Shown piece by piece: positions 1 through 64,000 of a DNA stretch of 64,000 bases. The first letter of the stretch is position 1. Every line of letters starts with the position of its first letter. This DNA is from Clostridiaceae bacterium Marseille-Q4143 (GTDB lineage: Bacteria > Bacillota > Clostridia > Lachnospirales > Lachnospiraceae), in assembly GCA_018228645.1 (NCBI GenBank), contig CP073693.1, positions 2,676,416-2,740,415 on the forward strand, read 5' to 3'. The notes beneath the pieces were generated by a model, which was not told the origin of the DNA, did no database searches, and saw only the letters and a program-made list of their open reading frames with translations. The position numbers and the translations under genes are program-made.

Positions 1-2
1 AT

Positions 3-662
3 TTCCCGGTCTGCAAGAACCGTATTAATCAGGAAGGAGTGAAACTTCACAAAAGTATTGCCGCAGATTTTTTTGAATACGGTGTGAAACAGTATCAGAA
101 GAATCCTGATCCGATACTAAGGGCATATCTTTATGGTTATCTCTGCCATTTTATGCTGGACAGTGAATGTCATCCCTACATTGATTTGTATATGGAAGAA
201 AAGGATCTGGGGCATCTGGAGATTGAGACAGATTTTGACCGGTATCTTATGGAAAAAGATGGAAAGAATCCTCTTTTTTATGTTCCGATCAGACATCTTT
301 TCAGCCTGCGTGATACCTGTAGGGAAATTTCCCGGATGTACGATGACGTGTCGCCCGTACAGATTCACATCTGCATCCGTCTGTTTCGTCAGACGCTTCG
401 TCTGTTTGTGTGCAGAAATAAGTTAAAACGGAAGCTTATGAGATTTTTGTTTCATGTGATCGGACAGGATAAAGAGCTCGGCGGACTGATTATGGATGGA
501 AGAAAAAATCCTGCCTGCCGTGAGAGTAATGTATTTTTGAAGGAGCGGATGGAGCATACCGTTCGTCCGGCTGCCGAAGAAATTGTGCATTACGGACAGG
601 TGCTGGATGGAAAAGGATTCCTGTCCATGCGCCTGTACCGCAATTACGAAGAAGCAATCTGA
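3..662 (+). CDS. Zinc-dependent phospholipase C family protein (5' partial)
   Basis: The reading frame is open from the window edge, so the true start lies upstream; the first GTG (39) is internal. The visible residues resemble the zinc-dependent phospholipase C / phosphatidylcholine hydrolase-like family common in Clostridia: an FPVCKNRINQEGVKLH-like segment, then a helical region with YLYGYLCHFMLDSECHPY, whose His and Asp residues suit metal binding. Substrate is unknown; these proteins are usually small and cytosolic. It ends just before the minus-strand PII-like gene, so the two genes converge. Family call is from pattern memory and moderate in confidence. Confidence 0.65.
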   Translation, partial: FPVCKNRINQEGVKLHKSIAADFFEYGVKQYQKNPDPILRAYLYGYLCHFMLDSECHPYIDLYMEEKDLGHLEIETDFDRYLMEKDGKNPLFYVPIRHLFSLRDTCREISRMYDDVSPVQIHICIRLFRQTLRLFVCRNKLKRKLMRFLFHVIGQDKELGGLIMDGRKNPACRESNVFLKERMEHTVRPAAEEIVHYGQVLDGKGFLSMRLYRNYEEAI

Positions 663-666
663 AAAA

Positions 667-1353
667 TTACAGTTCCGTTTCTTCGAGAAGCCGAAGACCT
701 GCAGTGCTGGTGACCGGCAGGGAGAAGACAATGCCTCCTGCCGGGGAACCAATGCCGGCCCGTTCCATGATAGATTTCATAATCGCCTGTTTCTGGCTTG
801 TTTTCACTACGATAAAAATCATTTCTTTTTCTTCCGCAAGGGAGATGCCAAGGAAACGTTTTGCATGTTCGGCACCTGTTCCTTTTGCATGGATGACGGT
901 CCCGCCGGGCGCATTGGCGCTTCTGGCCGCATCCATAATAGTCTCAATATGTCCCCCATTTGCAATGGTTACCAAAAGTTCATAATCCGTGTTCTGCAAC
1001 GTGCTTTCCTCCTCAATCTCCATTGTCTGTCCCGCAGTGAGATACTGCAGGGTTTTTCTTCCGCCAATACTGGACAGAGGAATCAGAAATGCAATCCCTC
1101 TTCCCGGAACAGCGATATTCATTTTTTCATATAATTCTTTTTTCAAAGACTTCCATGTATCCCTGGTGAGCAGGGCAAAATAGACGGTCTTTTCTGTGGC
1201 TTCCAGACCGAGGGCATCCAGAATCGTATTGGAAGCAGTACCTGCAGCCATAGTAGATAATACAACTGTAATATGGTGTTCCTCAAAAAATGCCAGGTAT
1301 TTTTTCCGAAGTCCCCGGTTGGCAATGAGACCCATGAGAAAGATCTGATTCAT
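667..1353 (-). CDS. PII-like signalling protein
   Basis: This 228-residue protein seems to hold two PII/GlnB-like ferredoxin folds: one near residues 3-100 and one after about 125 (ELLVTIANGGHIETIMDAARSAN, then a VIHAKGTGAEH turn). Proteins of this kind are found beside DUF1538 membrane proteins and are thought to regulate them, as GlnK regulates AmtB. It is the last gene of a minus-strand set LysR - DUF1538 - PII-like, about 30 bp after the DUF1538 gene, with an AGGAG site before its ATG. The ligand and the regulated transport activity are unknown. Confidence 0.7.
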   Translation of the reverse strand: MNQIFLMGLIANRGLRKKYLAFFEEHHITVVLSTMAAGTASNTILDALGLEATEKTVYFALLTRDTWKSLKKELYEKMNIAVPGRGIAFLIPLSSIGGRKTLQYLTAGQTMEIEEESTLQNTDYELLVTIANGGHIETIMDAARSANAPGGTVIHAKGTGAEHAKRFLGISLAEEKEMIFIVVKTSQKQAIMKSIMERAGIGSPAGGIVFSLPVTSTAGLRLLEETEL

Positions 1354-1382
1354 AAGCGGCTCCTTTTTATAAAGTAATATGA

Positions 1383-2924
1383 TTACAGTTCGATAATGTC
1401 ATCATCTGCAAATTGATCCAGATAGGAGACAGCAGGTACCGGGATAAAAGAACCGGAGGTGCCGGAGCGGAAGCGGTAAATGGTGCCCAGTATCTGTATG
1501 GTGATGAGCGGTGTCATGGCTACCATGGCAACAATGCCGAAGGCATCACTAACGATATTTCCGCCAAGGGCATCGCAGGCTCCCATGGCAAAAGGAAGCA
1601 GGAAAGTAGCGGTCATGGGACCGGAAGCAACTCCGCCGGAGTCAAATGCGATGGCCGTGAAGATCTTCGGTACAAAGAAGGACAGGCAGAGGGCGATGGC
1701 GTATCCCGGAATGAGAAACCATAAAATGGAGATGCCGGTCAGTACACGGAGCATGGCAATTCCAACAGATGCTGCCACACCAAGAGACAGAGACATGCCC
1801 ATGGCCTGGCCGGAAATAGCACCGGAAGTAAGTTCTTCCACCTGATCCATCAAGACATAGACGGCCGGTTCTGCTTTTACGATAAAATATCCGATCATCA
1901 TACCGATAGGGATAAGAATCCAGTTGCAGGAAAGTCCGGCAATCTGCTGCCCCAGATAATTCCCGGCTGGCATAAATCCTACATTAACGCCGGTCATGAA
2001 TAGTACAAGACCAATATATGTGTAGAGAATGCCGATCACAATTTTTTTTAAGGTCCGTTTCTTTAGTCTCAGGGAAAAGATCTGAAACAGGAAGAAAAAG
2101 AGGGTAATGGGCAGAAGAGAGAGGGCAATTTCTTTTATATATTCCGGAAATCCATCCCTGAAGCAGATCCACAGATCTCTGGAATTCTGGATTTTCGGTA
2201 TAACAGCAGCGGTATAGGAGCTGTCGGAAGTCCTGAAAATAAGACCCAGAATGAGAACTGCCAGTATAGGACCTACAGAACAGAGGGCTACCAGTCCAAA
2301 ACTGTCGTTTTCTGCATGCTTATCGCTTCGGATGGCAGAAAAACCAATACCCAGAGCCATGATAAATGGAACGGTCATGGGGCCGGTCGTCACGCCGCCG
2401 GAATCAAAGGCGACAGCAAGAAAATCTCCGGGAACAAAGGAAGCCAGGGTAAACACAAACAGATAGAAGACGATGAGCAGCGGAGCCAGTGCCATGGAAA
2501 AAAGCATTCGGAGGGCGGCAATCATCAGAAACAGCCCGACGCCGCCTGCCACGGCAAGGATCAGCGTCAGATTCGGAATGGAGGGAACCTGTCCGGCAAG
2601 TACCTGCAGGTCAGGCTCTGAGATGGTGATAATAAAACCGAGGAGAAAACAAAGAAACAGTACCAGTCCCAGATGCATGCTTCCCGCCATTTTCTTGCCG
2701 ACTTTTTCGCCCATGGGCGTCATGGACAGTTCTGCACCGAGATTAAAGAACATCATGCCGAGAATCAGCAGGATTCCGCCAAAGAGAAACAGCAGCAGAA
2801 TACCGGAGGGAAGGGGCGCGATGGTAAAACTTAAAAGAAGTACGATTCCCATAATAGGAAGGACGGCTTTTAATGCTTCGTTAAGTTTTTCAAGTAGATT
2901 TGTCTGAATAGCTGCCAAAGGCAT
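1383..2924 (-). CDS. DUF1538 family integral membrane protein
   Basis: A 513-residue, very hydrophobic protein with about 12 or more membrane segments, arranged as two homologous halves. Each half has the same signature: AFDSGGVTTGPMTVPFIMALG near residue 175 and AFDSGGVASGPMTATFLLPFA near residue 430. This internal repeat is typical of DUF1538 and suggests an inverted- or tandem-repeat transporter fold. The substrate is unknown. The PII-like gene follows directly, which suggests gating by a small-molecule sensor. The LysR gene lies 17 bp upstream on the same strand and may control the pair. Confidence 0.8.
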   Translation of the reverse strand: MPLAAIQTNLLEKLNEALKAVLPIMGIVLLLSFTIAPLPSGILLLFLFGGILLILGMMFFNLGAELSMTPMGEKVGKKMAGSMHLGLVLFLCFLLGFIITISEPDLQVLAGQVPSIPNLTLILAVAGGVGLFLMIAALRMLFSMALAPLLIVFYLFVFTLASFVPGDFLAVAFDSGGVTTGPMTVPFIMALGIGFSAIRSDKHAENDSFGLVALCSVGPILAVLILGLIFRTSDSSYTAAVIPKIQNSRDLWICFRDGFPEYIKEIALSLLPITLFFFLFQIFSLRLKKRTLKKIVIGILYTYIGLVLFMTGVNVGFMPAGNYLGQQIAGLSCNWILIPIGMMIGYFIVKAEPAVYVLMDQVEELTSGAISGQAMGMSLSLGVAASVGIAMLRVLTGISILWFLIPGYAIALCLSFFVPKIFTAIAFDSGGVASGPMTATFLLPFAMGACDALGGNIVSDAFGIVAMVAMTPLITIQILGTIYRFRSGTSGSFIPVPAVSYLDQFADDDIIEL

Positions 2925-2941
2925 CAGCTCCTTTCGTTGTT

Positions 2942-3823
2942 TTAAGTAAACGGATGATCGTAAGTTTCCGAGAGACAGTTTAAAAAGGCGCGGGCAGCTG
3001 TGGAAATCCAGGTATCCTGGCTTCGCACCAGACAGATGCTGGAAGTCAGTGGAAGATCGGAGATCTGGCGGCTTACAGTGTCCGGGTTTTTCACCAGTCC
3101 GAAAGCGGAAGCCGGGAGAATGGAGATTCCAAGTCCGGCATCTGCCCAGATAACGGAAGTTCTGGCATCGTCATTTTTACAGAAAACATGGGGAACCAGT
3201 CCGGCTTCCCGGAAAGATTCCAGAAGAATTGGTTCCCATCGTCGGTACAGGATCAATGGCAGGCCGGAGAGATCGGACAGGGTAATGGGATTTTTACTTT
3301 GAAAATAACGTTTACTGCCGACTGCCAGAAGCGGTTCTTCAATCAGCGGAACAGAGGTCAGCCCCTGTTTGGAAAATGGGGTGCGGACCAATGCCAGTTC
3401 TATGAGACCGGAAGACAGCTGTTCCAGAAGCTGATAAGTATTTCCCTCGGTTAATTCAAAATCAATGTGGGGATACTGTTTCTGAAAATCTTGTACCGCA
3501 TGGATGAGATAGGTGCTTCCTACTGAGGAAACCACTCCCAGTCGGAGGACTCCGGCGGTTCCATCCCGGTAATCTTTTAATTCCCGCGCAGTAATATCAG
3601 CCAGCTCCAGCATTTTAACGGCGCGGCCGTAGAGCATCTGTCCGGCGGCGGTGAGCTGCACATGCCGGGAACCCCGTTCAAAGAGCAGGCATCCGGCTTC
3701 CTCTTCTAACAGTTTCATCTGTGCGCTCAAAGGCGGCTGGGTCAGGTGGAGTTTCCGGGCAGCGCCGGAGATGGTTCCCTCCTGAATCACCGTCACAAAA
3801 TAAGATAACTGTTTTAAATCCAT
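2942..3823 (-). CDS. LysR family transcriptional regulator
   Basis: This 293-residue protein has the LysR layout: N-terminal winged HTH (residues 1-60, MDLKQLSYFVTVIQEGTISGAARKLHLTQPPLSAQ) and a periplasmic-binding-protein-like effector domain from about residue 90 to the end. It is divergent from the ABC exporter genes starting at 3960 and co-directional with the DUF1538/PII-like pair, so either could be its target. The ATG at 3823 has an AGGAG motif upstream. The effector is not predictable from the sequence. Confidence 0.92.
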   Translation of the reverse strand: MDLKQLSYFVTVIQEGTISGAARKLHLTQPPLSAQMKLLEEEAGCLLFERGSRHVQLTAAGQMLYGRAVKMLELADITARELKDYRDGTAGVLRLGVVSSVGSTYLIHAVQDFQKQYPHIDFELTEGNTYQLLEQLSSGLIELALVRTPFSKQGLTSVPLIEEPLLAVGSKRYFQSKNPITLSDLSGLPLILYRRWEPILLESFREAGLVPHVFCKNDDARTSVIWADAGLGISILPASAFGLVKNPDTVSRQISDLPLTSSICLVRSQDTWISTAARAFLNCLSETYDHPFT

Positions 3824-3880
3824 GGACGACTCCTTTGTAAACCATATGAAATATATATAGGAAATATATAAAATGAATAA

Positions 3881-3909
3881 TTTTAATATAGAATATGCTG
3901 TGCTATAAT
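3881..3909 (+). promoter_or_regulatory. Candidate promoter of the ABC exporter operon
   Basis: A perfect -10 TATAAT lies at 3904-3909, 17 bp after a weak -35 (TTTTAA, 3881-3886). The preceding AT-rich stretch between the divergent LysR and ABC genes would also hold any LysR operator. Confidence 0.5.
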
Positions 3910-3959
3910 GTCAAGGAAATACAGAAACCTGAACGGTTTCTGAACAAGGGAGAACCATC

Positions 3960-5717
3960 ATGAAAAAACTTCTTATTTACCTGAAGGGGTATGAAAAGGA
4001 GACGGTTCTGGCACCGCTTTTTAAAATGCTGGAAGCGCTCTTTGAGCTTTTCGTGCCTCTGGTTATGGCAGCCGTCATCGATACAGGTATCGGCGGAAGC
4101 AACCGAGGCTATATTGTAAGAATGTGCCTCATTCTTGTTGCCCTGGGTGTGATCGGCCTGACCTGCTCTATTACGGCCCAGTACTTTGCAGCAAAGGCGG
4201 CGACAGGATTTTCCACAGTATTGAGAAAAGAGCTGTTCGGACATATCCAGAGCCTCTCTTATACGGAGATGGACAAGATCGGTACCTCTACACTGATGAC
4301 CCGTATGACCAGTGACATCAATCAGGTCCAGTCCGGCATCAATCTGGTGCTTCGTCTGTTCCTTCGTTCCCCGTTTATCGTATTTGGTGCCATGGTGATG
4401 GCATTTACGGTAGATGTGAAAGCGGCACTGGTATTTGTCATTACGATTCCGCTTCTGTCCATTGTAGTCTTTGGAATTATGCTTTGGACCATGCCCATGT
4501 ATCGGAGAGTGCAGGGTGCACTTGACCAGGTACTGGGTCTGACCAGAGAAAATCTGACCGGTGTCCGTGTCATCCGTGCATTCCGGATGGAAGAGCAGGA
4601 GCAGAAACATTTCCGTCAGGAGAATGAGCATCTGACGGATCTGCAGAAATTTGTAGGCCGTATCTCCGGTCTTATGAATCCGGTAACCTACATTATTGTA
4701 AATGGCGCTGTCATTGTACTTCTCTACACGGGAGCTGTCCGGGTAGATGCAGGTATTCTGACACAGGGTCAGGTGGTTGCACTGGTCAACTACATGAATC
4801 AGATTCTGGTAGAGCTGGTAAAACTGGCAAACCTGATTATCACCGTAACCAAAGCAGTAGCCTGTGGAAACCGGATCCAGAGTATCTTCGAAATTCCGTG
4901 CAGTATGAAGAACGGAACCAGAGAGATAAAAAACACCATTACCTCCCTGCAGTTTGATCATGTGGGACTGACCTATGCGGAGGCGGGAACGGAATCTCTG
5001 ACGGATATTGATTTTACCGTACATGCAGGGGAGACCATCGGCGTTATCGGCGGCACCGGTTCCGGAAAATCAAGTCTGGTAAATCTGATTCCGAGATTCT
5101 ATGATGCGACAGTAGGAGCTGTCCGGATCAACGGCGAGGATGTCAAAAATTATGACAAAGAATCCCTGCGCCATATGGTAGGCGTGGTACCCCAGAAAGC
5201 AGTGCTTTTCAATGGAACTATCGCAGACAATCTCCGCTGGGGTAAAGAAGATGCCACGGAAGAAGAAATGTGGCAGGCTCTTTCGGTTGCCCAGGCAAAA
5301 GATTTTGTGGAAGAACGGGACGGACAGCTTCAGGCGCGGGTCGATCAGGGCGGAAAGAACTTATCCGGCGGCCAGAGACAAAGGCTTACCATTGCCCGTG
5401 CTTTGGTCAGAAAACCGGGTATCCTGATTCTGGACGACAGTGCATCTGCCCTTGATTTTGCGACGGATGCGGCACTCCGGAAATCCATCCGTGAGATGGA
5501 TGGACAGCCCATTGTCTTTATCGTATCCCAGAGAACGTCTTCCATCCGTCATGCAGACAAGATTATTGTGTTGGATGATGGTAAAGTGGCAGGCATGGGA
5601 ACCCATCAGGAACTTTTGAACAACTGTGAGGTATATCAGGAGATTTACTATTCCCAGTTTGAGAAAGAAGAAAGAAAGATGGCGGCAGCAGAGGAAGGGG
5701 TGAGCGTCCATGAGTAA
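3960..5717 (+). CDS. ABC exporter half-transporter, degenerate-site subunit
   Basis: A 585-residue type IV ABC exporter: six membrane segments in the first 310 residues, then a nucleotide-binding domain. The Walker A is GGTGSGKSS and the signature is canonical (LSGGQRQR). The residue after the Walker B Asp is Asp rather than the catalytic Glu (ILILDDSASALD), and the H-loop His is replaced (VSQRTSSIR). These losses mark the subunit that supplies the non-hydrolysing site of a heterodimeric exporter of the BmrC/BmrD or TM287/288 type. Its partner overlaps it by 8 bp. Substrate is unknown; drugs or peptides are possible. Confidence 0.9.
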   Translation: MKKLLIYLKGYEKETVLAPLFKMLEALFELFVPLVMAAVIDTGIGGSNRGYIVRMCLILVALGVIGLTCSITAQYFAAKAATGFSTVLRKELFGHIQSLSYTEMDKIGTSTLMTRMTSDINQVQSGINLVLRLFLRSPFIVFGAMVMAFTVDVKAALVFVITIPLLSIVVFGIMLWTMPMYRRVQGALDQVLGLTRENLTGVRVIRAFRMEEQEQKHFRQENEHLTDLQKFVGRISGLMNPVTYIIVNGAVIVLLYTGAVRVDAGILTQGQVVALVNYMNQILVELVKLANLIITVTKAVACGNRIQSIFEIPCSMKNGTREIKNTITSLQFDHVGLTYAEAGTESLTDIDFTVHAGETIGVIGGTGSGKSSLVNLIPRFYDATVGAVRINGEDVKNYDKESLRHMVGVVPQKAVLFNGTIADNLRWGKEDATEEEMWQALSVAQAKDFVEERDGQLQARVDQGGKNLSGGQRQRLTIARALVRKPGILILDDSASALDFATDAALRKSIREMDGQPIVFIVSQRTSSIRHADKIIVLDDGKVAGMGTHQELLNNCEVYQEIYYSQFEKEERKMAAAEEGVSVHE

Positions 5718-7464
5718 GAAAATGAGTTCTGAACAGTCAGAAGTACTGAAAAAGGTACTCCGTTATATGAGACGCTACTGGTTCTACCTGGCCATTTCCA
5801 TTCTGCTGGCAGCCATTACCGTCGCATCTACCCTGTATATTCCGCTGCTCACCGGAGATGCGGTAGACTGTATTGTGGGCAAAGGACATGTGGATTGGTC
5901 AGGCGTCTTTGCCGTGCTGAAGCAGATGGCAATGGTCATTGGCGTGACAGCTCTTGCTCAGTGGGGTATGAACATTTGCAACAACAAACTGACTTATCAG
6001 ATTGTGCGGGATATCCGAAATGAGGCATTTGCCAAACTGGAAATCCTGCCCCTGAAATATATTGACCGGAAGTCAAGCGGAGAGATCGTAAGCCGTATTA
6101 TTGCGGATGTAGATCAGTTTGCAGATGGTCTGCTCATGGGATTTACCCAGTTGTTTACCGGTGTGATTACGATTCTTGGAACCATCGGATTCATGCTCAG
6201 CGTCAATGTGGGAATCACCTTCGTGGTTCTGCTGGTAACACCGATTTCCTGGCTGGTTGCTTCCTTCATTGCAAAGCATACCTTTGATATGTTCCGGAAG
6301 CAGTCCGAGACAAGAGGTGAGCAGACCGCACTGATCGACGAGATGATCGGAAATCAGAAAGTAGTACAGGCATTTGGCCATGAGCAGAAAGCAATGGATC
6401 GGTTCGATGAGATCAACGGCCGCCTTCAGAAATATTCTCTGCGGGCGATCTTCTTTTCCTCTATCACCAACCCGTCTACCCGATTTGTAAACAGTCTTGT
6501 GTACACGGGTGTGGGAATTACGGGAGCCCTGGCAGCCGTGAGCGGCAGAATGTCTGTCGGACAGCTGACCTGTTTTCTGAGCTATGCAAACCAGTATACC
6601 AAGCCCTTCAATGAGATTTCCGGTGTGATTACCGAGCTTCAGAATGCCATTGCCTGTGCGGGCCGCGTCTTTGAACTCATTGAGGAGGAACCACAGACAC
6701 CGGAACCGGAAGATGTGAAGGTTCTGACTGATGTGGAAGGAAATGTACGTCTTCAAAATGTAAGATTTGCATACCGCCCGGATCAGAAATTAATCGAGAA
6801 TCTGAATCTGACGGTGAAACCGGGTGAGCGTGTGGCAATCGTTGGACCGACCGGTTGTGGTAAGACAACGCTCATTAATCTTCTGATGCGGTTCTATGAT
6901 GTGGATGACGGAAGCATTCAGGTGGAGGGTACGGATATCCGGATACTCACCAGAAACAGTCTCCGTGCGGCTTATGGAATGGTGCTGCAGGATACCTGGC
7001 TTCGTTCCGGTACGGTAAAAGAGAACCTGCTCATTGGAAAACCAGATGCGACAGATGAGGAGATTGTGGAAGCGGCAAAATTAAGCCATGCCCACAGTTT
7101 TATTAAACGTCTGCCGAAAGGATATGATACCTTCATCGGTGAGGACGGCGGCGGACTTTCCCAGGGTCAGAAGCAGCTTCTGTGTATTACAAGACTGATG
7201 CTCTGTCACCCGACCATGTTGATTCTGGATGAAGCAACGTCTTCCATTGATACCAGAACAGAGATGAAGATTCAGAATGCCTTTGCAAAACTCATGGAAG
7301 GTCATACCAGTTTCATCGTAGCGCATCGTTTGTCTACGATTCGTGAGGCAGATGTGATCCTTGTTATGCGTGATGGACAAATCGTAGAACAGGGAACTCA
7401 TAAAACACTGCTGGCACAGAATGGTTTCTATGCAAAACTTTATAACAGTCAGTTTGAAGACTAA
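5710..7464 (+). CDS. ABC exporter half-transporter, catalytic-site subunit
   Basis: A 584-residue partner of the preceding gene with the same six-helix plus NBD layout. It has the complementary pattern: canonical Walker A (GPTGCGKTT), Walker B with catalytic Glu (MLILDEATSSID) and H-loop His (VAHRLSTI), but a degenerate signature (LSQGQKQ). In the dimer its Walker motifs face the intact LSGGQ of the first subunit and form the one working ATP site. The 8-bp overlap suggests translational coupling. A strong terminator follows. Confidence 0.92.
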   Translation: MSKKMSSEQSEVLKKVLRYMRRYWFYLAISILLAAITVASTLYIPLLTGDAVDCIVGKGHVDWSGVFAVLKQMAMVIGVTALAQWGMNICNNKLTYQIVRDIRNEAFAKLEILPLKYIDRKSSGEIVSRIIADVDQFADGLLMGFTQLFTGVITILGTIGFMLSVNVGITFVVLLVTPISWLVASFIAKHTFDMFRKQSETRGEQTALIDEMIGNQKVVQAFGHEQKAMDRFDEINGRLQKYSLRAIFFSSITNPSTRFVNSLVYTGVGITGALAAVSGRMSVGQLTCFLSYANQYTKPFNEISGVITELQNAIACAGRVFELIEEEPQTPEPEDVKVLTDVEGNVRLQNVRFAYRPDQKLIENLNLTVKPGERVAIVGPTGCGKTTLINLLMRFYDVDDGSIQVEGTDIRILTRNSLRAAYGMVLQDTWLRSGTVKENLLIGKPDATDEEIVEAAKLSHAHSFIKRLPKGYDTFIGEDGGGLSQGQKQLLCITRLMLCHPTMLILDEATSSIDTRTEMKIQNAFAKLMEGHTSFIVAHRLSTIREADVILVMRDGQIVEQGTHKTLLAQNGFYAKLYNSQFED

Positions 7465-7499
7465 ACAGGATGAGATTCACCCGGCGTGAATGACAGAAA

Positions 7500-7535
7500 A
7501 GCTCTGATGTGCAGATGCACATTGGAGCTTTTTTT
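7500..7535 (+). terminator. Rho-independent terminator after the ABC exporter
   Basis: The stem AGCTCTGATGTGCA pairs with TGCACATTGGAGCT (a G-T pair inside) across a 2-nt loop, followed by six or more T residues. Confidence 0.9.
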
Positions 7536-7573
7536 ACATATACTAAGGGGAGATGTTTGGCGGAGGAACAGGT

Positions 7574-9265
7574 ATGGACTGCCGGGAAGCAATCCTTTCA
7601 GATGAGTATATTGATTTTGTGTGGAAGATGGATGTGCGGCCGCCGGAAGCGGAATGGCTGCCCTACGGGTATTGTGGACAGTATATCAGTCCGAACATCA
7701 GTGTGTATTATGTACGGCGGGCGGAAGTATTCGGTAACCAGATCAGTCTGCCTGTGGGCGATTATGGTGTAACCTATTGCCATACGCAGATGGATACGGA
7801 AAGTCTGGAGGCAACCCGGATTCTGACCATTCAGAATCAGCCGGCGCTGCAGTTAAAGGGGAGCGGTGTGATCATTGGGTTCGTGGATTCAGGGATTGCC
7901 CTGCAAAATCCCGTGTTCCGGACTTCAGATGGAAGAACGAGGTTGATCGGACTATGGGATCAGACCGATCAAAGCGGCACTGTGCCGGATGGATTTCTCT
8001 ATGGGAGCGGTTATGGTCGGGAAGAGATAGATTCGTGGCTTCGGGAAGGACGGGAATATCTGCCGGGACGGGATGAGAACGGGCATGGATCCAAAGTGGC
8101 GGCCATTGCGGCGGGATCGGAACTTACGAATGAAAACTTTTTAGGGGCAGCACCGGAAGCAGACATTGCCTTTGTGAAGCTGAAGGAGGCAAAGCCCTTT
8201 ATCAGGAAGCTGGAGAGAATTCCTCAGGACAGTATTGCCTATGAGGAAGCGGACATTATGCTGGGAATCCGGTATCTGGATCTTCTGGCCCAGCGGGAGG
8301 GAAAGCCTCTGATTATCTGTCTGGCGCTTGGCAGCAATTCCGGCGGGCATACGGGTGAGACGCCGCTTGGACTGTATCTTACCTATATTTCCAGAAAATC
8401 AGGCCGGGCAGTGGTGGCAGCCGCCGGAAATGAGGGAAATCGGGGGCATCATTTCTACGGGACTGTACCGTCGGAAACCGGATATATGGATGTAGAGCTG
8501 AGAGTGGGACCCGGGGAGACGGGATTTCAGGTAAATCTCTGGGGAAATGCGCCAGGACTATTTGTGACGGAGGTGATTGCTCCAAGCGGAGAACGGATTT
8601 CACGGATTACGCCCCAGGTGTTGAGCAGAGAACGTTATGATTTTGTGTTCGAAAATACCATACTGGATGTACAGTATGAGTTATCGGAAGTGATTTCCGG
8701 GGATGAGCGGATTTCGCTGGCTTTTCAGAATCCAACTGCCGGAATCTGGACCATTCGAATTTATTCCGTCGGAAATCTGGAAAAGGGATTTCATATGTGG
8801 CTGCCAGTGACAGGATTTATCAGTTCAGAAACCTATTTTATACGACCTGATCCGGATACGACCGTCACCGAACCTGCCAATGCGGAAGGGGTTCTGACCT
8901 TTGCCGGATATGATGCCAGAACCAACAGTATCTGGTATGACTCAGGCAGAGGATATACGAGAACCGGAAAAGTGGTGCCTGATGTGGCGGCGCCTGCAGT
9001 GGAAGTTTCCACCATTGATATGAGGGGACGGAACAGTACTCTCACAGGAACCAGTGCGGCGGCAGCCCTGGGGGCAGGAGCCTGCGCCCTTCTTCTGGAA
9101 TGGGGGATTGTACAGCAGAACGCACCTGCCATGGACAGTGTTACCATTCAACGTTACCTGATCCGCGGTGCCAGCCGCTCTGAAAATTATACTTATCCTA
9201 ACAAAACCTGGGGATATGGATTGCTGGATCTCTATGGCGTCTTCCAGGCAATTCGGGGAATCTGA
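7574..9265 (+). CDS. S8 (subtilisin-like) serine peptidase, Csp-like
   Basis: The triad is visible: Asp in GFVDSGI (about residue 105), His in NGHGSKVA (about 175) and Ser in GTSAAAALG (about 497). The oxyanion Asn sits in AAGNEGN. There is a large insert between the oxyanion and Ser blocks, as in the clostridial CspA/B/C germination proteases. There is no signal peptide. The start at 7574 is preferred over the upstream ATG (7553) because GGAGGA at 7562-7567 is well spaced, giving 563 residues. It is monocistronic. A role in processing spore or envelope proteins is inference. Confidence 0.88.
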   Translation: MDCREAILSDEYIDFVWKMDVRPPEAEWLPYGYCGQYISPNISVYYVRRAEVFGNQISLPVGDYGVTYCHTQMDTESLEATRILTIQNQPALQLKGSGVIIGFVDSGIALQNPVFRTSDGRTRLIGLWDQTDQSGTVPDGFLYGSGYGREEIDSWLREGREYLPGRDENGHGSKVAAIAAGSELTNENFLGAAPEADIAFVKLKEAKPFIRKLERIPQDSIAYEEADIMLGIRYLDLLAQREGKPLIICLALGSNSGGHTGETPLGLYLTYISRKSGRAVVAAAGNEGNRGHHFYGTVPSETGYMDVELRVGPGETGFQVNLWGNAPGLFVTEVIAPSGERISRITPQVLSRERYDFVFENTILDVQYELSEVISGDERISLAFQNPTAGIWTIRIYSVGNLEKGFHMWLPVTGFISSETYFIRPDPDTTVTEPANAEGVLTFAGYDARTNSIWYDSGRGYTRTGKVVPDVAAPAVEVSTIDMRGRNSTLTGTSAAAALGAGACALLLEWGIVQQNAPAMDSVTIQRYLIRGASRSENYTYPNKTWGYGLLDLYGVFQAIRGI

Positions 9266-9319
9266 TACAATCAGTTATTGTGAAATATGCACAAACTTCT
9301 TGGATTTATGTAAACTGTG

Positions 9320-9348
9320 CTGACATTTCATAAAACATATGATATACT
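9320..9348 (+). promoter_or_regulatory. Promoter of the coiled-coil protein gene
   Basis: CTGACA (9320-9325) and TATACT (9343-9348) are 17 bp apart, about 55 bp before the start codon at 9403. Confidence 0.65.
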
Positions 9349-9402
9349 GCAAGTTGTAATTTGAAAAAGTAAAACGGATAGCTAAAGAAAAGGAGGAAAG
9401 GC

Positions 9403-9900
9403 ATGTTAAATGAGAGAGATCTGGAACTGATAGGTGGAGTTGTCACGAAAGCAATAGAACCTGTGCGTGAAGAAGTGAAAGAGCTGCGTGCGGATGTGAC
9501 GGCGCTGCAGGTAGGAATGAAAGAGCTGCGTGCGGATGTGACAGAGCTGCAGGTGGAAGTGAAAGAACTGCGTGCGGATGTGACAGAATTGCAGGTGGAA
9601 GTGAAAGAACTGAGAAAAGATGTGACAAAACTTCAAGGGGATGTAGTGGAGCTTCAGACTGGAATGGAGAAACTCAGTACAGATGTTGAGAGACTTGGCA
9701 GAAAGACTGAGAAAATTGAATTTATCATGGAGAATGAGCTGCGTCCCAATATCTGTAAAATTGCAGAAGGACATCTGGATCTGTCCCGTAAACTTGACAT
9801 GGTGCGGGTCCGACGATCTGAATGTACATTAATGGATATTCAGATATCCGGACTTCAGCTGGATATCCGGGAGATCAAAAATACACTGAAAATAGCATAA
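9403..9900 (+). CDS. Coiled-coil repeat protein of unknown function
   Basis: This 165-residue protein is almost wholly coiled coil. Residues 27-82 are tandem 14-residue (two-heptad) units of the form ELRADVTELQVEVK. The C-terminal part (residues 105-165) is also helical and may oligomerise. It has no membrane segment, signal peptide or enzymatic motif. AGGAGG lies just before the ATG and it has its own promoter. Similar repeat proteins of variable length are common in Lachnospiraceae; their function is not known to me. Confidence 0.75.
   Translation: MLNERDLELIGGVVTKAIEPVREEVKELRADVTALQVGMKELRADVTELQVEVKELRADVTELQVEVKELRKDVTKLQGDVVELQTGMEKLSTDVERLGRKTEKIEFIMENELRPNICKIAEGHLDLSRKLDMVRVRRSECTLMDIQISGLQLDIREIKNTLKIA
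9481..9648 (+). repeat. 42-bp in-frame tandem repeat (3 good copies plus 1 degenerate)
   Basis: Units start at 9481, 9523, 9565 and 9607, each 42 bp and beginning with GARCTGCGTGCGGATGTGAC except the last, which has drifted. The copies code for the coiled-coil repeat and would allow copy-number change by slippage or recombination. Confidence 0.9.
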
Positions 9901-10018
9901 AGAAAGATTTTGGCTGTTGCAAAATGGATGAGGGATCATCTGTTGAGCAGCAGCCTTTTTTGCGTATCCGATATATCAATATATAAGAATCGACAATTGA
10001 AACTGTGGTTCAGTGATT

Positions 10019-10246
10019 TTATGCTGTTTTCTTATTTGAAGCATACGAATCTAAGCTATTGGTATAATCTAATAGCTTTTGAAAATCTAATGCTGCTATT
10101 CCATTTCTAAATTTTGCGTATTCAGAAAATTCTTCCGTTTGCATGTACTGTAATTGTTTTGCACGACCAACGGATTTCCAAGATACTTCCTTTCTGACGC
10201 GTGTTTTTAGAAAACGCGGTTGACACCGTTCTTTGTAAGGACATAA
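10019..10246 (-). pseudogene. Relic of a transposase C-terminus
   Basis: Read on the minus strand, 76 codons run open to a TAA at 10019-10021. They give a plausible protein tail: a CPYKERCQP knuckle, KTRVRKEVSWKSVGRAKQ, EFSEYAKFRNG, then AALDFQKLLDY. The pattern recalls C-termini of DDE transposases, apparently with an internal deletion after FRNG. No start, no terminal repeats and no N-terminal part are visible. It abuts the broken surface-protein gene on the plus strand. The family assignment is uncertain. Confidence 0.4.
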
Positions 10247-11468
10247 GGAGATCAGAGAAGGAAGCCTGGAAGTTGGTGGATATTATGCGGATAACAAAGC
10301 AGTGTATACGACGTCCAAAGCACGGCAGACTGCGGCACCAGGATGTCCGGCCCGCTGGGAGAATCTTCCTGGAAAGGTGATGGTCAATGGACGCAGCCAT
10401 CTGGTACAGTATCAGGTAAGAGAAGCAGATTATCCGGCTTATGAAGCAACCATCGGTCCGGAGCAGATCACCTGGGAAGAGGCAGAAGGGGAAGTACGTA
10501 CGGTACAGGTAAAAAATATCATGAAGACTACTTCGCTCTTTATTCAGAAGAACTGGTCTGACGAAAATGGTGTGAAAAATGCACGTGCACTGCGTCCGGA
10601 ACAGGTAGAAGTGAAGCTGGAATATGCAGCAGGAAATGCGACTGACTGGAAAGCACTTCCATCAGGAACTTATCAAACCACAGAAGGAAAAGAGGTTCGT
10701 GTTGACAGCGAAGGACTTCTGTTATTGTCCGAAAAGGATGGATGGAAGCAGACTCTGACAGGACTTCCTGTCTGTAATGCTGATGGACAGATCTTTCATT
10801 ATCGTGTGACAGAGACCAGACTGCTTTACAAGGACGGACAGATCTATATGGTAAAGAATGGCGATGCGGGCCGTTATCAGGTATCTGAAACGACGGTTCA
10901 GGATGCGGATGGAACCTGGAAAGCCGTTCTGACGAATCAGTTGGTGGATCGTTATCAGGCACGGATCACCAAGCATGCGGAGACGCTGGACGGACCTGTG
11001 CTGGAAGGTGCCGGATATGTATTATACCGGCCGGAACAGATGGATTATTATACTGGACAGGATGCTTCAGGAAATGCTACATGGGGAATCTGGAATGATG
11101 CAAAGATTCTTTATACCGGTTCCGATGGAACGACAATGATTTCCGGACTTCCAAGAGGAAGCTATCAGTTTGTGGAAGTTGCAGCCGCAAAAGGCTATCG
11201 GATTGACAGTACGCCGATTGATTTCACGATTGGGGATGACAATATCGGAACGATCTGCGAAGTTCATCAGGCAGATCTGAAACGAACCGGAGGACACAGA
11301 CACCGTGATACATCGGAGAAAACGATCTCCGGTACAGCGGTAACAGAGATTAAGCCGGTTGGTCCGCCCAGAACAGGCGATGACAATGACTGGAGAATCT
11401 ATGCCGGAATGTCTGTGGGACTGTTGGCAGTCATTGCAGTATTGCTGCGTAAATTAAAGAATCATTAA
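10239..11468 (+). pseudogene. 5'-truncated Cna-B/SpaA-type LPXTG-like surface protein
   Basis: The frame is open from 10239, directly after an in-frame TAA, and has no credible start or ribosome binding site; the GTG at 10302 is internal. The product has Cna-B-like modules (FIQKNWSDENG near residue 90), a SpaA-like domain (LEGAGYVLYR ... LPRGSYQFVEVAAAKGY) and a C-terminal sorting signal: PPRTGDDN, a hydrophobic helix, then RKLKNH. This is the tail of a sortase-anchored adhesin or pilin whose N-terminus has been lost, probably with the insertion of the transposase relic. A short expressed fragment cannot be ruled out. Confidence 0.7.
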
Positions 11469-11483
11469 AGATTGTGTAATTAT

Positions 11484-11515
11484 CAGAACCGCACCATGAA
11501 AATGGTGCGGTTCTG
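11484..11515 (+). terminator. Hairpin after the surface-protein fragment
   Basis: A 14-bp perfect stem (CAGAACCGCACCAT / ATGGTGCGGTTCTG) has a GAAA loop. Only a poor T-tract follows, so termination may be weak. Confidence 0.55.
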
Positions 11516-11529
11516 GTGCTGTTTGGAGG

Positions 11530-11996
11530 GAATGGCTACAGCAGCAAGATATTTTTACTGAAAAAAGCGGATTTAACAGAAAGCTGACGTTATTGGACTC
11601 TAGCATCAAAACATCTGTTTTGACACCGGGAGAGGGATTTTTAAGAATTGATACGGAGCATAAGGTGACGGTTCCCTATGAAGTGACCGGTGCAGCTTCA
11701 GGAAATATGACCATGTCTGTTCTGGTAACAAATGGTGCGTATACGGATGCAAGTTCTAGTGAGATGCACCGTCAGAATATGATGGAACCGTAACAGCTGA
11801 AGAAAGTGAATTTACTGCGTTCGGTACAATTTCTTCGGATGATTATACAATAGCACTGGATAATCAGGAAATGCTGGTACTGCAGACCTTTGTAACGGAA
11901 GAAACATTGAAAAAAGCTGAATCCTGGAGACAGCTGTGTAATCACTGGACCAATGCATGCCGTGCGGTTGTCTTAAGACAATTATCAGATATTTAA
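11530..11996 (+). pseudogene. Frameshifted surface-protein remnant
   Basis: Two frames carry protein-like sequence. The first (to about 11793) reads LLDSSIKTSVLTPGEGFLRI, then VPYEVTGAASGNMTMSVLVT. The second, from about 11775, reads DGTVTAEESEFTAFGTISSD and ends at 11996. The overlap at HRQN-DGTV implies a one-base indel. Style is that of extracellular beta-sandwich repeats in Lachnospiraceae surface proteins. It probably belonged to the same decayed adhesin locus as the gene before it. Confidence 0.55.
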
Positions 11997-12103
11997 AGAA
12001 AATTTAAAAAAGAAAACACCGAAAATGTAGTATAATGGTGCTGTACAGATGCGGTTATCAGTGTATGCTGTAAGAAAATGAAACGTACAGGAGGAAATGT
12101 GTT

Positions 12104-12802
12104 ATGTGGACAAGAGCAGATTTGAAAAGAAATGCAAAATCTGTGCTCAAAAAAAACTATTGGAAGTCAGTGATTGTGAGTCTGATTTTCCTTTTTATTA
12201 CTGGATCAGGTGCAGCCAGTACAGGAAGAGAGGCATCTGATGAACTGAGTAATGCAAAAGATGCATTTGCAGGAATGGATGGTTCTACTTTTTTACTGAT
12301 TATCGGAGTGGTAGCAGGAGCAATTCTGATTTCCATGCTGATTGGTCTTCTTCTGACGATCTTTTTGTGGAACCCACTTCATGTAGGCTGCCAGAAATTT
12401 TTTGTCAATGCAGTTGAGGATCAGGAAGCAGGACTTGGTGACGTCCTTTATTCATTTAAAAATGGATATGGACATATTGGTGGAATCATGTTTGTAAGAA
12501 CTGTTTTTATTTGTCTGTGGTCTGTTCTGCTGATTATTCCGGGTATTGTTAAAATGTATGAATATATGATGGTGCCGTTTATTCTGGCTGAGAATCCGGA
12601 TATGAGCAGAAAAGAGGTATTTGCCCTGAGCAAAAAGATGATGACCGGAAACAAATGGAAAGCCTTCGTGCTGGATCTTTCCTTCCTTGGATGGAGTATT
12701 CTTGGAGGCATTACACTTGGAATTCTGAATGTCCTGTTTGTTGCTCCTTATCAGAATCTGACAAAAGCAGAACTTTACCAGACATTAAAGGATGCACAGT
12801 AA
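12104..12802 (+). CDS. DUF975 family membrane protein
   Basis: A 232-residue protein with the DUF975 opening (MWTRADLKRNAKSVLKKNYW) and about five hydrophobic segments: residues 25-45, 62-90, 130-150, 155-165 and 190-215. The family is widespread in Firmicutes and its role is unknown. A TATAAT at 12031-12036 may be its -10, and AGGAGG precedes the ATG. The AIM24-like gene lies 34 bp downstream, so the two are probably one operon. Confidence 0.85.
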   Translation: MWTRADLKRNAKSVLKKNYWKSVIVSLIFLFITGSGAASTGREASDELSNAKDAFAGMDGSTFLLIIGVVAGAILISMLIGLLLTIFLWNPLHVGCQKFFVNAVEDQEAGLGDVLYSFKNGYGHIGGIMFVRTVFICLWSVLLIIPGIVKMYEYMMVPFILAENPDMSRKEVFALSKKMMTGNKWKAFVLDLSFLGWSILGGITLGILNVLFVAPYQNLTKAELYQTLKDAQ

Positions 12803-12836
12803 AGAGCAGAACATTAAATAGAAGGAGGAATAACAT

Positions 12837-13322
12837 ATGCAATATGAAATCAAAGGCGGCTCTTTTCCGGTTGTAGAATGTAAGCTGGAAGATGGCGAAA
12901 AAATGATTACAGAGAGTGGTTCCATGGTATGGATGTCTCCGAATATGGAGATGTCAACCTCAGGAGGCGGTGTTGGAAAGATGTTTTCCAAAGCATTTTC
13001 CGGTGAGAACCTTTTTCAGAATATTTATACTGCAAACGGAAAGGGACTGATTGCATTTGGATCCAGTTTTCCCGGAAAAATTCTTCCTCTGGAAATCTCT
13101 GCGGGAAAAGAATTTGTTCTTCAGAAATCTGCTTTCCTCGCATCAGAGGCCGGAGTAGAATTAAGCATACACTTTAACAAAAAGCTGGGTGCCGGATTTT
13201 TCGGTGGTGAAGGATTCATTAATACGGTACTTACCGGACCGGGTAAAATCTGGCTTCAGACCATGCCTCTTTACAATGTAGCTATGGCAATCAAACCGTA
13301 TATTCCGACAGGAAACAACTAA
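12837..13322 (+). CDS. AIM24/TIGR00266-like protein, internally shortened
   Basis: The N-terminal two thirds match the TIGR00266/AIM24 family (MQYEIKGGSFPVVECKL, GSMVWMSPNMEM, KSAFLASEAGVELS). The protein has 161 residues, where I recall about 220-230 as usual. The family has two FGGEG-type motifs about 60 residues apart; here FFGGEGFI runs straight into NTVLTGPGKIWLQTMP, which normally follows the second motif. This looks like an in-frame deletion between the two similar motifs. Whether the shortened beta-barrel still folds is unknown. It follows the DUF975 gene and ends at a strong hairpin. Confidence 0.75.
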   Translation: MQYEIKGGSFPVVECKLEDGEKMITESGSMVWMSPNMEMSTSGGGVGKMFSKAFSGENLFQNIYTANGKGLIAFGSSFPGKILPLEISAGKEFVLQKSAFLASEAGVELSIHFNKKLGAGFFGGEGFINTVLTGPGKIWLQTMPLYNVAMAIKPYIPTGNN

Positions 13323-13328
13323 TTGATT

Positions 13329-13373
13329 AAACCTCCAAACTGAGGTAAGATAGACCTATCAGTTTGGAGGTTT
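13329..13373 (+). terminator. Hairpin that ends the AIM24 gene and contains the capA ribosome binding site
   Basis: A perfect 15-bp stem (AAACCTCCAAACTGA / TCAGTTTGGAGGTTT) closes a 15-nt loop and is followed by TATTTTAT. It resembles a terminator for the upstream gene. Its 3' arm contains the GGAGG (13366-13370) that serves the ATG at 13379, so it could also mask translation. Confidence 0.75.
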
Positions 13374-13378
13374 ATTTT

Positions 13379-14554
13379 ATGTCAGAGATAAAACGAGATA
13401 AAGCAACACTGGTTTTTACCGGTGATATCGGATTTGACCGGTATATGGATGGAAAATGGGATGACGAGGAACTGCTGTCTAAAGAGGTACTTGCCTTTCT
13501 TCACAGTGCTGATCATGTCATTGCAAATGTCGAAGGACCGCTGGTGGATCAGGCGACCAATACTACGACGGAGGGTGTACAGCAGCTCATGCATACCATG
13601 AATCCGGCAGCAATCAAAGTGCTTCAAAAAATGAAGGCGGATATCTGGAATATCTGCAACAACCACATTATGGATGCAGGCGAAATGGGCATGAAGTGTA
13701 CCCTGGAACAGGCCGAAAAATACGGAGTAAAGACGATCGGCGCAGGCATGAACCTGAAGGAAGCAAAGAAGCCTCTGATTCTGCCGGATGCAGGCGGAAT
13801 TGGAATGTTCGGTGTGGGATATCAGAGAGGATGCAAACCAGCAGGGGAGGAGAAAGCCGGGTGTCTCAACTGGGCGGATATGGAGATTATTCAAAACGTC
13901 ATCAATGAAATCAAAAAGACCTGCCGCTGGTGCGTGATTGTGTCTCACGGAGGAGAGGAATTCACATCCCTGCCGACGCCTTATACGAGAGACCGGTATC
14001 TGGAATATCTGGAGATGGGCGCGGATGTAGTGGTCTGCCATCATCCCCATGTTCCCATGAATTATGAGACCTTTGATAAGAAAGCCATTTTCTATTCTCT
14101 TGGCAACTTTATCTTCGATACGGATTATCAGCGGGCACAGTTCAATACGGATATTGGTCTTTTGCTGAAATTACATTTTACAGAAGAGGATTTTTCCTTT
14201 GAACCGTTTGGAATTAAAATTGAGCGTGGACCGGAGCATGTGGTACAGGGCGAGATTCCACGCATTTTTGAAGATGTACAGGAAGAAGAGTACTTAAAAT
14301 TGGAGCCCCTTGCGGCAAAAATGTTTATCAGTGCCACCAAACGGCAGCAGATTTATCTGAATCCAGCTGAGTATGCCAATGCTTCCGAAGAAAAATGGAA
14401 GGAAAATTTCTCCAATCCAAGAAGAAGCGGGCGCGTCATCGGGGAGGCACTGGATTTTGCCATTGTCTGCCCACTGGCAGAAAAAGAAAAAGAAAAAGAA
14501 TGGAAAAACAGTAAGCTGGAAAATGTAAAAAATTATATCCTTGAGCAAATATAA
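13379..14554 (+). CDS. CapA family metallophosphatase-like protein
   Basis: This 391-residue protein resembles the PGA_cap / CapA family with a calcineurin-like fold. Metal-site motifs are visible: FTGDIGFDRY near the N-terminus, VEGPL near residue 55, NNHIMDAGE near residue 95, SHGGEEF near residue 195 and HHPHVPM near residue 222, followed by YSLGNFIFD. There is no signal peptide, so it may act in the cytosol rather than in capsule synthesis. The ATG at 13379 is chosen because GGAGG lies 8 nt upstream; that site is inside a hairpin. Confidence 0.85.
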   Translation: MSEIKRDKATLVFTGDIGFDRYMDGKWDDEELLSKEVLAFLHSADHVIANVEGPLVDQATNTTTEGVQQLMHTMNPAAIKVLQKMKADIWNICNNHIMDAGEMGMKCTLEQAEKYGVKTIGAGMNLKEAKKPLILPDAGGIGMFGVGYQRGCKPAGEEKAGCLNWADMEIIQNVINEIKKTCRWCVIVSHGGEEFTSLPTPYTRDRYLEYLEMGADVVVCHHPHVPMNYETFDKKAIFYSLGNFIFDTDYQRAQFNTDIGLLLKLHFTEEDFSFEPFGIKIERGPEHVVQGEIPRIFEDVQEEEYLKLEPLAAKMFISATKRQQIYLNPAEYANASEEKWKENFSNPRRSGRVIGEALDFAIVCPLAEKEKEKEWKNSKLENVKNYILEQI

Positions 14555-14652
14555 TTTATTTCCTGTGAAACTTTTCTGATACATAAATTGTCTAATATAT
14601 AGATAAATAAAAAAGGCGAATATATGTGAAAGAAAAGGGCAGGAGGAGAAAG

Positions 14653-15045
14653 ATGGTACAGACTTTATTGAATGATATGCATAGCCAGCAGCTGCAGAAA
14701 TATAATGATGAGGCTCATAGTATTTATGAGCTGGATTACAGGAATCCTTCCGTGAAAGAATCAGAAGTTGTGTTGGTCAATCTGGCTGCAGAATACTTGG
14801 GATTAAAAAAGACGATTGAATTAATCAAAGCATGTCATGCAAGAGTGGTATCTCTGATACTGTGGGATCCGGAGAATGACTACGCCATTCCCTGTGGAGG
14901 ACATTGGCCCAAAAGCTATCGAACCATTCTGCCGGAACAGGCGGTGATGGAATTCCAGGCCAGGGATATGGACCTGGTTTTCATGAGAAAACCCCAGGAT
15001 GAGGATGGAAACCGACTGATCAGACTGGATTTTGAATCGATGTAA
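14653..15045 (+). CDS. Hypothetical protein
   Basis: A 130-residue protein starting MVQTLLNDMHSQQLQKYNDE; the AGGAGGA at 14641-14647 supports this ATG over the upstream one. It appears soluble and mixed alpha/beta, with a central LLGLKKTIELIKACHARVVSL-like helix and strand and an acidic tail. I recognise no family. A strong terminator follows and the BREX island begins directly after, so it marks the left edge of that island. Confidence 0.65.
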   Translation: MVQTLLNDMHSQQLQKYNDEAHSIYELDYRNPSVKESEVVLVNLAAEYLGLKKTIELIKACHARVVSLILWDPENDYAIPCGGHWPKSYRTILPEQAVMEFQARDMDLVFMRKPQDEDGNRLIRLDFESM

Positions 15046-15065
15046 AGAATGAAGCAAGATAAGAA

Positions 15066-15098
15066 AGAGCAACGAGAAAATCGTTGCTCTTTTTTTTC
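15066..15098 (+). terminator. Rho-independent terminator at the left edge of the defence island
   Basis: The stem AGAGCAACGA / TCGTTGCTCT has a GAAAA loop and is followed by eight T residues. Confidence 0.93.
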
Positions 15099-15123
15099 TT
15101 TCTATATAAAATTCGAGACAGGA

Positions 15124-15176
15124 AAATGCGATATTTCAGAAATCAGATTGCTAAAAACGCATTTCTATGTTATGAT
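15124..15176 (+). promoter_or_regulatory. BREX promoter with candidate XRE operator
   Basis: TTGCTA (15148-15153) and TATGAT (15171-15176) are 17 bp apart. An inverted repeat, AAATGCG (15124-15130) and CGCATTT (15158-15164), brackets the -35 and is a candidate operator for the XRE regulator encoded first in the operon. Confidence 0.55.
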
Positions 15177-15223
15177 AATTTTTATAGTGTAAATAGTTTT
15201 TTCATAAGACGAAGGGTGTAAAT

Positions 15224-15442
15224 ATGGCAGTTAGTTATAAGAAATTATGGAAGTTATTAATTGATAAAGATATGATGAAAAAGGATTTACGTGCGAAGAC
15301 AGGTGTCAGCACAACGACAATGGCCAGACTGTCTAAAGACGAAAATGTGAGTACTGAAATTTTGTCAAAAATATGTTCTGTGCTTAGCTGTGATGTGGGA
15401 GATATTGTAGAGTTTGTTCCGGATAAAAAAGAGAATCAATAG
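15224..15442 (+). CDS. XRE-family HTH regulator of the BREX operon
   Basis: A 72-residue single-domain Cro/C1-type HTH protein (LRAKTGVSTTTMARLSKDENVSTEILSKIC). Small XRE proteins of this type often head restriction and defence operons and act as autorepressors or delay switches. It lies 16 bp before brxA and downstream of the candidate promoter and inverted repeat. That it controls the whole BREX operon is inference from position. Confidence 0.85.
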   Translation: MAVSYKKLWKLLIDKDMMKKDLRAKTGVSTTTMARLSKDENVSTEILSKICSVLSCDVGDIVEFVPDKKENQ

Positions 15443-15458
15443 GGAGGCAGTAAGTAAG

Positions 15459-16064
15459 ATGGATAGTACATACCCGTATATTGCTTCTCTGACAAGGGAG
15501 CCATTCCTTTTTTATGAAATGCGTTCTACCGCAAAGCTGATGGCAGAAGGAAATTCAGATGATGCGATTGTGAAAGAAATTGTAGAGCAAAATCTTTTTC
15601 AGTACCCAACGGAAAAATCTATCACACGCATGGCGAAAGCCTGCATCAAACGGCTTCATGCACTGGAAGATGATTCTCTGGTTTCTGCGATTGCATCACA
15701 GCCAACGGATGTGGCAAAACAGATTTGTTTGTATACATTGATGAAGCAGAGCCGACTGGTCTGGGAATTTATGCTGACCGTCATTGGCGAGAAGTACAGA
15801 TTAAGGGACACGTCTTTTGGTAAGATAGATTTGAATACATTTTTTATGCGTTTGCAGGAACAGAATGATACCGTAGCTTCCTGGAGCGATACCACAATAA
15901 CAAAGTTAAAACAGATCATTGCCAGAGTGCTTGTCGAAACAGAATATCTCGACAATCTCAAGGCAGATCATTTGAATCCAGTATGGCTGCATCCTGTTTT
16001 GGAGAATGCCATCAGAAGCAATGGCGATACTGCGATACTGCCAGCGTTTAATTGCTTTTCATAG
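15459..16064 (+). CDS. brxA: BREX protein BrxA (DUF1819)
   Basis: A 201-residue protein with the DUF1819/BrxA look: YIASLTREPFLFYEMRSTAKLM at the start, followed by a helical body. BrxA homologues are small DNA-binding-like proteins of type 1 BREX. The ATG at 15459 is chosen for the GGGAGG 10 nt upstream; the longer frame runs back into the XRE gene. It is followed by brxB and brxC in the canonical order, which makes the assignment firm. Confidence 0.9.
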   Translation: MDSTYPYIASLTREPFLFYEMRSTAKLMAEGNSDDAIVKEIVEQNLFQYPTEKSITRMAKACIKRLHALEDDSLVSAIASQPTDVAKQICLYTLMKQSRLVWEFMLTVIGEKYRLRDTSFGKIDLNTFFMRLQEQNDTVASWSDTTITKLKQIIARVLVETEYLDNLKADHLNPVWLHPVLENAIRSNGDTAILPAFNCFS

Positions 16065-16075
16065 GAGGTAGCCTG

Positions 16076-16636
16076 ATGAGTGATATAAAAGAACGCCTGG
16101 ACAAAGTTCGGGCATTGATCCAGGAACCGGAGTTTCTGGAAGGCAAGGGACTCAGCAATGAGGTGAATATCAGAATCTTCTGTTATGAACCGGAGAATGA
16201 AATGGTTGTCCGCCATTTTGTGAATCAGCTGGAAACCGATCAGTCCTTAGATTGCCATTTGATTGTTTGTAATTTATATAAAACATTTCTCTCTATCTGC
16301 GATGATATGGACATCACAGATGCCATTCCCGATATGGAGGAAGCTGACGGAAGTGCTTATCTTTTGGAGCAGCTTAACTCTGCAATCGGCAATGGAGAGT
16401 TCATTGATAAAATCCAGTATGAGCCGCACGAACCGGGTGATGTGCTGATGCTGACAGGTGTAGGTGAGGTGTTCCCGTTTATGAGAATCCATACTTTACT
16501 GGAAGCCTTGCAACCGTATTTTTCGGATGTTCCGATTTTGGTTATGTATCCAGGTGAATTTGATGGTCGTCATGTAAAACTGTTCAATCGTCTGACACCA
16601 AATGATTATTACCGGGCATTCAATGTCATAGATTAA
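16076..16636 (+). CDS. brxB: BREX protein BrxB (DUF1788)
   Basis: A 187-residue DUF1788 protein: MSDIKERLDKVRALIQEPEF, IFCYEPENEMVVRHFV, then DVLMLTGVGEVFPFMRIHTL and ILVMYPGEFDG near the C-terminus. BrxB is a core but poorly understood BREX component. AGGAGG precedes the ATG at 16076. brxC begins 13 bp later. Confidence 0.93.
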   Translation: MSDIKERLDKVRALIQEPEFLEGKGLSNEVNIRIFCYEPENEMVVRHFVNQLETDQSLDCHLIVCNLYKTFLSICDDMDITDAIPDMEEADGSAYLLEQLNSAIGNGEFIDKIQYEPHEPGDVLMLTGVGEVFPFMRIHTLLEALQPYFSDVPILVMYPGEFDGRHVKLFNRLTPNDYYRAFNVID

Positions 16637-16649
16637 GGGGGATAAAGCC

Positions 16650-19600
16650 ATGATGATTCGAGATATGTTTGCGGATGACATTAACCGCAAAATCAATGGT
16701 GTAATTAAAGTAGATCAGGCTGCTGATGATGTAATCGAGCAGGAGTTAAATGAATATGTCATTACCAGAGAATTGAAGAAACACTTCATTACGTTCTTCA
16801 ACTATTACGGTGATGCTTTCGACCAGCCGACAGCCGATATGGGTGTTTGGATTTCTGGTTTCTTTGGAAGTGGTAAATCTCACTTCTTGAAAATGCTTTC
16901 CTACCTTTTAGAAAATAAAGAGGTAAAAGGTATCCGCAGTGTGGAACGTTTTCGTAAAAAATTTGAGGATGACCCGGCAACTTTTATGCTGATCGACCGT
17001 GCCACGAAGGGACAGACGGAAACCATTCTTTTCAACATTGATATTGAAGGCTTCAGCAATAAAGACAAGACGGCTGTACTTCGTGTATTTGCAAAGATGT
17101 TCTACAACCATCTGGGATTTTACGGTGAAAATCTGAAAGTTGCCATGATGGAGCGTTATATTGACCAACAGGGAAAAACTGAGGAGTTCCGCAAAGTTTT
17201 TGAAGAAAAGAAAGGTAAGTCCTGGCTGGAAATGCGCCGTGCATTTGCTTTCAATGGCAAGTTTATCATTCCGACATTGATGGAAGTTCTGGATATGAGT
17301 GAGGACGATGCCAAGGCGTGGTTCAATGATAAAACCGCAACAGAAATTTCTATTGCACAGCTTGTGGAAGATATGAAAGCTTATGTAGATACTAAACCAG
17401 CCAACTTCCGTCTGCTGTTTATGATTGACGAGGTTGGTCAGTATGTTGGTACAGATACTGATATGCTTTTGAACCTCCAGTCTCTGACCGAAAAAATCGG
17501 AAGTGAGTGCGAAGGTAAGATTTGGGTGATCTGCACCGGACAGGAAGCCATTGATGAAATCATCAAAGTCCGCGCCGATGAGTTTTCCCGTATCCAGGCT
17601 CGTTTCAAGACAAGATTGAGCTTATCTTCGTCCTCCGTGGATGAGGTTATTCAGAAGCGTATTTTGAAAAAGAAACCGGAAGCAGCCAAAGACCTGGAAG
17701 GTGTTTATGAGCAGAATGATTCAGTCTTGCGTAACCTGTTCAGTTTCAGTGGCTCTATTCTGGACATTAAAGGCTACTCCGGTCCGAGGGAATTTACCGA
17801 GAATTTCCCGTTCGTGCCGTACCAGTTCATCATCATGCAGAAGGTATTTGCTGAAATTCGGAAACACGGAAATTCAGGCAAGCACTTGTCTGGTGGTGAG
17901 CGTTCCATGCTGTCTGGTTTCCAGGAAGCTGCACAGAAAATTCAGGAGAAGGATGAATACGCACTTGTTCCGTTCTTCCGTTTTTATGATACCGTACATA
18001 CTTTCCTGGACGGTTCTATCCGTCGGGTGATCGAGCGTTGTCAGAAAGCTGCCGACAACGGCGATGGCATCGAACAGCAGGATGTGGATGTGCTGAAACT
18101 TCTGTACTTGATTCGATATATTGATGATATTCCTTCTAATCTGGACAATATCGTTATCCTTATGGCAGACGATATTCGTGTAGATAAGATTATCATGCGT
18201 GAAGCTGTCCTTGGATGCCTTGACCGTCTGATGAGCCAGAACTATATTGGCAGAACTGGCGATACTTATACTTTTCTGACCGATGAGGAACAGGACATTC
18301 AGCGTGAAATCAGAGATACTAATGTGGATACCGCTTCTATCGTGGAGCGTATCGCCCAGATGATTTATGGCGATATTTTCACAACCAAGAAGTTCCGTTA
18401 TGGGAAATATGACTTTGCTTTCGATCAGATGGTAGATGGCATTACGGTTGGAGTGGCAACAGGTGGTATGCGTCTGCGTTTCCTGACCGTTGCTACCGAT
18501 GCTATTGAAAAAACAGATTACCGTCTGATGGCAGAGTCCAAAGGTAATGAAGCAATCGTGGTTTTGGCTGATACGCCTTACTATGAATCTTTGGAATCAG
18601 CTATGAAGATTCGTAAGTATGTATTGCAAAGAAATGTAAACTCATTACCAGATACAGTAAAGGAAATTATTGAAAATAAACAGCGTGAAGCCACAAAATA
18701 TGAGCTGAGTGCCATGACTGAATTGCAAAATGCAATTGTAGAGGCGCAGTTCTATGTGGATGGTGAACATCTGGAAATCAAATCCGGGAATGCCAAGAGC
18801 AAGATTGACCAGTCTCTTGAATATCTGGTCGCTCATGTATATAGCAAGCTCGACCTGATTACAGATAATGCAAGCAGTGATGCGGATATTGTTGCGATTC
18901 TGACAGGTGCGGTAACAGCACTTCCGGGCATGGAGCCGAACCGCGATGCTGCTTCTGCTATGGAAGAATATCTGGAAATGCAGGATGCGAAAAAGTTGCC
19001 GACTTCCATGGCAGATGTGCAAAGTAAATACAGTGCGATACCGTATGGCTGGAAAGAAATCGACATTGCTGCGGTTGCGGCACAGCTGATTTATTCCCAG
19101 AAAGTAACCATCAAGTATGCGGGCAATACCATTCAGCCGGATGACTCGAAACTGCCAGATATGCTCCGCAAAAAGAGTGAGATTGGTAAGACTTCCATCA
19201 GCAAGCGTAAAACCATTTCCGCTACGATGATGCGTGATGTAAAAGCAATGCTCCGTGAGTATTTCGATATCATGGATGTACCAGATGATGAAGATGGTCT
19301 GATTCGCTTTGTGACCGAGAAATTCAGTGAACAGCGTGATTACTATGCTTCTCTGGATGCCCGTTATGACGGACATAAATACCCGGATCGTGCATTGGTG
19401 CAGGAAGCCATTCATCTGATGGATGATGTACTTTCTCAGAAGAAAGACAATATTGCCCTGGTTGAGCGTGTGCTAAAAAAAGAGGATGCTCTTTTTGATA
19501 ACAAAGAAGCCATGAGCAATGGTATTGAAAATTTCTTCAAGACCCAGGTAACCGTATTCGACCAGGCAGTGCAGTTTGAAAAATCTCTGCATGATGACCT

Positions 19601-20198
19601 TGACCGTATTGCGGAAAATGAGGAGGCGTACAAGGCTCTGAATACCATTCGCCTGATTACTCTGGCTCAGACCGGAAGTAAGTTCAATTATAACCGGATT
19701 CGTGAACTGAATCCATTGATGGATACCGTTCGTACTGCCCATGATAGGATGCTGGAGGAAAAACGTGCGGAGGTTCTGGAAACGGTTCGTCAGTGTATGG
19801 AAGCAACCCACACTGCCGCAAACAGCGATTCCAAAGCATCCCATCTGATTGAAAAATCAGACCGGTATTTCAGCCAGTGCAAGGAGAAAATCGCAGAATT
19901 AAAGAGTCTTGCCCTTCTGGATGCTATGTTCCTGCCGATGTGCCAGTACAAGGATGATACAGTTAGCAATATCGAGTCTGTTCTGGCTCCGCCTGCACCA
20001 AAGCCGCCAGTACAGCCGACACAGCCAGGAAAAGAAGCAGCTCCGGCAAAGAAAAAGGTTGTCCGTGCCTACAACCGTCAGGTCGTATTCCAGGCAAAAA
20101 CCTTACAGACGGATGCGGATATTGATGATTATGTAGAGAAGATTCGTTCTCAACTGAAACAGTTGCTGAAGAATTGCGATGAGATTAAGCTGAACTAA
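16650..20198 (+). CDS. brxC: BREX P-loop ATPase BrxC
   Basis: This 1182-residue protein has the size and motifs of BrxC/PglY. The Walker A is GFFGSGKS at residues 70-77 and the Walker B is LLFMIDEVGQYVG near residue 257. The N-terminal AAA-like region is followed by a long helical body and a short Pro/Lys-rich linker (PPAPKPPVQPTQPGKEAAPAK split over residues about 1111-1131) before the tail. BrxC is an AAA+ ATPase needed for BREX phage exclusion. Base composition is about 50% GC, like brxB and the ends of pglX, in sharp contrast to the next gene. Confidence 0.95.
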   Translation: MMIRDMFADDINRKINGVIKVDQAADDVIEQELNEYVITRELKKHFITFFNYYGDAFDQPTADMGVWISGFFGSGKSHFLKMLSYLLENKEVKGIRSVERFRKKFEDDPATFMLIDRATKGQTETILFNIDIEGFSNKDKTAVLRVFAKMFYNHLGFYGENLKVAMMERYIDQQGKTEEFRKVFEEKKGKSWLEMRRAFAFNGKFIIPTLMEVLDMSEDDAKAWFNDKTATEISIAQLVEDMKAYVDTKPANFRLLFMIDEVGQYVGTDTDMLLNLQSLTEKIGSECEGKIWVICTGQEAIDEIIKVRADEFSRIQARFKTRLSLSSSSVDEVIQKRILKKKPEAAKDLEGVYEQNDSVLRNLFSFSGSILDIKGYSGPREFTENFPFVPYQFIIMQKVFAEIRKHGNSGKHLSGGERSMLSGFQEAAQKIQEKDEYALVPFFRFYDTVHTFLDGSIRRVIERCQKAADNGDGIEQQDVDVLKLLYLIRYIDDIPSNLDNIVILMADDIRVDKIIMREAVLGCLDRLMSQNYIGRTGDTYTFLTDEEQDIQREIRDTNVDTASIVERIAQMIYGDIFTTKKFRYGKYDFAFDQMVDGITVGVATGGMRLRFLTVATDAIEKTDYRLMAESKGNEAIVVLADTPYYESLESAMKIRKYVLQRNVNSLPDTVKEIIENKQREATKYELSAMTELQNAIVEAQFYVDGEHLEIKSGNAKSKIDQSLEYLVAHVYSKLDLITDNASSDADIVAILTGAVTALPGMEPNRDAASAMEEYLEMQDAKKLPTSMADVQSKYSAIPYGWKEIDIAAVAAQLIYSQKVTIKYAGNTIQPDDSKLPDMLRKKSEIGKTSISKRKTISATMMRDVKAMLREYFDIMDVPDDEDGLIRFVTEKFSEQRDYYASLDARYDGHKYPDRALVQEAIHLMDDVLSQKKDNIALVERVLKKEDALFDNKEAMSNGIENFFKTQVTVFDQAVQFEKSLHDDLDRIAENEEAYKALNTIRLITLAQTGSKFNYNRIRELNPLMDTVRTAHDRMLEEKRAEVLETVRQCMEATHTAANSDSKASHLIEKSDRYFSQCKEKIAELKSLALLDAMFLPMCQYKDDTVSNIESVLAPPAPKPPVQPTQPGKEAAPAKKKVVRAYNRQVVFQAKTLQTDADIDDYVEKIRSQLKQLLKNCDEIKLN

Positions 20199-20216
20199 AT
20201 ATAATTACAGGGAAAT

Positions 20217-21164
20217 ATGAATATTCGAAAAAAGGAAGAAAAGAAATCAATAGATCTAAAAATAAATGATATTGTACCAGAACATGTACAAAAAAATATA
20301 GGAAAAATGATTAAAGATTATCAACCGATGATACAGGCACAAGCAAATGTAAAGGCAATGGTTGAGTTATTTAATACATCAGTGAAAATATCTATTCCAG
20401 ATACAAAGCAAATACAAGAGACGATAAATAATTTCAAAAGATTATTTGCTACATTTACGAATTTTGAGTTTAGTGAACTTTCGGATATCTCGCGAAGAAT
20501 AACAGCGGGAATTTCTGATGTAATTCAGAAAATAAAAATTCCTTCAATTTCCGAAGAAAAGAAACAGCAGATTATTGAGTCATACAGGATATGGGGAAGT
20601 TATGGATGGACGGTAAATCCGTATTCAAATGCAAAAACGTTATTTAAAATTATGCCTGTTGATAAAAAATCAGCTGATGCTATTGCATTAAAACAATGCT
20701 CTAAGAAAAATATGGAACAAATATTTGAAATTATAGAAAAAACTAAAAGAGTAAAGAAAACAGATTTTAGTGAGGCTATTTTTGATTATGAGCATAAACA
20801 ATATAAATCCTGTGCACTTATTTTGTTCTCGCTGATTGATGCTGCTCTGATTAGATTACAAAAGAAATCACCTTTGAATGGAAAACGACGCGATGTGGGA
20901 ATAAAGGCTGTGCATGCTGCGAAGAAACGAACAGAAGCAGATGTGAATACAACATTATTTTTAACAGCAATATTTTGTTGTAATCTTTTTGCTTGCCTTG
21001 AAAAAGTCTTTGAAAATGGAAATGATTTCAAAAAGCAGCCAGCAATTATAAATAGAAATTTTTTGAATCATGGAATGCTTACAAAGAAAGTTGCACGGAA
21101 GGATTGTGTACAATTATTTTTGCTATATTATAATGTGCTTGAACTGTTAGATATGATTTATTGA
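20217..21164 (+). CDS. AT-rich helical protein with HEPN-type RNase motif, inserted in the BREX operon
   Basis: A 315-residue, lysine-rich, all-helical protein that I do not recognise as a BREX core family. Residues 280-285 are RNFLNH, which fits the HEPN ribonuclease signature R-polar-x3-H, in a C-terminal helical domain (about 195-315) of suitable size. Residues 1-130 are probably coiled coil. GC is very low: hand counts give 23% (20221-20280) and 18% (20701-20760) against about 50% in brxC. It sits between brxC and pglX in the same direction, 18 bp and 14 bp from its neighbours. An abortive-infection RNase role is inference. Confidence 0.8.
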   Translation: MNIRKKEEKKSIDLKINDIVPEHVQKNIGKMIKDYQPMIQAQANVKAMVELFNTSVKISIPDTKQIQETINNFKRLFATFTNFEFSELSDISRRITAGISDVIQKIKIPSISEEKKQQIIESYRIWGSYGWTVNPYSNAKTLFKIMPVDKKSADAIALKQCSKKNMEQIFEIIEKTKRVKKTDFSEAIFDYEHKQYKSCALILFSLIDAALIRLQKKSPLNGKRRDVGIKAVHAAKKRTEADVNTTLFLTAIFCCNLFACLEKVFENGNDFKKQPAIINRNFLNHGMLTKKVARKDCVQLFLLYYNVLELLDMIY

Positions 21165-21178
21165 TTGAGGTAATTGTT

Positions 21179-24100
21179 ATGGATAAGAATGCAATTAAAA
21201 AATTTGCTGTCTGGGCACGGACAGAGCTGATCGCTCGTGTTTCCCTGAAATGCGTGGAATACGGTATTACAGAGGACAACATTGAGGATGCCAATGCGGA
21301 CAGCGTTGGCGGCAAAGTCCTCACTGCCGATGAAAAGAAACAGCGTCAAGCTCTGATTGCCGAGATTAACGATAAAGGATATAAGCAGGTCATGGAGGAG
21401 GTTGCCTACACTTGGTTCAATCGCTTCTCTGCTCTGCGATTCATGGAAGTCAACGGCTATCTTCCGTCCCATGTGCGTGTATTCACGGACGAGGAAAATA
21501 ACTTTAAGCCGCAGATTATAACCGAAGCCATTCATCTGGATTTGGATGGACTGGATATGGAGAAGGTCTATGAACTGAAAGATGCAGAAAAAACCGAAGA
21601 ACTGTATAAATATCTGCTGATCGTGCAGTGCAATGCTCTGAATAAGATTCTGCCGGGAATGTTCCAGAGACTCTCGGACTACACCGAGCTTCTTTTGCCG
21701 GACAATCTGCTTCGTGAAGGCAGCGTCATTCAGCAGATGATTGAGCTGATACCGGAGGATGACTGGAAGGATGCTGTCCAGATTATTGGCTGGTTGTACC
21801 AGTTTTATAATATAGAACCGAAGGCAAAAGTTTTCTCAAAAGAGGGACGATTGAGCAAAGTAGAAATTCCTGCTGCTACACAACTTTTTACCCCAGATTG
21901 GATTGTTCGATATTTGGTTGAAAATAGTCTTGGACGTAGTTGGTTTAATTTGACTCATAATACTGAGGTGAAATCAACATGGAAATATTATATGCAAGAA
22001 GCCGAACAAGAGGAAAATATAAAATCTTGTCTTGAAAGTATCTGGAATAATCAACAATTGGATATTCAAAAATTGCGTTGTATAGATCCTTGTATGGGAA
22101 GTGGACATATCCTTACATATATGTTTGATGTACTTGTACAGATATATATATCAGATGGCTATTCTATTCGTGAAGCAGTTGAGAGTATTGTAACGAATAA
22201 TCTTTGGGGACTTGATGTGGATGAACGTGCTGCTCAATTAGCTTATTTTTCGATTATGATGAAAGCACGTCAATACGATAGACGTTTCTTTGCACGAAAT
22301 ATTCAACCGAATGTATTTGAAATCAGAGAAAGTAATGGGCTAGACAAGGCGTGTATTGATTACTTTGTAAATGATGATTCAAGTTTGAAAAAAGCACTTT
22401 CAAGTTTGCTTAATGATTTGCATGATGCAAAAGAGTATGGTTCAATTTTGAATGTTCAAAGTGTAGATTTTTCTGCGTTATATGATCGTTTTGATGCTAT
22501 TCAAAGTGAAATCAGTTTATATACTTTACCTACATTGAGTGAATTACTTCCTTTAGTAAAAGTGGCTGAAGTAATGACCCAAAAATACGATGTTGTAGTA
22601 ACGAATCCACCTTACTTAAATCAGGATAATATGCCGCCTAAACTTCTCGATTATGTTTTAACACATTATGAGATGGTAAAATATGATTTATATGCGGTTT
22701 TTATGCTCAAGTGCAAAGCAATGCTCATGCCGAATGGGATTATGGCAATGATTACAATGCATAATTTTATGTATGCAAAAGGGTTCGCTCGGTTACGAGA
22801 ACATATTAGTAATTGGAGATGGATTAATATGATACATCTTGGACCGAGAGCATTTAGTGAAATTAGTGGAGAAGTTGTTCAAACTTGTGCTTTCTGTATC
22901 GGAAATGAACCATTTTGTACCAATATGCAGGTCTGTAATTTGGTAGAAATAAAAAATTCAGATGAAAAAGAAACTGCGTTTTTAAGCGGAGAATATTCTA
23001 ATAATGTTCTAAATTTCAATGATGTTCCCTGTATGCCAGGTGGAGCTTTTGGTTACGGACTTGGAGATAAAATTCTTGGCTTATATAAAGAGAATAGTAT
23101 TCTTGAAAAATTTGTAACATCGAAAGCGGGGGTTGTTACAGGTAAAGATGATTACTTCATTCGACATTGGTCAGAAATTAGGTACGATGAAATAACATTC
23201 ATGCCAGACCGAGGACAGATTTATAAGTATACTCTCTTTAGCAAAGGTGGAACTTTTGATAGATGGTATGGTAATGATCAGTATGTAATTAAATTGAAAG
23301 ATTTATGGGATGACAGAAAAACAAATAAATCTGTAAGGCGAGGAGATCGAGATTACTATTTTCGTAGAGGTATTGGTTGGTCACAGATGGGTGGTGGAGT
23401 TGACAAGAGTTATAGCGAAATAAGGGACTGTGTCTGTAAAAATTCGACTCCAATGATCTATCTAAATGATGCCCGACTTTTTGAATATGTTTTGGGATAT
23501 CTCAACTCTGGTCTAGTATCATCAATATTAAAAGCACTTAATCCGACGCTGAGTATGTTCATTTCGGATATTTTTTCGCTACCATTTATTGTTGATGAAG
23601 CCCGCATAAATGACGTAAAAAAACTCGTAAATAGGGCAATGGATATTTCTAGAGGAGAATATGTGGAAAAAGAGGAACATTGGCAGTTTATTGGAGTACC
23701 GTACTGCCATAAAGGCAGTTTTGCTGCTCAAATCAGTAATTATCAGAAATGTCGGCAGGAGAATTGTCAAGAGCTATATAACATTCTTGACAATTTGAAT
23801 TTAATATTCAGTGAAATCATGGGATTTGGGCGAAGAGAAAAAATGACTTTTTCCGATTGTTGTTACACTCCCCTTGAAGATGTGAAACGATTTATTTCAT
23901 ATGCTGTTGGATGTATGTTTGGACGCTATTCTCTAGATGTAAGCGGAATTGCATTTGCTGGAGGAAAATGGGACACTTTAAAGTATGTTTCATTTCCAGT
24001 AGACAGAGATGGCATTATCCCAATATGTGATGACGAATATTTTAAAGACGATATTGTCGGTCTGTTCGTAGAGTTCGTAAAAACTGTTTACGGTGCAGAC

Positions 24101-24580
24101 ACATTGGACGAAAACTTGAAATTCATTGCCGATGCATTGGGCGGCAAAGGCCAGCCGAAGGATGTGATTCGGAATTATTTCCTGAGTGATTTCTATTCTG
24201 ACCATTGCAAGATTTATCAGAAACGCCCGATTTACTGGCTGTTTGACAGTGGCAAGAAGAACGGCTTTAAGGCTCTGATTTATATGCACCGTTATCAACC
24301 AGATACCATTGCCCGTATCCGTACCGATTATGTGCATGAACAACAGGCTCGTTATCGCACTGCCATTGCCGATCTGGAACAGCGCATTGCCAATGCTTCA
24401 ACCGGTGAGCGTGTGAAGCTGAATAGAAAGTTGACCACCTTGCAGGCACAGGATAACGAAATCAGAACCTACGAGGAAAAGATTCATCACCTTGCCGACC
24501 AGATGATTCCCATTGACTTGGATGATGGCGTGAAGAAAAATTATGCAATTTTCCAGGATGTTTTGGCTAAAATAAAGTAA
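21179..24580 (+). CDS. pglX: BREX adenine-specific DNA methyltransferase PglX
   Basis: This 1133-residue protein starts MDKNAIKKFAVWARTELI, a typical PglX opening; the ATG at 21179 is preferred to an upstream TTG. Methyltransferase motif I is DPCMGSGHI (about residues 303-311) and motif IV is NPPY (about 475-478), as in N6-adenine MTases. PglX marks self DNA and is needed for phage exclusion. Base composition is mosaic: hand counts of 60-bp lines give 53% GC at 21661, 28% at 22441, 28% at 23281 and 48% at 24121. The AT-rich part holds the catalytic and target-recognition regions, which suggests specificity exchange. Confidence 0.95.
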   Translation: MDKNAIKKFAVWARTELIARVSLKCVEYGITEDNIEDANADSVGGKVLTADEKKQRQALIAEINDKGYKQVMEEVAYTWFNRFSALRFMEVNGYLPSHVRVFTDEENNFKPQIITEAIHLDLDGLDMEKVYELKDAEKTEELYKYLLIVQCNALNKILPGMFQRLSDYTELLLPDNLLREGSVIQQMIELIPEDDWKDAVQIIGWLYQFYNIEPKAKVFSKEGRLSKVEIPAATQLFTPDWIVRYLVENSLGRSWFNLTHNTEVKSTWKYYMQEAEQEENIKSCLESIWNNQQLDIQKLRCIDPCMGSGHILTYMFDVLVQIYISDGYSIREAVESIVTNNLWGLDVDERAAQLAYFSIMMKARQYDRRFFARNIQPNVFEIRESNGLDKACIDYFVNDDSSLKKALSSLLNDLHDAKEYGSILNVQSVDFSALYDRFDAIQSEISLYTLPTLSELLPLVKVAEVMTQKYDVVVTNPPYLNQDNMPPKLLDYVLTHYEMVKYDLYAVFMLKCKAMLMPNGIMAMITMHNFMYAKGFARLREHISNWRWINMIHLGPRAFSEISGEVVQTCAFCIGNEPFCTNMQVCNLVEIKNSDEKETAFLSGEYSNNVLNFNDVPCMPGGAFGYGLGDKILGLYKENSILEKFVTSKAGVVTGKDDYFIRHWSEIRYDEITFMPDRGQIYKYTLFSKGGTFDRWYGNDQYVIKLKDLWDDRKTNKSVRRGDRDYYFRRGIGWSQMGGGVDKSYSEIRDCVCKNSTPMIYLNDARLFEYVLGYLNSGLVSSILKALNPTLSMFISDIFSLPFIVDEARINDVKKLVNRAMDISRGEYVEKEEHWQFIGVPYCHKGSFAAQISNYQKCRQENCQELYNILDNLNLIFSEIMGFGRREKMTFSDCCYTPLEDVKRFISYAVGCMFGRYSLDVSGIAFAGGKWDTLKYVSFPVDRDGIIPICDDEYFKDDIVGLFVEFVKTVYGADTLDENLKFIADALGGKGQPKDVIRNYFLSDFYSDHCKIYQKRPIYWLFDSGKKNGFKALIYMHRYQPDTIARIRTDYVHEQQARYRTAIADLEQRIANASTGERVKLNRKLTTLQAQDNEIRTYEEKIHHLADQMIPIDLDDGVKKNYAIFQDVLAKIK

Positions 24581-24593
24581 GGAGGGCTTGAGT

Positions 24594-24833
24594 ATGATGA
24601 CGGATGAAAAAATCAAAAATTCCAGTGAGCTGGAGTTTGCTGTATTTTGCATTGAAAATGTAGCGGCAAAGCTGGGTGTGGATGCAGAGCGTATTTATCA
24701 GGCATTTACCGAACAGAGCGATATTCTGAACGGTTACATTGTGCCGGAATATGAAGTGCTGCATACCCAGAGCCGGGAATATATCGTTGATGACCTCCTT
24801 GATGTGATGAAAGAAAGGGGTGTGGAAGTATGA
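24594..24833 (+). CDS. DUF3791-like small protein (candidate antitoxin)
   Basis: A 79-residue protein (ELEFAVFCIENVAAKLGVDAERIY ... YIVPEYEVLHTQSREYIVDDL) of the DUF3791 type, small and probably helical. The ATG at 24594 has GGAGGG 7 nt upstream. It overlaps the following DUF3990 gene by 4 bp, an arrangement typical of toxin-antitoxin pairs. The antitoxin role is inferred from size, order and coupling. Confidence 0.75.
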   Translation: MMTDEKIKNSSELEFAVFCIENVAAKLGVDAERIYQAFTEQSDILNGYIVPEYEVLHTQSREYIVDDLLDVMKERGVEV

Positions 24834-25300
24834 TTCTCCATCATGGTTCCTTTTTAGAGATTGCAAAGCCTGATTTGGTTCATTCCCGCCCCAATGTAGA
24901 CTTCGGGCGTGGCTTCTATGTCACGCCGCTGTATGAACAGGCGGCGAAGTGGTGCGGCAAGTTTAAACGCCGTGGGAAAGATGGAATTATCTCCCGGTAT
25001 GAATACGATGAAAATCGGGAAGCTGAACTAAAAACGCTGAAATTTGATTCCTATTCCGAAGAATGGTTGGATTTCATTCTGAACTGCCGCAGCGGAAAAG
25101 ATTCGACAGATTATGACCTTGTTGTGGGCGGTGTTGCCAATGATAAGGTGTTCAATACCGTGGAGCTGTTCTTTGACGGACTGATTGATAAAACGGAAGC
25201 TATCAACCGCCTGCGTTATGAAAAGCCGAACCTGCAAATATGTTTCCGAACAGAGAAAGCATTGTCTCTGCTGCGTTTTGAAGGGAGTGAAACACTATGA
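24830..25300 (+). CDS. DUF3990 protein, ADP-ribosyltransferase-like (candidate toxin)
   Basis: A 156-residue protein with DUF3990 features: LHHGS at residues 3-7, DFGRGFYVT at 24-32, YDLVVGGVANDKVF at 95-108 and NLQICFRTEKAL at 134-145. His4/5, Tyr30 and Gln136 are candidates for the H-Y-Q/E catalytic set of an ADP-ribosyltransferase fold; I recall DUF3990 being placed in that clan. It overlaps both flanking small genes by 4 bp, so the three are translationally coupled. It lies inside the BREX operon between pglX and pglZ. Toxicity and target are unproven. Confidence 0.75.
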   Translation: MILHHGSFLEIAKPDLVHSRPNVDFGRGFYVTPLYEQAAKWCGKFKRRGKDGIISRYEYDENREAELKTLKFDSYSEEWLDFILNCRSGKDSTDYDLVVGGVANDKVFNTVELFFDGLIDKTEAINRLRYEKPNLQICFRTEKALSLLRFEGSETL

Positions 25301-25521
25301 CAGCAAACCCGATTTTGCTTCAGAAAAAATATAGCCGTGTTATTGAATGCTTTGCCAAACAGCAGGGACTTTCACTGGATGCGGCATTGGATTTCTTTTA
25401 TCATTCCCAGGTCTATCAGCTGATCCGTGACGGTGTTTCTGATATGCATTGCATGAGCGATCTGTATCTTGCAGAAGAACTGAAACAAGAATATGTGGAA
25501 AAAATGGCGAAGAATAAATAA
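25297..25521 (+). CDS. Small DUF3791-type partner protein
   Basis: A 74-residue protein: ANPILLQKKYSRVIECFAKQ, LDAALDFFYHSQVYQLIRDG, then VSDMHCMSDLYLAEEL. Proteins with this VSDMHCMSD pattern regularly sit beside DUF3990 genes and are commonly labelled DUF3791. It overlaps the DUF3990 gene by 4 bp and closes the three-gene unit. It could be a second antitoxin subunit or a DNA-binding regulator; nothing in the sequence decides this. Confidence 0.75.
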   Translation: MTANPILLQKKYSRVIECFAKQQGLSLDAALDFFYHSQVYQLIRDGVSDMHCMSDLYLAEELKQEYVEKMAKNK

Positions 25522-25535
25522 TCTCATAAAATGTG

Positions 25536-25586
25536 AAAAAAGTCCCCGTGATTCAAGCATCTGCAGGCAGACACCATCACGGAGAC
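25536..25586 (-). terminator. Minus-strand terminator-like hairpin
   Basis: Read on the minus strand, GTCTCCGTGAT pairs with ATCACGGGGAC (one mismatch) around a loop of about 23 nt, followed by six T residues. It is oriented against the operon. No minus-strand gene is visible that it would end. Confidence 0.5.
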
Positions 25587-25704
25587 TCCAAAGGCTGGAA
25601 TACAGGCAACATAGCATCTGTAAACAGATACCAGAAAGGATGCTCTATAAACCTATTTATAGTATATAAAATGAAAAGATAGTTGTCAAATTTTGGAAAC
25701 AAAA

Positions 25705-25736
25705 TAAAAAACCGGTAATCGCAATACGAAAACCGG
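25705..25736 (-). terminator. Second minus-strand terminator-like hairpin
   Basis: On the minus strand CCGGT pairs with ACCGG, with an inner TCG/CGA pairing, followed by TTTTTT. With the preceding hairpin it makes two tandem minus-strand signals in the gap before pglZ. The gap 25522-25998 otherwise holds only the repeat array. Confidence 0.5.
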
Positions 25737-25815
25737 ATTCTCCTTCTAAACGTGTTAGATGAGTTAATATTATTATATGCGTTACAAGGGAAAAAAGTCA
25801 ATGCGAAAAAACAAA

Positions 25816-25976
25816 TAACGCCACCATTAACGCCATAAACAACGCCAATGGCACTGAAAATGGCGTTAATGATAGAGCGAGTGCCGGATAATGGCGTTAA
25901 AGTGCCAGATAAGTGCCGATAAAGTGCCGGATACTGAAAAAAGTGCCGGATAAGTGCCGATAAAATGCCGGATACC
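25816..25976 (+). repeat. Array of short repeats upstream of pglZ
   Basis: Two motif families lie side by side. AACGCCA occurs three times between 25816 and 25850 and its complement TGGCGTT twice between 25860 and 25900. A direct repeat AGTGCCGGATA, with variants AGTGCCAGATA, AGTGCCGATA and AATGCCGGATA, occurs about seven times between 25880 and 25976, ending about 20 bp before the pglZ ATG. One reading is the relic of a coding linker of the N-D/T-I-N and K-V-P-D type found in Fic or Schlafen-like proteins; another is an operator array. Confidence 0.75.
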
Positions 25977-25998
25977 AAGGAAGGAAAGAAAGTGACTT

Positions 25999-28641
25999 AT
26001 GGATACAGACAAAGTAATACAGGACTTGAACCGCAGATTTGCTGCACCTCTGCCGGAGTTTTATCAGCGTCGTATCATCTTCTGGTATGACGAAGATAAG
26101 GAATTTGAGGATAAGCTGGACGAGGTGGTTCTGGAAAATGCAAAGGTGATTGCATTAACTGGCAATAATACGTTTTCGGTGAAGAAGCTGCTTTCAGTAG
26201 ATGATTTGACCACAAACTATCTGGTTTACAGTCCGTGCGTCTATAACCGCCCGGATGATAACTGGCTTCTGGATGTGGAGCTTTACAGTGAGGAGTTCCG
26301 GGCAGACCTGATTTCCATCTGGATGGATGAGATGGGACTTGCATCGAATCCGGTCATGCGGAAGCAGGTCAAGAATTACCGTGCTTATTTCAATGCAAAA
26401 GACCGTCGATTGAAAGTCAGCACACAGAGTAAAGTCCCGGCAACTCCGGCACAGCTGCACATGGCGGTCATGGCGGCAATCTGCGGATTGAAAGACCCAC
26501 AGCCGAATATGATTCTCCGCAGTGTATTTCGGGCAGGACTGGACTTGAATAATAATGCGGTTTATCAGGATTTTGTAAAATATCATACTGACGGGGCATT
26601 TTGGGCGATGGTTCGCCAGGGCTGCGGATTTGTAGAGGAAGAACCAGATCTCGGACGGCTGGCAATTCATTTATTGTTGACTGCCGCTACCCGTACCATG
26701 CGGCAGGAATATCTTGCCGGACTGGATGGATTCATTTCTATGCCGCATCAGGCATATTGCTATGATTTTATTTCTGAATGGCTTCACAGCGAGGATATGG
26801 GACAGCTTTATGATGTGGCACGGTATGTTGAGGAGGAAGCACGTCTGCATCAGCGTTTTGAAAAGCTGACAGTGAATGATCTGGCAGGAACCGAATGCTT
26901 CCCATGTATCAACGAAGTGATTCTGACAAAGCTGATGACAGAGATCAGCGACCATATTATTGATGTGGATGCCATTACTTCCACTGTTGAGAAACGGAGA
27001 ACCTGTGCATGGTATGAGTCATTTGAGAATTTCTATGACGGTATCCTGCAAGTAGCGAATATGCAGAGCTTCTTCAAGAAACATTCTGCCGGATTCCACA
27101 CCGCAGAAGCAAAAGGCATCTGGAAAGAATATACGGGAAGCTACTATCAGATGGATACCTATTATCGTTTGTTCCATCTGAGCTTCCAAAAAAGCCTGGA
27201 GACTTCCAATATTTTGTTGGACGATTTGTTTAAGCATGTTGTCGATAAAGTGGAAGGACTTTATACCCATTGGTTTTTAGGTGAGCTGGGTAACAATTGG
27301 TCAGATGTATGTGCAGATGAACTGGCGAATTACGGTAAAGTTCTGGAAGTACCGCAACAGGAGGAGTTTTATCGTTCCCGCATTCAGACTTCGGACACGA
27401 AAGTATTTGTGATTATTTCAGATGCCATGCGGTATGAAGTGGCAGCAGCCATGGCAGATCAGCTTCAGAGAGAAACACAGAGCAAGGTTTCTATCAGCAG
27501 TATGCAGAGCATCTTCCCTTCGATTACAAAGTTCGGTATGGCAGCTTTGTTGCCGCACAAAGAACTGACAGTAGAAGTTCGGAACAATGTTTTGACGGTT
27601 CTGGCAGATGGCCAGTCTACGGCGAGCCCGTACCGGGATAAGGTTCTGAAATCAGAAGATCCGGCAAGTGTGGCTTTAAAGTACAATGACATTATTGCTA
27701 TGAAGCGGGCAGAGCGAAGTGCGCTGGTAAAGGGCATGGATGTGGTTTACATTTATCATGATACCATTGATGAAGCCAGCCATACTTCTGATACCGCGGT
27801 TTTCGCTGCCTGTGAGAAAGCAATTTCGGAACTGAAGAACCTTGTTCGTATTATTGTAAATGAATTTGGCGGAACGAATATTCTGATTACGGCTGACCAT
27901 GGATTCCTTTATACATACAGTCCGCTGACTGAAGATGACAAAGTAGGAAGAAATGAGTTTTATGATGTAGACAGGGGTAATACCAGCGACTTGAAAAGAG
28001 AAAGTGCGAGACGTTGTGTGGAATATGGCAGACGCTATGCCATCATGAAGAAAGGTGCACAGCCGAATTATCTGCTGCCTGTGAAGTTCCTGGGTGGAAA
28101 TACGGAATTTGATGGATTTGCACCGAGAGAAAGCATCCGTATTAAGATGAATGGTGGCGGCATGAACTTTGTGCATGGCGGTATCAGCTTGCAGGAAATG
28201 GTTGTTCCGGTGATCGAATATCACTATCTCCGCAATGATTCGATGGAATATAAGCGTAATAAACAGAAATACGATACCAAGCCGGTAATGGTCAATTTGC
28301 TGTCCGCAAACCGTAAAATCAGCAATATGATTTTCTCATTGAACTTCTACCAAAAGGACGCAGTCAGTGCAAACCGAGAAGCGGCCACCTATCAGGTTTA
28401 CTTTACGGACGAAAACGGCAAGCAGATCAGTGATGTTCAGAAGATTATTGCAGATAAAACCAGCGATAACGGCGCAGAAAGAACATTCCGCTGCCAGTTT
28501 AATCTGAAGTCTCTGAAATACAGCAATACCGCTACTTACTATCTGGTAATTGCGGACGAACAGGGATTGCAGATGCCGCAGGGGGAGCCGTTCCAGATTG
28601 ACATTGCCTTTGCGGTGGATGAGTTCGATTTCTTTAGTTAA
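25999..28641 (+). CDS. pglZ: BREX alkaline-phosphatase-fold protein PglZ
   Basis: An 880-residue PglZ of the BREX type 1 (PglZ-A) kind. The alkaline-phosphatase-like core is visible: VFVIISDAMRYEVAAAMADQ near residue 470 and ITADHGFLYTYS near residue 630, with further conserved parts around SMQSIFPSITKFG and MNFVHGGISLQEMVVPV. PglZ is an essential BREX component; its homologue has been shown elsewhere to act as a metal-dependent hydrolase. GC and codon use match brxA-C. It is separated from the upstream genes by a 478-bp gap with repeats. brxL would be expected next, but is absent. Confidence 0.94.
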   Translation: MDTDKVIQDLNRRFAAPLPEFYQRRIIFWYDEDKEFEDKLDEVVLENAKVIALTGNNTFSVKKLLSVDDLTTNYLVYSPCVYNRPDDNWLLDVELYSEEFRADLISIWMDEMGLASNPVMRKQVKNYRAYFNAKDRRLKVSTQSKVPATPAQLHMAVMAAICGLKDPQPNMILRSVFRAGLDLNNNAVYQDFVKYHTDGAFWAMVRQGCGFVEEEPDLGRLAIHLLLTAATRTMRQEYLAGLDGFISMPHQAYCYDFISEWLHSEDMGQLYDVARYVEEEARLHQRFEKLTVNDLAGTECFPCINEVILTKLMTEISDHIIDVDAITSTVEKRRTCAWYESFENFYDGILQVANMQSFFKKHSAGFHTAEAKGIWKEYTGSYYQMDTYYRLFHLSFQKSLETSNILLDDLFKHVVDKVEGLYTHWFLGELGNNWSDVCADELANYGKVLEVPQQEEFYRSRIQTSDTKVFVIISDAMRYEVAAAMADQLQRETQSKVSISSMQSIFPSITKFGMAALLPHKELTVEVRNNVLTVLADGQSTASPYRDKVLKSEDPASVALKYNDIIAMKRAERSALVKGMDVVYIYHDTIDEASHTSDTAVFAACEKAISELKNLVRIIVNEFGGTNILITADHGFLYTYSPLTEDDKVGRNEFYDVDRGNTSDLKRESARRCVEYGRRYAIMKKGAQPNYLLPVKFLGGNTEFDGFAPRESIRIKMNGGGMNFVHGGISLQEMVVPVIEYHYLRNDSMEYKRNKQKYDTKPVMVNLLSANRKISNMIFSLNFYQKDAVSANREAATYQVYFTDENGKQISDVQKIIADKTSDNGAERTFRCQFNLKSLKYSNTATYYLVIADEQGLQMPQGEPFQIDIAFAVDEFDFFS

Positions 28642-28661
28642 TACCGCAAGAGGAGAGAAAG

Positions 28662-28712
28662 ATGGAACAATTTACAGAGGGTGAAAGTACCCGTGAAGAA
28701 GTATTGTTTTGA
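28662..28712 (+). pseudogene. 16-codon ORF stub after pglZ (probable truncation scar)
   Basis: An ATG with a good AGGAGAG site 20 bp after pglZ opens a frame, MEQFTEGESTREEVLF, that stops after 16 codons. The composition then turns AT-rich. The ribosome binding site and spacing look like the start of a further operon gene whose body was deleted. The 16 residues do not match BrxL as I know it, so the lost gene cannot be named. Confidence 0.5.
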
Positions 28713-28839
28713 ATTAGAATAATATCTCTGTGGAAATGTGGGTATTATAGAAGCTTATGAATTGCAATACCCTGAAAAATTATATACATTTCCCGAATAG
28801 TCAATAGTTTCTATGCTTTTCAGGAAAATTTGCTTAATC

Positions 28840-28940
28840 TGGCGGGTAGGATACGACATATGGGCGTATTTTACCCACTAGATTTTTTTTCATATTTTTG
28901 TAAGGGTAAAAAATTTAGAAGTTCCTCTGATTACCCGCCA
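28840..28940. repeat. Nested inverted repeat in the gap right of BREX
   Basis: TGGCGGGTA (28840-28848) pairs with TACCCGCCA (28932-28940). Inside it TTTTACCC (28869-28876) pairs with GGGTAAAA (28904-28911). The gap 28713-28990 holds no gene. It may be a small non-autonomous element, a structured RNA or a regulator site. Confidence 0.5.
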
Positions 28941-28990
28941 AACGAAATATACGATTTCACACAAAGCATTCTTTTGAATAAACACCATAT

Positions 28991-29024
28991 AACAGTTGAC
29001 AACAGTTATAAACTGTTATATACT
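28991..29024 (+). promoter_or_regulatory. Consensus promoter with palindromic operator for the GntR-ABC operon
   Basis: TTGACA (28996-29001) and TATACT (29019-29024) are exactly 17 bp apart. The spacer is filled by the palindrome AACAGTT-ATA-AACTGTT (29001-29017), and another AACAGTT half-site starts at 28991. This fits autorepression by the GntR protein encoded next. Confidence 0.85.
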
Positions 29025-29047
29025 GTTTGTAGACAGGAGGGGAGAAG

Positions 29048-29422
29048 ATGCAGTTTATTATCAATCATTCTTCTATGGAGCCCATCTATGAACAAATTAT
29101 GGGACAGATTCGTTCCGGAATCGCAAAGGGAACTATGAAAGAAGGGGAGGCACTGCCGTCGGTGCGTGCTCTGGCGAAAGATTTGAAAGTCAGTGCGTTG
29201 ACCGTTAAAAAGGCCTATGACGGACTGGAGCAGGAAGGCTTCATTATGACTGTTCACGGAAAAGGCAGCTTCGTGACCTGTTCCGGACAAGACATTTACC
29301 TGGAAGAGAGACGGAGAGAAGTCGAGGAGGAACTGGCAGCAGCAGTCCGAAAGGGCAGAAGCTGCGGCATGGAGCAGGAGGAACTGTTGGAATTATTTCA
29401 GATGGTATTGGAGGAACCGTGA
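29048..29422 (+). CDS. GntR family (YtrA-type) transcriptional repressor
   Basis: A 124-residue protein with an N-terminal winged HTH (PIYEQIMGQIRSGIAKGTMK, LPSVRALAKDLKVSALTVKKAYDGL) and only a short helical tail, which is the YtrA subfamily. These regulators control the ABC transporter encoded with them. The operator described upstream lies between its -35 and -10. The stop codon overlaps the start of the ATPase gene. Confidence 0.93.
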   Translation: MQFIINHSSMEPIYEQIMGQIRSGIAKGTMKEGEALPSVRALAKDLKVSALTVKKAYDGLEQEGFIMTVHGKGSFVTCSGQDIYLEERRREVEEELAAAVRKGRSCGMEQEELLELFQMVLEEP

Positions 29423-30267
29423 TGATCAGACTGGAACAAGCAGAAAAACAATATAAAAACTTTTACCTGGACTGCTCTATGGAGGTGCAGGAAGGTATGG
29501 TAACTGGCTTGATCGGCCCTAATGGAGCTGGCAAGAGTACCACATTCCGGCTGCTCACCGGACTGGCAAAGCCGGAGGCCGGACGGGTCGAGATCTTTGG
29601 AAAAGAGATTTCAGAGTTTACGGCAGAAGACCGGAGGAAGACTGGCGTGGTCTGGTCAGATGCTGGATTTTCCGGATACCTCATGGGAAAAGATCTGATT
29701 GCCGTATTAGAAAATATGTATCCGGCATTTGATGAAGGCTGGTTTCAAAAAAAATGTGAGGAATTTCATTTGCCGATGGATAAGAAATTAAAAGATTTTT
29801 CCACAGGCATGAAAGCAAAGCTGAAAGTATTGTCAGCTGTTGCCAATGGAGATGCCAGACTTCTTATTCTGGATGAACCGACAGCAGGGATGGATGTGAT
29901 GGTGAGGGAACAGATTCTTGATCTTTTGCGGGAATTTATGATGCCGGGAGATCGGTCGATTCTCATCAGTTCCCATATTTCCAGTGATCTGGAAGGATTC
30001 TGTGATGATGTTTATCTGATGAATCAAGGAAAGATCATTCTTCATGAAGATGTGGATACACTTCTGGAACAGTATGGAATTCTGAAGGTAACAACGGAAC
30101 AGTATGACACTCTTGATAAAGAATATCTTCTTCGAGTGAAAAAAGAAGATTATGGTTATGCCTGCCTGACTGGACAGAAAGATTTTTATCAGGAAAACTG
30201 GCCGCAGATAATTGTTGAAAAAGGAACCATTGATCAGATCATGACCATGATGGTGGAGGGAAAGTAA
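29422..30267 (+). CDS. ABC transporter ATP-binding protein
   Basis: A 281-residue ABC ATPase: Walker A GPNGAGKST (about residues 36-44), a drifted signature (FSTGMKAKLK instead of LSGGQ), Walker B LLILDEPTAGMD and an H-loop His (SSHISSD). This resembles the YtrB/BcrA-type ATPases of small antibiotic- or envelope-stress-responsive exporters. The ATG at 29422 overlaps the GntR stop (TGATG). The permease follows after 1 bp. Confidence 0.92.
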   Translation: MIRLEQAEKQYKNFYLDCSMEVQEGMVTGLIGPNGAGKSTTFRLLTGLAKPEAGRVEIFGKEISEFTAEDRRKTGVVWSDAGFSGYLMGKDLIAVLENMYPAFDEGWFQKKCEEFHLPMDKKLKDFSTGMKAKLKVLSAVANGDARLLILDEPTAGMDVMVREQILDLLREFMMPGDRSILISSHISSDLEGFCDDVYLMNQGKIILHEDVDTLLEQYGILKVTTEQYDTLDKEYLLRVKKEDYGYACLTGQKDFYQENWPQIIVEKGTIDQIMTMMVEGK

Positions 30268-30268
30268 G

Positions 30269-30937
30269 ATGAAAGGATTATTGATCAAAGACGGAAGACT
30301 GATGATTACACAAGGGAAAACACTTCTCGGAATTGCTGTTTTTATGATCGTATGCTCTTTTTTACAGGGTGACAGCTTTCCTCAGTTTGCAGCCAGTTAC
30401 AGTATTATGATGACGACTATTTTTACAATCAGCACGGTCAGTTATGATGAATACGACAATGGAATCAAATACCTTCTGGTGTTGCCGGTAGAGCGGCGAA
30501 CTTATGTGAAGGAAAAATATTGTTTTGGTATCCTGATGTCCTGCATGGTATGGGGAATCTGCAGTTTAATAGGAATTGCAGGCGCATTTTTTCAAAATGC
30601 AGATGGGTTGGAAGAATATCTGATTTCCAGCCTGTCTGTAGCCATGCTGGCAGTTCTGCTTCTTGGTATTTGCCTTCCGGTTATCTTCTATTATGGAGCC
30701 GAAAAAGGAAGAGGTATCTATACCGGGATGCTGGCCTGCATCTTCTTTGCAGCGATTGCATTTTTCAAATTGAAATGGAATGTAGCATTGATGGAAAATG
30801 AATGGTTCCAGCAGATGTTGTTAATGATGGGGCGCAATCGTTTCCTGTTCATAACAGTCGGTGTATTCATATACCTGGGGATTCTGTCGATAGCCTATCG
30901 ATGTGCTGTGAAGATTATGGAACGTCGGGAGTTTTAA
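30269..30937 (+). CDS. ABC-2 type permease
   Basis: A 222-residue protein with six hydrophobic segments (residues about 15-35, 40-58, 90-112, 120-145, 150-170, 190-212), matching the small ABC-2 permeases that go with YtrA/YtrB systems. The SYDEYDNGIKYLLVLPVERRTYVKEKY loop is typical. It probably forms the transport channel with the preceding ATPase. Substrate is unknown. Confidence 0.88.
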   Translation: MKGLLIKDGRLMITQGKTLLGIAVFMIVCSFLQGDSFPQFAASYSIMMTTIFTISTVSYDEYDNGIKYLLVLPVERRTYVKEKYCFGILMSCMVWGICSLIGIAGAFFQNADGLEEYLISSLSVAMLAVLLLGICLPVIFYYGAEKGRGIYTGMLACIFFAAIAFFKLKWNVALMENEWFQQMLLMMGRNRFLFITVGVFIYLGILSIAYRCAVKIMERREF

Positions 30938-30955
30938 TTAAATTACTCAAACTCA

Positions 30956-31009
30956 TTGACATCTTCCTCCAACATGGTAAAATGTATACGAAGTTAGATT
31001 GTATACAAT
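30956..31009 (+). promoter_or_regulatory. Promoter and palindromic operator of the FCD-GntR / icd operon
   Basis: TTGACA (30956-30961) and TAAAAT (30978-30983) are 16 bp apart. The perfect palindrome ATTGTATACAAT (30998-31009), with a second GTATAC at 30984-30989, lies at the expected transcription start and is typical of FadR/VanR-type GntR operators. Confidence 0.8.
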
Positions 31010-31043
31010 AATGCAAAACTGAGGAGGACATGGAACAACTAAC

Positions 31044-31724
31044 ATGAGCAGTACACAGGGGCAAAAAGACGGACGTGATAAATATTCTCTCAGAGGAAGA
31101 GTTTTTCAGAGCATTCGGGAAGATATTTTGAGCGGACGTTATGAGCAGAATACAGAATTAAAAGAAGCAGCTATCGGAGCAGAACTTGGCGTGAGCAGAA
31201 CACCGGTCAGAGAGGCCCTTCGACAGCTGGAGTTAGAAGGTTTGGTGACGATTATTCCCAATCGCGGCGCTTATGTCAATATGATTACCGCAAAGGATGT
31301 ACAGGATATCTATGTGATCCGTTCCATGCTGGAAGGATTATGTGCCAGATGGGCAACCCAGTCTATTACGGCAGAACAGTTGGATTCTATGGAAGAAACG
31401 CTGTGTCTGTCGGAATACCATACCAGTAAAAAGAACTATGAAAAGCTTTATGAGCTGGACAGCCTGTTTCATGAGCAACTCTATGAAGCAGGAGGAAGCC
31501 GGATTTTAAATCATATACTGTCAGATTTTCACGATTATGTGAAGATGGTAAGAAAAGCAACCATTTCCACCAGCAGCCGTTCCGTGACATCCACGGAAGA
31601 ACACAGGGCAATTTTTGAAGCAATCAAAGAGAAGGATCCTGATAAGGCGGAAGCTCTGGCAAAGGAGCATGTAAAACATACCATTGAAAGTATTCAGGCA
31701 TACGGACTGGAGAAAATATTATAA
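31044..31724 (+). CDS. GntR family regulator with FCD domain
   Basis: A 226-residue protein with an N-terminal winged HTH (EDILSGRYEQNTELKEAAIG, VSRTPVREALRQLELEGLV) and a helical FCD effector domain (about residues 85-220) whose metal-site residues include the histidines of SLFHEQLYEAGG and SVTSTEEHRAIFEAI. Ligands of this class are usually small organic acids. It precedes isocitrate dehydrogenase by 27 bp and probably autoregulates the pair through the palindrome at 30998. Citrate, isocitrate or 2-oxoglutarate are reasonable but unproven effectors. Confidence 0.92.
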   Translation: MSSTQGQKDGRDKYSLRGRVFQSIREDILSGRYEQNTELKEAAIGAELGVSRTPVREALRQLELEGLVTIIPNRGAYVNMITAKDVQDIYVIRSMLEGLCARWATQSITAEQLDSMEETLCLSEYHTSKKNYEKLYELDSLFHEQLYEAGGSRILNHILSDFHDYVKMVRKATISTSSRSVTSTEEHRAIFEAIKEKDPDKAEALAKEHVKHTIESIQAYGLEKIL

Positions 31725-31751
31725 CTGCAGAATGAGGAGGACATGATTTCC

Positions 31752-32960
31752 ATGGCAAAGATTGAGATGAAGACCCCGCTGGTAGAGATGGACGGAGACG
31801 AGATGACCAGAATTCTCTGGCAGATGATCAAAGATGAGTTATTACTTCCTTTTGTGGATCTGAAAACAGAGTACTATGATCTGGGACTGAAGAAAAGAGA
31901 CGAGACGAACGATCAGATTACGATAGATGCAGCAGAAGCGACGAAGAAATACGGTGTAGCTGTCAAATGTGCAACCATTACACCAAATGCAGCACGTGTC
32001 AAAGAATATGACCTGAAAGAGATGTGGAAGAGTCCTAATGGAACCATCCGCGCCATTCTGGATGGAACGGTTTTCCGTGCTCCCATCATCGTCAAAGGAA
32101 TTGAACCTTATGTGAAGACCTGGAAGAAGCCGATCACTTTGGCAAGACATGCTTACGGTGATGTATACAAGGCTTCCGAGATGCAGATTCCGGGACCGGG
32201 AAAGGTAGATCTGGTTTACACAGCAGAAGACGGAAGCCAGACTTCCGTTCTGGTACATGAGTTCAAGGGACCGGGTGTAGTACAGGGTATGCACAATCTG
32301 GATGCTTCCATTGAAAGCTTTGCAAGAAGCTGTTTCCAGTACGCCATTGATACAAAGCAGGATGTATGGTTTGCAACGAAGGATACCATTTCCAAGAAAT
32401 ACGACCATCATTTCAAGGATATTTTTCAGGAAATCTATGAAAAAGAATACAAGGCACAGTTTGAAGCAGCCGGACTTACCTATTTCTATACACTGATTGA
32501 TGACGCAGTAGCCAGAGTTGTAAAATCCGAGGGCGGTTTCATCTGGGCCTGCAAGAACTATGATGGTGATGTCATGAGCGATCTGGTGGCAACGGCATTC
32601 GGTTCTCTTGCCATGATGACCTCCGTTCTGGTATCACCCAAAGGATACTACGAATATGAGGCTGCTCACGGAACCGTGCAGAGACATTACTATCAGCATC
32701 TGGAAGGAAAAGAGACTTCCACCAATCCCATGGCGACCATCTTTGCGTGGAGCGGTGCCTTGAGAAAACGTGGAGAACTGGATGCCATTCCGGAGCTGGT
32801 ACATTTTGCAGATGTACTGGAGCAGGCATCCTTAAAGACCATTGAGTCTGGAAAAATGACGAAGGACCTGGCATTGATCACCAGCCTTCCGAATCCGCAG
32901 GTTCTGAATTCTTCTGATTTTATTAAAGAGATCCGAAAAGAAGTGGAAGCAGCGCTGTAA
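31752..32960 (+). CDS. icd: NADP-dependent isocitrate dehydrogenase (dimeric, eukaryote-like type)
   Basis: Oxidative decarboxylation of isocitrate to 2-oxoglutarate, here probably for glutamate synthesis. The 402-residue sequence is of the homodimeric type shared with eukaryotic IDH1: [46 protein letters not shown] and the C-terminal [12 protein letters not shown] with [11 protein letters not shown]. The ATG at 31752 is preferred because the one at 31743 is only 2 nt from the AGGAGG. No citrate synthase or aconitase gene is in the window. A strong hairpin follows. Confidence 0.94.
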
Positions 32961-32994
32961 AAAGAGCTTTTGCGGTCATATGAATAAAAATACG

Positions 32995-33034
32995 AACCCT
33001 CCCATATATTAGGTACAAATATGGGAGGGTTTTT
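32995..33034 (+). terminator. Terminator of icd whose 3' arm holds the spoIVA ribosome binding site
   Basis: A 13-bp perfect stem (AACCCTCCCATAT / ATATGGGAGGGTT) is followed by TTTT. The GGGAGGG in the 3' arm is also the ribosome binding site of the ATG at 33037, which repeats the arrangement seen before the CapA-like gene. Confidence 0.85.
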
Positions 33035-33036
33035 GA

Positions 33037-34512
33037 ATGGACAAAGAATTTCATCTGTATAATGATATCAGAGAGCGCACAGGCGGAGAGATCTACATAG
33101 GAGTAGTAGGACCGGTTCGTACCGGAAAATCTACCTTTATCAAACGTTTTATGGATGTGCTGGTACTGCCAAATATGGAAGATCGTAATGAGCGGGAGCG
33201 TGCGACAGATGAACTGCCCCAGTCTGCGGCGGGCAAGACGATTATGACAACAGAACCCAAATTTGTCCCCAAGGAAGCAGTGGAGATCAGAGTGGCAGAT
33301 GGAATTCCGGTCAGAATCCGTCTCATTGACTGCGTCGGATATATGGTGGAGGGGGCAGCCGGCCATCTGGAAAATGATAACGAACGGATGGTAAAGACAC
33401 CGTGGTATGACAGTGAGATTCCATTTACAAAGGCGGCAGAGCTTGGCACGCATAAGGTCATTCATGATCATTCGACGATCGGAATTGTGGTGACCTGTGA
33501 CGGCAGTTTTGGTGAGATCCCTGCAGAAAATTACCGCCAGGCAGAAGAGCGGACCGTAGAAGAATTGAAATCTATCGGAAAACCGTTTGTGATCCTTTTA
33601 AATACAGTCAGGCCATACAGTGATGCCGTGCGGAAGCAGGCGGAAGAAATGTACCATAAGTATCAGATTCCTGTGCTTCCTGTGAATTGTGAGCAGCTGA
33701 AAAAGGATGATATTACAATGATCCTTGAGCAGGTGCTGCTGGAATTCCCGATGGTGGAGATTCGTTACCAGATTCCGGGATGGGTGGAAATGCTGCCATT
33801 GGACCATCCGGTAAAGCAGGAGATCATTGAAAAAGTTCGTGCCACGATGGATGGCTTCCGTGTGCTCAGAGATGTGGGAAAAGGACTGCCGAACTGTGAC
33901 AGTCCTCATATCTGCCGAATCAAACTGGATCAGGTACATCCGAATTGTGGAATCGCAACCTATTCCGTGGAGATGGAAGAAAACAGCTATTATGAGATGC
34001 TCAGTGAACTGACCGGCATGGAACTTCATGACGAATATGATCTCTTAAATCAGCTGAAGGAACTGTCCTCCATGCAGAAAGCATACGGAAAAGTGATGGC
34101 TGCCATGGATACTGTCAGGCAGAAAGGATACGGTATGGTGCTGCCGGAAAAAGAAGAAATTCGGATGGAAGATCCGGTGCTTATTCATCAGAGTGGAAAA
34201 TTTGGAGTAAAATTAAAGGCCTATTCCCCGTCAGTTCATATGATTCGTGCCAATATTGAGACGGAGATTGCTCCGATTGTGGGAAGCGAGGAGCAGGCAA
34301 AAGATTTGATTCAGTACATTCAGGAGGGACGGAAACAGGAAGATGGTATCTGGCAGATCAACATTTTTGGAAAAACTATCGAGGAACTGGTGGAAGACGG
34401 TATTCGCAGCAAGCTTTATCAGATAGGGGAAGAAAGTCAGGTGAAATTGCAGGATACCATGCAGAAGATTGTAAACGATTCCAATGGCGGTCTGGTATGT
34501 ATTATTATCTGA
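33037..34512 (+). CDS. spoIVA: Stage IV sporulation protein A (spore coat ATPase)
   Basis: SpoIVA is the ATPase that polymerises on the forespore surface and anchors the coat. The 491-residue length is normal. The Walker A is GPVRTGKST (residues 25-33) and the conserved N-terminal GTPase-like region includes RIRLIDCVGYMVEGAAGH and LGTHKVIHDHSTIG. The C-terminus ends in the hydrophobic GGLVCIII needed for localisation. Start is fixed by GGGAGGG 7 nt upstream. It shows that the organism sporulates. Confidence 0.97.
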   Translation: MDKEFHLYNDIRERTGGEIYIGVVGPVRTGKSTFIKRFMDVLVLPNMEDRNERERATDELPQSAAGKTIMTTEPKFVPKEAVEIRVADGIPVRIRLIDCVGYMVEGAAGHLENDNERMVKTPWYDSEIPFTKAAELGTHKVIHDHSTIGIVVTCDGSFGEIPAENYRQAEERTVEELKSIGKPFVILLNTVRPYSDAVRKQAEEMYHKYQIPVLPVNCEQLKKDDITMILEQVLLEFPMVEIRYQIPGWVEMLPLDHPVKQEIIEKVRATMDGFRVLRDVGKGLPNCDSPHICRIKLDQVHPNCGIATYSVEMEENSYYEMLSELTGMELHDEYDLLNQLKELSSMQKAYGKVMAAMDTVRQKGYGMVLPEKEEIRMEDPVLIHQSGKFGVKLKAYSPSVHMIRANIETEIAPIVGSEEQAKDLIQYIQEGRKQEDGIWQINIFGKTIEELVEDGIRSKLYQIGEESQVKLQDTMQKIVNDSNGGLVCIII

Positions 34513-34525
34513 AAATGAAATTAGC

Positions 34526-34554
34526 TTGCAACCGGGGAGAAAACTGCTTATAAT
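34526..34554 (+). promoter_or_regulatory. Promoter of recG
   Basis: TTGCAA (34526-34531) and TATAAT (34549-34554) are 17 bp apart, 45 bp before the recG start. Confidence 0.75.
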
Positions 34555-34598
34555 AAAGAGAACAGATGTTCTGAAAAGTACAGGATAGGAGAAAACAT

Positions 34599-36656
34599 AT
34601 GAACCTTCATTCGCCAGTGACAGATTTGAAAGGAATTGGAGAAAAAACAGCAGTTCCCTTTGCAAAAGCAGGAATCCATACCGTACAGGATCTGATCGAA
34701 TATTATCCGAGGGCATATGAACTTTTTGAGGAACCGACAGAATCGGAAGAAATGGAAGATGGTAAAAAGTATGCAGTGCATGCGTGGGTGCAGTCGGTTT
34801 CCCCGGTAAAGAGGTTTAAACGCTATCAGATTTTCAGCGCTCAGTTAAAAACAGGAGATACCGTTATTCAGGCTGCCTGGTTTAATATGCCGTTTCTTCG
34901 GAATTATTTTCAGAAAGGCGGGCAGTATATTTTTAGAGGAGTTGTCACGGTCAGAAACGGGCAATATCGAATGGAACAGCCGGAGCATTACACGCTGGCT
35001 GATTATGAGAATCTTCTGTATATAATGCAGCCAAAATATCCGCTGGTTTCAGGACTGACAGAGAAGATGGTGACGAAAGCTGTCCGTCAGGTGCTGGCAA
35101 ATGATCAGATTCAGGTGCCGGAGTATCTTCCTGATGCCTGGCTTTCTGATTATGATCTGGAAGAAGAATGGGAAGCTTTAAGACAGATCCATTTTCCAAA
35201 AGACGATGGGGCTATGAGAAAAGCAAGAAAACGGATCGTATTTGACGAATTCCTGATGTTTATTCTCGGAATCCGGAAAATGAAGGAACACCAGGAGGAG
35301 CTGGTGAGCCAGATTCCTATGGTGGAAGTAGCAGAAACTTCACGTCTGATAGAAACTCTTCCCTATGAACTGACCGGTGCACAGAAGCGCGTCTGGAAGG
35401 AAATTGTATCTGATATGACTGGCGGTAAAGTCATGAGTCGGCTGGTACAGGGAGATGTTGGTTCCGGTAAGACTATTCTTGCTGTGCTGGCACTGATTAT
35501 GACCGGCTGCAACGGCTGCCAGGGAGCGTTGATGGTGCCTACGGAAGTGCTTGCCCGACAGCATTTTGAATCTGTAAAAGAGATACTGGAAGAGCATCAG
35601 ATTCCACTCGTTCCGGTGCTGCTCACAGGTTCCATGACAGCAAAAGAAAAGCGTCTGGCGAAAGCGGAGATCGAGAGTGGCAGCGCTCAGATTATCATCG
35701 GCACTCATGCGCTGATTCAGGAAGATGTACAGTATCACCGTCTGGCTCTTGTGGTTACGGATGAACAGCATCGGTTTGGTGTGCGTCAGAGAGAAACTCT
35801 GGCAGATAAAGGAATTACGCCGCATGTGCTGGTTATGAGTGCAACGCCGATTCCTCGGACGCTGGCAATCATTGTCTATGGTGATCTCGATATTTCAGTA
35901 GTAGATGAGATGCCAGCACATCGGCTTCCAATTAAAAACTGTGTGGTGGATGAGTCCTATCGACCAAATGCATATCGTTTTATGGAAAAGGAAGTTGCTG
36001 CAGGCCATCAGGTTTATATCATCTGTCCCATGGTAGAAGAAAGTGATGAACTGGAGCTTGAAAATGTAACTGATTATACAGAAAAGCTGCAGAAGATCCT
36101 TCCGATGATCCGAATCGCATGTCTTCATGGAAAAATGAAGCCAAAAGAAAAAAATGAGATCATGGAACGGTTTGCAGCGGGGGATATTCAGATTCTGATA
36201 TCGACTACTGTTATTGAGGTAGGTATCAATGTACCGAATGCCACGGTTATGATGGTGGAAAATGCAGAGCGGTTTGGCCTGGCGCAGCTTCATCAGCTCA
36301 GAGGGCGTGTGGGAAGAGGTTCTGCGCAGTCATACTGTATTTTTATGAGTGGAAGCAAAGGAAAAGAAACCAGGAAGCGTCTGGAAGTTCTGAACAAATC
36401 CAATGATGGATTTTATATTGCAAGTGAGGATCTGAAACTTCGGGGTCCTGGCGATCTCTTTGGAATCCGTCAGAGCGGAATTCTGGAATTCCGGATGGGT
36501 GATGTATTTCAGGATTCGGCAGTGTTGGGGCAGGCAAGTGAGGCAGCCGGAAGACTTCTTAAGGAAGATCCGCAACTTCTTGATCCGTTATATGAAGGAA
36601 TCCGAAAAAAACTGGAGCACATCATCAGCCAGAGCAGTGAATCTCTACGATTGTAG
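34599..36656 (+). CDS. recG: ATP-dependent DNA helicase RecG
   Basis: RecG drives branch migration at stalled forks and recombination intermediates. The 685-residue protein has an N-terminal wedge/OB domain (to about residue 190), motif I GDVGSGKTILA near 285, motif II DEQH near 387, SATPIPRTLAI (motif III) and the C-terminal helicase lobe with QLHQLRGRVGRG (motif VI) and the RecG-specific tail. It has its own promoter between spoIVA and the SASP gene. Confidence 0.97.
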   Translation: MNLHSPVTDLKGIGEKTAVPFAKAGIHTVQDLIEYYPRAYELFEEPTESEEMEDGKKYAVHAWVQSVSPVKRFKRYQIFSAQLKTGDTVIQAAWFNMPFLRNYFQKGGQYIFRGVVTVRNGQYRMEQPEHYTLADYENLLYIMQPKYPLVSGLTEKMVTKAVRQVLANDQIQVPEYLPDAWLSDYDLEEEWEALRQIHFPKDDGAMRKARKRIVFDEFLMFILGIRKMKEHQEELVSQIPMVEVAETSRLIETLPYELTGAQKRVWKEIVSDMTGGKVMSRLVQGDVGSGKTILAVLALIMTGCNGCQGALMVPTEVLARQHFESVKEILEEHQIPLVPVLLTGSMTAKEKRLAKAEIESGSAQIIIGTHALIQEDVQYHRLALVVTDEQHRFGVRQRETLADKGITPHVLVMSATPIPRTLAIIVYGDLDISVVDEMPAHRLPIKNCVVDESYRPNAYRFMEKEVAAGHQVYIICPMVEESDELELENVTDYTEKLQKILPMIRIACLHGKMKPKEKNEIMERFAAGDIQILISTTVIEVGINVPNATVMMVENAERFGLAQLHQLRGRVGRGSAQSYCIFMSGSKGKETRKRLEVLNKSNDGFYIASEDLKLRGPGDLFGIRQSGILEFRMGDVFQDSAVLGQASEAAGRLLKEDPQLLDPLYEGIRKKLEHIISQSSESLRL

Positions 36657-36804
36657 GCAATTTGTATGATTTTGTCAGATTAACAAGAACTTGGATGGTT
36701 TATTTCTGAATAGATGCACATACTAACACCGTAACAAACAACAACAAATTGCGAAGCATGTGTTACAGATTACAAATCAGCTTTGCAGTAAGGAGGAGTT
36801 TATT

Positions 36805-37008
36805 ATGGCAGGTTCTACAAACAAAGCAGCAGTACCAGAGGCAAAAGGTGCACTTGACCGTTTCAAATATGAGGTGGCAAGCGAGATCGGTGTTCCGCTG
36901 ACGGATGGCTACAATGGAGACCTGACTTCCAGACAGAACGGATCTGTCGGAGGTGAGATGGTAAGAAAGATGATAGAGGCGCAGGAGCGTCAGATGTCCG
37001 GTAAATAA
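36805..37008 (+). CDS. Alpha/beta-type small acid-soluble spore protein
   Basis: A 67-residue SASP that coats and protects spore DNA. The signatures are FKYEVASEIGV (region of the GPR protease site) and GYNGDLTSRQNGSVGGEMVR. AGGAGGA precedes the ATG at 36805. A CATACTA at 36719-36725 would suit a sigma-G -10, but no good matching -35 was found, so a forespore promoter is only likely. Confidence 0.94.
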   Translation: MAGSTNKAAVPEAKGALDRFKYEVASEIGVPLTDGYNGDLTSRQNGSVGGEMVRKMIEAQERQMSGK

Positions 37009-37020
37009 ACCGGTATAGGA

Positions 37021-37056
37021 AAAGCGGCATAGCCATTGGACTGTGCCGCTTTTTTA
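37021..37056 (+). terminator. Terminator of the SASP gene
   Basis: AAAGCGGCA pairs with TGCCGCTTT across a 14-nt loop, followed by T residues. It sits between convergent genes and may act on both strands. Confidence 0.88.
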
Positions 37057-37668
37057 CTAATAATAGAGTCTATTCTCGAATTCAATGTTAAATTTACCAT
37101 GTTCCACATGGAGCTTGGTCACGCCACAGTTTTTATGTACCGGTCCGCTCCAGAATTCAGCCAGTGGAAGATTCTGCAGTCCGGAGAGAATGCCGCGGAT
37201 AGCAGCGCCGTGGGCTGTCATCAGAAATGTCATGTTTTCGTTGGCAGGGTCATCCATAATACTGCGTACAAAGGAAGAGGTTCGTTCTCTTAGATGAAGA
37301 AGGCTCTCTCCGTGAGGAGGTGTATCATAGTGTTCCGGATCATCAAAAAATTTACGAAATCCGGGTTTGGGAATGGTGTAATTATCCGGAAGATAGCAGA
37401 GTCCTTCGTAATCACCAAAGCTGATTTCTTTCAGGCCGTCTGTTTCGATGATTTCGATGGGGCGGTCTCCGCGAATGATTTCTGCAGTCTTTCTGGCCCG
37501 GATCAGAGGGCTTGTATAGATACAGTCAAAAGGAACAGCTTTTAACCCTTCAGCAGTTTTCTCTGCCAGTTCGATTCCATATGCATTCAGGGGAATATCG
37601 GTAGTTCCCTGCAGTTTCTTCATGCGATTCCAGTCGGTTTCACCGTGGCGGATCAGATAAATATCCAT
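37057..37668 (-). CDS. Histidine phosphatase (phosphoglycerate mutase-like) family protein
   Basis: A 203-residue protein with the RHG motif (LIRHGETDWN at residues 5-14) and the second catalytic His in FLMTAHGAAIRGIL (about 150). Family members are phosphatases of sugar phosphates, nucleotides or cofactors such as adenosylcobalamin precursors; the substrate here is not predictable. It is the last gene of a minus-strand set with the Fur-family regulator and the efflux permease. Confidence 0.9.
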   Translation of the reverse strand: MDIYLIRHGETDWNRMKKLQGTTDIPLNAYGIELAEKTAEGLKAVPFDCIYTSPLIRARKTAEIIRGDRPIEIIETDGLKEISFGDYEGLCYLPDNYTIPKPGFRKFFDDPEHYDTPPHGESLLHLRERTSSFVRSIMDDPANENMTFLMTAHGAAIRGILSGLQNLPLAEFWSGPVHKNCGVTKLHVEHGKFNIEFENRLYY

Positions 37669-37689
37669 GATAGTACTCCTTTTTATCTC

Positions 37690-38109
37690 TTATACGTTTT
37701 TTGCCTGACATTCTCTGCAGATACCGTATAAAATAGAATTTTTGCATTGCAGGGAAAATCCGTGATCCTTTTGGATGTGTTCGGAGATTTCTTTCATGAA
37801 TTCGCAGTCCAGGTGAAGAATTTTTCCACATTTTACACATTTCAGGTGCAGATGACCTTCGCATCCCTGACCCTGTTCTACATATTGATAAGAAGCCTGT
37901 GTACCCTGGCCGGAAGCATAACGGATCACAGTTCCATCTTTTTCCAGACGGTCAAGATAGCGGTAGACAGTTGTGATATTGACTTCACTCTCCATAGCTT
38001 TTAGCTGGTCACCGATCTGTGCAGCTGTGATGGTTTTGTCTTTGCTTTTTTTTAAGATCTCAAGTATTTTTTTTCGGCTTGATGTCGAATAATGATTTTC
38101 TCCTGACAT
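37690..38109 (-). CDS. Fur family metalloregulator
   Basis: A 139-residue Fur/Zur/PerR-type repressor: winged HTH in residues 1-80 (ITTVYRYLDRLEKDG) and a C-terminal dimerisation domain with HLHLKCVKCGKILHLDC and the second CxxC in GICRECQ, which form the structural zinc site. The metal it senses is not decided by the sequence; gene order with an efflux-type permease with a His-rich loop points to zinc or another divalent metal. A strong candidate operator lies upstream of the operon at 39021-39060. Confidence 0.93.
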   Translation of the reverse strand: MSGENHYSTSSRKKILEILKKSKDKTITAAQIGDQLKAMESEVNITTVYRYLDRLEKDGTVIRYASGQGTQASYQYVEQGQGCEGHLHLKCVKCGKILHLDCEFMKEISEHIQKDHGFSLQCKNSILYGICRECQAKNV

Positions 38110-38133
38110 AATTTCTCCTTTGCAATTGCACTA

Positions 38134-38982
38134 TCAGAATAACACTCCTGATGCCTCTATGACAAGCCCCCAGAAGACACCCAGTCCGTAAAGAATGGAA
38201 ATAATCCGGAAAATATCTTTTTTGTCATGATCCAGACGGAACAGGACCAGAAGTCCAACACCGGCATTGACCAGCAGGCCGGACATCATGGCACCGGCAC
38301 TTAAGATTCCGGACAGATAAAGCTCCGTAAGTATGACAGAAGAAGCGCAGTTTGGAATGAGCCCCACAAGAGCAGCTGCAAATTCTCCGACGACAGGAAG
38401 CCCGGTAAAAATAGCTGCCAGAGTCTGCTCGCCGATCAGAGCAATCAGAAGATTCAGCAGAAAAGAAATTACAAAAATATAAAAGAAGACTTCTGCTGTA
38501 TGTCTGAGGGCAGAGATGAGCAGATGTTCCTCGCAGTTCGGTTCTCCGGTATGGCTGTGGTGCTCGTGGTGGTCTGCATTTTTTTGCTGGTCCCTGATCA
38601 GAAGATCGATAAGCAGACCGGATATCATTGCGATGATGACTTTGACAGCCAAAATACGGACAATTCGTGTGATTCCAACAGCAGAGGATATCAAAATAGG
38701 AAGCATTTCGTCGGAGGTGGAGAGAAAGACTGCCATCAGAGTACCAAACGTGATGATATGCCCACAGTAAAGACCTGATGCGGCTGCAGAAAAACCACAC
38801 TGAGGGATAATGCCGAATAAAGCCCCCCAGACAGGTCCGGATGCATTTGCAGCTCCGATTCTGGCCCGCCCGGCTTCTCCGGCGCGATGCTCAAGAAATT
38901 CCATCAGGAGATAAGTGAGAAAAAGGAATGGCAGCAGACGGAGGCTGTCGAACACGGTGTCTTTTATAACTTCCAATAACAT
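38134..38982 (-). CDS. Putative metal efflux permease (ArsP/SO_0444-like)
   Basis: A 282-residue membrane protein with about eight hydrophobic segments in two repeats. Each repeat has a similar signature: GALFGIIPQCGFSAAASGLY and AALVGLIPNCASSVILTELY. The central loop is His-rich (DHHEHHSH), which suggests metal binding. The family includes predicted arsenic, copper/zinc and manganese permeases. The start at 38982 (MLLEVIKDTVFDSLRLLP) has a GGGAAG site; the longer frame would run through the promoter and operator. First gene of the operon with fur. Confidence 0.82.
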   Translation of the reverse strand: MLLEVIKDTVFDSLRLLPFLFLTYLLMEFLEHRAGEAGRARIGAANASGPVWGALFGIIPQCGFSAAASGLYCGHIITFGTLMAVFLSTSDEMLPILISSAVGITRIVRILAVKVIIAMISGLLIDLLIRDQQKNADHHEHHSHTGEPNCEEHLLISALRHTAEVFFYIFVISFLLNLLIALIGEQTLAAIFTGLPVVGEFAAALVGLIPNCASSVILTELYLSGILSAGAMMSGLLVNAGVGLLVLFRLDHDKKDIFRIISILYGLGVFWGLVIEASGVLF

Positions 38983-39020
38983 AAAGATATCTTCCCTTCT
39001 ATTGTATAGGATCATGAAAG

Positions 39021-39101
39021 TGCAAATGCAATTTGACTGCATTTGCAAATCATTTGCAAATTCACAGAAATAAATTATATGCAAAACAGAGAAAATGTCA
39101 A
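39021..39101 (-). promoter_or_regulatory. Promoter and Fur-family operator of the permease-fur-phosphatase operon
   Basis: On the minus strand TTGACA (39101-39096) and TATAAT (39079-39074) are 16 bp apart. Just downstream lie TGCAAATGCA (39021-39030) and its complement TGCATTTGCA (39038-39047), 7 bp apart, plus a further ATTTGCAAAT palindrome at about 39052-39061. This is a convincing repressor site, probably bound by the operon's own Fur-family protein. Confidence 0.82.
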
Positions 39102-39150
39102 GAGAGTTGGAAAAATGTTTCTGGCTGAGAGTGAGCATAGTGGAAAAATT

Positions 39151-39288
39151 CCGGTAAAAAATTCACAATGTTCGTCTCTGAAATACATAAGATGCCCCGA
39201 AAAACACAATTGTTAGATAATTCACAAAATATTCAAATATTGTCATTAATTTAACGAAATATAAATCTATTTGGCAAAAGTTACATAA
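39151..39288 (+). promoter_or_regulatory. Rex-like operator array upstream of the acetogenesis cluster
   Basis: TTGTTAGATAATTCACAA (39210-39227) differs from the Rex consensus TTGTKAA-N4-TTMACAA at one position. TTGTCATTAATTTAACGA (39240-39257) lies 30 bp further and matches 11 of 14 positions. Weaker candidates are at 39151-39168 and 39271-39288. The rex gene is at 59871. The sites are upstream of the -35 at 39335, so the mode of action is unclear. Confidence 0.55.
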
Positions 39289-39334
39289 CCTGATTTCATA
39301 CAATATTCGCTTTGGTTAAAATGAATGAAACTGC

Positions 39335-39363
39335 TTGCAAAAAGCGGGGGGAGGGGATATAAT
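39335..39363 (+). promoter_or_regulatory. Promoter of the acetogenesis cluster
   Basis: TTGCAA (39335-39340) and a perfect TATAAT (39358-39363) are 17 bp apart; the spacer is unusually G-rich. The start codon lies 95 bp downstream. Confidence 0.85.
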
Positions 39364-39458
39364 AAACACAACTATTCCAGACAGGGATACTTTGTACTTT
39401 GAAATGTTAAAAAAATAACGATTCAGAAGCTGGAAGTTAAAAGGAGGATAGATAGACA

Positions 39459-39836
39459 ATGCATATGACAAACGAAGAACACAGCCATTGCGGATGTGGA
39501 TGCGGCGGACATGATCATGAGCACAGCCATGAGCATACTCATGATGGAGTAACGCACACTCATGCACATACACATGAGGGCGAGCATCAGCATGATCATA
39601 CACATGGAGAATGCGGATGCGGTCATCATCACGGTGAACAGCCGAAAGATGAGGATACAGCAGTACTTGCATACATGCTTGACCATAACCGCCATCATGC
39701 TCAGGAGCTTGCAGCCATTGCAAAGCATTTAAGAGAGCAGGGCAAGGATGATGCGGCGCTTCAGATTGAGAAGGGCGTTGAAGATTTCGAAAAAGGAAAC
39801 ATGAGACTTTCCATCGCTCTTTCCCTGGTACAGTAA
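39459..39836 (+). CDS. His/Cys-rich metal-binding protein (candidate nickel chaperone)
   Basis: A 125-residue protein whose first 60 residues are mostly His, with two CGCG clusters (HCGCGCGGH and ECGCGHHH). The remainder is a short helical domain (AYMLDHNRHHAQELAAIAKH). It has no membrane segment. It is first in the transcript leading to cooT, metF and CODH/ACS, enzymes that need nickel, so it probably stores or delivers nickel, much as CooJ does in carboxydotrophs. It is not a clear CooJ homologue. The role is inference from composition and context. Confidence 0.85.
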   Translation: MHMTNEEHSHCGCGCGGHDHEHSHEHTHDGVTHTHAHTHEGEHQHDHTHGECGCGHHHGEQPKDEDTAVLAYMLDHNRHHAQELAAIAKHLREQGKDDAALQIEKGVEDFEKGNMRLSIALSLVQ

Positions 39837-39852
39837 GGAGGTTGACTTTAAG

Positions 39853-40047
39853 ATGTGTCTTGCAACTGTATATGGAAAGAAAAAAGAAGGCGAAAGCATT
39901 CTGATCAAGAATGCCAGCCGGATGGATGTGGATGGAACAACGATCCGCATCAGAGACATTATGGGTGCAGAGATTGAAGTAGAGGGAGCCATCGCCATGG
40001 TGGATCTGGCGAACTCTGTAGTAAAGATTAACTGCATCGAAGACTAA
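39853..40047 (+). CDS. cooT: CooT-like nickel-binding protein
   Basis: A 64-residue protein beginning MCLATVYGKKKEG. CooT proteins are small Sm-like dimers that bind nickel through the conserved Cys2 and help mature carbon monoxide dehydrogenase. Cys2 is present, as is the pattern of five short beta strands. It follows the His-rich protein by 16 bp and precedes metF. The combination gives a nickel-supply pair ahead of the CODH genes. Confidence 0.85.
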   Translation: MCLATVYGKKKEGESILIKNASRMDVDGTTIRIRDIMGAEIEVEGAIAMVDLANSVVKINCIED

Positions 40048-40105
40048 TTCAGTTTGGTAGTTTTTTGTAGGTTACAATTTAAATAAGATGTGGAGGTATG
40101 TAACT

Positions 40106-41038
40106 ATGAAAATCTCACAGGCACTGAGAGAGAAGACTCTTCTTTCTTTCGAGCTCTTCCCGCCGAAGACAGAGAAAGGAATGGAGAATCTGCCTGGTAC
40201 CATCGACCATCTGATGAAGTACAAACCGGCATATATTTCCTGTACCTATGGCGCAGGTGGCGGAAACGTCGGCGCTAACAGAGAAGTATGTCAGATGATC
40301 AAAAAAGCAGGTACCACACCGGTTACCCACTTTACGGTTATCAAAAATACCAAAGAGGGTATCAAAGAGCAGCTGGATCAGTATCTTGCAGAAGGTGTTG
40401 ATCACATGCTGGCACTCCGTGGAGATATTCCGCTGGGTGAGACCACGACTTGTGGTGACTTTAATTATGCAACGGACCTTGTAAAATTTGTTCGTGATAC
40501 TTACGGCGACAAATTTGAGATCGCAGTAGCAGGATCTCCGGAGGGACACATTGCATGCCGCAGCCTGGATGCAGACATTGCAGTCCTGAAACAGAAGCAG
40601 GACAATGGCGCTGACTACATCATGACTCAGCTTTGCTGGGATATGGAGCAGTTCAGATACTGGCTGGATGCAATCCGCGAGGCAGGTATTACCATGCCGG
40701 TAGACGTGGGAGTTATGCCAATTCTTGATATGGGAGCTACCATCAACATGGCACTTTCCCGTAATGGCTGTGTGATGGACAGCGAGCTTTGCAGAATGAT
40801 TTCCAGACACTGGCTGTTCCCGAATCCGTTCGCAGCAAAAGATGCAGACGGAAAACCGTTCGACATGTTCTATGATAAGAAAGTCGAAGAGTTCAAAGAG
40901 GAAGGTATCCAGTATACCATCAGACAGATTGATGAGTATCGTGCAATGGGCGTAAACGGAATCCATCTGTATGCTCTGAACAAGTGGAAAGATGTATCCC
41001 GCATCATCGACGAGTCCGGACTTTGCACTCTCGTTTAA
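40106..41038 (+). CDS. metF: Methylenetetrahydrofolate reductase
   Basis: MetF reduces methylene-THF to methyl-THF, the last step of the methyl branch. The 310-residue TIM-barrel protein has SFELFPPKTEKG, ISCTYGAGGGN, HMLALRGDIP and IMTQLCWDME, typical for the FAD-binding family. The ATG at 40106 is chosen for GGAGG 9 nt upstream. The partner metV and electron-input rnfC2-like genes found with metF in some acetogens are not next to it, so the electron donor cannot be read from the context. Confidence 0.94.
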   Translation: MKISQALREKTLLSFELFPPKTEKGMENLPGTIDHLMKYKPAYISCTYGAGGGNVGANREVCQMIKKAGTTPVTHFTVIKNTKEGIKEQLDQYLAEGVDHMLALRGDIPLGETTTCGDFNYATDLVKFVRDTYGDKFEIAVAGSPEGHIACRSLDADIAVLKQKQDNGADYIMTQLCWDMEQFRYWLDAIREAGITMPVDVGVMPILDMGATINMALSRNGCVMDSELCRMISRHWLFPNPFAAKDADGKPFDMFYDKKVEEFKEEGIQYTIRQIDEYRAMGVNGIHLYALNKWKDVSRIIDESGLCTLV

Positions 41039-41073
41039 GAAAAAGACAATAGACAGATTTAGGAGATGACAAT

Positions 41074-41844
41074 ATGCCATATACAATTGCAGTGGCAGGA
41101 AAAGGCGGCGTGGGCAAAACCACGCTGACCGGTATGATGATTCAATATTTGGCTGACAAGAAGGAAGGCCCGATTCTGGCAGTTGATGCCGATGCGAATT
41201 CTAATTTGAATGAGGTCCTAGGTGTGGATGTGGAAATGACACTGGGAGATATCCGAGACGAGCTCTCAAAAGCGGAAGTTTCTGATGATAGCCCGATTCC
41301 GAAAGGAATGTCCAAGCAGGATTATACCGAGTTCAAGTTTGATTCCGCATTGGTAGAGGAAGATGACTACGATCTGCTGGTTATGGGTCATACACAGGGA
41401 AAAGGGTGCTATTGCTTTGTAAATGGTCTGCTGTCGGCTCAGGTCGGAAAGCGCGCCCAGAATTACAAGTACATCGTGGTAGATAATGAGGCTGGTATGG
41501 AACATATCAGCAGAGGAATTCTTCCGGGTGTAGATGCTGTAATTCTGGTCAGCGACTGTTCACGCAGAGGAATTCAGGCAGTAGGACGCATTGCACGTCT
41601 GATTCCTGAGTGCGGACTGAAGCCGAAGAAAGTCGGTCTGATCGTAAACCGCGCTCCGGGCGGAGTTATCAATGACGGTGTCCGCGAGGAAATCGAGAAA
41701 CAGAATCTCGAACTTCTGGGAGTGGTTCCCCAGGATGAAGGTGTATTTGACTATGACAGTGCCGGAACTCCTACAACGCAACTTCCGGCAGATAATCCTG
41801 TCAGACAGGGATTGTATCATATTTTAGAAGGTCTTGGGCTTTAA
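41074..41844 (+). CDS. cooC: CooC-type nickel-insertion ATPase (first copy)
   Basis: A 256-residue MinD/SIMIBI-class ATPase with a deviant P-loop (GKGGVGKTT, residues 9-17) and the CxC pair (GKGCYCFVN, about residues 110-118) that binds a metal at the dimer interface in CooC. It is thought to drive nickel loading of the CODH C-cluster. It lies 26 bp before the CODH gene. A second copy follows CODH. Confidence 0.93.
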   Translation: MPYTIAVAGKGGVGKTTLTGMMIQYLADKKEGPILAVDADANSNLNEVLGVDVEMTLGDIRDELSKAEVSDDSPIPKGMSKQDYTEFKFDSALVEEDDYDLLVMGHTQGKGCYCFVNGLLSAQVGKRAQNYKYIVVDNEAGMEHISRGILPGVDAVILVSDCSRRGIQAVGRIARLIPECGLKPKKVGLIVNRAPGGVINDGVREEIEKQNLELLGVVPQDEGVFDYDSAGTPTTQLPADNPVRQGLYHILEGLGL

Positions 41845-41869
41845 AAGCCTGACTATAAAGGAGATTTAT

Positions 41870-43762
41870 ATGGGAGACTTTAAATTAACCACAGTCGAAG
41901 AAATGGAAGCAGCTACCAACCGGCTGCTCGAGACCGGCGCGAAAGTCGGTGCTGATGCATGGCAGATTCGTGTAAAGAATCAGACTCCGCATTGTAAATT
42001 TGGTGAGCAGGGTATCTGCTGCCGTATCTGTGCAATGGGACCGTGCCGTATTACCCCGAAGGCTCCGAGAGGAATCTGCGGATGCGATGTTCATGGTATC
42101 GTAGGACGTAACTACCTGAAATTCACTGCAGGTGGTGCGGCTACTCACTCTGATCACGGACGTGAGATCTGCCATACTCTCTACGCAGCTGATCCGAACG
42201 GCGCTTACAAAGTAAAAGATCCTGATAAACTGATCCGTATCGCAAAAGAGTGGGGCGTAGAGACCGAAGGAAAAGATATCTACGATCTGGCACATGAGAT
42301 GGCAGAACTGGCTCTGATGGAGTATGGTAAACCGTTCGGCGTTCAGAGATGGCTGAAGAGAGCACCGGAGCATACCCAGAAGCTGTGGCATGATGCTGAA
42401 ATCGAGCCGCGGGCAATTGACCGTGAGGTTGCTACTTCCTTACATATGACCCATATGGGATGTTCATCCAAACCGGAAGCACTGGTTCGTCAGTCCTTAA
42501 GAGCAGGTCTGGCTGATGGATGGGGCGGTTCCATGTGTGGTACCGAGTTCTCTGACGTACTGTTCGGAACTCCGAAGCCGATTGATACTGAGGCAAACCT
42601 TGGCGTTATGAACGCTGAGAACGTAAACATCGTAGTACACGGACATGATCCGTCACTGTCTGAGATGGTCTGTGAATATGCAGACGATCCGGAGATGATC
42701 GCTTATGCAAAGAGCATGGGCGCTAAGGGCATCACCGTATCTGGTGTCTGCTGTACTTCCAACGAGGTAGCAATGCGTCGTGGTATTCCGATGGCTGGTA
42801 ACTTCCTGCAGCAGGAGAACGTAGTCTTGACAGGAGCATGTGAGGCTATCGTAGTAGACGTTCAGTGTATCTTCCCGGCACTTGGACCTCTGAGTAAATG
42901 TTTCCACACCAAGTTCATCACCACTTCTCCGATCGCTCAGATGCCGGATTCCGATTACATCCGTTTTGATGTAGGAACCGCAGCAGAGAAGGCAAAACAG
43001 ATCGTTAAGACTGCATGCGAGAACTTCAAGAACCGTAAACCGGAGCTGGTATACATTCCGGATATGAAACAGAAAGCAACCGTTGGTTACTCTCTGGAAG
43101 CTCTTGTAAAAGTACTTGACGGTGTTACTAACAGCCAGGTAGATGTAACCGGAACAACCAAACCGCTTCTTGAGTGTGTTACTTCCGGTGTTATCCGTGG
43201 TGCAGTTGCAATGGTAGGATGTAATAACCCGAAGGTTCGTCCTGATACCGCACATATCGAAATGATGAAAAAACTCATTGCTAACGATATCGTAGTTGTA
43301 GCTTCCGGATGTTCCGCACAGGCTGCTGCAAAAGCAGGTCTGATGGACAAAGCTGCAAAAGATCTCTGCGGTGCTGGCCTGAAACGTGTATGTGAGCTGG
43401 CAGATATCCCGCCTGTACTTCATATGGGATCCTGTGTAGACATCAGCCGTATGATGATTCTGGTATCTGAGCTGGCAAAAGACTCCGGTCTTAAGATTTC
43501 CCAGCTGCCGGTAGTTGGATGTGCTCCGGAGTGGATGTCTGAGAAGGCAGTTTCCATCGGTAACTACGTAGTAGCAACCGGTATCGATACCTTCCTTGGC
43601 GTTGATCCTTATGTATCCGGTTCCAGCGAGATGGGTGAGTGGCTGACCAATGGCGTTCGCGATTGGGTAGAGGCTGCTTACACGGTTGAAACTGATATCG
43701 ATAAGCTGTGTGACAAGATGATCGAGCGTATCGAAGAGAAGAGAACCGCAATCGGAATCTAA
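41870..43762 (+). CDS. acsA: Carbon monoxide dehydrogenase, Ni-Fe-S catalytic subunit
   Basis: AcsA/CooS reduces CO2 to CO for acetyl-CoA synthesis. The 630-residue protein has the N-terminal cysteines of the D and B clusters (CKFGEQGICCRICAMGPCRI) and C-cluster ligands in VHGHDPSLSE, GVCCTSNEV, VGCNNPK, SGCSAQAA and HMGSCVDISR. The ATG at 41870 has AAGGAG upstream. It lies between two cooC copies and is 0.8 kb ahead of acsB, as in the bifunctional CODH/ACS complexes. Confidence 0.97.
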   Translation: MGDFKLTTVEEMEAATNRLLETGAKVGADAWQIRVKNQTPHCKFGEQGICCRICAMGPCRITPKAPRGICGCDVHGIVGRNYLKFTAGGAATHSDHGREICHTLYAADPNGAYKVKDPDKLIRIAKEWGVETEGKDIYDLAHEMAELALMEYGKPFGVQRWLKRAPEHTQKLWHDAEIEPRAIDREVATSLHMTHMGCSSKPEALVRQSLRAGLADGWGGSMCGTEFSDVLFGTPKPIDTEANLGVMNAENVNIVVHGHDPSLSEMVCEYADDPEMIAYAKSMGAKGITVSGVCCTSNEVAMRRGIPMAGNFLQQENVVLTGACEAIVVDVQCIFPALGPLSKCFHTKFITTSPIAQMPDSDYIRFDVGTAAEKAKQIVKTACENFKNRKPELVYIPDMKQKATVGYSLEALVKVLDGVTNSQVDVTGTTKPLLECVTSGVIRGAVAMVGCNNPKVRPDTAHIEMMKKLIANDIVVVASGCSAQAAAKAGLMDKAAKDLCGAGLKRVCELADIPPVLHMGSCVDISRMMILVSELAKDSGLKISQLPVVGCAPEWMSEKAVSIGNYVVATGIDTFLGVDPYVSGSSEMGEWLTNGVRDWVEAAYTVETDIDKLCDKMIERIEEKRTAIGI

Positions 43763-43806
43763 TCCGGATAAGAAAGTAAATTGATATAAGACCGGAGGGA
43801 AAGACA

Positions 43807-44574
43807 TTGAAGATAGCAATTACCGGAAAAGGCGGCGTTGGAAAGACGACCTTTGCGGCCACACTTGCGAGATTATATGCGGAAGAGGGACGCACCGTTC
43901 TGGCAGCTGACGTAGACCCGGATGCCAATCTGGGACTGGCGCTTGGATTTCCGGAAGAGGTGTTGGACTCCATTATCCCCATCAGTAAGATGAGAAAACT
44001 GGTGGAGGAGCGTACAGGAGCCGGACCGGATAATCAGATGTATAAACTGAACCCGAAGGTGGATGATATTCCTGATACATACAGCAAAACCTATAATGGC
44101 GTGAAGCTCCTGCTGCTGGGCACGGTGGAAACCGGCGGCGGCGGGTGCGTCTGCCCGGAGCATGTGATGCTGAGAAGAATCATCAGCCACCTGATGCTGA
44201 GAAGCAAAGATGTAGTAATCATGGATATGGAGGCCGGTCTGGAGCATCTGGGCAGAGGTACCTGTGAATCTATGGAGCAGTTCATCGTTGTGATTGAGCC
44301 GGGAGCCAGAAGCGTTCAGACCTATAAGAATGTAAAACGTCTGGCAGCAGATCTGGGAATCCGTCAGGTGCGCGTAGTCGCAAATAAAGTCCGAAGCGCT
44401 GAGGACGAGGAGTTCGTTCGTTCCAAGATTCCGGCAGAGGATTTACTGGGATTCATTCATTATAATACAGAGGTAATTGACGCGGATCGTCAGGGAAAAG
44501 CTCCCTATGATGTAAGTCAGTCCGCGACAGATGAGATTCGGAAAATCAAAGCGATTCTCGATGAGTCAAAATAA
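43807..44574 (+). CDS. acsF: CooC/AcsF-type nickel-insertion ATPase (second copy)
   Basis: A 255-residue paralogue of the upstream CooC with P-loop GKGGVGKTT (residues 7-15), DVDPDANLGLAL and the CxC pair in GGGCVCPEH near residue 118. The start is a TTG with GGAGGG 7 nt upstream; no alternative start fits. Its position directly before acsB suggests that it matures ACS (AcsF), while the first copy serves CODH; this division is inference. Confidence 0.92.
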   Translation: MKIAITGKGGVGKTTFAATLARLYAEEGRTVLAADVDPDANLGLALGFPEEVLDSIIPISKMRKLVEERTGAGPDNQMYKLNPKVDDIPDTYSKTYNGVKLLLLGTVETGGGGCVCPEHVMLRRIISHLMLRSKDVVIMDMEAGLEHLGRGTCESMEQFIVVIEPGARSVQTYKNVKRLAADLGIRQVRVVANKVRSAEDEEFVRSKIPAEDLLGFIHYNTEVIDADRQGKAPYDVSQSATDEIRKIKAILDESK

Positions 44575-44593
44575 ATTTTGGAGGTATAATACC

Positions 44594-46723
44594 GTGACAC
44601 TTTTTGATAGAGTATTCAGCGGAAATGATGCAGTTTATGGTTTAACTGAAGCTGCCATCAACAATGCAATTGCGCAGTACGGCGCAGATCAGGCGGTATC
44701 TTTTCCGCATACCGCATACAGCCTTCCGTGCTACTATGCAGTAACCGGAACCAAGGTTGCTAATCTTGGAGAATTAAAAGAAGCTCTTGGCGTTGTAAAA
44801 ACTCTCATGACCAGAGAGCAGAAACTGAATGATGCGTTCATGAGCGGTGTTGCTACTGCACTTTGCGCAGAGTTCATCGAGGTTCTGAAATACATCAATG
44901 GTGCAGAACCGTATGCAGAGCCGTATTACGGACATCTGGCAGATGCCATTATCCGTGAGCTTGGTGTACCGCTGGTAACCGGAGATATCCCGGGTGTAGC
45001 AGTTATTCTTGGAAAAGCTCCGAGCAACGAAGAAGCAGTAGAGCTTGTTAAGAGCTATCAGGCACAGGGTATTCTGGTAACTCTGGTTGGTGATGTGATC
45101 GACCAGTGTGTAGAAGCTGGACTGAATATGGGATATGCACTTCGTATCGTACCGCTTGGCAAAGATGTGACTTCTGTAATCCATGTTGTATCCGTAGCAC
45201 TTCGTGCAGCTCTGATCTTCGGTAACGTAACACCGGGTGATGCAGGCGCTCTGATGAAATACACCATGGATCGTGTACCGGCATTCGTAAACGCATTCAA
45301 ACCGCTGGATGACGTAGTAGTAGCTTGCGGTGCAGGCGCTATCGCACTTGGTTTCCCGGTAGTTACCAACGAGACCGAGAACATCTTCCGTGTGCCGAAG
45401 AGCCTGATCGTTCAGGAAGACGTATCCAAATTCAACGCTACCTCTCTTGAGGCACGTGACATTAAGATTAAGATTACCAAGATTGATATCCCGGTATCCT
45501 TCGCATCTGCATTCGAGGGCGAGATCATCCGTAGAGGTGATATGCAGGTTGAGTTCGACGGTTCCAGAAAAGACTGCTTCGAGCTGGTTTGCACCAAAGA
45601 CGCAAGCGAGGTTGAGGATCACAAGTTCACTCTCATCGGACCGGACTTCGATCAGATGGAAGTAGGAAGCAAACAGCAGATCGCTTACATCGTAGATGTA
45701 GCCGGAAAGAACATGCAGTCCGACTTCGAGCCGGTATTCGAGCGTAAATTCCACAGCTATGTAAACTGTGTAGAGGGTGTTATGCATACTGGACAGCGTG
45801 ATATGATCCGTATCCGTGTCAGCAAATCTACCTTCGAGGCTGGTTTCCGTGCAAAAGACCTTGCAGAAGTTCTGTACGCAAACATTAAGAACGAGTTTGA
45901 CGCAGTAGTAGATAAATGTGCAGTTACCATCGTAACTGATGAAGCAGAGTGTACCAGACTTCGTCATGAGCTGGCTATCCCGGCATATGACCGTCGTGAC
46001 GAGCGTCTGACTTCTCTGACAGACGAATCCGTACCGGTATATTACAGCTGTATCATGTGTCAGGCATTCTCCCCGAGCCATGTATGTGTAGTAACTCCGG
46101 AGAGACTTGGACTTTGCGGTGCTGTTTCATGGCTGGATGCAAAAGCAACCAACGAGCTGGATCCGCAGGGACCGTGTCAGGTAATCACCAAAGAGAGAGT
46201 TATCGATGAGAACCTTGGACGTTATGAGGATGTTGATGAAGCAGTTGCTAAATTCTCACAGGGTGCTCTGGAGCACGTTACTCTGTACTCCATCATGGAA
46301 GACCCGATGACATCCTGTGGATGCTTCGAGTGTATCTGTGGTATCGAGCCGTTCTCCAACGGTGTTATCATTACCAACCGTGAGTACACTGGAATGACTC
46401 CTCTGGGAATGACCTTCGGTGAGCTGGCATCCATGACCGGTGGTGGAGTTCAGACTCCTGGATTCATGGGACATGGAAAACACTTCATTTCTTCCAAGAA
46501 GTTCATGAAGGCCGAGGGTGGTATCGAGCGTATCGTATGGATGCCGAAAGAGCTGAAAGAGCAGGTTGCTGAGAGAGTAAACAAGACCGCACAGGAATTG
46601 TACGGAATTGAGAACTTCTGCGATATGATCGGTGATGAGACCATCGCAACTGATCCGGAAGCACTGCTTGAGTTCCTGACCGAGAAAGGTCATCCGGCAC
46701 TCGGCATGGACCCGATGATGTAA
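44594..46723 (+). CDS. acsB: Acetyl-CoA synthase (ACS subunit, CO-methylating)
   Basis: AcsB condenses CO, a methyl group and CoA into acetyl-CoA at the Ni-Ni-[4Fe-4S] A-cluster. The 709-residue protein shows the A-cluster ligands: CIMCQAFSPSHVC with GLCGAVSW (about residues 487-510), and CGC in TSCGCFECICG (about 574), followed by TPLGMTFGELASMTGGG. The start is the GTG at 44594 with GGAGG 9 nt upstream; the longer frame runs into acsF. A hairpin with T-tract follows, which may reduce read-through. Confidence 0.97.
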   Translation: MTLFDRVFSGNDAVYGLTEAAINNAIAQYGADQAVSFPHTAYSLPCYYAVTGTKVANLGELKEALGVVKTLMTREQKLNDAFMSGVATALCAEFIEVLKYINGAEPYAEPYYGHLADAIIRELGVPLVTGDIPGVAVILGKAPSNEEAVELVKSYQAQGILVTLVGDVIDQCVEAGLNMGYALRIVPLGKDVTSVIHVVSVALRAALIFGNVTPGDAGALMKYTMDRVPAFVNAFKPLDDVVVACGAGAIALGFPVVTNETENIFRVPKSLIVQEDVSKFNATSLEARDIKIKITKIDIPVSFASAFEGEIIRRGDMQVEFDGSRKDCFELVCTKDASEVEDHKFTLIGPDFDQMEVGSKQQIAYIVDVAGKNMQSDFEPVFERKFHSYVNCVEGVMHTGQRDMIRIRVSKSTFEAGFRAKDLAEVLYANIKNEFDAVVDKCAVTIVTDEAECTRLRHELAIPAYDRRDERLTSLTDESVPVYYSCIMCQAFSPSHVCVVTPERLGLCGAVSWLDAKATNELDPQGPCQVITKERVIDENLGRYEDVDEAVAKFSQGALEHVTLYSIMEDPMTSCGCFECICGIEPFSNGVIITNREYTGMTPLGMTFGELASMTGGGVQTPGFMGHGKHFISSKKFMKAEGGIERIVWMPKELKEQVAERVNKTAQELYGIENFCDMIGDETIATDPEALLEFLTEKGHPALGMDPMM

Positions 46724-46779
46724 TTAGAAGGCGGAAAATCAAGCACGAGCGTGGCGAGTATTTGATTTTACCCAATTTT

Positions 46780-46809
46780 GGGCACCCTGCATAGCAGGGT
46801 TGCCCTTTT
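46780..46809 (+). terminator. Terminator or attenuator between acsB and acsD
   Basis: GGGCA-CCCTGC pairs with GCAGGG-TTGCCC around an ATA loop, followed by TTTT. Since acsDC follow in the same direction, it may be a partial terminator. Confidence 0.8.
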
Positions 46810-46825
46810 GGAATGCATAAAACTC

Positions 46826-46853
46826 TTTACGAAAAGGAGTTTTATGGTATAAT
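46826..46853 (+). promoter_or_regulatory. Possible internal promoter for acsDC
   Basis: A perfect TATAAT (46848-46853) is 16 bp after TTTACG (46826-46831), downstream of the acsB hairpin. It would let acsD and later genes be made separately. Confidence 0.55.
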
Positions 46854-46896
46854 ATAGTATTTGTGTGATATATTTTTTTGAGGAGGAGAATTACCA

Positions 46897-47838
46897 ATGC
46901 CATTCAATGGAAAATCAGGAAAATTCAACGCTTCCATCAATGCAGTTGAAGTAGGCTGCGGCGAGAAAGCAATCAAAATTGGCGGCGAGAATGTATTACC
47001 TTTCTATACATTTGATGCACCGATTGAGAACGCACCGAAAGTTGGTGTTATGATCACAGACCTCGGTCTGGACAACGAGCCGGAAGGTGTAAAAGCATAC
47101 TATGCTGGATGCAGCACCATGGGCGAGATCGCTAAGAAAGCATCTGAGATGCCGGGTGCAGATTTCGTATGTCTGAGACTGATCGGAGCTGATCCGAACG
47201 GAGCAAACAAATCTACAGAAGAATGCATGGAGATCGTAAAAGAGGTCATTGACGCCATCGATGTACCGCTTGTAATCGAGGGATGCAAGAATGTAGCAAA
47301 AGATACTGAGCTTCTGTCCAAAGCTGCTGATGTAGCTCAGGGCAAAAATGTCATCATCCTGTCCGCAAGAGAGGAAGATTACAAAGGTATCGGTGCAGCA
47401 GCAGGTCTGGCTTACAATCAGAAAGTCGGCGCTGAGTCTGCAGTAGATATCAACCTTGCAAAACAGCTGAACGTGCTGATCACCCAGCTGGGTGTACAGC
47501 CGGCAAATATTGTCATGAACGTAGGTACCGCAGCAGTTGGATACGGTTTTGAGTACGTAGTTTCTACGATGGACCGTGTAAAAGCTGCAGCACTTTCCCA
47601 GAACGACGCACAGTTACAGATGCCGATCATTACTCCGGTAGCAGAGGAAGCATGGAACGTAAAAGAGGCTATGGCTTCTGAAGAAGATATGCCTGAGTGG
47701 GGTCCGGTTGAGCAGCGTGGTATCGATATGGAAGTTTCCACAGCCGCTTCCGTACTGGCTTGTGGTTCCAATGCTGTAATCGTGAAACATCCGGTTACCG
47801 TTGCCACCATCTCCAAAATGATCAAAGAACTGATGTAA
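46897..47838 (+). CDS. acsD: Corrinoid iron-sulfur protein, small subunit
   Basis: AcsD is the small (delta) subunit of the CFeSP that carries the methyl group to acetyl-CoA synthase. The 313-residue TIM-barrel protein has INAVEVGCGEKAIKIGGENV, FYTFDAPIENAP, RLIGADPNG and the C-terminal CGSNAVIVKHP typical of AcsD/CdhD. AGGAGG precedes the ATG. It is followed by acsC after 25 bp. Confidence 0.96.
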   Translation: MPFNGKSGKFNASINAVEVGCGEKAIKIGGENVLPFYTFDAPIENAPKVGVMITDLGLDNEPEGVKAYYAGCSTMGEIAKKASEMPGADFVCLRLIGADPNGANKSTEECMEIVKEVIDAIDVPLVIEGCKNVAKDTELLSKAADVAQGKNVIILSAREEDYKGIGAAAGLAYNQKVGAESAVDINLAKQLNVLITQLGVQPANIVMNVGTAAVGYGFEYVVSTMDRVKAAALSQNDAQLQMPIITPVAEEAWNVKEAMASEEDMPEWGPVEQRGIDMEVSTAASVLACGSNAVIVKHPVTVATISKMIKELM

Positions 47839-47863
47839 TTGTGGTAAGGAGGGAAATAAGACA

Positions 47864-49210
47864 ATGGCATTAAAAGGCTTAGATATCTTTAAAATGACAC
47901 CAAAAACAAACTGTAAAGAGTGCGGAAGCCCGACCTGTATGGCATTTTCCATGAAGGTTGCTCAGGGTGCTGTAGACATTTCCAAATGTCCGCATATGTC
48001 CGCTGAAGCTCTTGCAACTCTGTCTGAGGCAACTGCACCGCCTATGAAATCCATCAAAGTTGGTACCGGCGACGCAGAGTACACCCTTGGTGGTGAGACT
48101 GTACTGTTCAGACATGAGAAAACCTATGTTAGCAAACCTAGATTCGCTGTACGCATCACTCCGGATATGGATGCAGATGCTGTGCTTGCAGCAGTTAACA
48201 AAGTTGACTATGACCGTATCGGTGAGAGAATGCATGCAGAGATGGTATTCGTTGAGTATACCGGAGATGCAGCTGCTTACGCTGAGACGGTAAAACATGT
48301 GACCGGTATTGGCAAAACCATCGTTCTGGAGTGCGCTGATGCAGAAGCAGCAAAAGCAGCTCTGGAAGTATGCAAAGCTGAGAAACCGATCCTTGATGGA
48401 GCAAACGCTTCCAACTACGCTGAGATGGTTGAAGTAGCAAAAGCAGCAGGTGCTGTTCTGGGTGTATCCGGAGCATCTCTGGACGAGCTGTATGATACTA
48501 CCGCAGCAATTGAGAAGCTTGGCTATAAAGAGCTGGTTCTGAATACGACCGGTGCAACGATCAAAGAGACCTTCGCTAATACCGTTCAGGTAAGACGCGC
48601 ATGTCTGGACAAGAACCCGGACAGAACCTGTGGATATCCGTCCCTGGTAAATCTGGCAAAACTTGCTCCGGCAGATGAGGCTATGCAGACTGCACTGGCT
48701 TCCCTGTTTGTTCTGAAATATGGTTCCATCATCGTTATGGATACCATGAACTACGCAGAGGCACTTCCGCTGTATGGTTTAAGACAGAACGTATACACCG
48801 ATCCGCAGAAGCCGATGAAGGTAGAGCCGGGTATCTATCCGCTGAATGGCGGAGATGAGAACTCCGTAGTTCTGACTACCGTTGACTTCGCACTTACATA
48901 CTTCGTTGTATCCGGTGAGCTGGAGCGTTCCGGTGTTCCGTGTAACCTGGTTATCAACGATGCAGGCGGACTTTCTGTACTGACTTCCTGGGCTGCAGGT
49001 AAATTCTCCTCTACTTCTATCTCTAAATTCATCATTGAGAACGTAGAGCCGAAGATCAAATGCAGAAAACTGGTTATCCCGGGTAAGGTAGCAGTCTTAA
49101 AGGGCGATCTGGAAGCAAAACTTCCGGGTTGGGAGATTATCGTAGCTCCGAACGAAGCTGTACAGCTTGTAAAATTCCTGAAGGATATGAAAGCAAACGG
49201 CGAAATCTAG
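47864..49210 (+). CDS. acsC: Corrinoid iron-sulfur protein, large subunit
   Basis: AcsC is the large (gamma) subunit of the CFeSP; it holds the [4Fe-4S] cluster and the cobamide. The N-terminal cluster domain has Cys17, Cys20, Cys25 and Cys42 (TNCKECGSPTC ... SKCPHMS). The TIM barrel and the C-terminal B12-binding domain (NLVINDAGGLSVLTSWAAG) are intact at 448 residues. It is followed by a hairpin and acsE. Confidence 0.96.
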   Translation: MALKGLDIFKMTPKTNCKECGSPTCMAFSMKVAQGAVDISKCPHMSAEALATLSEATAPPMKSIKVGTGDAEYTLGGETVLFRHEKTYVSKPRFAVRITPDMDADAVLAAVNKVDYDRIGERMHAEMVFVEYTGDAAAYAETVKHVTGIGKTIVLECADAEAAKAALEVCKAEKPILDGANASNYAEMVEVAKAAGAVLGVSGASLDELYDTTAAIEKLGYKELVLNTTGATIKETFANTVQVRRACLDKNPDRTCGYPSLVNLAKLAPADEAMQTALASLFVLKYGSIIVMDTMNYAEALPLYGLRQNVYTDPQKPMKVEPGIYPLNGGDENSVVLTTVDFALTYFVVSGELERSGVPCNLVINDAGGLSVLTSWAAGKFSSTSISKFIIENVEPKIKCRKLVIPGKVAVLKGDLEAKLPGWEIIVAPNEAVQLVKFLKDMKANGEI

Positions 49211-49221
49211 AATAGATACGA

Positions 49222-49241
49222 CTGCCGGTTTTAACCGGCAG
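49222..49241 (+). promoter_or_regulatory. Intercistronic hairpin between acsC and acsE
   Basis: A perfect 9-bp stem, CTGCCGGTT / AACCGGCAG, encloses TT. There is no T-tract, so it is more likely an mRNA stability or processing element than a terminator. Confidence 0.6.
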
Positions 49242-49274
49242 CCGCAAATAATATAATCAAAGGAGATTACTACC

Positions 49275-50060
49275 ATGGCAAAATTCATTACGATTGGTGA
49301 AAGACTTTCCACTACTGCTCCGGCAGTCAACAAGGCTTTTCTTGAGAGAGATCCGGAGCCGATTCTGAAAAGAGCAAAACAGCAGCTGGATGCAGGTGCT
49401 ACCTATCTTGACGTAAACATCGGACCGGCTGAGTCCTATGGTGAGGATCTGATGAAATGGGCAGTTCAGTTACTGCAGGGCGAGTTCGACAACGTTCCGC
49501 TGGCATTGGATACTTCCAACAAAGCAGCTATCGAGGCTGGTATCTCTGTTTACAATCGTTCCAAAGGAAAACCGATCGTAAACTCTGCAGACGCAGCAGG
49601 AAGAATTGAGAACATCGATCTGGCTGCAGCAAACGATGCAATCGTTATCGCTCTCTGCAACGGCGAAGGAATCGCAAAAGACAACGACGAGCGTATGGGA
49701 TATTGCCAGATGCTTCTTGAAAGAGGTATGGAGCATGGTATGGAAGCAGAGGACATGTGGTTTGACCCGTTATTCCTGGTTATCAAAGGAATGCAGGACA
49801 AACAGATGCAGGTTCTTGAGGCAATCAAGATGTTCAGCGATATGGGTCTGAACACTACCGGTGGTCTGTCCAACAACTCCAACGGTATGCCGAAACACAT
49901 CCGTCCGATTATGGACTCCGCTATGGTAGCTATGGCTATGATGTGTGGTCTGACTTCCGCAATCGTTAACCCGAATGATCTTCGTCTTATGGAGACCATC
50001 AAATCCTGTGATATTATTAAGAACAACACTCTGTACGCAGATTCCTATCTGGAGATCTAA
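49275..50060 (+). CDS. acsE: Methyltetrahydrofolate:corrinoid protein methyltransferase
   Basis: AcsE moves the methyl group from methyl-THF to Co(I) of the CFeSP. The 261-residue pterin-binding TIM barrel has the expected length and motifs: LDVNIGPAESYGEDLMKW, LDTSNKAAIEAGI, GKPIVNSADAAGR and GGLSNNSNGMP. AAAGGAG precedes the ATG. It stands between two intercistronic hairpins. Confidence 0.96.
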   Translation: MAKFITIGERLSTTAPAVNKAFLERDPEPILKRAKQQLDAGATYLDVNIGPAESYGEDLMKWAVQLLQGEFDNVPLALDTSNKAAIEAGISVYNRSKGKPIVNSADAAGRIENIDLAAANDAIVIALCNGEGIAKDNDERMGYCQMLLERGMEHGMEAEDMWFDPLFLVIKGMQDKQMQVLEAIKMFSDMGLNTTGGLSNNSNGMPKHIRPIMDSAMVAMAMMCGLTSAIVNPNDLRLMETIKSCDIIKNNTLYADSYLEI

Positions 50061-50077
50061 TAATCAGAGCGATTTTG

Positions 50078-50109
50078 CAATACTGTCAGTGTTTTCACTG
50101 GCAGTATTG
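50078..50109 (+). promoter_or_regulatory. Intercistronic hairpin between acsE and acsV
   Basis: CAATACTGTCAGTG pairs with CACTGGCAGTATTG (one T-G pair) around a TTTT loop. No T-tract follows. It is a likely stability element or weak attenuator. Confidence 0.6.
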
Positions 50110-50162
50110 TGCTATATGGGAAAATACAAAACCTGAAAACCCAGTTTATGGAGAAAAAGATT

Positions 50163-52094
50163 ATGCCGAATGTTATATTTCGATATGAAGATGGAACTGC
50201 CACAAAAGTAGCAGTGACAGCCGGAGAGAACCTGTTGGAGGTGGCTCGGAAAGCGAATGTGGCCATTGATGCACCTTGTTCAGGCAACGGTTCCTGCGGT
50301 AAATGCCGGGTAAAATTCATCAGTGGAGAACTGGACAGTGTCCAGACAAGACATATTACGGACGAAGACTATGCAGAAGGATGGAGACTTTCCTGCTGCA
50401 GCAAGGTGACCGGCGACGTGGAGGTGCTGGTACCGGACATTGCATCTGCCTATAAGAGCCGCATGAAAGTGGCTGATTTAAGTTCACCGGAGGAAGTTGC
50501 CATCTTTGACCGGGCAAAACAGGATGTTGCAGATGCAGGAATTACGTTTGAAAATGATTTCTCGGTTGTGGAACTTCAGATGACGGCACCGTCACTGGAG
50601 GATACCATGCCGGATAATGAACGGCTGTCCTGGGCCATCGAGGCAGCCACGGGAATAGAGAGTGTAAAATTAACCTATCATGTATTGAAGAAATTGCCGG
50701 ATGCACTTCGGGACAATGAGTTCCATGTGAATGTAGTACTGAAGAAACTTCATCACAGTGTTCTCGTTTATGACGTAGTGCCTGTTACGGAGGAAAGAAT
50801 CTGCGGAGCTGCCATCGATATTGGTACGACTACCGTATCGGCTGTGATTCTTGATCTGAGAGATGGAAAGATTCTGGCGAAGGCATCTGCAGGAAACGGA
50901 CAGATCCGTTATGGAGCCGATGTAATCAACCGCATTATTGAATCCAGAAAAACCGGTGGAGAAGCAAAACTTCAGAAAGCCATCATTGATGAGACCCTGA
51001 ATCCGATGCTTCATAATATGTGCCGTGCTGCAGGTATTCAGGGAAGCCAGATATATCATCTGTGTGTTGCTTCCAATACGACAATGAACCATCTGCTCCT
51101 TGGCGTGAATGCAGATCCGCTTCGTATGGAACCGTACATTCCGGATTTCTTTGAGACAGAAGATGTCAGTGCCTATGACCTGAGACTGGATGTACATCCC
51201 AATGCAAAGGTCATCATTGCTCCGAATATTGGAAGCTATGTAGGAGGAGATATTACGGCTGGTACATTGGTCAGCATGATTTGGAATAAACCGGAATTTA
51301 ACCTGTTTATTGACCTTGGAACCAACGGTGAGATCGTATTTGGCAACTCTGATTTTATGATGAGCTGTGCATGTTCTGCAGGACCGGCCTTTGAAGGTGG
51401 TGATATCAGCTGCGGTATGCGTGCAACAGACGGAGCCATTGAAGCATGTTCTATTGATGCAAAGACTATGGAACCGACTTTCTCCGTGATCGGAAAAGAA
51501 GGACAAAAACCGGTGGGATTATGTGGTTCTGGTATCATTGACGTAATCGCAGAGCTGTTCCGCTGCGGCATCATCAGCCCGAAAGGAAAGTTTGTCCGGG
51601 AGGGTGATCGTGTCCGCCACGATCATTACGGAATCGGAAGCTATGTGCTGGCATTCAAAGAAGATGCAGCGGGTCATAAAGATGTAGAAATCAATGAAGT
51701 AGATATTGATAATTTCATCCGTGCAAAGGGAGCTATTTTCTCTGCAATCTGTACAATGCTTCGTTCTCTGGACTTTGATGTGTCCATGATCGAAAATGTA
51801 TATGTAGCAGGTGGTATCGGAAGCGGTATTAATATGAGAAATGCCGTGACCATCGGTATGTTCCCAGATGTAGAGATCGACAAGTTCCATTATATTGGAA
51901 ACTCTTCTCTGACCGGTGCCTACAACATGACCCTTTCCACAGAAGCAGAACAGAAAGTACATGACCTTGCTCACAACATTACCTATATGGAGCTGAGCAC
52001 GGATCCGAGCTATATGGATGAATTTGTGGCTGCATGCTTTATTCCTCATACGAATACTGCGCTGTTCCCCAGCGTAAAACAGGAGGAGATTTAA
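50163..52094 (+). CDS. acsV: Corrinoid activation protein (2Fe-2S ferredoxin plus ASKHA ATPase, RACo type)
   Basis: AcsV/RACo re-reduces inactive Co(II) corrinoid in an ATP-dependent way. The 643-residue protein has an N-terminal plant-type [2Fe-2S] domain (Cys39, Cys45, Cys48 and a Cys in RLSCCSK near 87) and a C-terminal acetate/sugar-kinase-like ATPase domain: AIDIGTTTVSAVIL, FIDLGTNGEIVFG, GLCGSGIIDVIAEL and VYVAGGIGSG. The ATG at 50163 has GGAG upstream. The DUF3786 gene starts 1 bp after it. Confidence 0.94.
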   Translation: MPNVIFRYEDGTATKVAVTAGENLLEVARKANVAIDAPCSGNGSCGKCRVKFISGELDSVQTRHITDEDYAEGWRLSCCSKVTGDVEVLVPDIASAYKSRMKVADLSSPEEVAIFDRAKQDVADAGITFENDFSVVELQMTAPSLEDTMPDNERLSWAIEAATGIESVKLTYHVLKKLPDALRDNEFHVNVVLKKLHHSVLVYDVVPVTEERICGAAIDIGTTTVSAVILDLRDGKILAKASAGNGQIRYGADVINRIIESRKTGGEAKLQKAIIDETLNPMLHNMCRAAGIQGSQIYHLCVASNTTMNHLLLGVNADPLRMEPYIPDFFETEDVSAYDLRLDVHPNAKVIIAPNIGSYVGGDITAGTLVSMIWNKPEFNLFIDLGTNGEIVFGNSDFMMSCACSAGPAFEGGDISCGMRATDGAIEACSIDAKTMEPTFSVIGKEGQKPVGLCGSGIIDVIAELFRCGIISPKGKFVREGDRVRHDHYGIGSYVLAFKEDAAGHKDVEINEVDIDNFIRAKGAIFSAICTMLRSLDFDVSMIENVYVAGGIGSGINMRNAVTIGMFPDVEIDKFHYIGNSSLTGAYNMTLSTEAEQKVHDLAHNITYMELSTDPSYMDEFVAACFIPHTNTALFPSVKQEEI

Positions 52095-52095
52095 C

Positions 52096-52734
52096 TTGGA
52101 AATCGAAAACCACAAAGAAGAAGTGCCTTTTGAGCATTACCTGGAAAAATATAAATCTCTGGATCCAAAGGAAGCTGCTCAAAGATTGAACATAGTGTAT
52201 GATGAAACTGAGCAGAAATTTAGCATTCGTTTTATGGGACATCCTTATGAAGTACATTTTCCGGAGTTTGAAATTAAGGCGCTGGATGAGGAAGAAAAGG
52301 ATGGCCTCCTTATGACCAGTCTTCCGGCCAAAACCTTTATTTTACGGTATCTGCTGGAAGGGCAGTATGTACAGTCCAGTGGAAAGTTCATGACCTTCCG
52401 CGAGGTTCCAACTTATGGAGAACTGTATATTCAGCCTTTTACGGGAAGATGTATTAAGCGTCTGACCTATGGATTCGGATTTAAGCTGAAAGCCTTCGCT
52501 GAGGGCATGGAAAAGATCCCGGGAGTGAAGAAGATTCCCATGGGAGATGTGGCATACGAGTTTGAACTCATTGACGGATATCGGATGCGGTTTATTTTCT
52601 GGGCAGGAGACGAGGAATTTCCGCCTTCGGCCCAGATTCTTTACAGCGATAATTTTCAGTTCGGATTTCACGCAGAGGACATGGTAGTGGCGGGAGATCT
52701 GTCCATTACCACCCTGAAACGACTATGTGCATAA
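52096..52734 (+). CDS. DUF3786 protein, putative accessory factor of corrinoid metabolism
   Basis: A 212-residue protein with a TTG start, AGGAGG about 10 nt upstream, and tight coupling to acsV. It has the DUF3786 pattern: LEKYKSLDPKEAAQRLN, FMGHPYEVHFPEFEI, SGKFMTFREVPTYGELYI and FIFWAGDEEFPPSAQILYSD. There is no membrane segment or cofactor motif. Family members often lie in CODH/ACS or methyltransferase clusters, so a maturation or activation role is likely, but no function is established from the sequence. Confidence 0.82.
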   Translation: MEIENHKEEVPFEHYLEKYKSLDPKEAAQRLNIVYDETEQKFSIRFMGHPYEVHFPEFEIKALDEEEKDGLLMTSLPAKTFILRYLLEGQYVQSSGKFMTFREVPTYGELYIQPFTGRCIKRLTYGFGFKLKAFAEGMEKIPGVKKIPMGDVAYEFELIDGYRMRFIFWAGDEEFPPSAQILYSDNFQFGFHAEDMVVAGDLSITTLKRLCA

Positions 52735-52762
52735 AATGAATGTTATTGTACAAAGTGTAGGA

Positions 52763-52790
52763 TGTCAAAAAATTATCAAAGTTATATAAT
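52763..52790 (+). promoter_or_regulatory. Possible promoter and structured leader of fhs
   Basis: TATAAT (52785-52790) follows a weak TGTCAA (52763-52768) by 16 bp. The leader to 52908 can form small hairpins (TGCGC/GCGCA; CCGCA/TGCGG), but I could not match it to a known THF riboswitch. Confidence 0.4.
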
Positions 52791-52908
52791 GCATTCGTAC
52801 ACAAGGAACGGATGAGTTCTTTGGAATAACAAAAAAGCAAACCTTGCGCGATATGCGCATCAGCCGCAGAGCTCTGATTCTTTGCGGATAAAGAAAGGAG
52901 AAGTTTTT

Positions 52909-54597
52909 ATGGGATTCAAATCTGACATCGAAATTGCACAGGAGTGCGAAGCAAGACCAATTACCGAGATTGCTGCAAAAGCAGGTATTGATGACAAGTA
53001 TCTGGAGCAGTATGGTAAGTACAAGGCAAAAATTGACTACAATCTGCTGAAAGAGGTTCCGGGAGAGAACGGAAAACTGGTTCTGGTAACTGCAATCAAT
53101 CCGACTCCGGCAGGAGAAGGTAAGACCACTACTTCCGTGGGTCTGGCAGATGGTATGAGCAGGATCGGCAAGAAAGTTATGGTAGCACTTCGTGAGCCGT
53201 CTCTTGGACCGGTATTCGGAGTAAAAGGTGGAGCAGCAGGCGGCGGATATGCGCAGGTTGTTCCTATGGAAGACATTAACCTTCACTTCACTGGTGACTT
53301 CCATGCAATCGGCGCAGCTAACAACCTGCTGGCAGCTATGATTGATAACCATATTTTCCAGGGCAACGCACTGAACATTGATCCGAGAAAGATCACCTGG
53401 AGAAGATGCGTGGATATGAACGATCGTCAGCTTCGTAATGTAGTAGACGGACTTGGCGGAAAGACCAATGGAATGCCGAGAGAGGATGGCTACGATATCA
53501 CCGTTGCTTCCGAGATCATGGCAGTTCTGTGTCTGGCAAGTGATATCACTGATCTGAAGAAGAGACTTGCAAGAATCATCATCGGATATACATATGGCAA
53601 AGTAGCTGAGCAGAAACCGGTAACTGCTGGTGACCTGCATGCAGAGGGTGCTATGGCAGCACTTCTGAAAGATGCACTGAAACCGAACCTGGTTCAGACT
53701 CTGGAAGGAACTCCGGCTATCGTTCATGGCGGACCGTTCGCTAACATTGCTCATGGATGTAACTCCGTAACTGCAACCAAGATGTGTCTGAAACTTGCTG
53801 ATTACACCATTACTGAGGCTGGATTCGGTGCTGACCTTGGTGCAGAGAAATTCCTCGACATCAAGTGCCGTATGGCAGGCCTGAAACCGAATGCAGTTGT
53901 TATCGTAGCTACTGTACGTGCTCTGAAGTACAACGGCGGTGTTGCAAAAGCAGATCTCAACAATGAAAATCTGGAAGCTCTGGAGAAAGGTCTTCCGAAC
54001 CTGCTGAAACATGTAAGCAATATCACAAACGTATACAAACTGCCGTGTGTAGTTGCTATCAATGCATTCCCGACCGATACCAAGGCAGAACTTGACCTGG
54101 TAGAGGCTAAATGTAAAGAGCTGGGTGTTAACGTTGTCCTTTCTGAAGTATGGGCAAAAGGCGGAGAAGGCGGCATGAAACTTGCTGAGGAAGTAGTACG
54201 TCTCTGTGAGCAGCCGAATGATTTCACTTATTCCTATGAACTGGAAGGAACTTCTATTGAGGATAAGCTGAATGCGATCGTTACCAAGATCTATGGTGGA
54301 AAGAAAGTTGTCCTGACTGCAAATGCTCAGAAACAGGCAAAACAGCTGGAAGCTATGGGATTTGGAGACTGCCCGATCTGTGTTGCCAAGACTCAGTACA
54401 GTCTGACGGACGACCAGACCAAACTGGGTGCACCGACTGACTTCGAAGTTACCGTTCGTAATCTGAAGATTTCCGCTGGTGCAGGCTTCATCGTAGCACT
54501 GACTGGTGAGATCATGACCATGCCTGGCCTGCCGAAGGTTCCGGCTGCAGAGAAGATCGATGTAGATGAGAATGGTAAGATTACAGGACTCTTCTAA
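52909..54597 (+). CDS. fhs: Formate--tetrahydrofolate ligase
   Basis: Fhs makes 10-formyl-THF from formate and ATP, the first folate step of the methyl branch. The 562-residue length is normal. The P-loop-like motif is [16 protein letters not shown] (about residues 64-79), and [19 protein letters not shown] and [15 protein letters not shown] are conserved. The ATG at 52909 has AAAGGAG 8 nt upstream. A GC-rich hairpin follows before fchA. Confidence 0.97.
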
Positions 54598-54624
54598 ATA
54601 ATAATATACACAAATCTATATGGC

Positions 54625-54651
54625 GGCAGGGAGCACAGGATGTTCCCTGCC
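54625..54651 (+). promoter_or_regulatory. Intercistronic hairpin between fhs and fchA
   Basis: GGCAGGGAGCA pairs imperfectly with TGTTCCCTGCC around a short loop. It lacks a T-tract, so it may be a stability element. Confidence 0.5.
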
Positions 54652-54703
54652 ATAAGCCATGCTCAGAATTAAAATGGCGTAAGCCTTAAACATGGAGGTA
54701 TGT

Positions 54704-55333
54704 ATGGGATTCACAACAAAAACCTGTGAAGAATTCGTGGATGTACTTGCATCCAAAGCGCCGGTACCGGGCGGCGGAGGAGCATCTGCACTGGTAGGAG
54801 CCATTGGTATGGCACTTGGCAACATGGTAGGAAGTCTGACTGTTGGTAAGAAAAAATATGCAGATGTAGAAGCTGACATTATTGCACTGAAAGAAAAAGC
54901 AACTGCGCTTCAGGCAGATTTTCTTCGTCTGGTAGAGGCTGATGCGGAAGCATTTGAGCCGCTGGCAAAAGCATATGGTATGCCGAGAGAGACTGAGGAA
55001 GAAAAAGCAGAAAAAGCACGTGTGATGGCGATTGTTCTGAAAGATGCATGTGCAGTTCCTATGGAAATCATGGAGAAATGCTGTGAGGCCATTGATGTGA
55101 TCGAAGAGTTTGCTGCAAAGGGTTCTGCTCTTGCAATCTCTGATGCAGGCGTAGGCGTTACATTCTGTAAGGCAGCACTTCTGGGTGCATCCCTGAACGT
55201 GTTCATCAACACCAAGTCTATGGCTGACAAAGAGTACGCTGCATCCCTCAACGAGAAAGCAGATAAGATGATTGCTGACTATAGCAAAAAAGCGGACGAT
55301 ATTTTTGCAGCTGTTAATGCAAGACTTCGCTAG
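54704..55333 (+). CDS. fchA: Methenyltetrahydrofolate cyclohydrolase (FTCD C-terminal-like)
   Basis: FchA interconverts 10-formyl-THF and methenyl-THF. The 209-residue, all-helical protein belongs to the formiminotransferase-cyclodeaminase C-terminal family (FVDVLASKAPVPGGGGASAL ... GSALAISDAGVGVTFCKAAL). The ATG at 54704 has GGAGGT close upstream. It lies between fhs and folD. Because FolD here lacks cyclohydrolase residues, this enzyme probably does that step alone. Confidence 0.94.
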   Translation: MGFTTKTCEEFVDVLASKAPVPGGGGASALVGAIGMALGNMVGSLTVGKKKYADVEADIIALKEKATALQADFLRLVEADAEAFEPLAKAYGMPRETEEEKAEKARVMAIVLKDACAVPMEIMEKCCEAIDVIEEFAAKGSALAISDAGVGVTFCKAALLGASLNVFINTKSMADKEYAASLNEKADKMIADYSKKADDIFAAVNARLR

Positions 55334-55359
55334 TATAAGAAAACAGGAGAGTAGAAACC

Positions 55360-56241
55360 ATGGCAAAACAGTTATTAGGTAAAGAAGTAACCGCAGCCCT
55401 GAACGAGAAGATTATTGGACAGGTAAAAGAGTTAAAAGAAAAAGGAGTATCCCCGAAGCTTGGCATTATCCGCGTTGGAGAGAGACCGGACGATATTTCT
55501 TATGAGACCGGTGCAACCAAGAGATGTGATACCCTTGGTGTGGAAGTAGAGAAAATTCTTCTGCCGGAAGATGTATCCAAAGAAGAGCTTCTTGCTGTCA
55601 TTGATAAAGTAAACAAAGATGATACCATTCATGGGGTTCTGATGTTCCGTCCGCTCCCGGCTCACTTAAAAGCAGTTCAGTCTGAGATCGAGAATGCGCT
55701 GGATCCGGCAAAAGACGTTGACTGTATGACTCATCTTTCTCTGGCAGGCGTGTTTGAGGGCAAACCCCTTGGATTCCCGCCGTGTACTCCGCAGGCATGC
55801 ATGGAGATTCTTGATTACTACGGAATTGACTGCAAAGGCAAAAATGCAGTAGTCATCGGAAGAAGCCTTGTAGTAGGAAAACCGGCAGCTATGATGCTCA
55901 TGGGCAAGAACGCAACGGTAACTGTATGTCATACCAAGACTGTGGATGTTCCTGCTATCGCAAGAGAAGCAGATATCCTGATCTCCTGTGCAGGTGTGCT
56001 GAACAGCCTGACGAAAGAGTATGTTCGTCCGGGACAGATCGTAATCGACGTTTCCATTAACTGGGATCCGGAAAAGATCAACAAAAAAGGCGGCAAGGGC
56101 GCTATCGCAGGCGATGCTGTATTTGATGAGGTTGAGCCGATTGTTGAGGCAATCACTCCGGTACCGGGCGGCGTTGGAAGCGTTACCACTTCTGTTCTGG
56201 TAGGACATGTTGTAGAAGCAGCTATGAGAAAGTTTGCATAA
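55360..56241 (+). CDS. folD: Methylenetetrahydrofolate dehydrogenase (FolD family, cyclohydrolase site degraded)
   Basis: A 293-residue FolD-family enzyme with an intact Rossmann region (VVIGRSLVVGKPAAMMLM) and the C-terminal TPVPGGVGSVT. Aligned without gaps to E. coli FolD from memory, the catalytic Lys (Lys54) falls on Ala52 (SYETGATKRC). The Gln of the VQLPLP motif falls on Phe96 (LMFRPLP), while the third residue, the Asp of KDVD, is kept (Asp121). So dehydrogenase activity is likely but cyclohydrolase activity is not. It follows fchA by 26 bp. Cofactor preference (NAD or NADP) cannot be read safely. Confidence 0.92.
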   Translation: MAKQLLGKEVTAALNEKIIGQVKELKEKGVSPKLGIIRVGERPDDISYETGATKRCDTLGVEVEKILLPEDVSKEELLAVIDKVNKDDTIHGVLMFRPLPAHLKAVQSEIENALDPAKDVDCMTHLSLAGVFEGKPLGFPPCTPQACMEILDYYGIDCKGKNAVVIGRSLVVGKPAAMMLMGKNATVTVCHTKTVDVPAIAREADILISCAGVLNSLTKEYVRPGQIVIDVSINWDPEKINKKGGKGAIAGDAVFDEVEPIVEAITPVPGGVGSVTTSVLVGHVVEAAMRKFA

Positions 56242-56244
56242 GCT

Positions 56245-57747
56245 ATGCGAATCAGTATGCAGATTCTGGCGGATCGACTCCGCCAGAATTATCCGGAGTG
56301 CCGTTTGGGAAAAATGTCAGAGGACATGAATCTCAAACGGCCTCTTTTTTATCAGAACGGGACAGAATTCAGAAAAAATAAAGTATACATTGCCAGAGCT
56401 GATGATCTGACACTGGAACAGCTTGCTGAACATGGTGATAACCTCATACTGGCAGTTGGCAATTTTTCGGAAATGGATATATTGCCGGATGGAGTCGGAT
56501 GTTTTCCGCAGGAGGCCAATCCAGAAGTGCTGTTCAATACGACACAGCGGGCATTTGACGCATATGATGCCTGGGATGAGCGGATGCAGAGCATGGCACT
56601 GTCAGAGAGTACTCTGAAAAGTCTGCTGGATGCATCCTACCGTATTTTCCATAATCCGCTGATGGTCAGCACGACAGAAGGATTTATGGTGGATTACAGC
56701 AGTCTCATGGATACGCTGCCAGAATTTCAGGAAATTCTGTCGCATAATCAGGTAAGTGTGATATCCTGCAGTGAGGAAAATCAGGAGCCATTTGCCGTCC
56801 AGCATTATCAGGATCCAGTCACGAAGAGAAATAATCTTTTTGTGGAGATCTATGACAAGAACCGGAACAGTTATCGGGTAATTCTGGTAGAAGCTTCCAG
56901 AAAACTGAAGCTTTATGATGAATATCTCCTGCAGCATCTGGCAAAATATGTGCAGCAGATGCTGGAACGCTATACGGTGGTGCAGGAAGACATCAGTTAC
57001 ACGCTCGACCGGCTGTTGTCCAATATTCTGACAGAGGAAAGTATTGAGGCTGATTCTCTGGAATCCCGGTTTGAAAATTTTCAGTGGAAAGAATCACACA
57101 GCTATTTCTGCATGAATATTCATGTATCCACGGTGGACCGCCAAAACCTGACGGTTGTTCGCTTTATCTGTAACCGTATTGAGAGCCTCATGAAGGGAAG
57201 TTGTGCCTTTCTGCTTCATGAAAATATTGTGGTTTATGTAAATCTTAATGATTACGGAAAGTCTCTGGAAGAAGCATTGGAATCTGTAAAGCAGTTCTTG
57301 AAAGACAGCTATCTGAAAGCAGGAATCAGCTACAGCTTTACCGGATTCAGATCATTGAAACAGTATTATATCCAGTCCCGGATTGCTCTTGAGGAGGGAA
57401 TGAAACGTTACCCTCTGCGTTGGATTAATCGGTTTGAAGACATTGCTCTTGACTATCTTCTTGGAAAGTGTACGGAAGTGCTGGAACCCGAAGTTGTATG
57501 CAGCAGGGCAGTGCTGGATTTGAAAAAATATGATCAGGAGCACAAGACAGATTACTATCTTACGCTGAAGACATATATTACCTGCCAGATGAACGCTGTG
57601 CAGGCAGCGAAGAAACTGTTTATCCATCGAAGTACGTTTCTGTACCGGATGGCCCATATCAAAGAACTGGTGCAGATTGATCTGGAAGATCCGGATCAGC
57701 TGCTGTATTTGTTGATGACCTATCGGTTATTGGAGAAAACGGAATAA
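56245..57747 (+). CDS. PucR/CdaR-type transcriptional regulator
   Basis: A 500-residue regulator with an N-terminal sensory part (to about 300) and the C-terminal PucR HTH_30 domain: AVQAAKKLFIHRSTFLYRMAHIKEL followed by LLYLLMTYRLL. Such proteins respond to small metabolites, often of purine, amino-acid or sugar catabolism. It starts 3 bp after folD, so it is co-transcribed with the end of the acetogenesis cluster. Control of these genes by it is inference from position. A terminator follows. Confidence 0.88.
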   Translation: MRISMQILADRLRQNYPECRLGKMSEDMNLKRPLFYQNGTEFRKNKVYIARADDLTLEQLAEHGDNLILAVGNFSEMDILPDGVGCFPQEANPEVLFNTTQRAFDAYDAWDERMQSMALSESTLKSLLDASYRIFHNPLMVSTTEGFMVDYSSLMDTLPEFQEILSHNQVSVISCSEENQEPFAVQHYQDPVTKRNNLFVEIYDKNRNSYRVILVEASRKLKLYDEYLLQHLAKYVQQMLERYTVVQEDISYTLDRLLSNILTEESIEADSLESRFENFQWKESHSYFCMNIHVSTVDRQNLTVVRFICNRIESLMKGSCAFLLHENIVVYVNLNDYGKSLEEALESVKQFLKDSYLKAGISYSFTGFRSLKQYYIQSRIALEEGMKRYPLRWINRFEDIALDYLLGKCTEVLEPEVVCSRAVLDLKKYDQEHKTDYYLTLKTYITCQMNAVQAAKKLFIHRSTFLYRMAHIKELVQIDLEDPDQLLYLLMTYRLLEKTE

Positions 57748-57756
57748 AAATGTTTC

Positions 57757-57798
57757 ACGACCAATCTGAAATTAGACTTTCGGATTGGTCGTTCTTTT
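57757..57798 (+). terminator. Terminator of the acetogenesis cluster
   Basis: ACGACCAATC pairs with GATTGGTCGT, extended by GAAA/TTTC inside, and is followed by TCTTTT. Confidence 0.85.
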
Positions 57799-57884
57799 GA
57801 TTGAATATATCTCTAATATCTATTATAATAAAAAATACGGCTTTTAGCCGTCCGCAGGATTTATAGAAACGGAGATTTACAAAA

Positions 57885-59801
57885 ATGATTTTAGCATGTC
57901 AGAATATATGCAAAGCATTCGGGGACAACGAAGTCCTCAAAAATGCTTCTTTTCATATTGAAGAGCGGGAGAAAGCGGCTATCGTTGGTATCAACGGTGC
58001 CGGAAAGTCTACGCTTTTAAAAATTATTATGGGGGAGATGGCGGCAGACGACGGACAGACGGTGATCAACAAAGGTGCTTCTATCGGCTATCTTGCCCAA
58101 CATCAGGAGATGCAGAGCGGCAATACGATTTTTGATGAGCTTTTAACGGTGAAGCAGGATGTACTCGATCTGGAAGCACGGATCCGCAGCATGGAACTTT
58201 CCATGAAACAGGTACAAGGTGCTGAATTACAGGAACTGATGGATCAGTATGCAAGACTGAGTCATGAATTCGAGCAGAAGAATGGTTATGCCTGGAAAAG
58301 TGAAATTACGGGTGTATTAAAGGGTCTCGGATTTACGGAAGAAGATTTTTCCAAGCATGTAGATACTTTGTCTGGTGGGCAGAAGACCCGTGTCTCTCTG
58401 GGTAAGCTATTGCTTTCTAAACCGGATATTATTATGCTGGACGAGCCGACCAACCACCTGGATATGGGTTCCATTACCTGGTTGGAGACGTTCCTTATGA
58501 ATTATCAGGGAGCCGTACTCATTGTCTCCCATGACCGTTATTTTCTCAACAGAGTTGTGACCAAAGTTATCGAGATTGATCAGGGACAGGTGACCACCTT
58601 CATGGGCAATTATTCCGATTATGCCCAGAAAAAAGCCATGCTCCGGGAAGCACAGATGCAGGCGTACTTAAACCAGCAGCGGGAAATCAAACATCAGGAG
58701 GAAGTTATTGCCAAACTGAAATCCTTCAACAGGGAGAAATCCATCAAGCGTGCCGAGAGCCGCGAGAAAATGCTGGACAAGCTGGAAGTGCTAGATAAGC
58801 CTACGGAAGTGAAGGCAGATATGCATATCGAACTGGAGCCGCGGGTAGTGAGTGGTAATGACGTGCTTACGGTATTGGGACTGTCCAAGGCATTTCCGCC
58901 CCAGACGTTGTTCACGGATCTTGATTTTGAAATCAAGCGCGGTGAGAGAGTGGCGCTCATCGGAAGCAATGGTACGGGAAAGACCACGATCCTGAAGATT
59001 TTGAATCAGGTAATTCCGGCAGATGCGGGAGAAGTACACTTGGGTTCCCGTGTGCAGATTGGTTATTACGATCAGGAACACCATGTACTTCATATGGAAA
59101 AAACGGTGTTTGAGGAGCTTTCCGATGCTTATCCGACACTGACCAACACAAAGATCCGTAACGTACTGGCAGCGTTCCTTTTTACCGGGGATGATGTATT
59201 TAAACGGATTAAAGATTTAAGCGGTGGCGAGCGTGGCCGTGTTTCTCTGGCGAAACTCATGCTTTCCGAGGCAAACTTCCTGATCCTCGACGAGCCCACC
59301 AACCATCTGGATATCGTTTCGAAAGAAGTACTGGAGGATGCGCTGAACCATTATACCGGAACGGTACTGTTCGTCTCCCACGACCGTTACTTCATCAATA
59401 CAGTAGCGACCCGGATTCTCGATCTGGAAAATCAGGGATTGACCAATTATATCGGTAATTACGATTATTATCTGGAAAAGAAAGAGACCATGGTGAATTT
59501 TACTGCGGCTCCTTCGGAGACGGTTTCGGCAGCAGAGACAACCGCAGACACAGATTCCAAGCTGGACTGGAAGCAGCAGAAAGAACAGCAGGCACAGCTT
59601 CGTAAGAAACAAAATGAGCTGAAGAAAGTGGAAAGCCGCATTGAAGAGCTGGAGAACCGCGATAAAGAGATTGATGCGGAACTGGAGAAGAAAGAAGTTT
59701 TCACCAATGTGGCGGAAGTGACGAAGCTTTCCAAAGAAAAAGATGCCATCCAGACGGAACTGGAAGAATTATATGAAAAATGGGAAGAACTGTCAGAATA
59801 A
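57885..59801 (+). CDS. ABC-F family ATPase
   Basis: A 638-residue soluble protein with two ABC domains joined by the ABC-F linker (about residues 235-310). Walker A motifs are GINGAGKST and GSNGTGKTT; signatures are LSGGQKTR and LSGGERGR; both Walker B motifs read LDEPTNHLD. The C-terminal 90 residues form a charged coiled coil, as in YdiF/Uup-like members. ABC-F proteins act on the ribosome as translation factors, and some give antibiotic resistance; the subfamily here suggests housekeeping. It has no membrane segment. Confidence 0.93.
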   Translation: MILACQNICKAFGDNEVLKNASFHIEEREKAAIVGINGAGKSTLLKIIMGEMAADDGQTVINKGASIGYLAQHQEMQSGNTIFDELLTVKQDVLDLEARIRSMELSMKQVQGAELQELMDQYARLSHEFEQKNGYAWKSEITGVLKGLGFTEEDFSKHVDTLSGGQKTRVSLGKLLLSKPDIIMLDEPTNHLDMGSITWLETFLMNYQGAVLIVSHDRYFLNRVVTKVIEIDQGQVTTFMGNYSDYAQKKAMLREAQMQAYLNQQREIKHQEEVIAKLKSFNREKSIKRAESREKMLDKLEVLDKPTEVKADMHIELEPRVVSGNDVLTVLGLSKAFPPQTLFTDLDFEIKRGERVALIGSNGTGKTTILKILNQVIPADAGEVHLGSRVQIGYYDQEHHVLHMEKTVFEELSDAYPTLTNTKIRNVLAAFLFTGDDVFKRIKDLSGGERGRVSLAKLMLSEANFLILDEPTNHLDIVSKEVLEDALNHYTGTVLFVSHDRYFINTVATRILDLENQGLTNYIGNYDYYLEKKETMVNFTAAPSETVSAAETTADTDSKLDWKQQKEQQAQLRKKQNELKKVESRIEELENRDKEIDAELEKKEVFTNVAEVTKLSKEKDAIQTELEELYEKWEELSE

Positions 59802-59814
59802 CTGACAGAAAAGT

Positions 59815-59843
59815 TTGACAAAAAATAAACAGCGTTTTATAAT
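59815..59843 (+). promoter_or_regulatory. Consensus promoter of rex
   Basis: TTGACA (59815-59820) and TATAAT (59838-59843) are both perfect and 17 bp apart. A small CTGTCAG/CTGACAG hairpin (59790-59808) just before it may end the ABC-F transcript. No Rex box is seen here. Confidence 0.88.
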
Positions 59844-59870
59844 ATATAAAGTATAGATTGGAGGCGTTTT

Positions 59871-60515
59871 ATGGAAGAAAGACGCATATCAAAAGCGGTT
59901 ATAAAAAGACTTCCGCGATACTATAGATATCTCGGTGAGATGCTGAATAATGGAGTAGAACGTATCTCCTCCGGAGAATTAAGTAATAAAATGCAGGTAA
60001 CAGCTTCCCAGATACGTCAGGACTTAAATAATTTTGGTGGATTTGGACAGCAGGGATATGGATATAATGTACAGTATCTTTATGATGAGATCGGCAAGAT
60101 TCTTGGAGTGAATACGACTCATCCAATGATTATCATTGGTGGAGGTAACTTCGGACATGCACTTGCAAACTATGATTTCAGCAAGAATGGATTTATCACG
60201 AAGGCAATTTTTGATATCCGCCCGGAACTGGCGGGTACCTCAATCAGAGGAATTCCGGTTCTGATGATGGACGAATTGGAAGAGTTTGTGGAAGAAGAGC
60301 AGATTGAGATTGCGGTACTGACTCTGCCGAAGAGTAAGGTACAGGAAGCGGCAACCAGACTGGCAGCCTGCGGAATCAAGGCTCTGTGGAATTTTGCACA
60401 TCTGGATCTGGACGTTCCGAAGGATGTGGTAGTGGAGAACGTACATCTGGTAGACAGTCTGATGCAGCTTTCCTATCGGATCACCAGTTATGAGCGTCCG
60501 GAAGAAGCGGAATAA
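59871..60515 (+). CDS. rex: Redox-sensing transcriptional repressor Rex
   Basis: Rex senses the NADH/NAD+ ratio and represses fermentation and redox genes at low NADH. The 214-residue protein has the N-terminal winged HTH (VIKRLPRYYRYLGEMLNNG; TASQIRQDLNNFGGFGQQGYGY) and a Rossmann domain with GGGNFGHAL (about residues 86-94). It has a consensus promoter and a terminator of its own. Rex-like boxes upstream of the acetogenesis cluster in this window make that cluster a candidate target. Confidence 0.96.
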   Translation: MEERRISKAVIKRLPRYYRYLGEMLNNGVERISSGELSNKMQVTASQIRQDLNNFGGFGQQGYGYNVQYLYDEIGKILGVNTTHPMIIIGGGNFGHALANYDFSKNGFITKAIFDIRPELAGTSIRGIPVLMMDELEEFVEEEQIEIAVLTLPKSKVQEAATRLAACGIKALWNFAHLDLDVPKDVVVENVHLVDSLMQLSYRITSYERPEEAE

Positions 60516-60536
60516 CTGACAGGTATATGAAATGAC

Positions 60537-60583
60537 AAAGGGGCAAATGCGAACGGACAAACCTTCGCAGAAGCCCTTTTTTT
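60537..60583 (+). terminator. Terminator of rex
   Basis: AAAGGG(G)C pairs with GCCCTTT and the inner TGCGAA with TTCGCA, followed by TTTT. Its position argues against the upstream ATG codons at 60532 and 60547 as starts of the next gene. Confidence 0.8.
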
Positions 60584-60600
60584 ACGGGAAAACAGAAAAG

Positions 60601-61446
60601 ATGGAAGAAAAAATAATGCTGGATATGCTGCCGAAGCGGACAGCGCGTTCACACAAAGGAATTTATGGAAAGGTCCTGTGTATTGCAGGCAGTAAAAATA
60701 TGGCAGGAGCAGCATATCTCTGCGGATATGCTGCACTTCGTACCGGAGCCGGTATGGTACGAATTTTCACGCCGGAAGCGAACCGTATCATTTTACAGAC
60801 GCTTCTTCCGGAAGCGATCATGACGACGTATGAAGACAGAGACTCCATGCTTGAGCAGCTGACAGAAGCTTTTTCCTGGGCAGATACGGTGGCAATTGGT
60901 CCGGGACTTGGAAAAAGCGATAATTCTGCAGTACTGCTTGAGCAGGTGATGAAGAAGTGGAATCATCCGATGGTCGTGGATGCGGATGGACTGAATCTTT
61001 TGGCAGAACGTATGGAACTTCTGGAACAGCATGAAGGACCGCTGATTGTGACTCCTCATGTGGGAGAATTTTCGCGGCTGACCGGTCTTACAATGAAAGA
61101 AATATCAGAAAATATTCCCGGACAGGCGCAGGCATTTGCCAAGACTTATCATTGTATCTGTGTTCTGAAAGATGCCCCGTCTGCGATCGGTGATCCTGAC
61201 AGAGTGACAGTGAACACAACGGGAAATAACGGAATGTCCACGGCAGGAAGCGGAGACGTTCTTACCGGTATTATTGCAGGACTTCTGGGCCAGAGGATGG
61301 ATGCAGAAGATGCAGCAAGACTTGGCGTATGGCTTCACGGACGTGCCGGTGATCTGGCAGCTGAAAAAGAAGGAACCTATGGATTACTGGCCAGACATTT
61401 GATCGAATATCTGCCCCAGGCTATGAGAAAAGGAGAAGAGTCATGA
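60601..61446 (+). CDS. nnrD: ADP-dependent NAD(P)H-hydrate dehydratase
   Basis: NnrD repairs damaged, hydrated NAD(P)H. The protein is a ribokinase-like fold with KRTARSHKGIYGKVLCIAGS, AIGPGLGK, VVDADGLNLL and the C-terminal TAGSGDVLTGIIAGLL. It lacks the NnrE epimerase domain. The start is uncertain: 60601 or 60616 both lie after the rex terminator, and the latter has a better-spaced GGAAG. It overlaps alr by 4 bp. Confidence 0.9.
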   Translation: MEEKIMLDMLPKRTARSHKGIYGKVLCIAGSKNMAGAAYLCGYAALRTGAGMVRIFTPEANRIILQTLLPEAIMTTYEDRDSMLEQLTEAFSWADTVAIGPGLGKSDNSAVLLEQVMKKWNHPMVVDADGLNLLAERMELLEQHEGPLIVTPHVGEFSRLTGLTMKEISENIPGQAQAFAKTYHCICVLKDAPSAIGDPDRVTVNTTGNNGMSTAGSGDVLTGIIAGLLGQRMDAEDAARLGVWLHGRAGDLAAEKEGTYGLLARHLIEYLPQAMRKGEES

Positions 61447-62627
61447 AACATTATTTAAGAATCTGTGCTGAGATTAATCTGAATGCAGTTGCATATAATT
61501 TTAAGAGTATGAAAGATCGTCTGGCTCCGGAGACGAAGATGATCGCGGTAGTCAAGACGGATGGATACGGACATGGAGCAATTCCTATTGCGCATATGGT
61601 TCAGGAATATCCGTATATCTGGGGGTTTGCGGTGGCGACTATCGAAGAAGCGGTGCTGCTAAGAAAGGCAGGAATCGAAAAACCCATCCTGATTCTGGGA
61701 TTTGTATTTCCGGATGCGTATGAAGACGTAGTGCGTTATGATATTCGGCCTGCGGTCTTCAAACTGTCTATGGCGCGCCAGCTTTCCGAAGAAGCAGTCC
61801 GCCAGCAGAAAAAAGTATATTTCCATATTAAAGTGGACACAGGAATGTCCAGAATCGGATTTTCGGATACAGCAGAGAGTGCGGATGTCGTAAAAGAGAT
61901 CAGCAAACTCCCGAATGTGGAGATGGAAGGACTGTTCACTCATTTTGCAAGGGCAGATGAGAAAGATAAACAGTGGGCATATCTGCAGTTTGAAAGATAC
62001 CAGGCATTTTCACAGATGCTGAAAGACCGGGAGGTGCCGATTGCTATTCACCATTGCTCCAACAGTGCCGGTATCTATGACATGCCGGAGGCTAATATGG
62101 ATCTGGTGCGTGCGGGTATCTCCATCTATGGAATGTATCCGTCAGAGGAAGTGAATAAGCTGGCAGCTCCCATTGTTCCGGTTATGAGTCTGAAGAGCCA
62201 CATTGTCTATATTAAAGAACTTCAGCCGGGAAGCCAGATCAGCTATGGAGGAACTTTTGTGGTGGAGCATCCGATGAAAGTTGCAACAATTCCCGTGGGG
62301 TATGGTGATGGCTACCCTCGTTCTCTCTCAGGAAAAGGCCGTGTGCTGATTCGTGGATGCGAGGCTCCAATCCTCGGCAGAATCTGCATGGATCAGTTTA
62401 TGGTGGATGTAACCGAGATTCCGAATGTCAAAGAGGGGGATATGGTGACTCTGATCGGATCAGACGGTGGTTATGAAATTACAATGGAGGAACTGGCGGA
62501 AAAATCCGGTCGCTTCCATTATGAGCTGGCCTGCGATATCGGCAAACGTGTTCCCAGACGTTTCTGGAAAGACGGAAAGATCATTGCAACCCAGGATTAT
62601 TTTTCAGAAAATGGAATAAATGAGTAA
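61443..62627 (+). CDS. alr: Alanine racemase
   Basis: Alr makes D-alanine for peptidoglycan. The 394-residue PLP enzyme has the cofactor Lys38 in VVKTDGYGHG, the catalytic Tyr in ISYGGTFV (about residue 266), and HIKVDTGMSRIGF and RICMDQFMVDVT. It overlaps nnrD by 4 bp and is followed by mazF, a gene order common in Firmicutes. Confidence 0.97.
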   Translation: MKHYLRICAEINLNAVAYNFKSMKDRLAPETKMIAVVKTDGYGHGAIPIAHMVQEYPYIWGFAVATIEEAVLLRKAGIEKPILILGFVFPDAYEDVVRYDIRPAVFKLSMARQLSEEAVRQQKKVYFHIKVDTGMSRIGFSDTAESADVVKEISKLPNVEMEGLFTHFARADEKDKQWAYLQFERYQAFSQMLKDREVPIAIHHCSNSAGIYDMPEANMDLVRAGISIYGMYPSEEVNKLAAPIVPVMSLKSHIVYIKELQPGSQISYGGTFVVEHPMKVATIPVGYGDGYPRSLSGKGRVLIRGCEAPILGRICMDQFMVDVTEIPNVKEGDMVTLIGSDGGYEITMEELAEKSGRFHYELACDIGKRVPRRFWKDGKIIATQDYFSENGINE

Positions 62628-62682
62628 TCATCCGGAAATACTCTGACTGATAAAACAAGAACAGATCGGAGTGAAACAGTTG

Positions 62683-63027
62683 ATGATCAGACGCGGAGAT
62701 GTCTATTATGCGGATTTAAGTCCGGTGATCGGTTCAGAGCAGGGCGGCGTCCGGCCTGTGCTGATTATCCAGAATGACATCGGAAACCGGCACAGTCCTA
62801 CCGTAATCTGTGCTGCTATTACCTCCAGAATGAATAAAGCGAAACTTCCTACACATGTGGAACTGAATGCCTCCACGTCTAATATGGTGAAGGATTCCGT
62901 CATATTGCTGGAGCAGCTTCGCACGATTGATAAGAAAAGACTGAAGGATAAAGTCTGTCATCTGGACGATCGGATTCAGAAAAAAATAGATATTGCATTG
63001 AAAATCAGCCTGGAATTGAATACATAG
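62683..63027 (+). CDS. mazF: MazF/PemK-type endoribonuclease
   Basis: A 114-residue MazF-fold protein close to the NdoA type: [33 protein letters not shown], then [10 protein letters not shown] and [13 protein letters not shown]. Conserved Arg and Thr/Ser catalytic residues are in place. The ATG at 62683 is chosen for GGAGTG 9 nt upstream. No mazE-like gene lies between alr and mazF, so the usual cognate antitoxin is not adjacent. It probably cleaves specific mRNA sites under stress. Confidence 0.93.
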
Positions 63028-63129
63028 GCTTGCAAACATTGATTTTGCGTGATAAGATAGATAGCATGCATAGATGGCGGTCAATTATGACCGTTGAAGA
63101 ACGAAAGACGAGAAAAGGAGATTTTGTTT

Positions 63130-63858
63130 ATGTCAGGACATTCCAAGTTCGCAAATATTAAACATAAGAAAGAGAAAAATGATGCAGCAAAAGGTAAGAT
63201 CTTTACCATTATCGGAAGAGAACTTGCAGTTGCAGTAAAAGAGGGCGGTCCGGATCCGAATAACAACAGCCGTTTAAGAGATGTCATCGCAAAAGCAAAA
63301 GCTAACAACATGCCGAACGATACGATTGACCGTGGTATTAAACGTGCAGCCGGTGATGCCAATGCTGTAAACTATGAGCATGTTACATATGAAGGATATG
63401 GTCCGAGCGGAATCGCTATTATTGTAGAGGCTCTGACTGATAATAAGAACCGTACCGCTTCCAATGTGCGTAACGCATTTACCAAAGGAAACGGAAGCCT
63501 GGGAACCAGCGGATGTGTATCCTACATGTTCGACCAGAAGGGACAGATTATCATTGACCGCGAAGAGTGCGATATGGACGCTGATGACCTGATGATGATG
63601 GCTCTGGACGCAGGGGCTGAGGATTTCTCCGAAGAGGAGGACAGCTTTGAGATCCTGACAAATCCGGATGATTTCTCTGCAGTCCGTGAGGCATTGGAGA
63701 AAGAGGGAGTTCCGATGGCTGAGGCAGAGATTACCATGATTCCGCAGAATTATGTATCTCTCAGCGATGAGAACGATATTAAATACCTGAACCGTACACT
63801 GGATCTTCTTGATGAAGATGATGATGTTCAGGCTGTTTACCATAACTGGGATGAGTAA
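63130..63858 (+). CDS. yebC: YebC/PmpR family protein
   Basis: A 242-residue protein of the YebC/PmpR family, known as DNA-binding regulators and in some bacteria linked to ribosome stalling relief. The opening [25 protein letters not shown] and [19 protein letters not shown] are diagnostic. AAAGGAG precedes the ATG at 63130. The zinc-ribbon gene follows by 2 bp. Confidence 0.95.
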
Positions 63859-63860
63859 CT

Positions 63861-64000
63861 ATGATGTTTAAAGAAGGTACATGTCCGAAATGTCATGAGA
63901 AGATTCAGGTACCGGAGGACAGAGAGCAGATTATCTGTATGTTCTGCGGTGAGGAGATTCGTGTGGCAGATGCGCTCGGCGAAAAGAAAACCATCAGAGA
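63861..64000 (+). CDS. Zinc-ribbon protein (3' partial)
   Basis: The frame begins MMFKEGTCPKCHEKIQVPED and continues IICMFCGEEIRV, giving two CxxC pairs of a zinc ribbon, and runs off the window. It starts 2 bp after yebC. Nothing further can be said without the rest of the gene. Confidence 0.7.
   Translation, partial: MMFKEGTCPKCHEKIQVPEDREQIICMFCGEEIRVADALGEKKTIR

Follow-up and report, generated by a model that had tools for sequence, protein, structure and literature searches.

Profile searches identified one cluster in the window (the whole 64-kb stretch of DNA that was analysed, 64,000 nucleotides) that holds brxA, brxB, brxC, pglX and pglZ, the gene set of a type 1 BREX system. The type 1 label was given because PglX, BrxC and PglZ match their profiles. 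These genes are listed below in their order on the DNA, together with an accessory gene that lies between brxC and pglX and a DUF3791-DUF3990 pair that lies between pglX and pglZ; GC4 denotes the GC share at fourfold-degenerate sites.

15414..16064, + strand: brxA (PF08849)
16052..16636, + strand: brxB (PF08747)
16650..20198, + strand: brxC (NF033441, 1227 bits)
20217..21164, + strand: accessory gene in the brxC-pglX slot, AT-rich (GC 0.30, GC4 0.24), tentatively HEPN-like
21179..24580, + strand: pglX, by family a BREX-1 adenine methyltransferase and specificity factor (1133 aa; NCBIfam NF033452)
24588..25300, + strand: DUF3791-DUF3990 pair in the pglX-pglZ slot (PF12668, PF13151; PADLOC candidate models PDC-M13)
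25999..28641, + strand: pglZ (TIGR02687, 597 bits)

A tblastn search of the entire 64-kb window with two BrxL queries (E <= 1e-5) gave no match to brxL, which may sit elsewhere in the genome; a brxL-like match was present in 48 of 59 comparable loci. Insertion slots of varied content flank pglX on both sides (20199-21178 and 24581-25998). A gap of more than 400 bp separated brxC from pglX at 31 of 107 loci, two of these gaps representing a second pglX, and separated pglX from pglZ at 52 of 95; some of the loci are redundant. The accessory gene at 20217-21164 has 228 homologues (E <= 0.001), and R280, N281, F282, H285 and G286 are each conserved in 90% or more of the 37 family members aligned. 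Nothing in its product passed the Pfam cut-off, a match to BAR_3 being sub-threshold, and no family was found in more than 2 of the 37 members; a search of solved structures returned a single match with an E value of 0.15. We take the RNF..HG of this product to resemble the HEPN RNxxxH motif, and the tentative name was chosen because of that motif. The same slot holds an annotated HEPN protein in a Nostoc plasmid (L098). The DUF3791-DUF3990 pair of locus L008 is near-identical to that of the window (94 and 96% amino acid identity). The BREX island is common to distant hosts: four genomes encode a BrxC with 91-96% identity to that of the window and a RecG with only 56-61% (from a partial match in one case). 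Elsewhere in the window, positions 40088-57747 carry a run of acetyl-CoA (Wood-Ljungdahl) genes encoding MTHFR, CO dehydrogenase, ACS beta, a CdhD pair, RACo, formate-tetrahydrofolate ligase and folate enzymes, and the host is therefore predicted to be an acetogen.

The product of pglX scored 1174 bits against the NF033452 profile (cut-off 500) and has the SAM and NPPY motifs of the PglX/BrxX family. It is related in sequence to E. coli BrxX over its full length (E 6e-193). A predicted model of the protein (mean pLDDT 84.8) resembled 8c45 with a TMq of 0.85-0.87 and 9ewz with a TMq of 0.82, and its N-terminal bundle and its catalytic, recognition, spacer and C-terminal parts were all matched when it was compared with 8c45, 8q56 and 9ewz. 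There is one recognition domain only, and the name domain movement (DOMO), which stands for one recognition sequence occurring at two places of a gene with repeats beside it, was not applied. Methyltransferases of the PglX/BrxX family modify a 6-bp motif jointly with other BREX proteins. According to the accessible text of the structural reports, sequence recognition is placed in the part of PglX that is exchanged here (PMC11842806), the recognition domain is the most variable part of PglX/BrxX (PMC11842806, PMC11341690), and a BrxB-C-X-Z complex is required for defence and methylation (PMC11842806). The parts of the gene that are needed for what follows are these:

21179..21810, + strand: conserved N end of the common type, a helical N-terminal domain (94-100% amino acid identity to many of the 40 homologues profiled)
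21788..21823, + strand: left junction region with the conserved block aa 204-215; it holds the identity edge at 21811 and adjoins a low-confidence linker, aa 214-234
21811..24030, + strand: exchanged module, made up of the catalytic domain, the target-recognition domain and a spacer (identity edges, classes, trees, GC4)
22085..22108, + strand: SAM-binding motif (motif I) DPCMGSGH, aa 303-310, with D303, P304, C305, G307, S308, G309 and H310 invariant
22604..22615, + strand: catalytic NPPY, aa 476-479, with the 5' edge of the smaller cassette directly after it
22619..23659, + strand: position of the smaller exchangeable cassette, aa 481-827, made up of the end of the catalytic domain and the target-recognition domain (GC4 steps, identity edges, 27 types)
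23648..23692, + strand: aa 824-838, where the smaller cassette has its right junction, near the conserved E832/W835/F837 (identity edges, conserved residues)
23891..23938, + strand: conserved block FISYAVGCMFGRYSLD, aa 905-920, at which the zone of the large module's right junction begins (conservation, identity edge)
24031..24580, + strand: conserved C end of the common type (identity profiles; GC4 0.57)

The ends and the middle of pglX differ in how closely they resemble other genes. Among 40 homologues profiled of 120 listed, many were 94-100% identical to the window protein over aa 1-200 and 950-1133, and 18-76% identical per 50-residue bin between them. In 17 of 85 loci, brxC, the pglX ends and, where present in the data, pglZ were at about 83-93% DNA identity to the window; the best aligned piece in these same loci spanned only 8-28% of the pglX core. 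In DNA alignments of the window with 12 close loci, identity was 0.90 up to 21811 (aa 211), 0.51 beyond it and 0.85 again from 23891 (aa 905). In a 30-bp identity profile of 11 loci the flank level was regained near 24030; the right edge is uncertain by about 140 bp, from 23891 to about 24030. A mosaic segment at 21825-24055 had been proposed in the sequence-only reading of this DNA, and these limits lie within about 30 bp of the edges 21811 and 24030. At the left junction, G204, W205, Y207, Q208 and Y210 are invariant in 42 rows, and pLDDT in the predicted model falls below 50 at aa 214-225 and 227-234. In the alignment with E. coli BrxX, residue 211 corresponds to about residue 222. In the accessible descriptions of the solved proteins, the N-terminal domain of E. 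coli PglX/BrxX ends at 210 and the helical bundle of Salmonella PglX/BrxX ends at 227 (PMC11842806, PMC11341690).

We compared 199 PglX sequences (119 proteins, 79 loci and the window), a sample that leans to relatives of the window because it was gathered by searches with the window. Sequences in which both ends averaged at least 90% identity to those of the window were treated as like-ended; there were 122, or 123 with the window. When the catalytic domain and spacer of these 123 were grouped by single linkage they formed two classes, of 119 and 4, the rare class consisting of the window, P0002, P0003 and P0005. The recognition part (aa 600-830) of the same 123 formed 27 single-linkage types, a number that was unchanged between cut-offs of 60% and 80%, and over this part 53 of the 19,110 pairs among all 199 sequences had an identity between 0.6 and 0.8. 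Over aa 485-815, 108 of 7,875 pairs reached 0.5, several of them at 0.6-0.8; intermediates thus exist over this stretch, and the types are mostly discrete. The catalytic domain of the window type was found in five protein clusters (the window, and P0002-P0005 at 78-88%); the next-best relative among the matches listed was P0241 at 64%, followed by others at no more than 62%. P0004 resembled the window more in its catalytic domain (0.87) and recognition domain (0.90) than at its ends (0.82 and 0.80), its spacer (0.78) being no nearer than the ends. No donor of the window-type catalytic domain was found among the 120 listed homologues, and none of the seven loci that a viral scan yielded, with best-segment identities of 50-69%, had a window-like core (at least 78%).

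Phylogenies of the ends (379 columns, 32 rows) and of the catalytic domain (330 columns) were in conflict. The five rows with a window-type core (the window and P0002-P0005) had been chosen by core identity before the trees were built. In the ends tree these rows did not form a clade, and forcing them into one cost a dlnL of 80 (p-AU 4e-84). Four of the five lay inside the common PglX clade (100/98), within which the window paired with P0022 (96/87), and the starred branches require at least three label changes. In the catalytic-domain tree the window and P0002-P0005 were one clade with support of 100/100 on a long branch, and the window was nearest P0004. When the converse grouping was put to the AU test with the catalytic-domain data, p was 0.163 in spite of a dlnL of 345. 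We do not claim this as a rejection, and the catalytic-domain half of the conflict therefore rests on branch support. Flanks and core thus have different nearest relatives, P0022 for the ends and P0004 for the catalytic domain, which supports the proposal of a mosaic gene.

The composition of the gene changes along its length as well. In 300-bp windows, GC was 0.44-0.46 over 21150-21899, 0.32-0.37 over 21900-23999 and 0.46-0.47 thereafter. All five 60-bp GC counts made by hand in the sequence-only reading (53, 37, 28, 28 and 48%) were exact, and the AT-rich segment does contain motif I and NPPY as stated there; the figure of roughly 50% GC for the pglX ends, brxC and pglZ was too high, the ends together with brxA, brxB, brxC and pglZ being at 42-47% overall. 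At silent sites, GC4 was 0.62 in the N end (21179-21793), 0.21 in the core (21800-24028) and 0.57 in the C end (24035-24580). Values for other genes were 0.44 for brxC, 0.50 for pglZ, 0.47 for icd and 0.46 for recG, and all 13 other stretches measured lay at 0.44-0.62 save the AT-rich gene at 20217-21164 (0.24). Fitting two GC4 breakpoints to pglX delimited residues 216-975, with 0.21 inside and 0.63 outside; the gain in log-likelihood was 35.0, and none of 500 permutations reached it (the best gave 11.3). Because the ends match the neighbouring genes in composition and the core does not, we infer that the core was imported and the ends were not.

The composition of other pglX genes set a limit on this argument. 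Among 126 distinct full-length genes, an inner segment of lower GC4 was fitted in 91 (gain >8), one of higher GC4 in 6 and neither in 29. The lower-GC4 segment had a median start at aa 481 and a median end at aa 848, and in 87 of the 91 it covered more than 60% of the recognition domain. When the GC4 profiles of 44 genes were averaged (gain >20, window excluded), the mean fell from 63% at aa 461-480 to 40% at aa 481-500 and rose from 40% at aa 821-840 to 63% at aa 861-880. In a comparison of the 125 genes with enough sites, cassette GC4 was lower than flank GC4 by more than 0.1 in 86 of the 90 genes with a flank GC4 of at least 0.45, in 9 of 14 with a flank GC4 of 0.30-0.45 and in 3 of 21 below 0.30; the exceptions with GC-richer ends but no dip were L124, L127, L128 and L156. 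The slope of GC4 against the flanks was 0.39 for the cassette, 0.89 for the catalytic domain and 0.90 for the spacer. The dip reached 0.29 inside against 0.94 outside in the Selenomonadaceae genome L076; plasmids of Klebsiella and Nostoc and six from alphaproteobacteria showed it too. It was weak in a Rhodococcus plasmid and not visible in pglX of an AT-rich Lactiplantibacillus plasmid. Amino acids with AT-rich codons (FYMINK) made up 0.36 of the cassette versus 0.29-0.33. The deepest dip over 275 codons had a median of -0.27 in pglX (118 genes), compared with -0.10 in brxC (78 genes) and -0.10 in pglZ (71 genes), and it was deeper in pglX than in both of the others in 52 of the 58 loci having all three.

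As a control we examined Type I hsdS genes at 20 loci (L158-L177) from 16 of 61 genomes. In all 14 loci that were testable, in having a neighbouring ORF of more than 200 aa, hsdS had a lower GC4 than the longest such neighbour, whose identity was unchecked, although in two loci by 0.02 only. The effect may therefore be general to specificity genes.

Silent sites in the recognition stretch (about aa 481-827) are thus AT-rich in 86 of the 90 genes with GC-richer ends, across phyla, so that the dip of the window there is ordinary, and AT-richness so general need not mean recent import. Low GC had been read as the mark of replacement of the whole segment, a use that is not supported in this form, since a dip at about aa 480-830 is seen in most homologues, and the dip was dropped as sole proof of replacement. 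A GC profile shared by all close homologues had been named beforehand as evidence against a mosaic; such sharing is largely real for the recognition part (about aa 480-830) and is absent for the catalytic domain and spacer. The window stands out by the width of its AT-rich zone, which takes in these two parts. Its catalytic-domain GC4 deficit (-0.45) was the largest among 125 genes, the next being -0.32, and its spacer deficit (-0.37) was within the top four of the 125. Lower-GC4 segments of at least 700 residues were found in 5 of the 91 genes (the window, L043, L044, L080 and L129). The claim of replacement is therefore based on the phylogeny and on the composition of the catalytic domain and spacer, and not on the GC dip as a whole.

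A smaller unit was apparent when close relatives were compared with one another. We scored a swap when the flanks of a pair were above 0.8 in identity and the middle below 0.72. Among the 120 pairs formed by 16 other close loci, 119 showed a sharp swap, with identities of 0.87, 0.50 and 0.86 from left to right and median edges at aa 481 and 827; differing recognition sequences thus lie between near-identical flanks, the pattern of allelic exchange of target-recognition domains. The left edges fell at aa 480-489 in 68 pairs, at 430-479 in 39 and at 490-609 in 12, and the right edges at aa 820-829 in 91, at 830-839 in 11 and at 900-909 in 13. In the remaining pair, L007/L020, aa 203-837 were 99% identical between flanks at 94 and 91%; at silent sites the core had an identity of 0.98-0.99 and the rest one of 0.69-0.87. 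Because these two islands are about 95% identical and have other patches at 98-100%, we treat this pair as supporting evidence only. Some proteins were more alike in the cassette (aa 485-815) than in the N end, as in L155/L011 (0.66 vs 0.32), L155/L055 (0.63 vs 0.31), L151/L043 (0.71 vs 0.38) and L148/L039 (0.58 vs 0.37); these cases were picked from the 108 pairs reaching 0.5, and in most other listed pairs the N ends were more alike. The GC4 of L155 and L055 was 0.27 and 0.70 in the N ends and 0.17 and 0.23 in the cassettes.

We considered four other explanations for an AT-rich, variable middle. If AT-richness were intrinsic to the coding sequence of PglX, through the recognition fold or a constraint on DNA or mRNA, no replacement would be needed. 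The presence of a lower-GC4 inner segment in 91 of 126 genes of several phyla, the dip in 86 of the 90 genes with GC-richer ends and the somewhat higher share of amino acids coded by AT-rich codons in the cassette agree with this idea. However, the effect is strong at fourfold-degenerate sites, as in L076, and the four exceptions without a dip show that an AT-rich cassette is not obligatory; the AT-rich catalytic domain and spacer of the window, the phylogenetic conflict and the types would also be left unexplained. We therefore regard an intrinsic cause as unlikely. A related idea is that cassettes stay AT-rich because, lacking a partner for recombination within them, they escape GC-biased gene conversion or codon selection, so that AT-richness would reflect their history and not an AT-rich pool of donors. 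The weak tracking of the host by cassette GC4 and the low GC4 of hsdS are as this idea would have them, whereas the step at NPPY is abrupt, occurring within one 20-residue bin. We think such an effect less likely than not, although it deserves more weight than an intrinsic one; it is compatible with swapping and does not replace it.

Divergence of the middle in place, under fast diversifying selection and with no exchange, would account for pairs of intermediate identity over aa 485-815. Such intermediates are rare over aa 600-830, however, and the edges are marked by abrupt shifts in both identity and silent-site composition. Moreover, P0004 carries a window-type core on different ends, and some cassettes resemble one another more closely than do the accompanying N ends. 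Discrete types and tree conflict led us to reject this explanation, which is the least probable of those considered. A further possibility is that the core is switched within one genome by a recombinase or from a silent second copy, as at phase-variable pglX loci. Phase variation and duplication of pglX have been reported, as far as the accessible text goes (PMC11341690, PMC11842806), and in our sample L048, L050, L053 and L057 have two pglX genes with differing middles and more similar ends (one of those in L050 being cut at the end of the locus). Leftover copies of the pglX C end were found about 0.7-0.8 kb downstream of the full-length gene at L076:12325-12849 and L102:453-755. They are possible traces of replacement. 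In the 64-kb window, by comparison, there was a single pglX match and no second copy or fragment, and a Pfam scan of 48 ORFs (67 ORFs of at least 160 aa are listed, many antisense) detected no recombinase or integrase domain, so that the features of a phase-variable locus were missing. The core class is also absent from 119 of the 123 like-ended PglX proteins. Switching within the genome is thus an improbable source of the core.

From these data we conclude, with good confidence, that pglX of the window is a mosaic, in which near-standard common ends surround a catalytic, recognition and spacer module of a rare class; this module was likely acquired by homologous recombination at conserved blocks and would change the DNA motif that is marked. 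The mosaic structure itself, its edges, the mostly discrete types, the conflict between trees and the silent-site composition were observed directly; homologous recombination as the route, import of the core and not of the ends, a shared AT-rich source and a new motif specificity are our inferences. The earlier proposal of modular exchange through conserved ends is upheld by the tree conflict and by the position of the edges at conserved blocks, as recombination would give, and is weakened in its use of low GC as a marker of the whole segment.

The best reading of the data is that PglX contains two nested units of exchange, the recognition cassette alone, or the catalytic domain together with the recognition domain and spacer. 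The common unit is the cassette, which begins at aa 481, right behind NPPY, and reaches the conserved block at aa 824-838. The rarer unit, found in the window, spans aa ~211 to ~905-950 and brings the catalytic domain along. In either case recombination between the conserved blocks at the module edges would import a new middle. The constant ends (about aa 1-210 and 950-1133) presumably hold the contacts to BrxB, BrxC and PglZ, and because they stay constant a swapped middle could work at once. To judge from these comparisons, close relatives likely change their defence target by swapping this middle piece among themselves. A broader view, for which the case is nearly but not quite evenly balanced, is that PglX serves as a cassette holder across bacteria. 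The cassette, from NPPY to aa 824-838, may circulate between species and among distant backbones from an AT-rich pool without ever fully adopting the composition of its host, so that one gene would have two compositions side by side; the window would then show a larger cassette of a second kind, with the catalytic domain in it. The persistent AT-richness of cassettes may reflect either a recurrent AT-rich supply or weak upward pressure on GC in unpaired sequence.

These results bear on how BREX gains new target motifs. Among the loci sampled, one sharply bounded piece of a single gene makes up most of the difference between near-identical BREX machines of different species, and from this piece one could predict directly where the marked motifs of BREX systems differ. 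The compositional step suggests that the specificity pieces of defence methylases (PglX and, in a small control, hsdS) turn over like accessory genes within stable operons.

In its accessible parts, the literature on BREX specificity stresses point mutations and phase variation (PMC11842806, PMC11341690). PglX/BrxX of the BREX-1 systems of E. coli HS and Salmonella (9ewz, 8c45; PMC11842806, PMC11341690) has the same fold, motifs and domain order as the window protein; the accessible text of that work deals with variability and with engineering by point mutation, and we saw in it no exchange of the catalytic domain and no step at silent sites. Phase-variable or duplicated pglX loci (PMC11341690, PMC11842806, as available to us) resemble ours in that specificity varies at pglX, but differ in that the window has no second copy and, in the 48 ORFs scanned, no recombinase domain. 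HEPN/Schlafen and other effectors embedded in BREX loci (PMC12839542) lie between core genes, like the gene at 20217-21164; the main text of that paper has 0 matches for 'recombination' and 'GC content', and pglX mosaicism is not treated in its accessible parts. Nothing on AT-rich recognition cassettes or on exchange of the PglX catalytic domain was seen in the accessible text of PMC9716671, PMC12707154 and PMC10164179. Exchange of recognition domains is already known; no report of a bounded PglX cassette, of a swap as wide as the catalytic domain or of a compositional step was seen in the literature surveyed, which was mostly without subscription papers.

A known parallel to the exchange proposed here is found in the S genes of Type I and IIG systems in Helicobacter pylori, in which, according to the accessible text, recognition domains are replaced between alleles by recombination via conserved flanks, giving new specificity (PMC3077401, PMC3983042). 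In H. pylori a domain of a specificity subunit, flanked by repeats, is replaced, and the comparisons were mostly made within one species (PMC3077401, PMC3983042), whereas the PglX unit is a stretch inside a fused methylase, was compared across species and, in the window, includes the catalytic domain.
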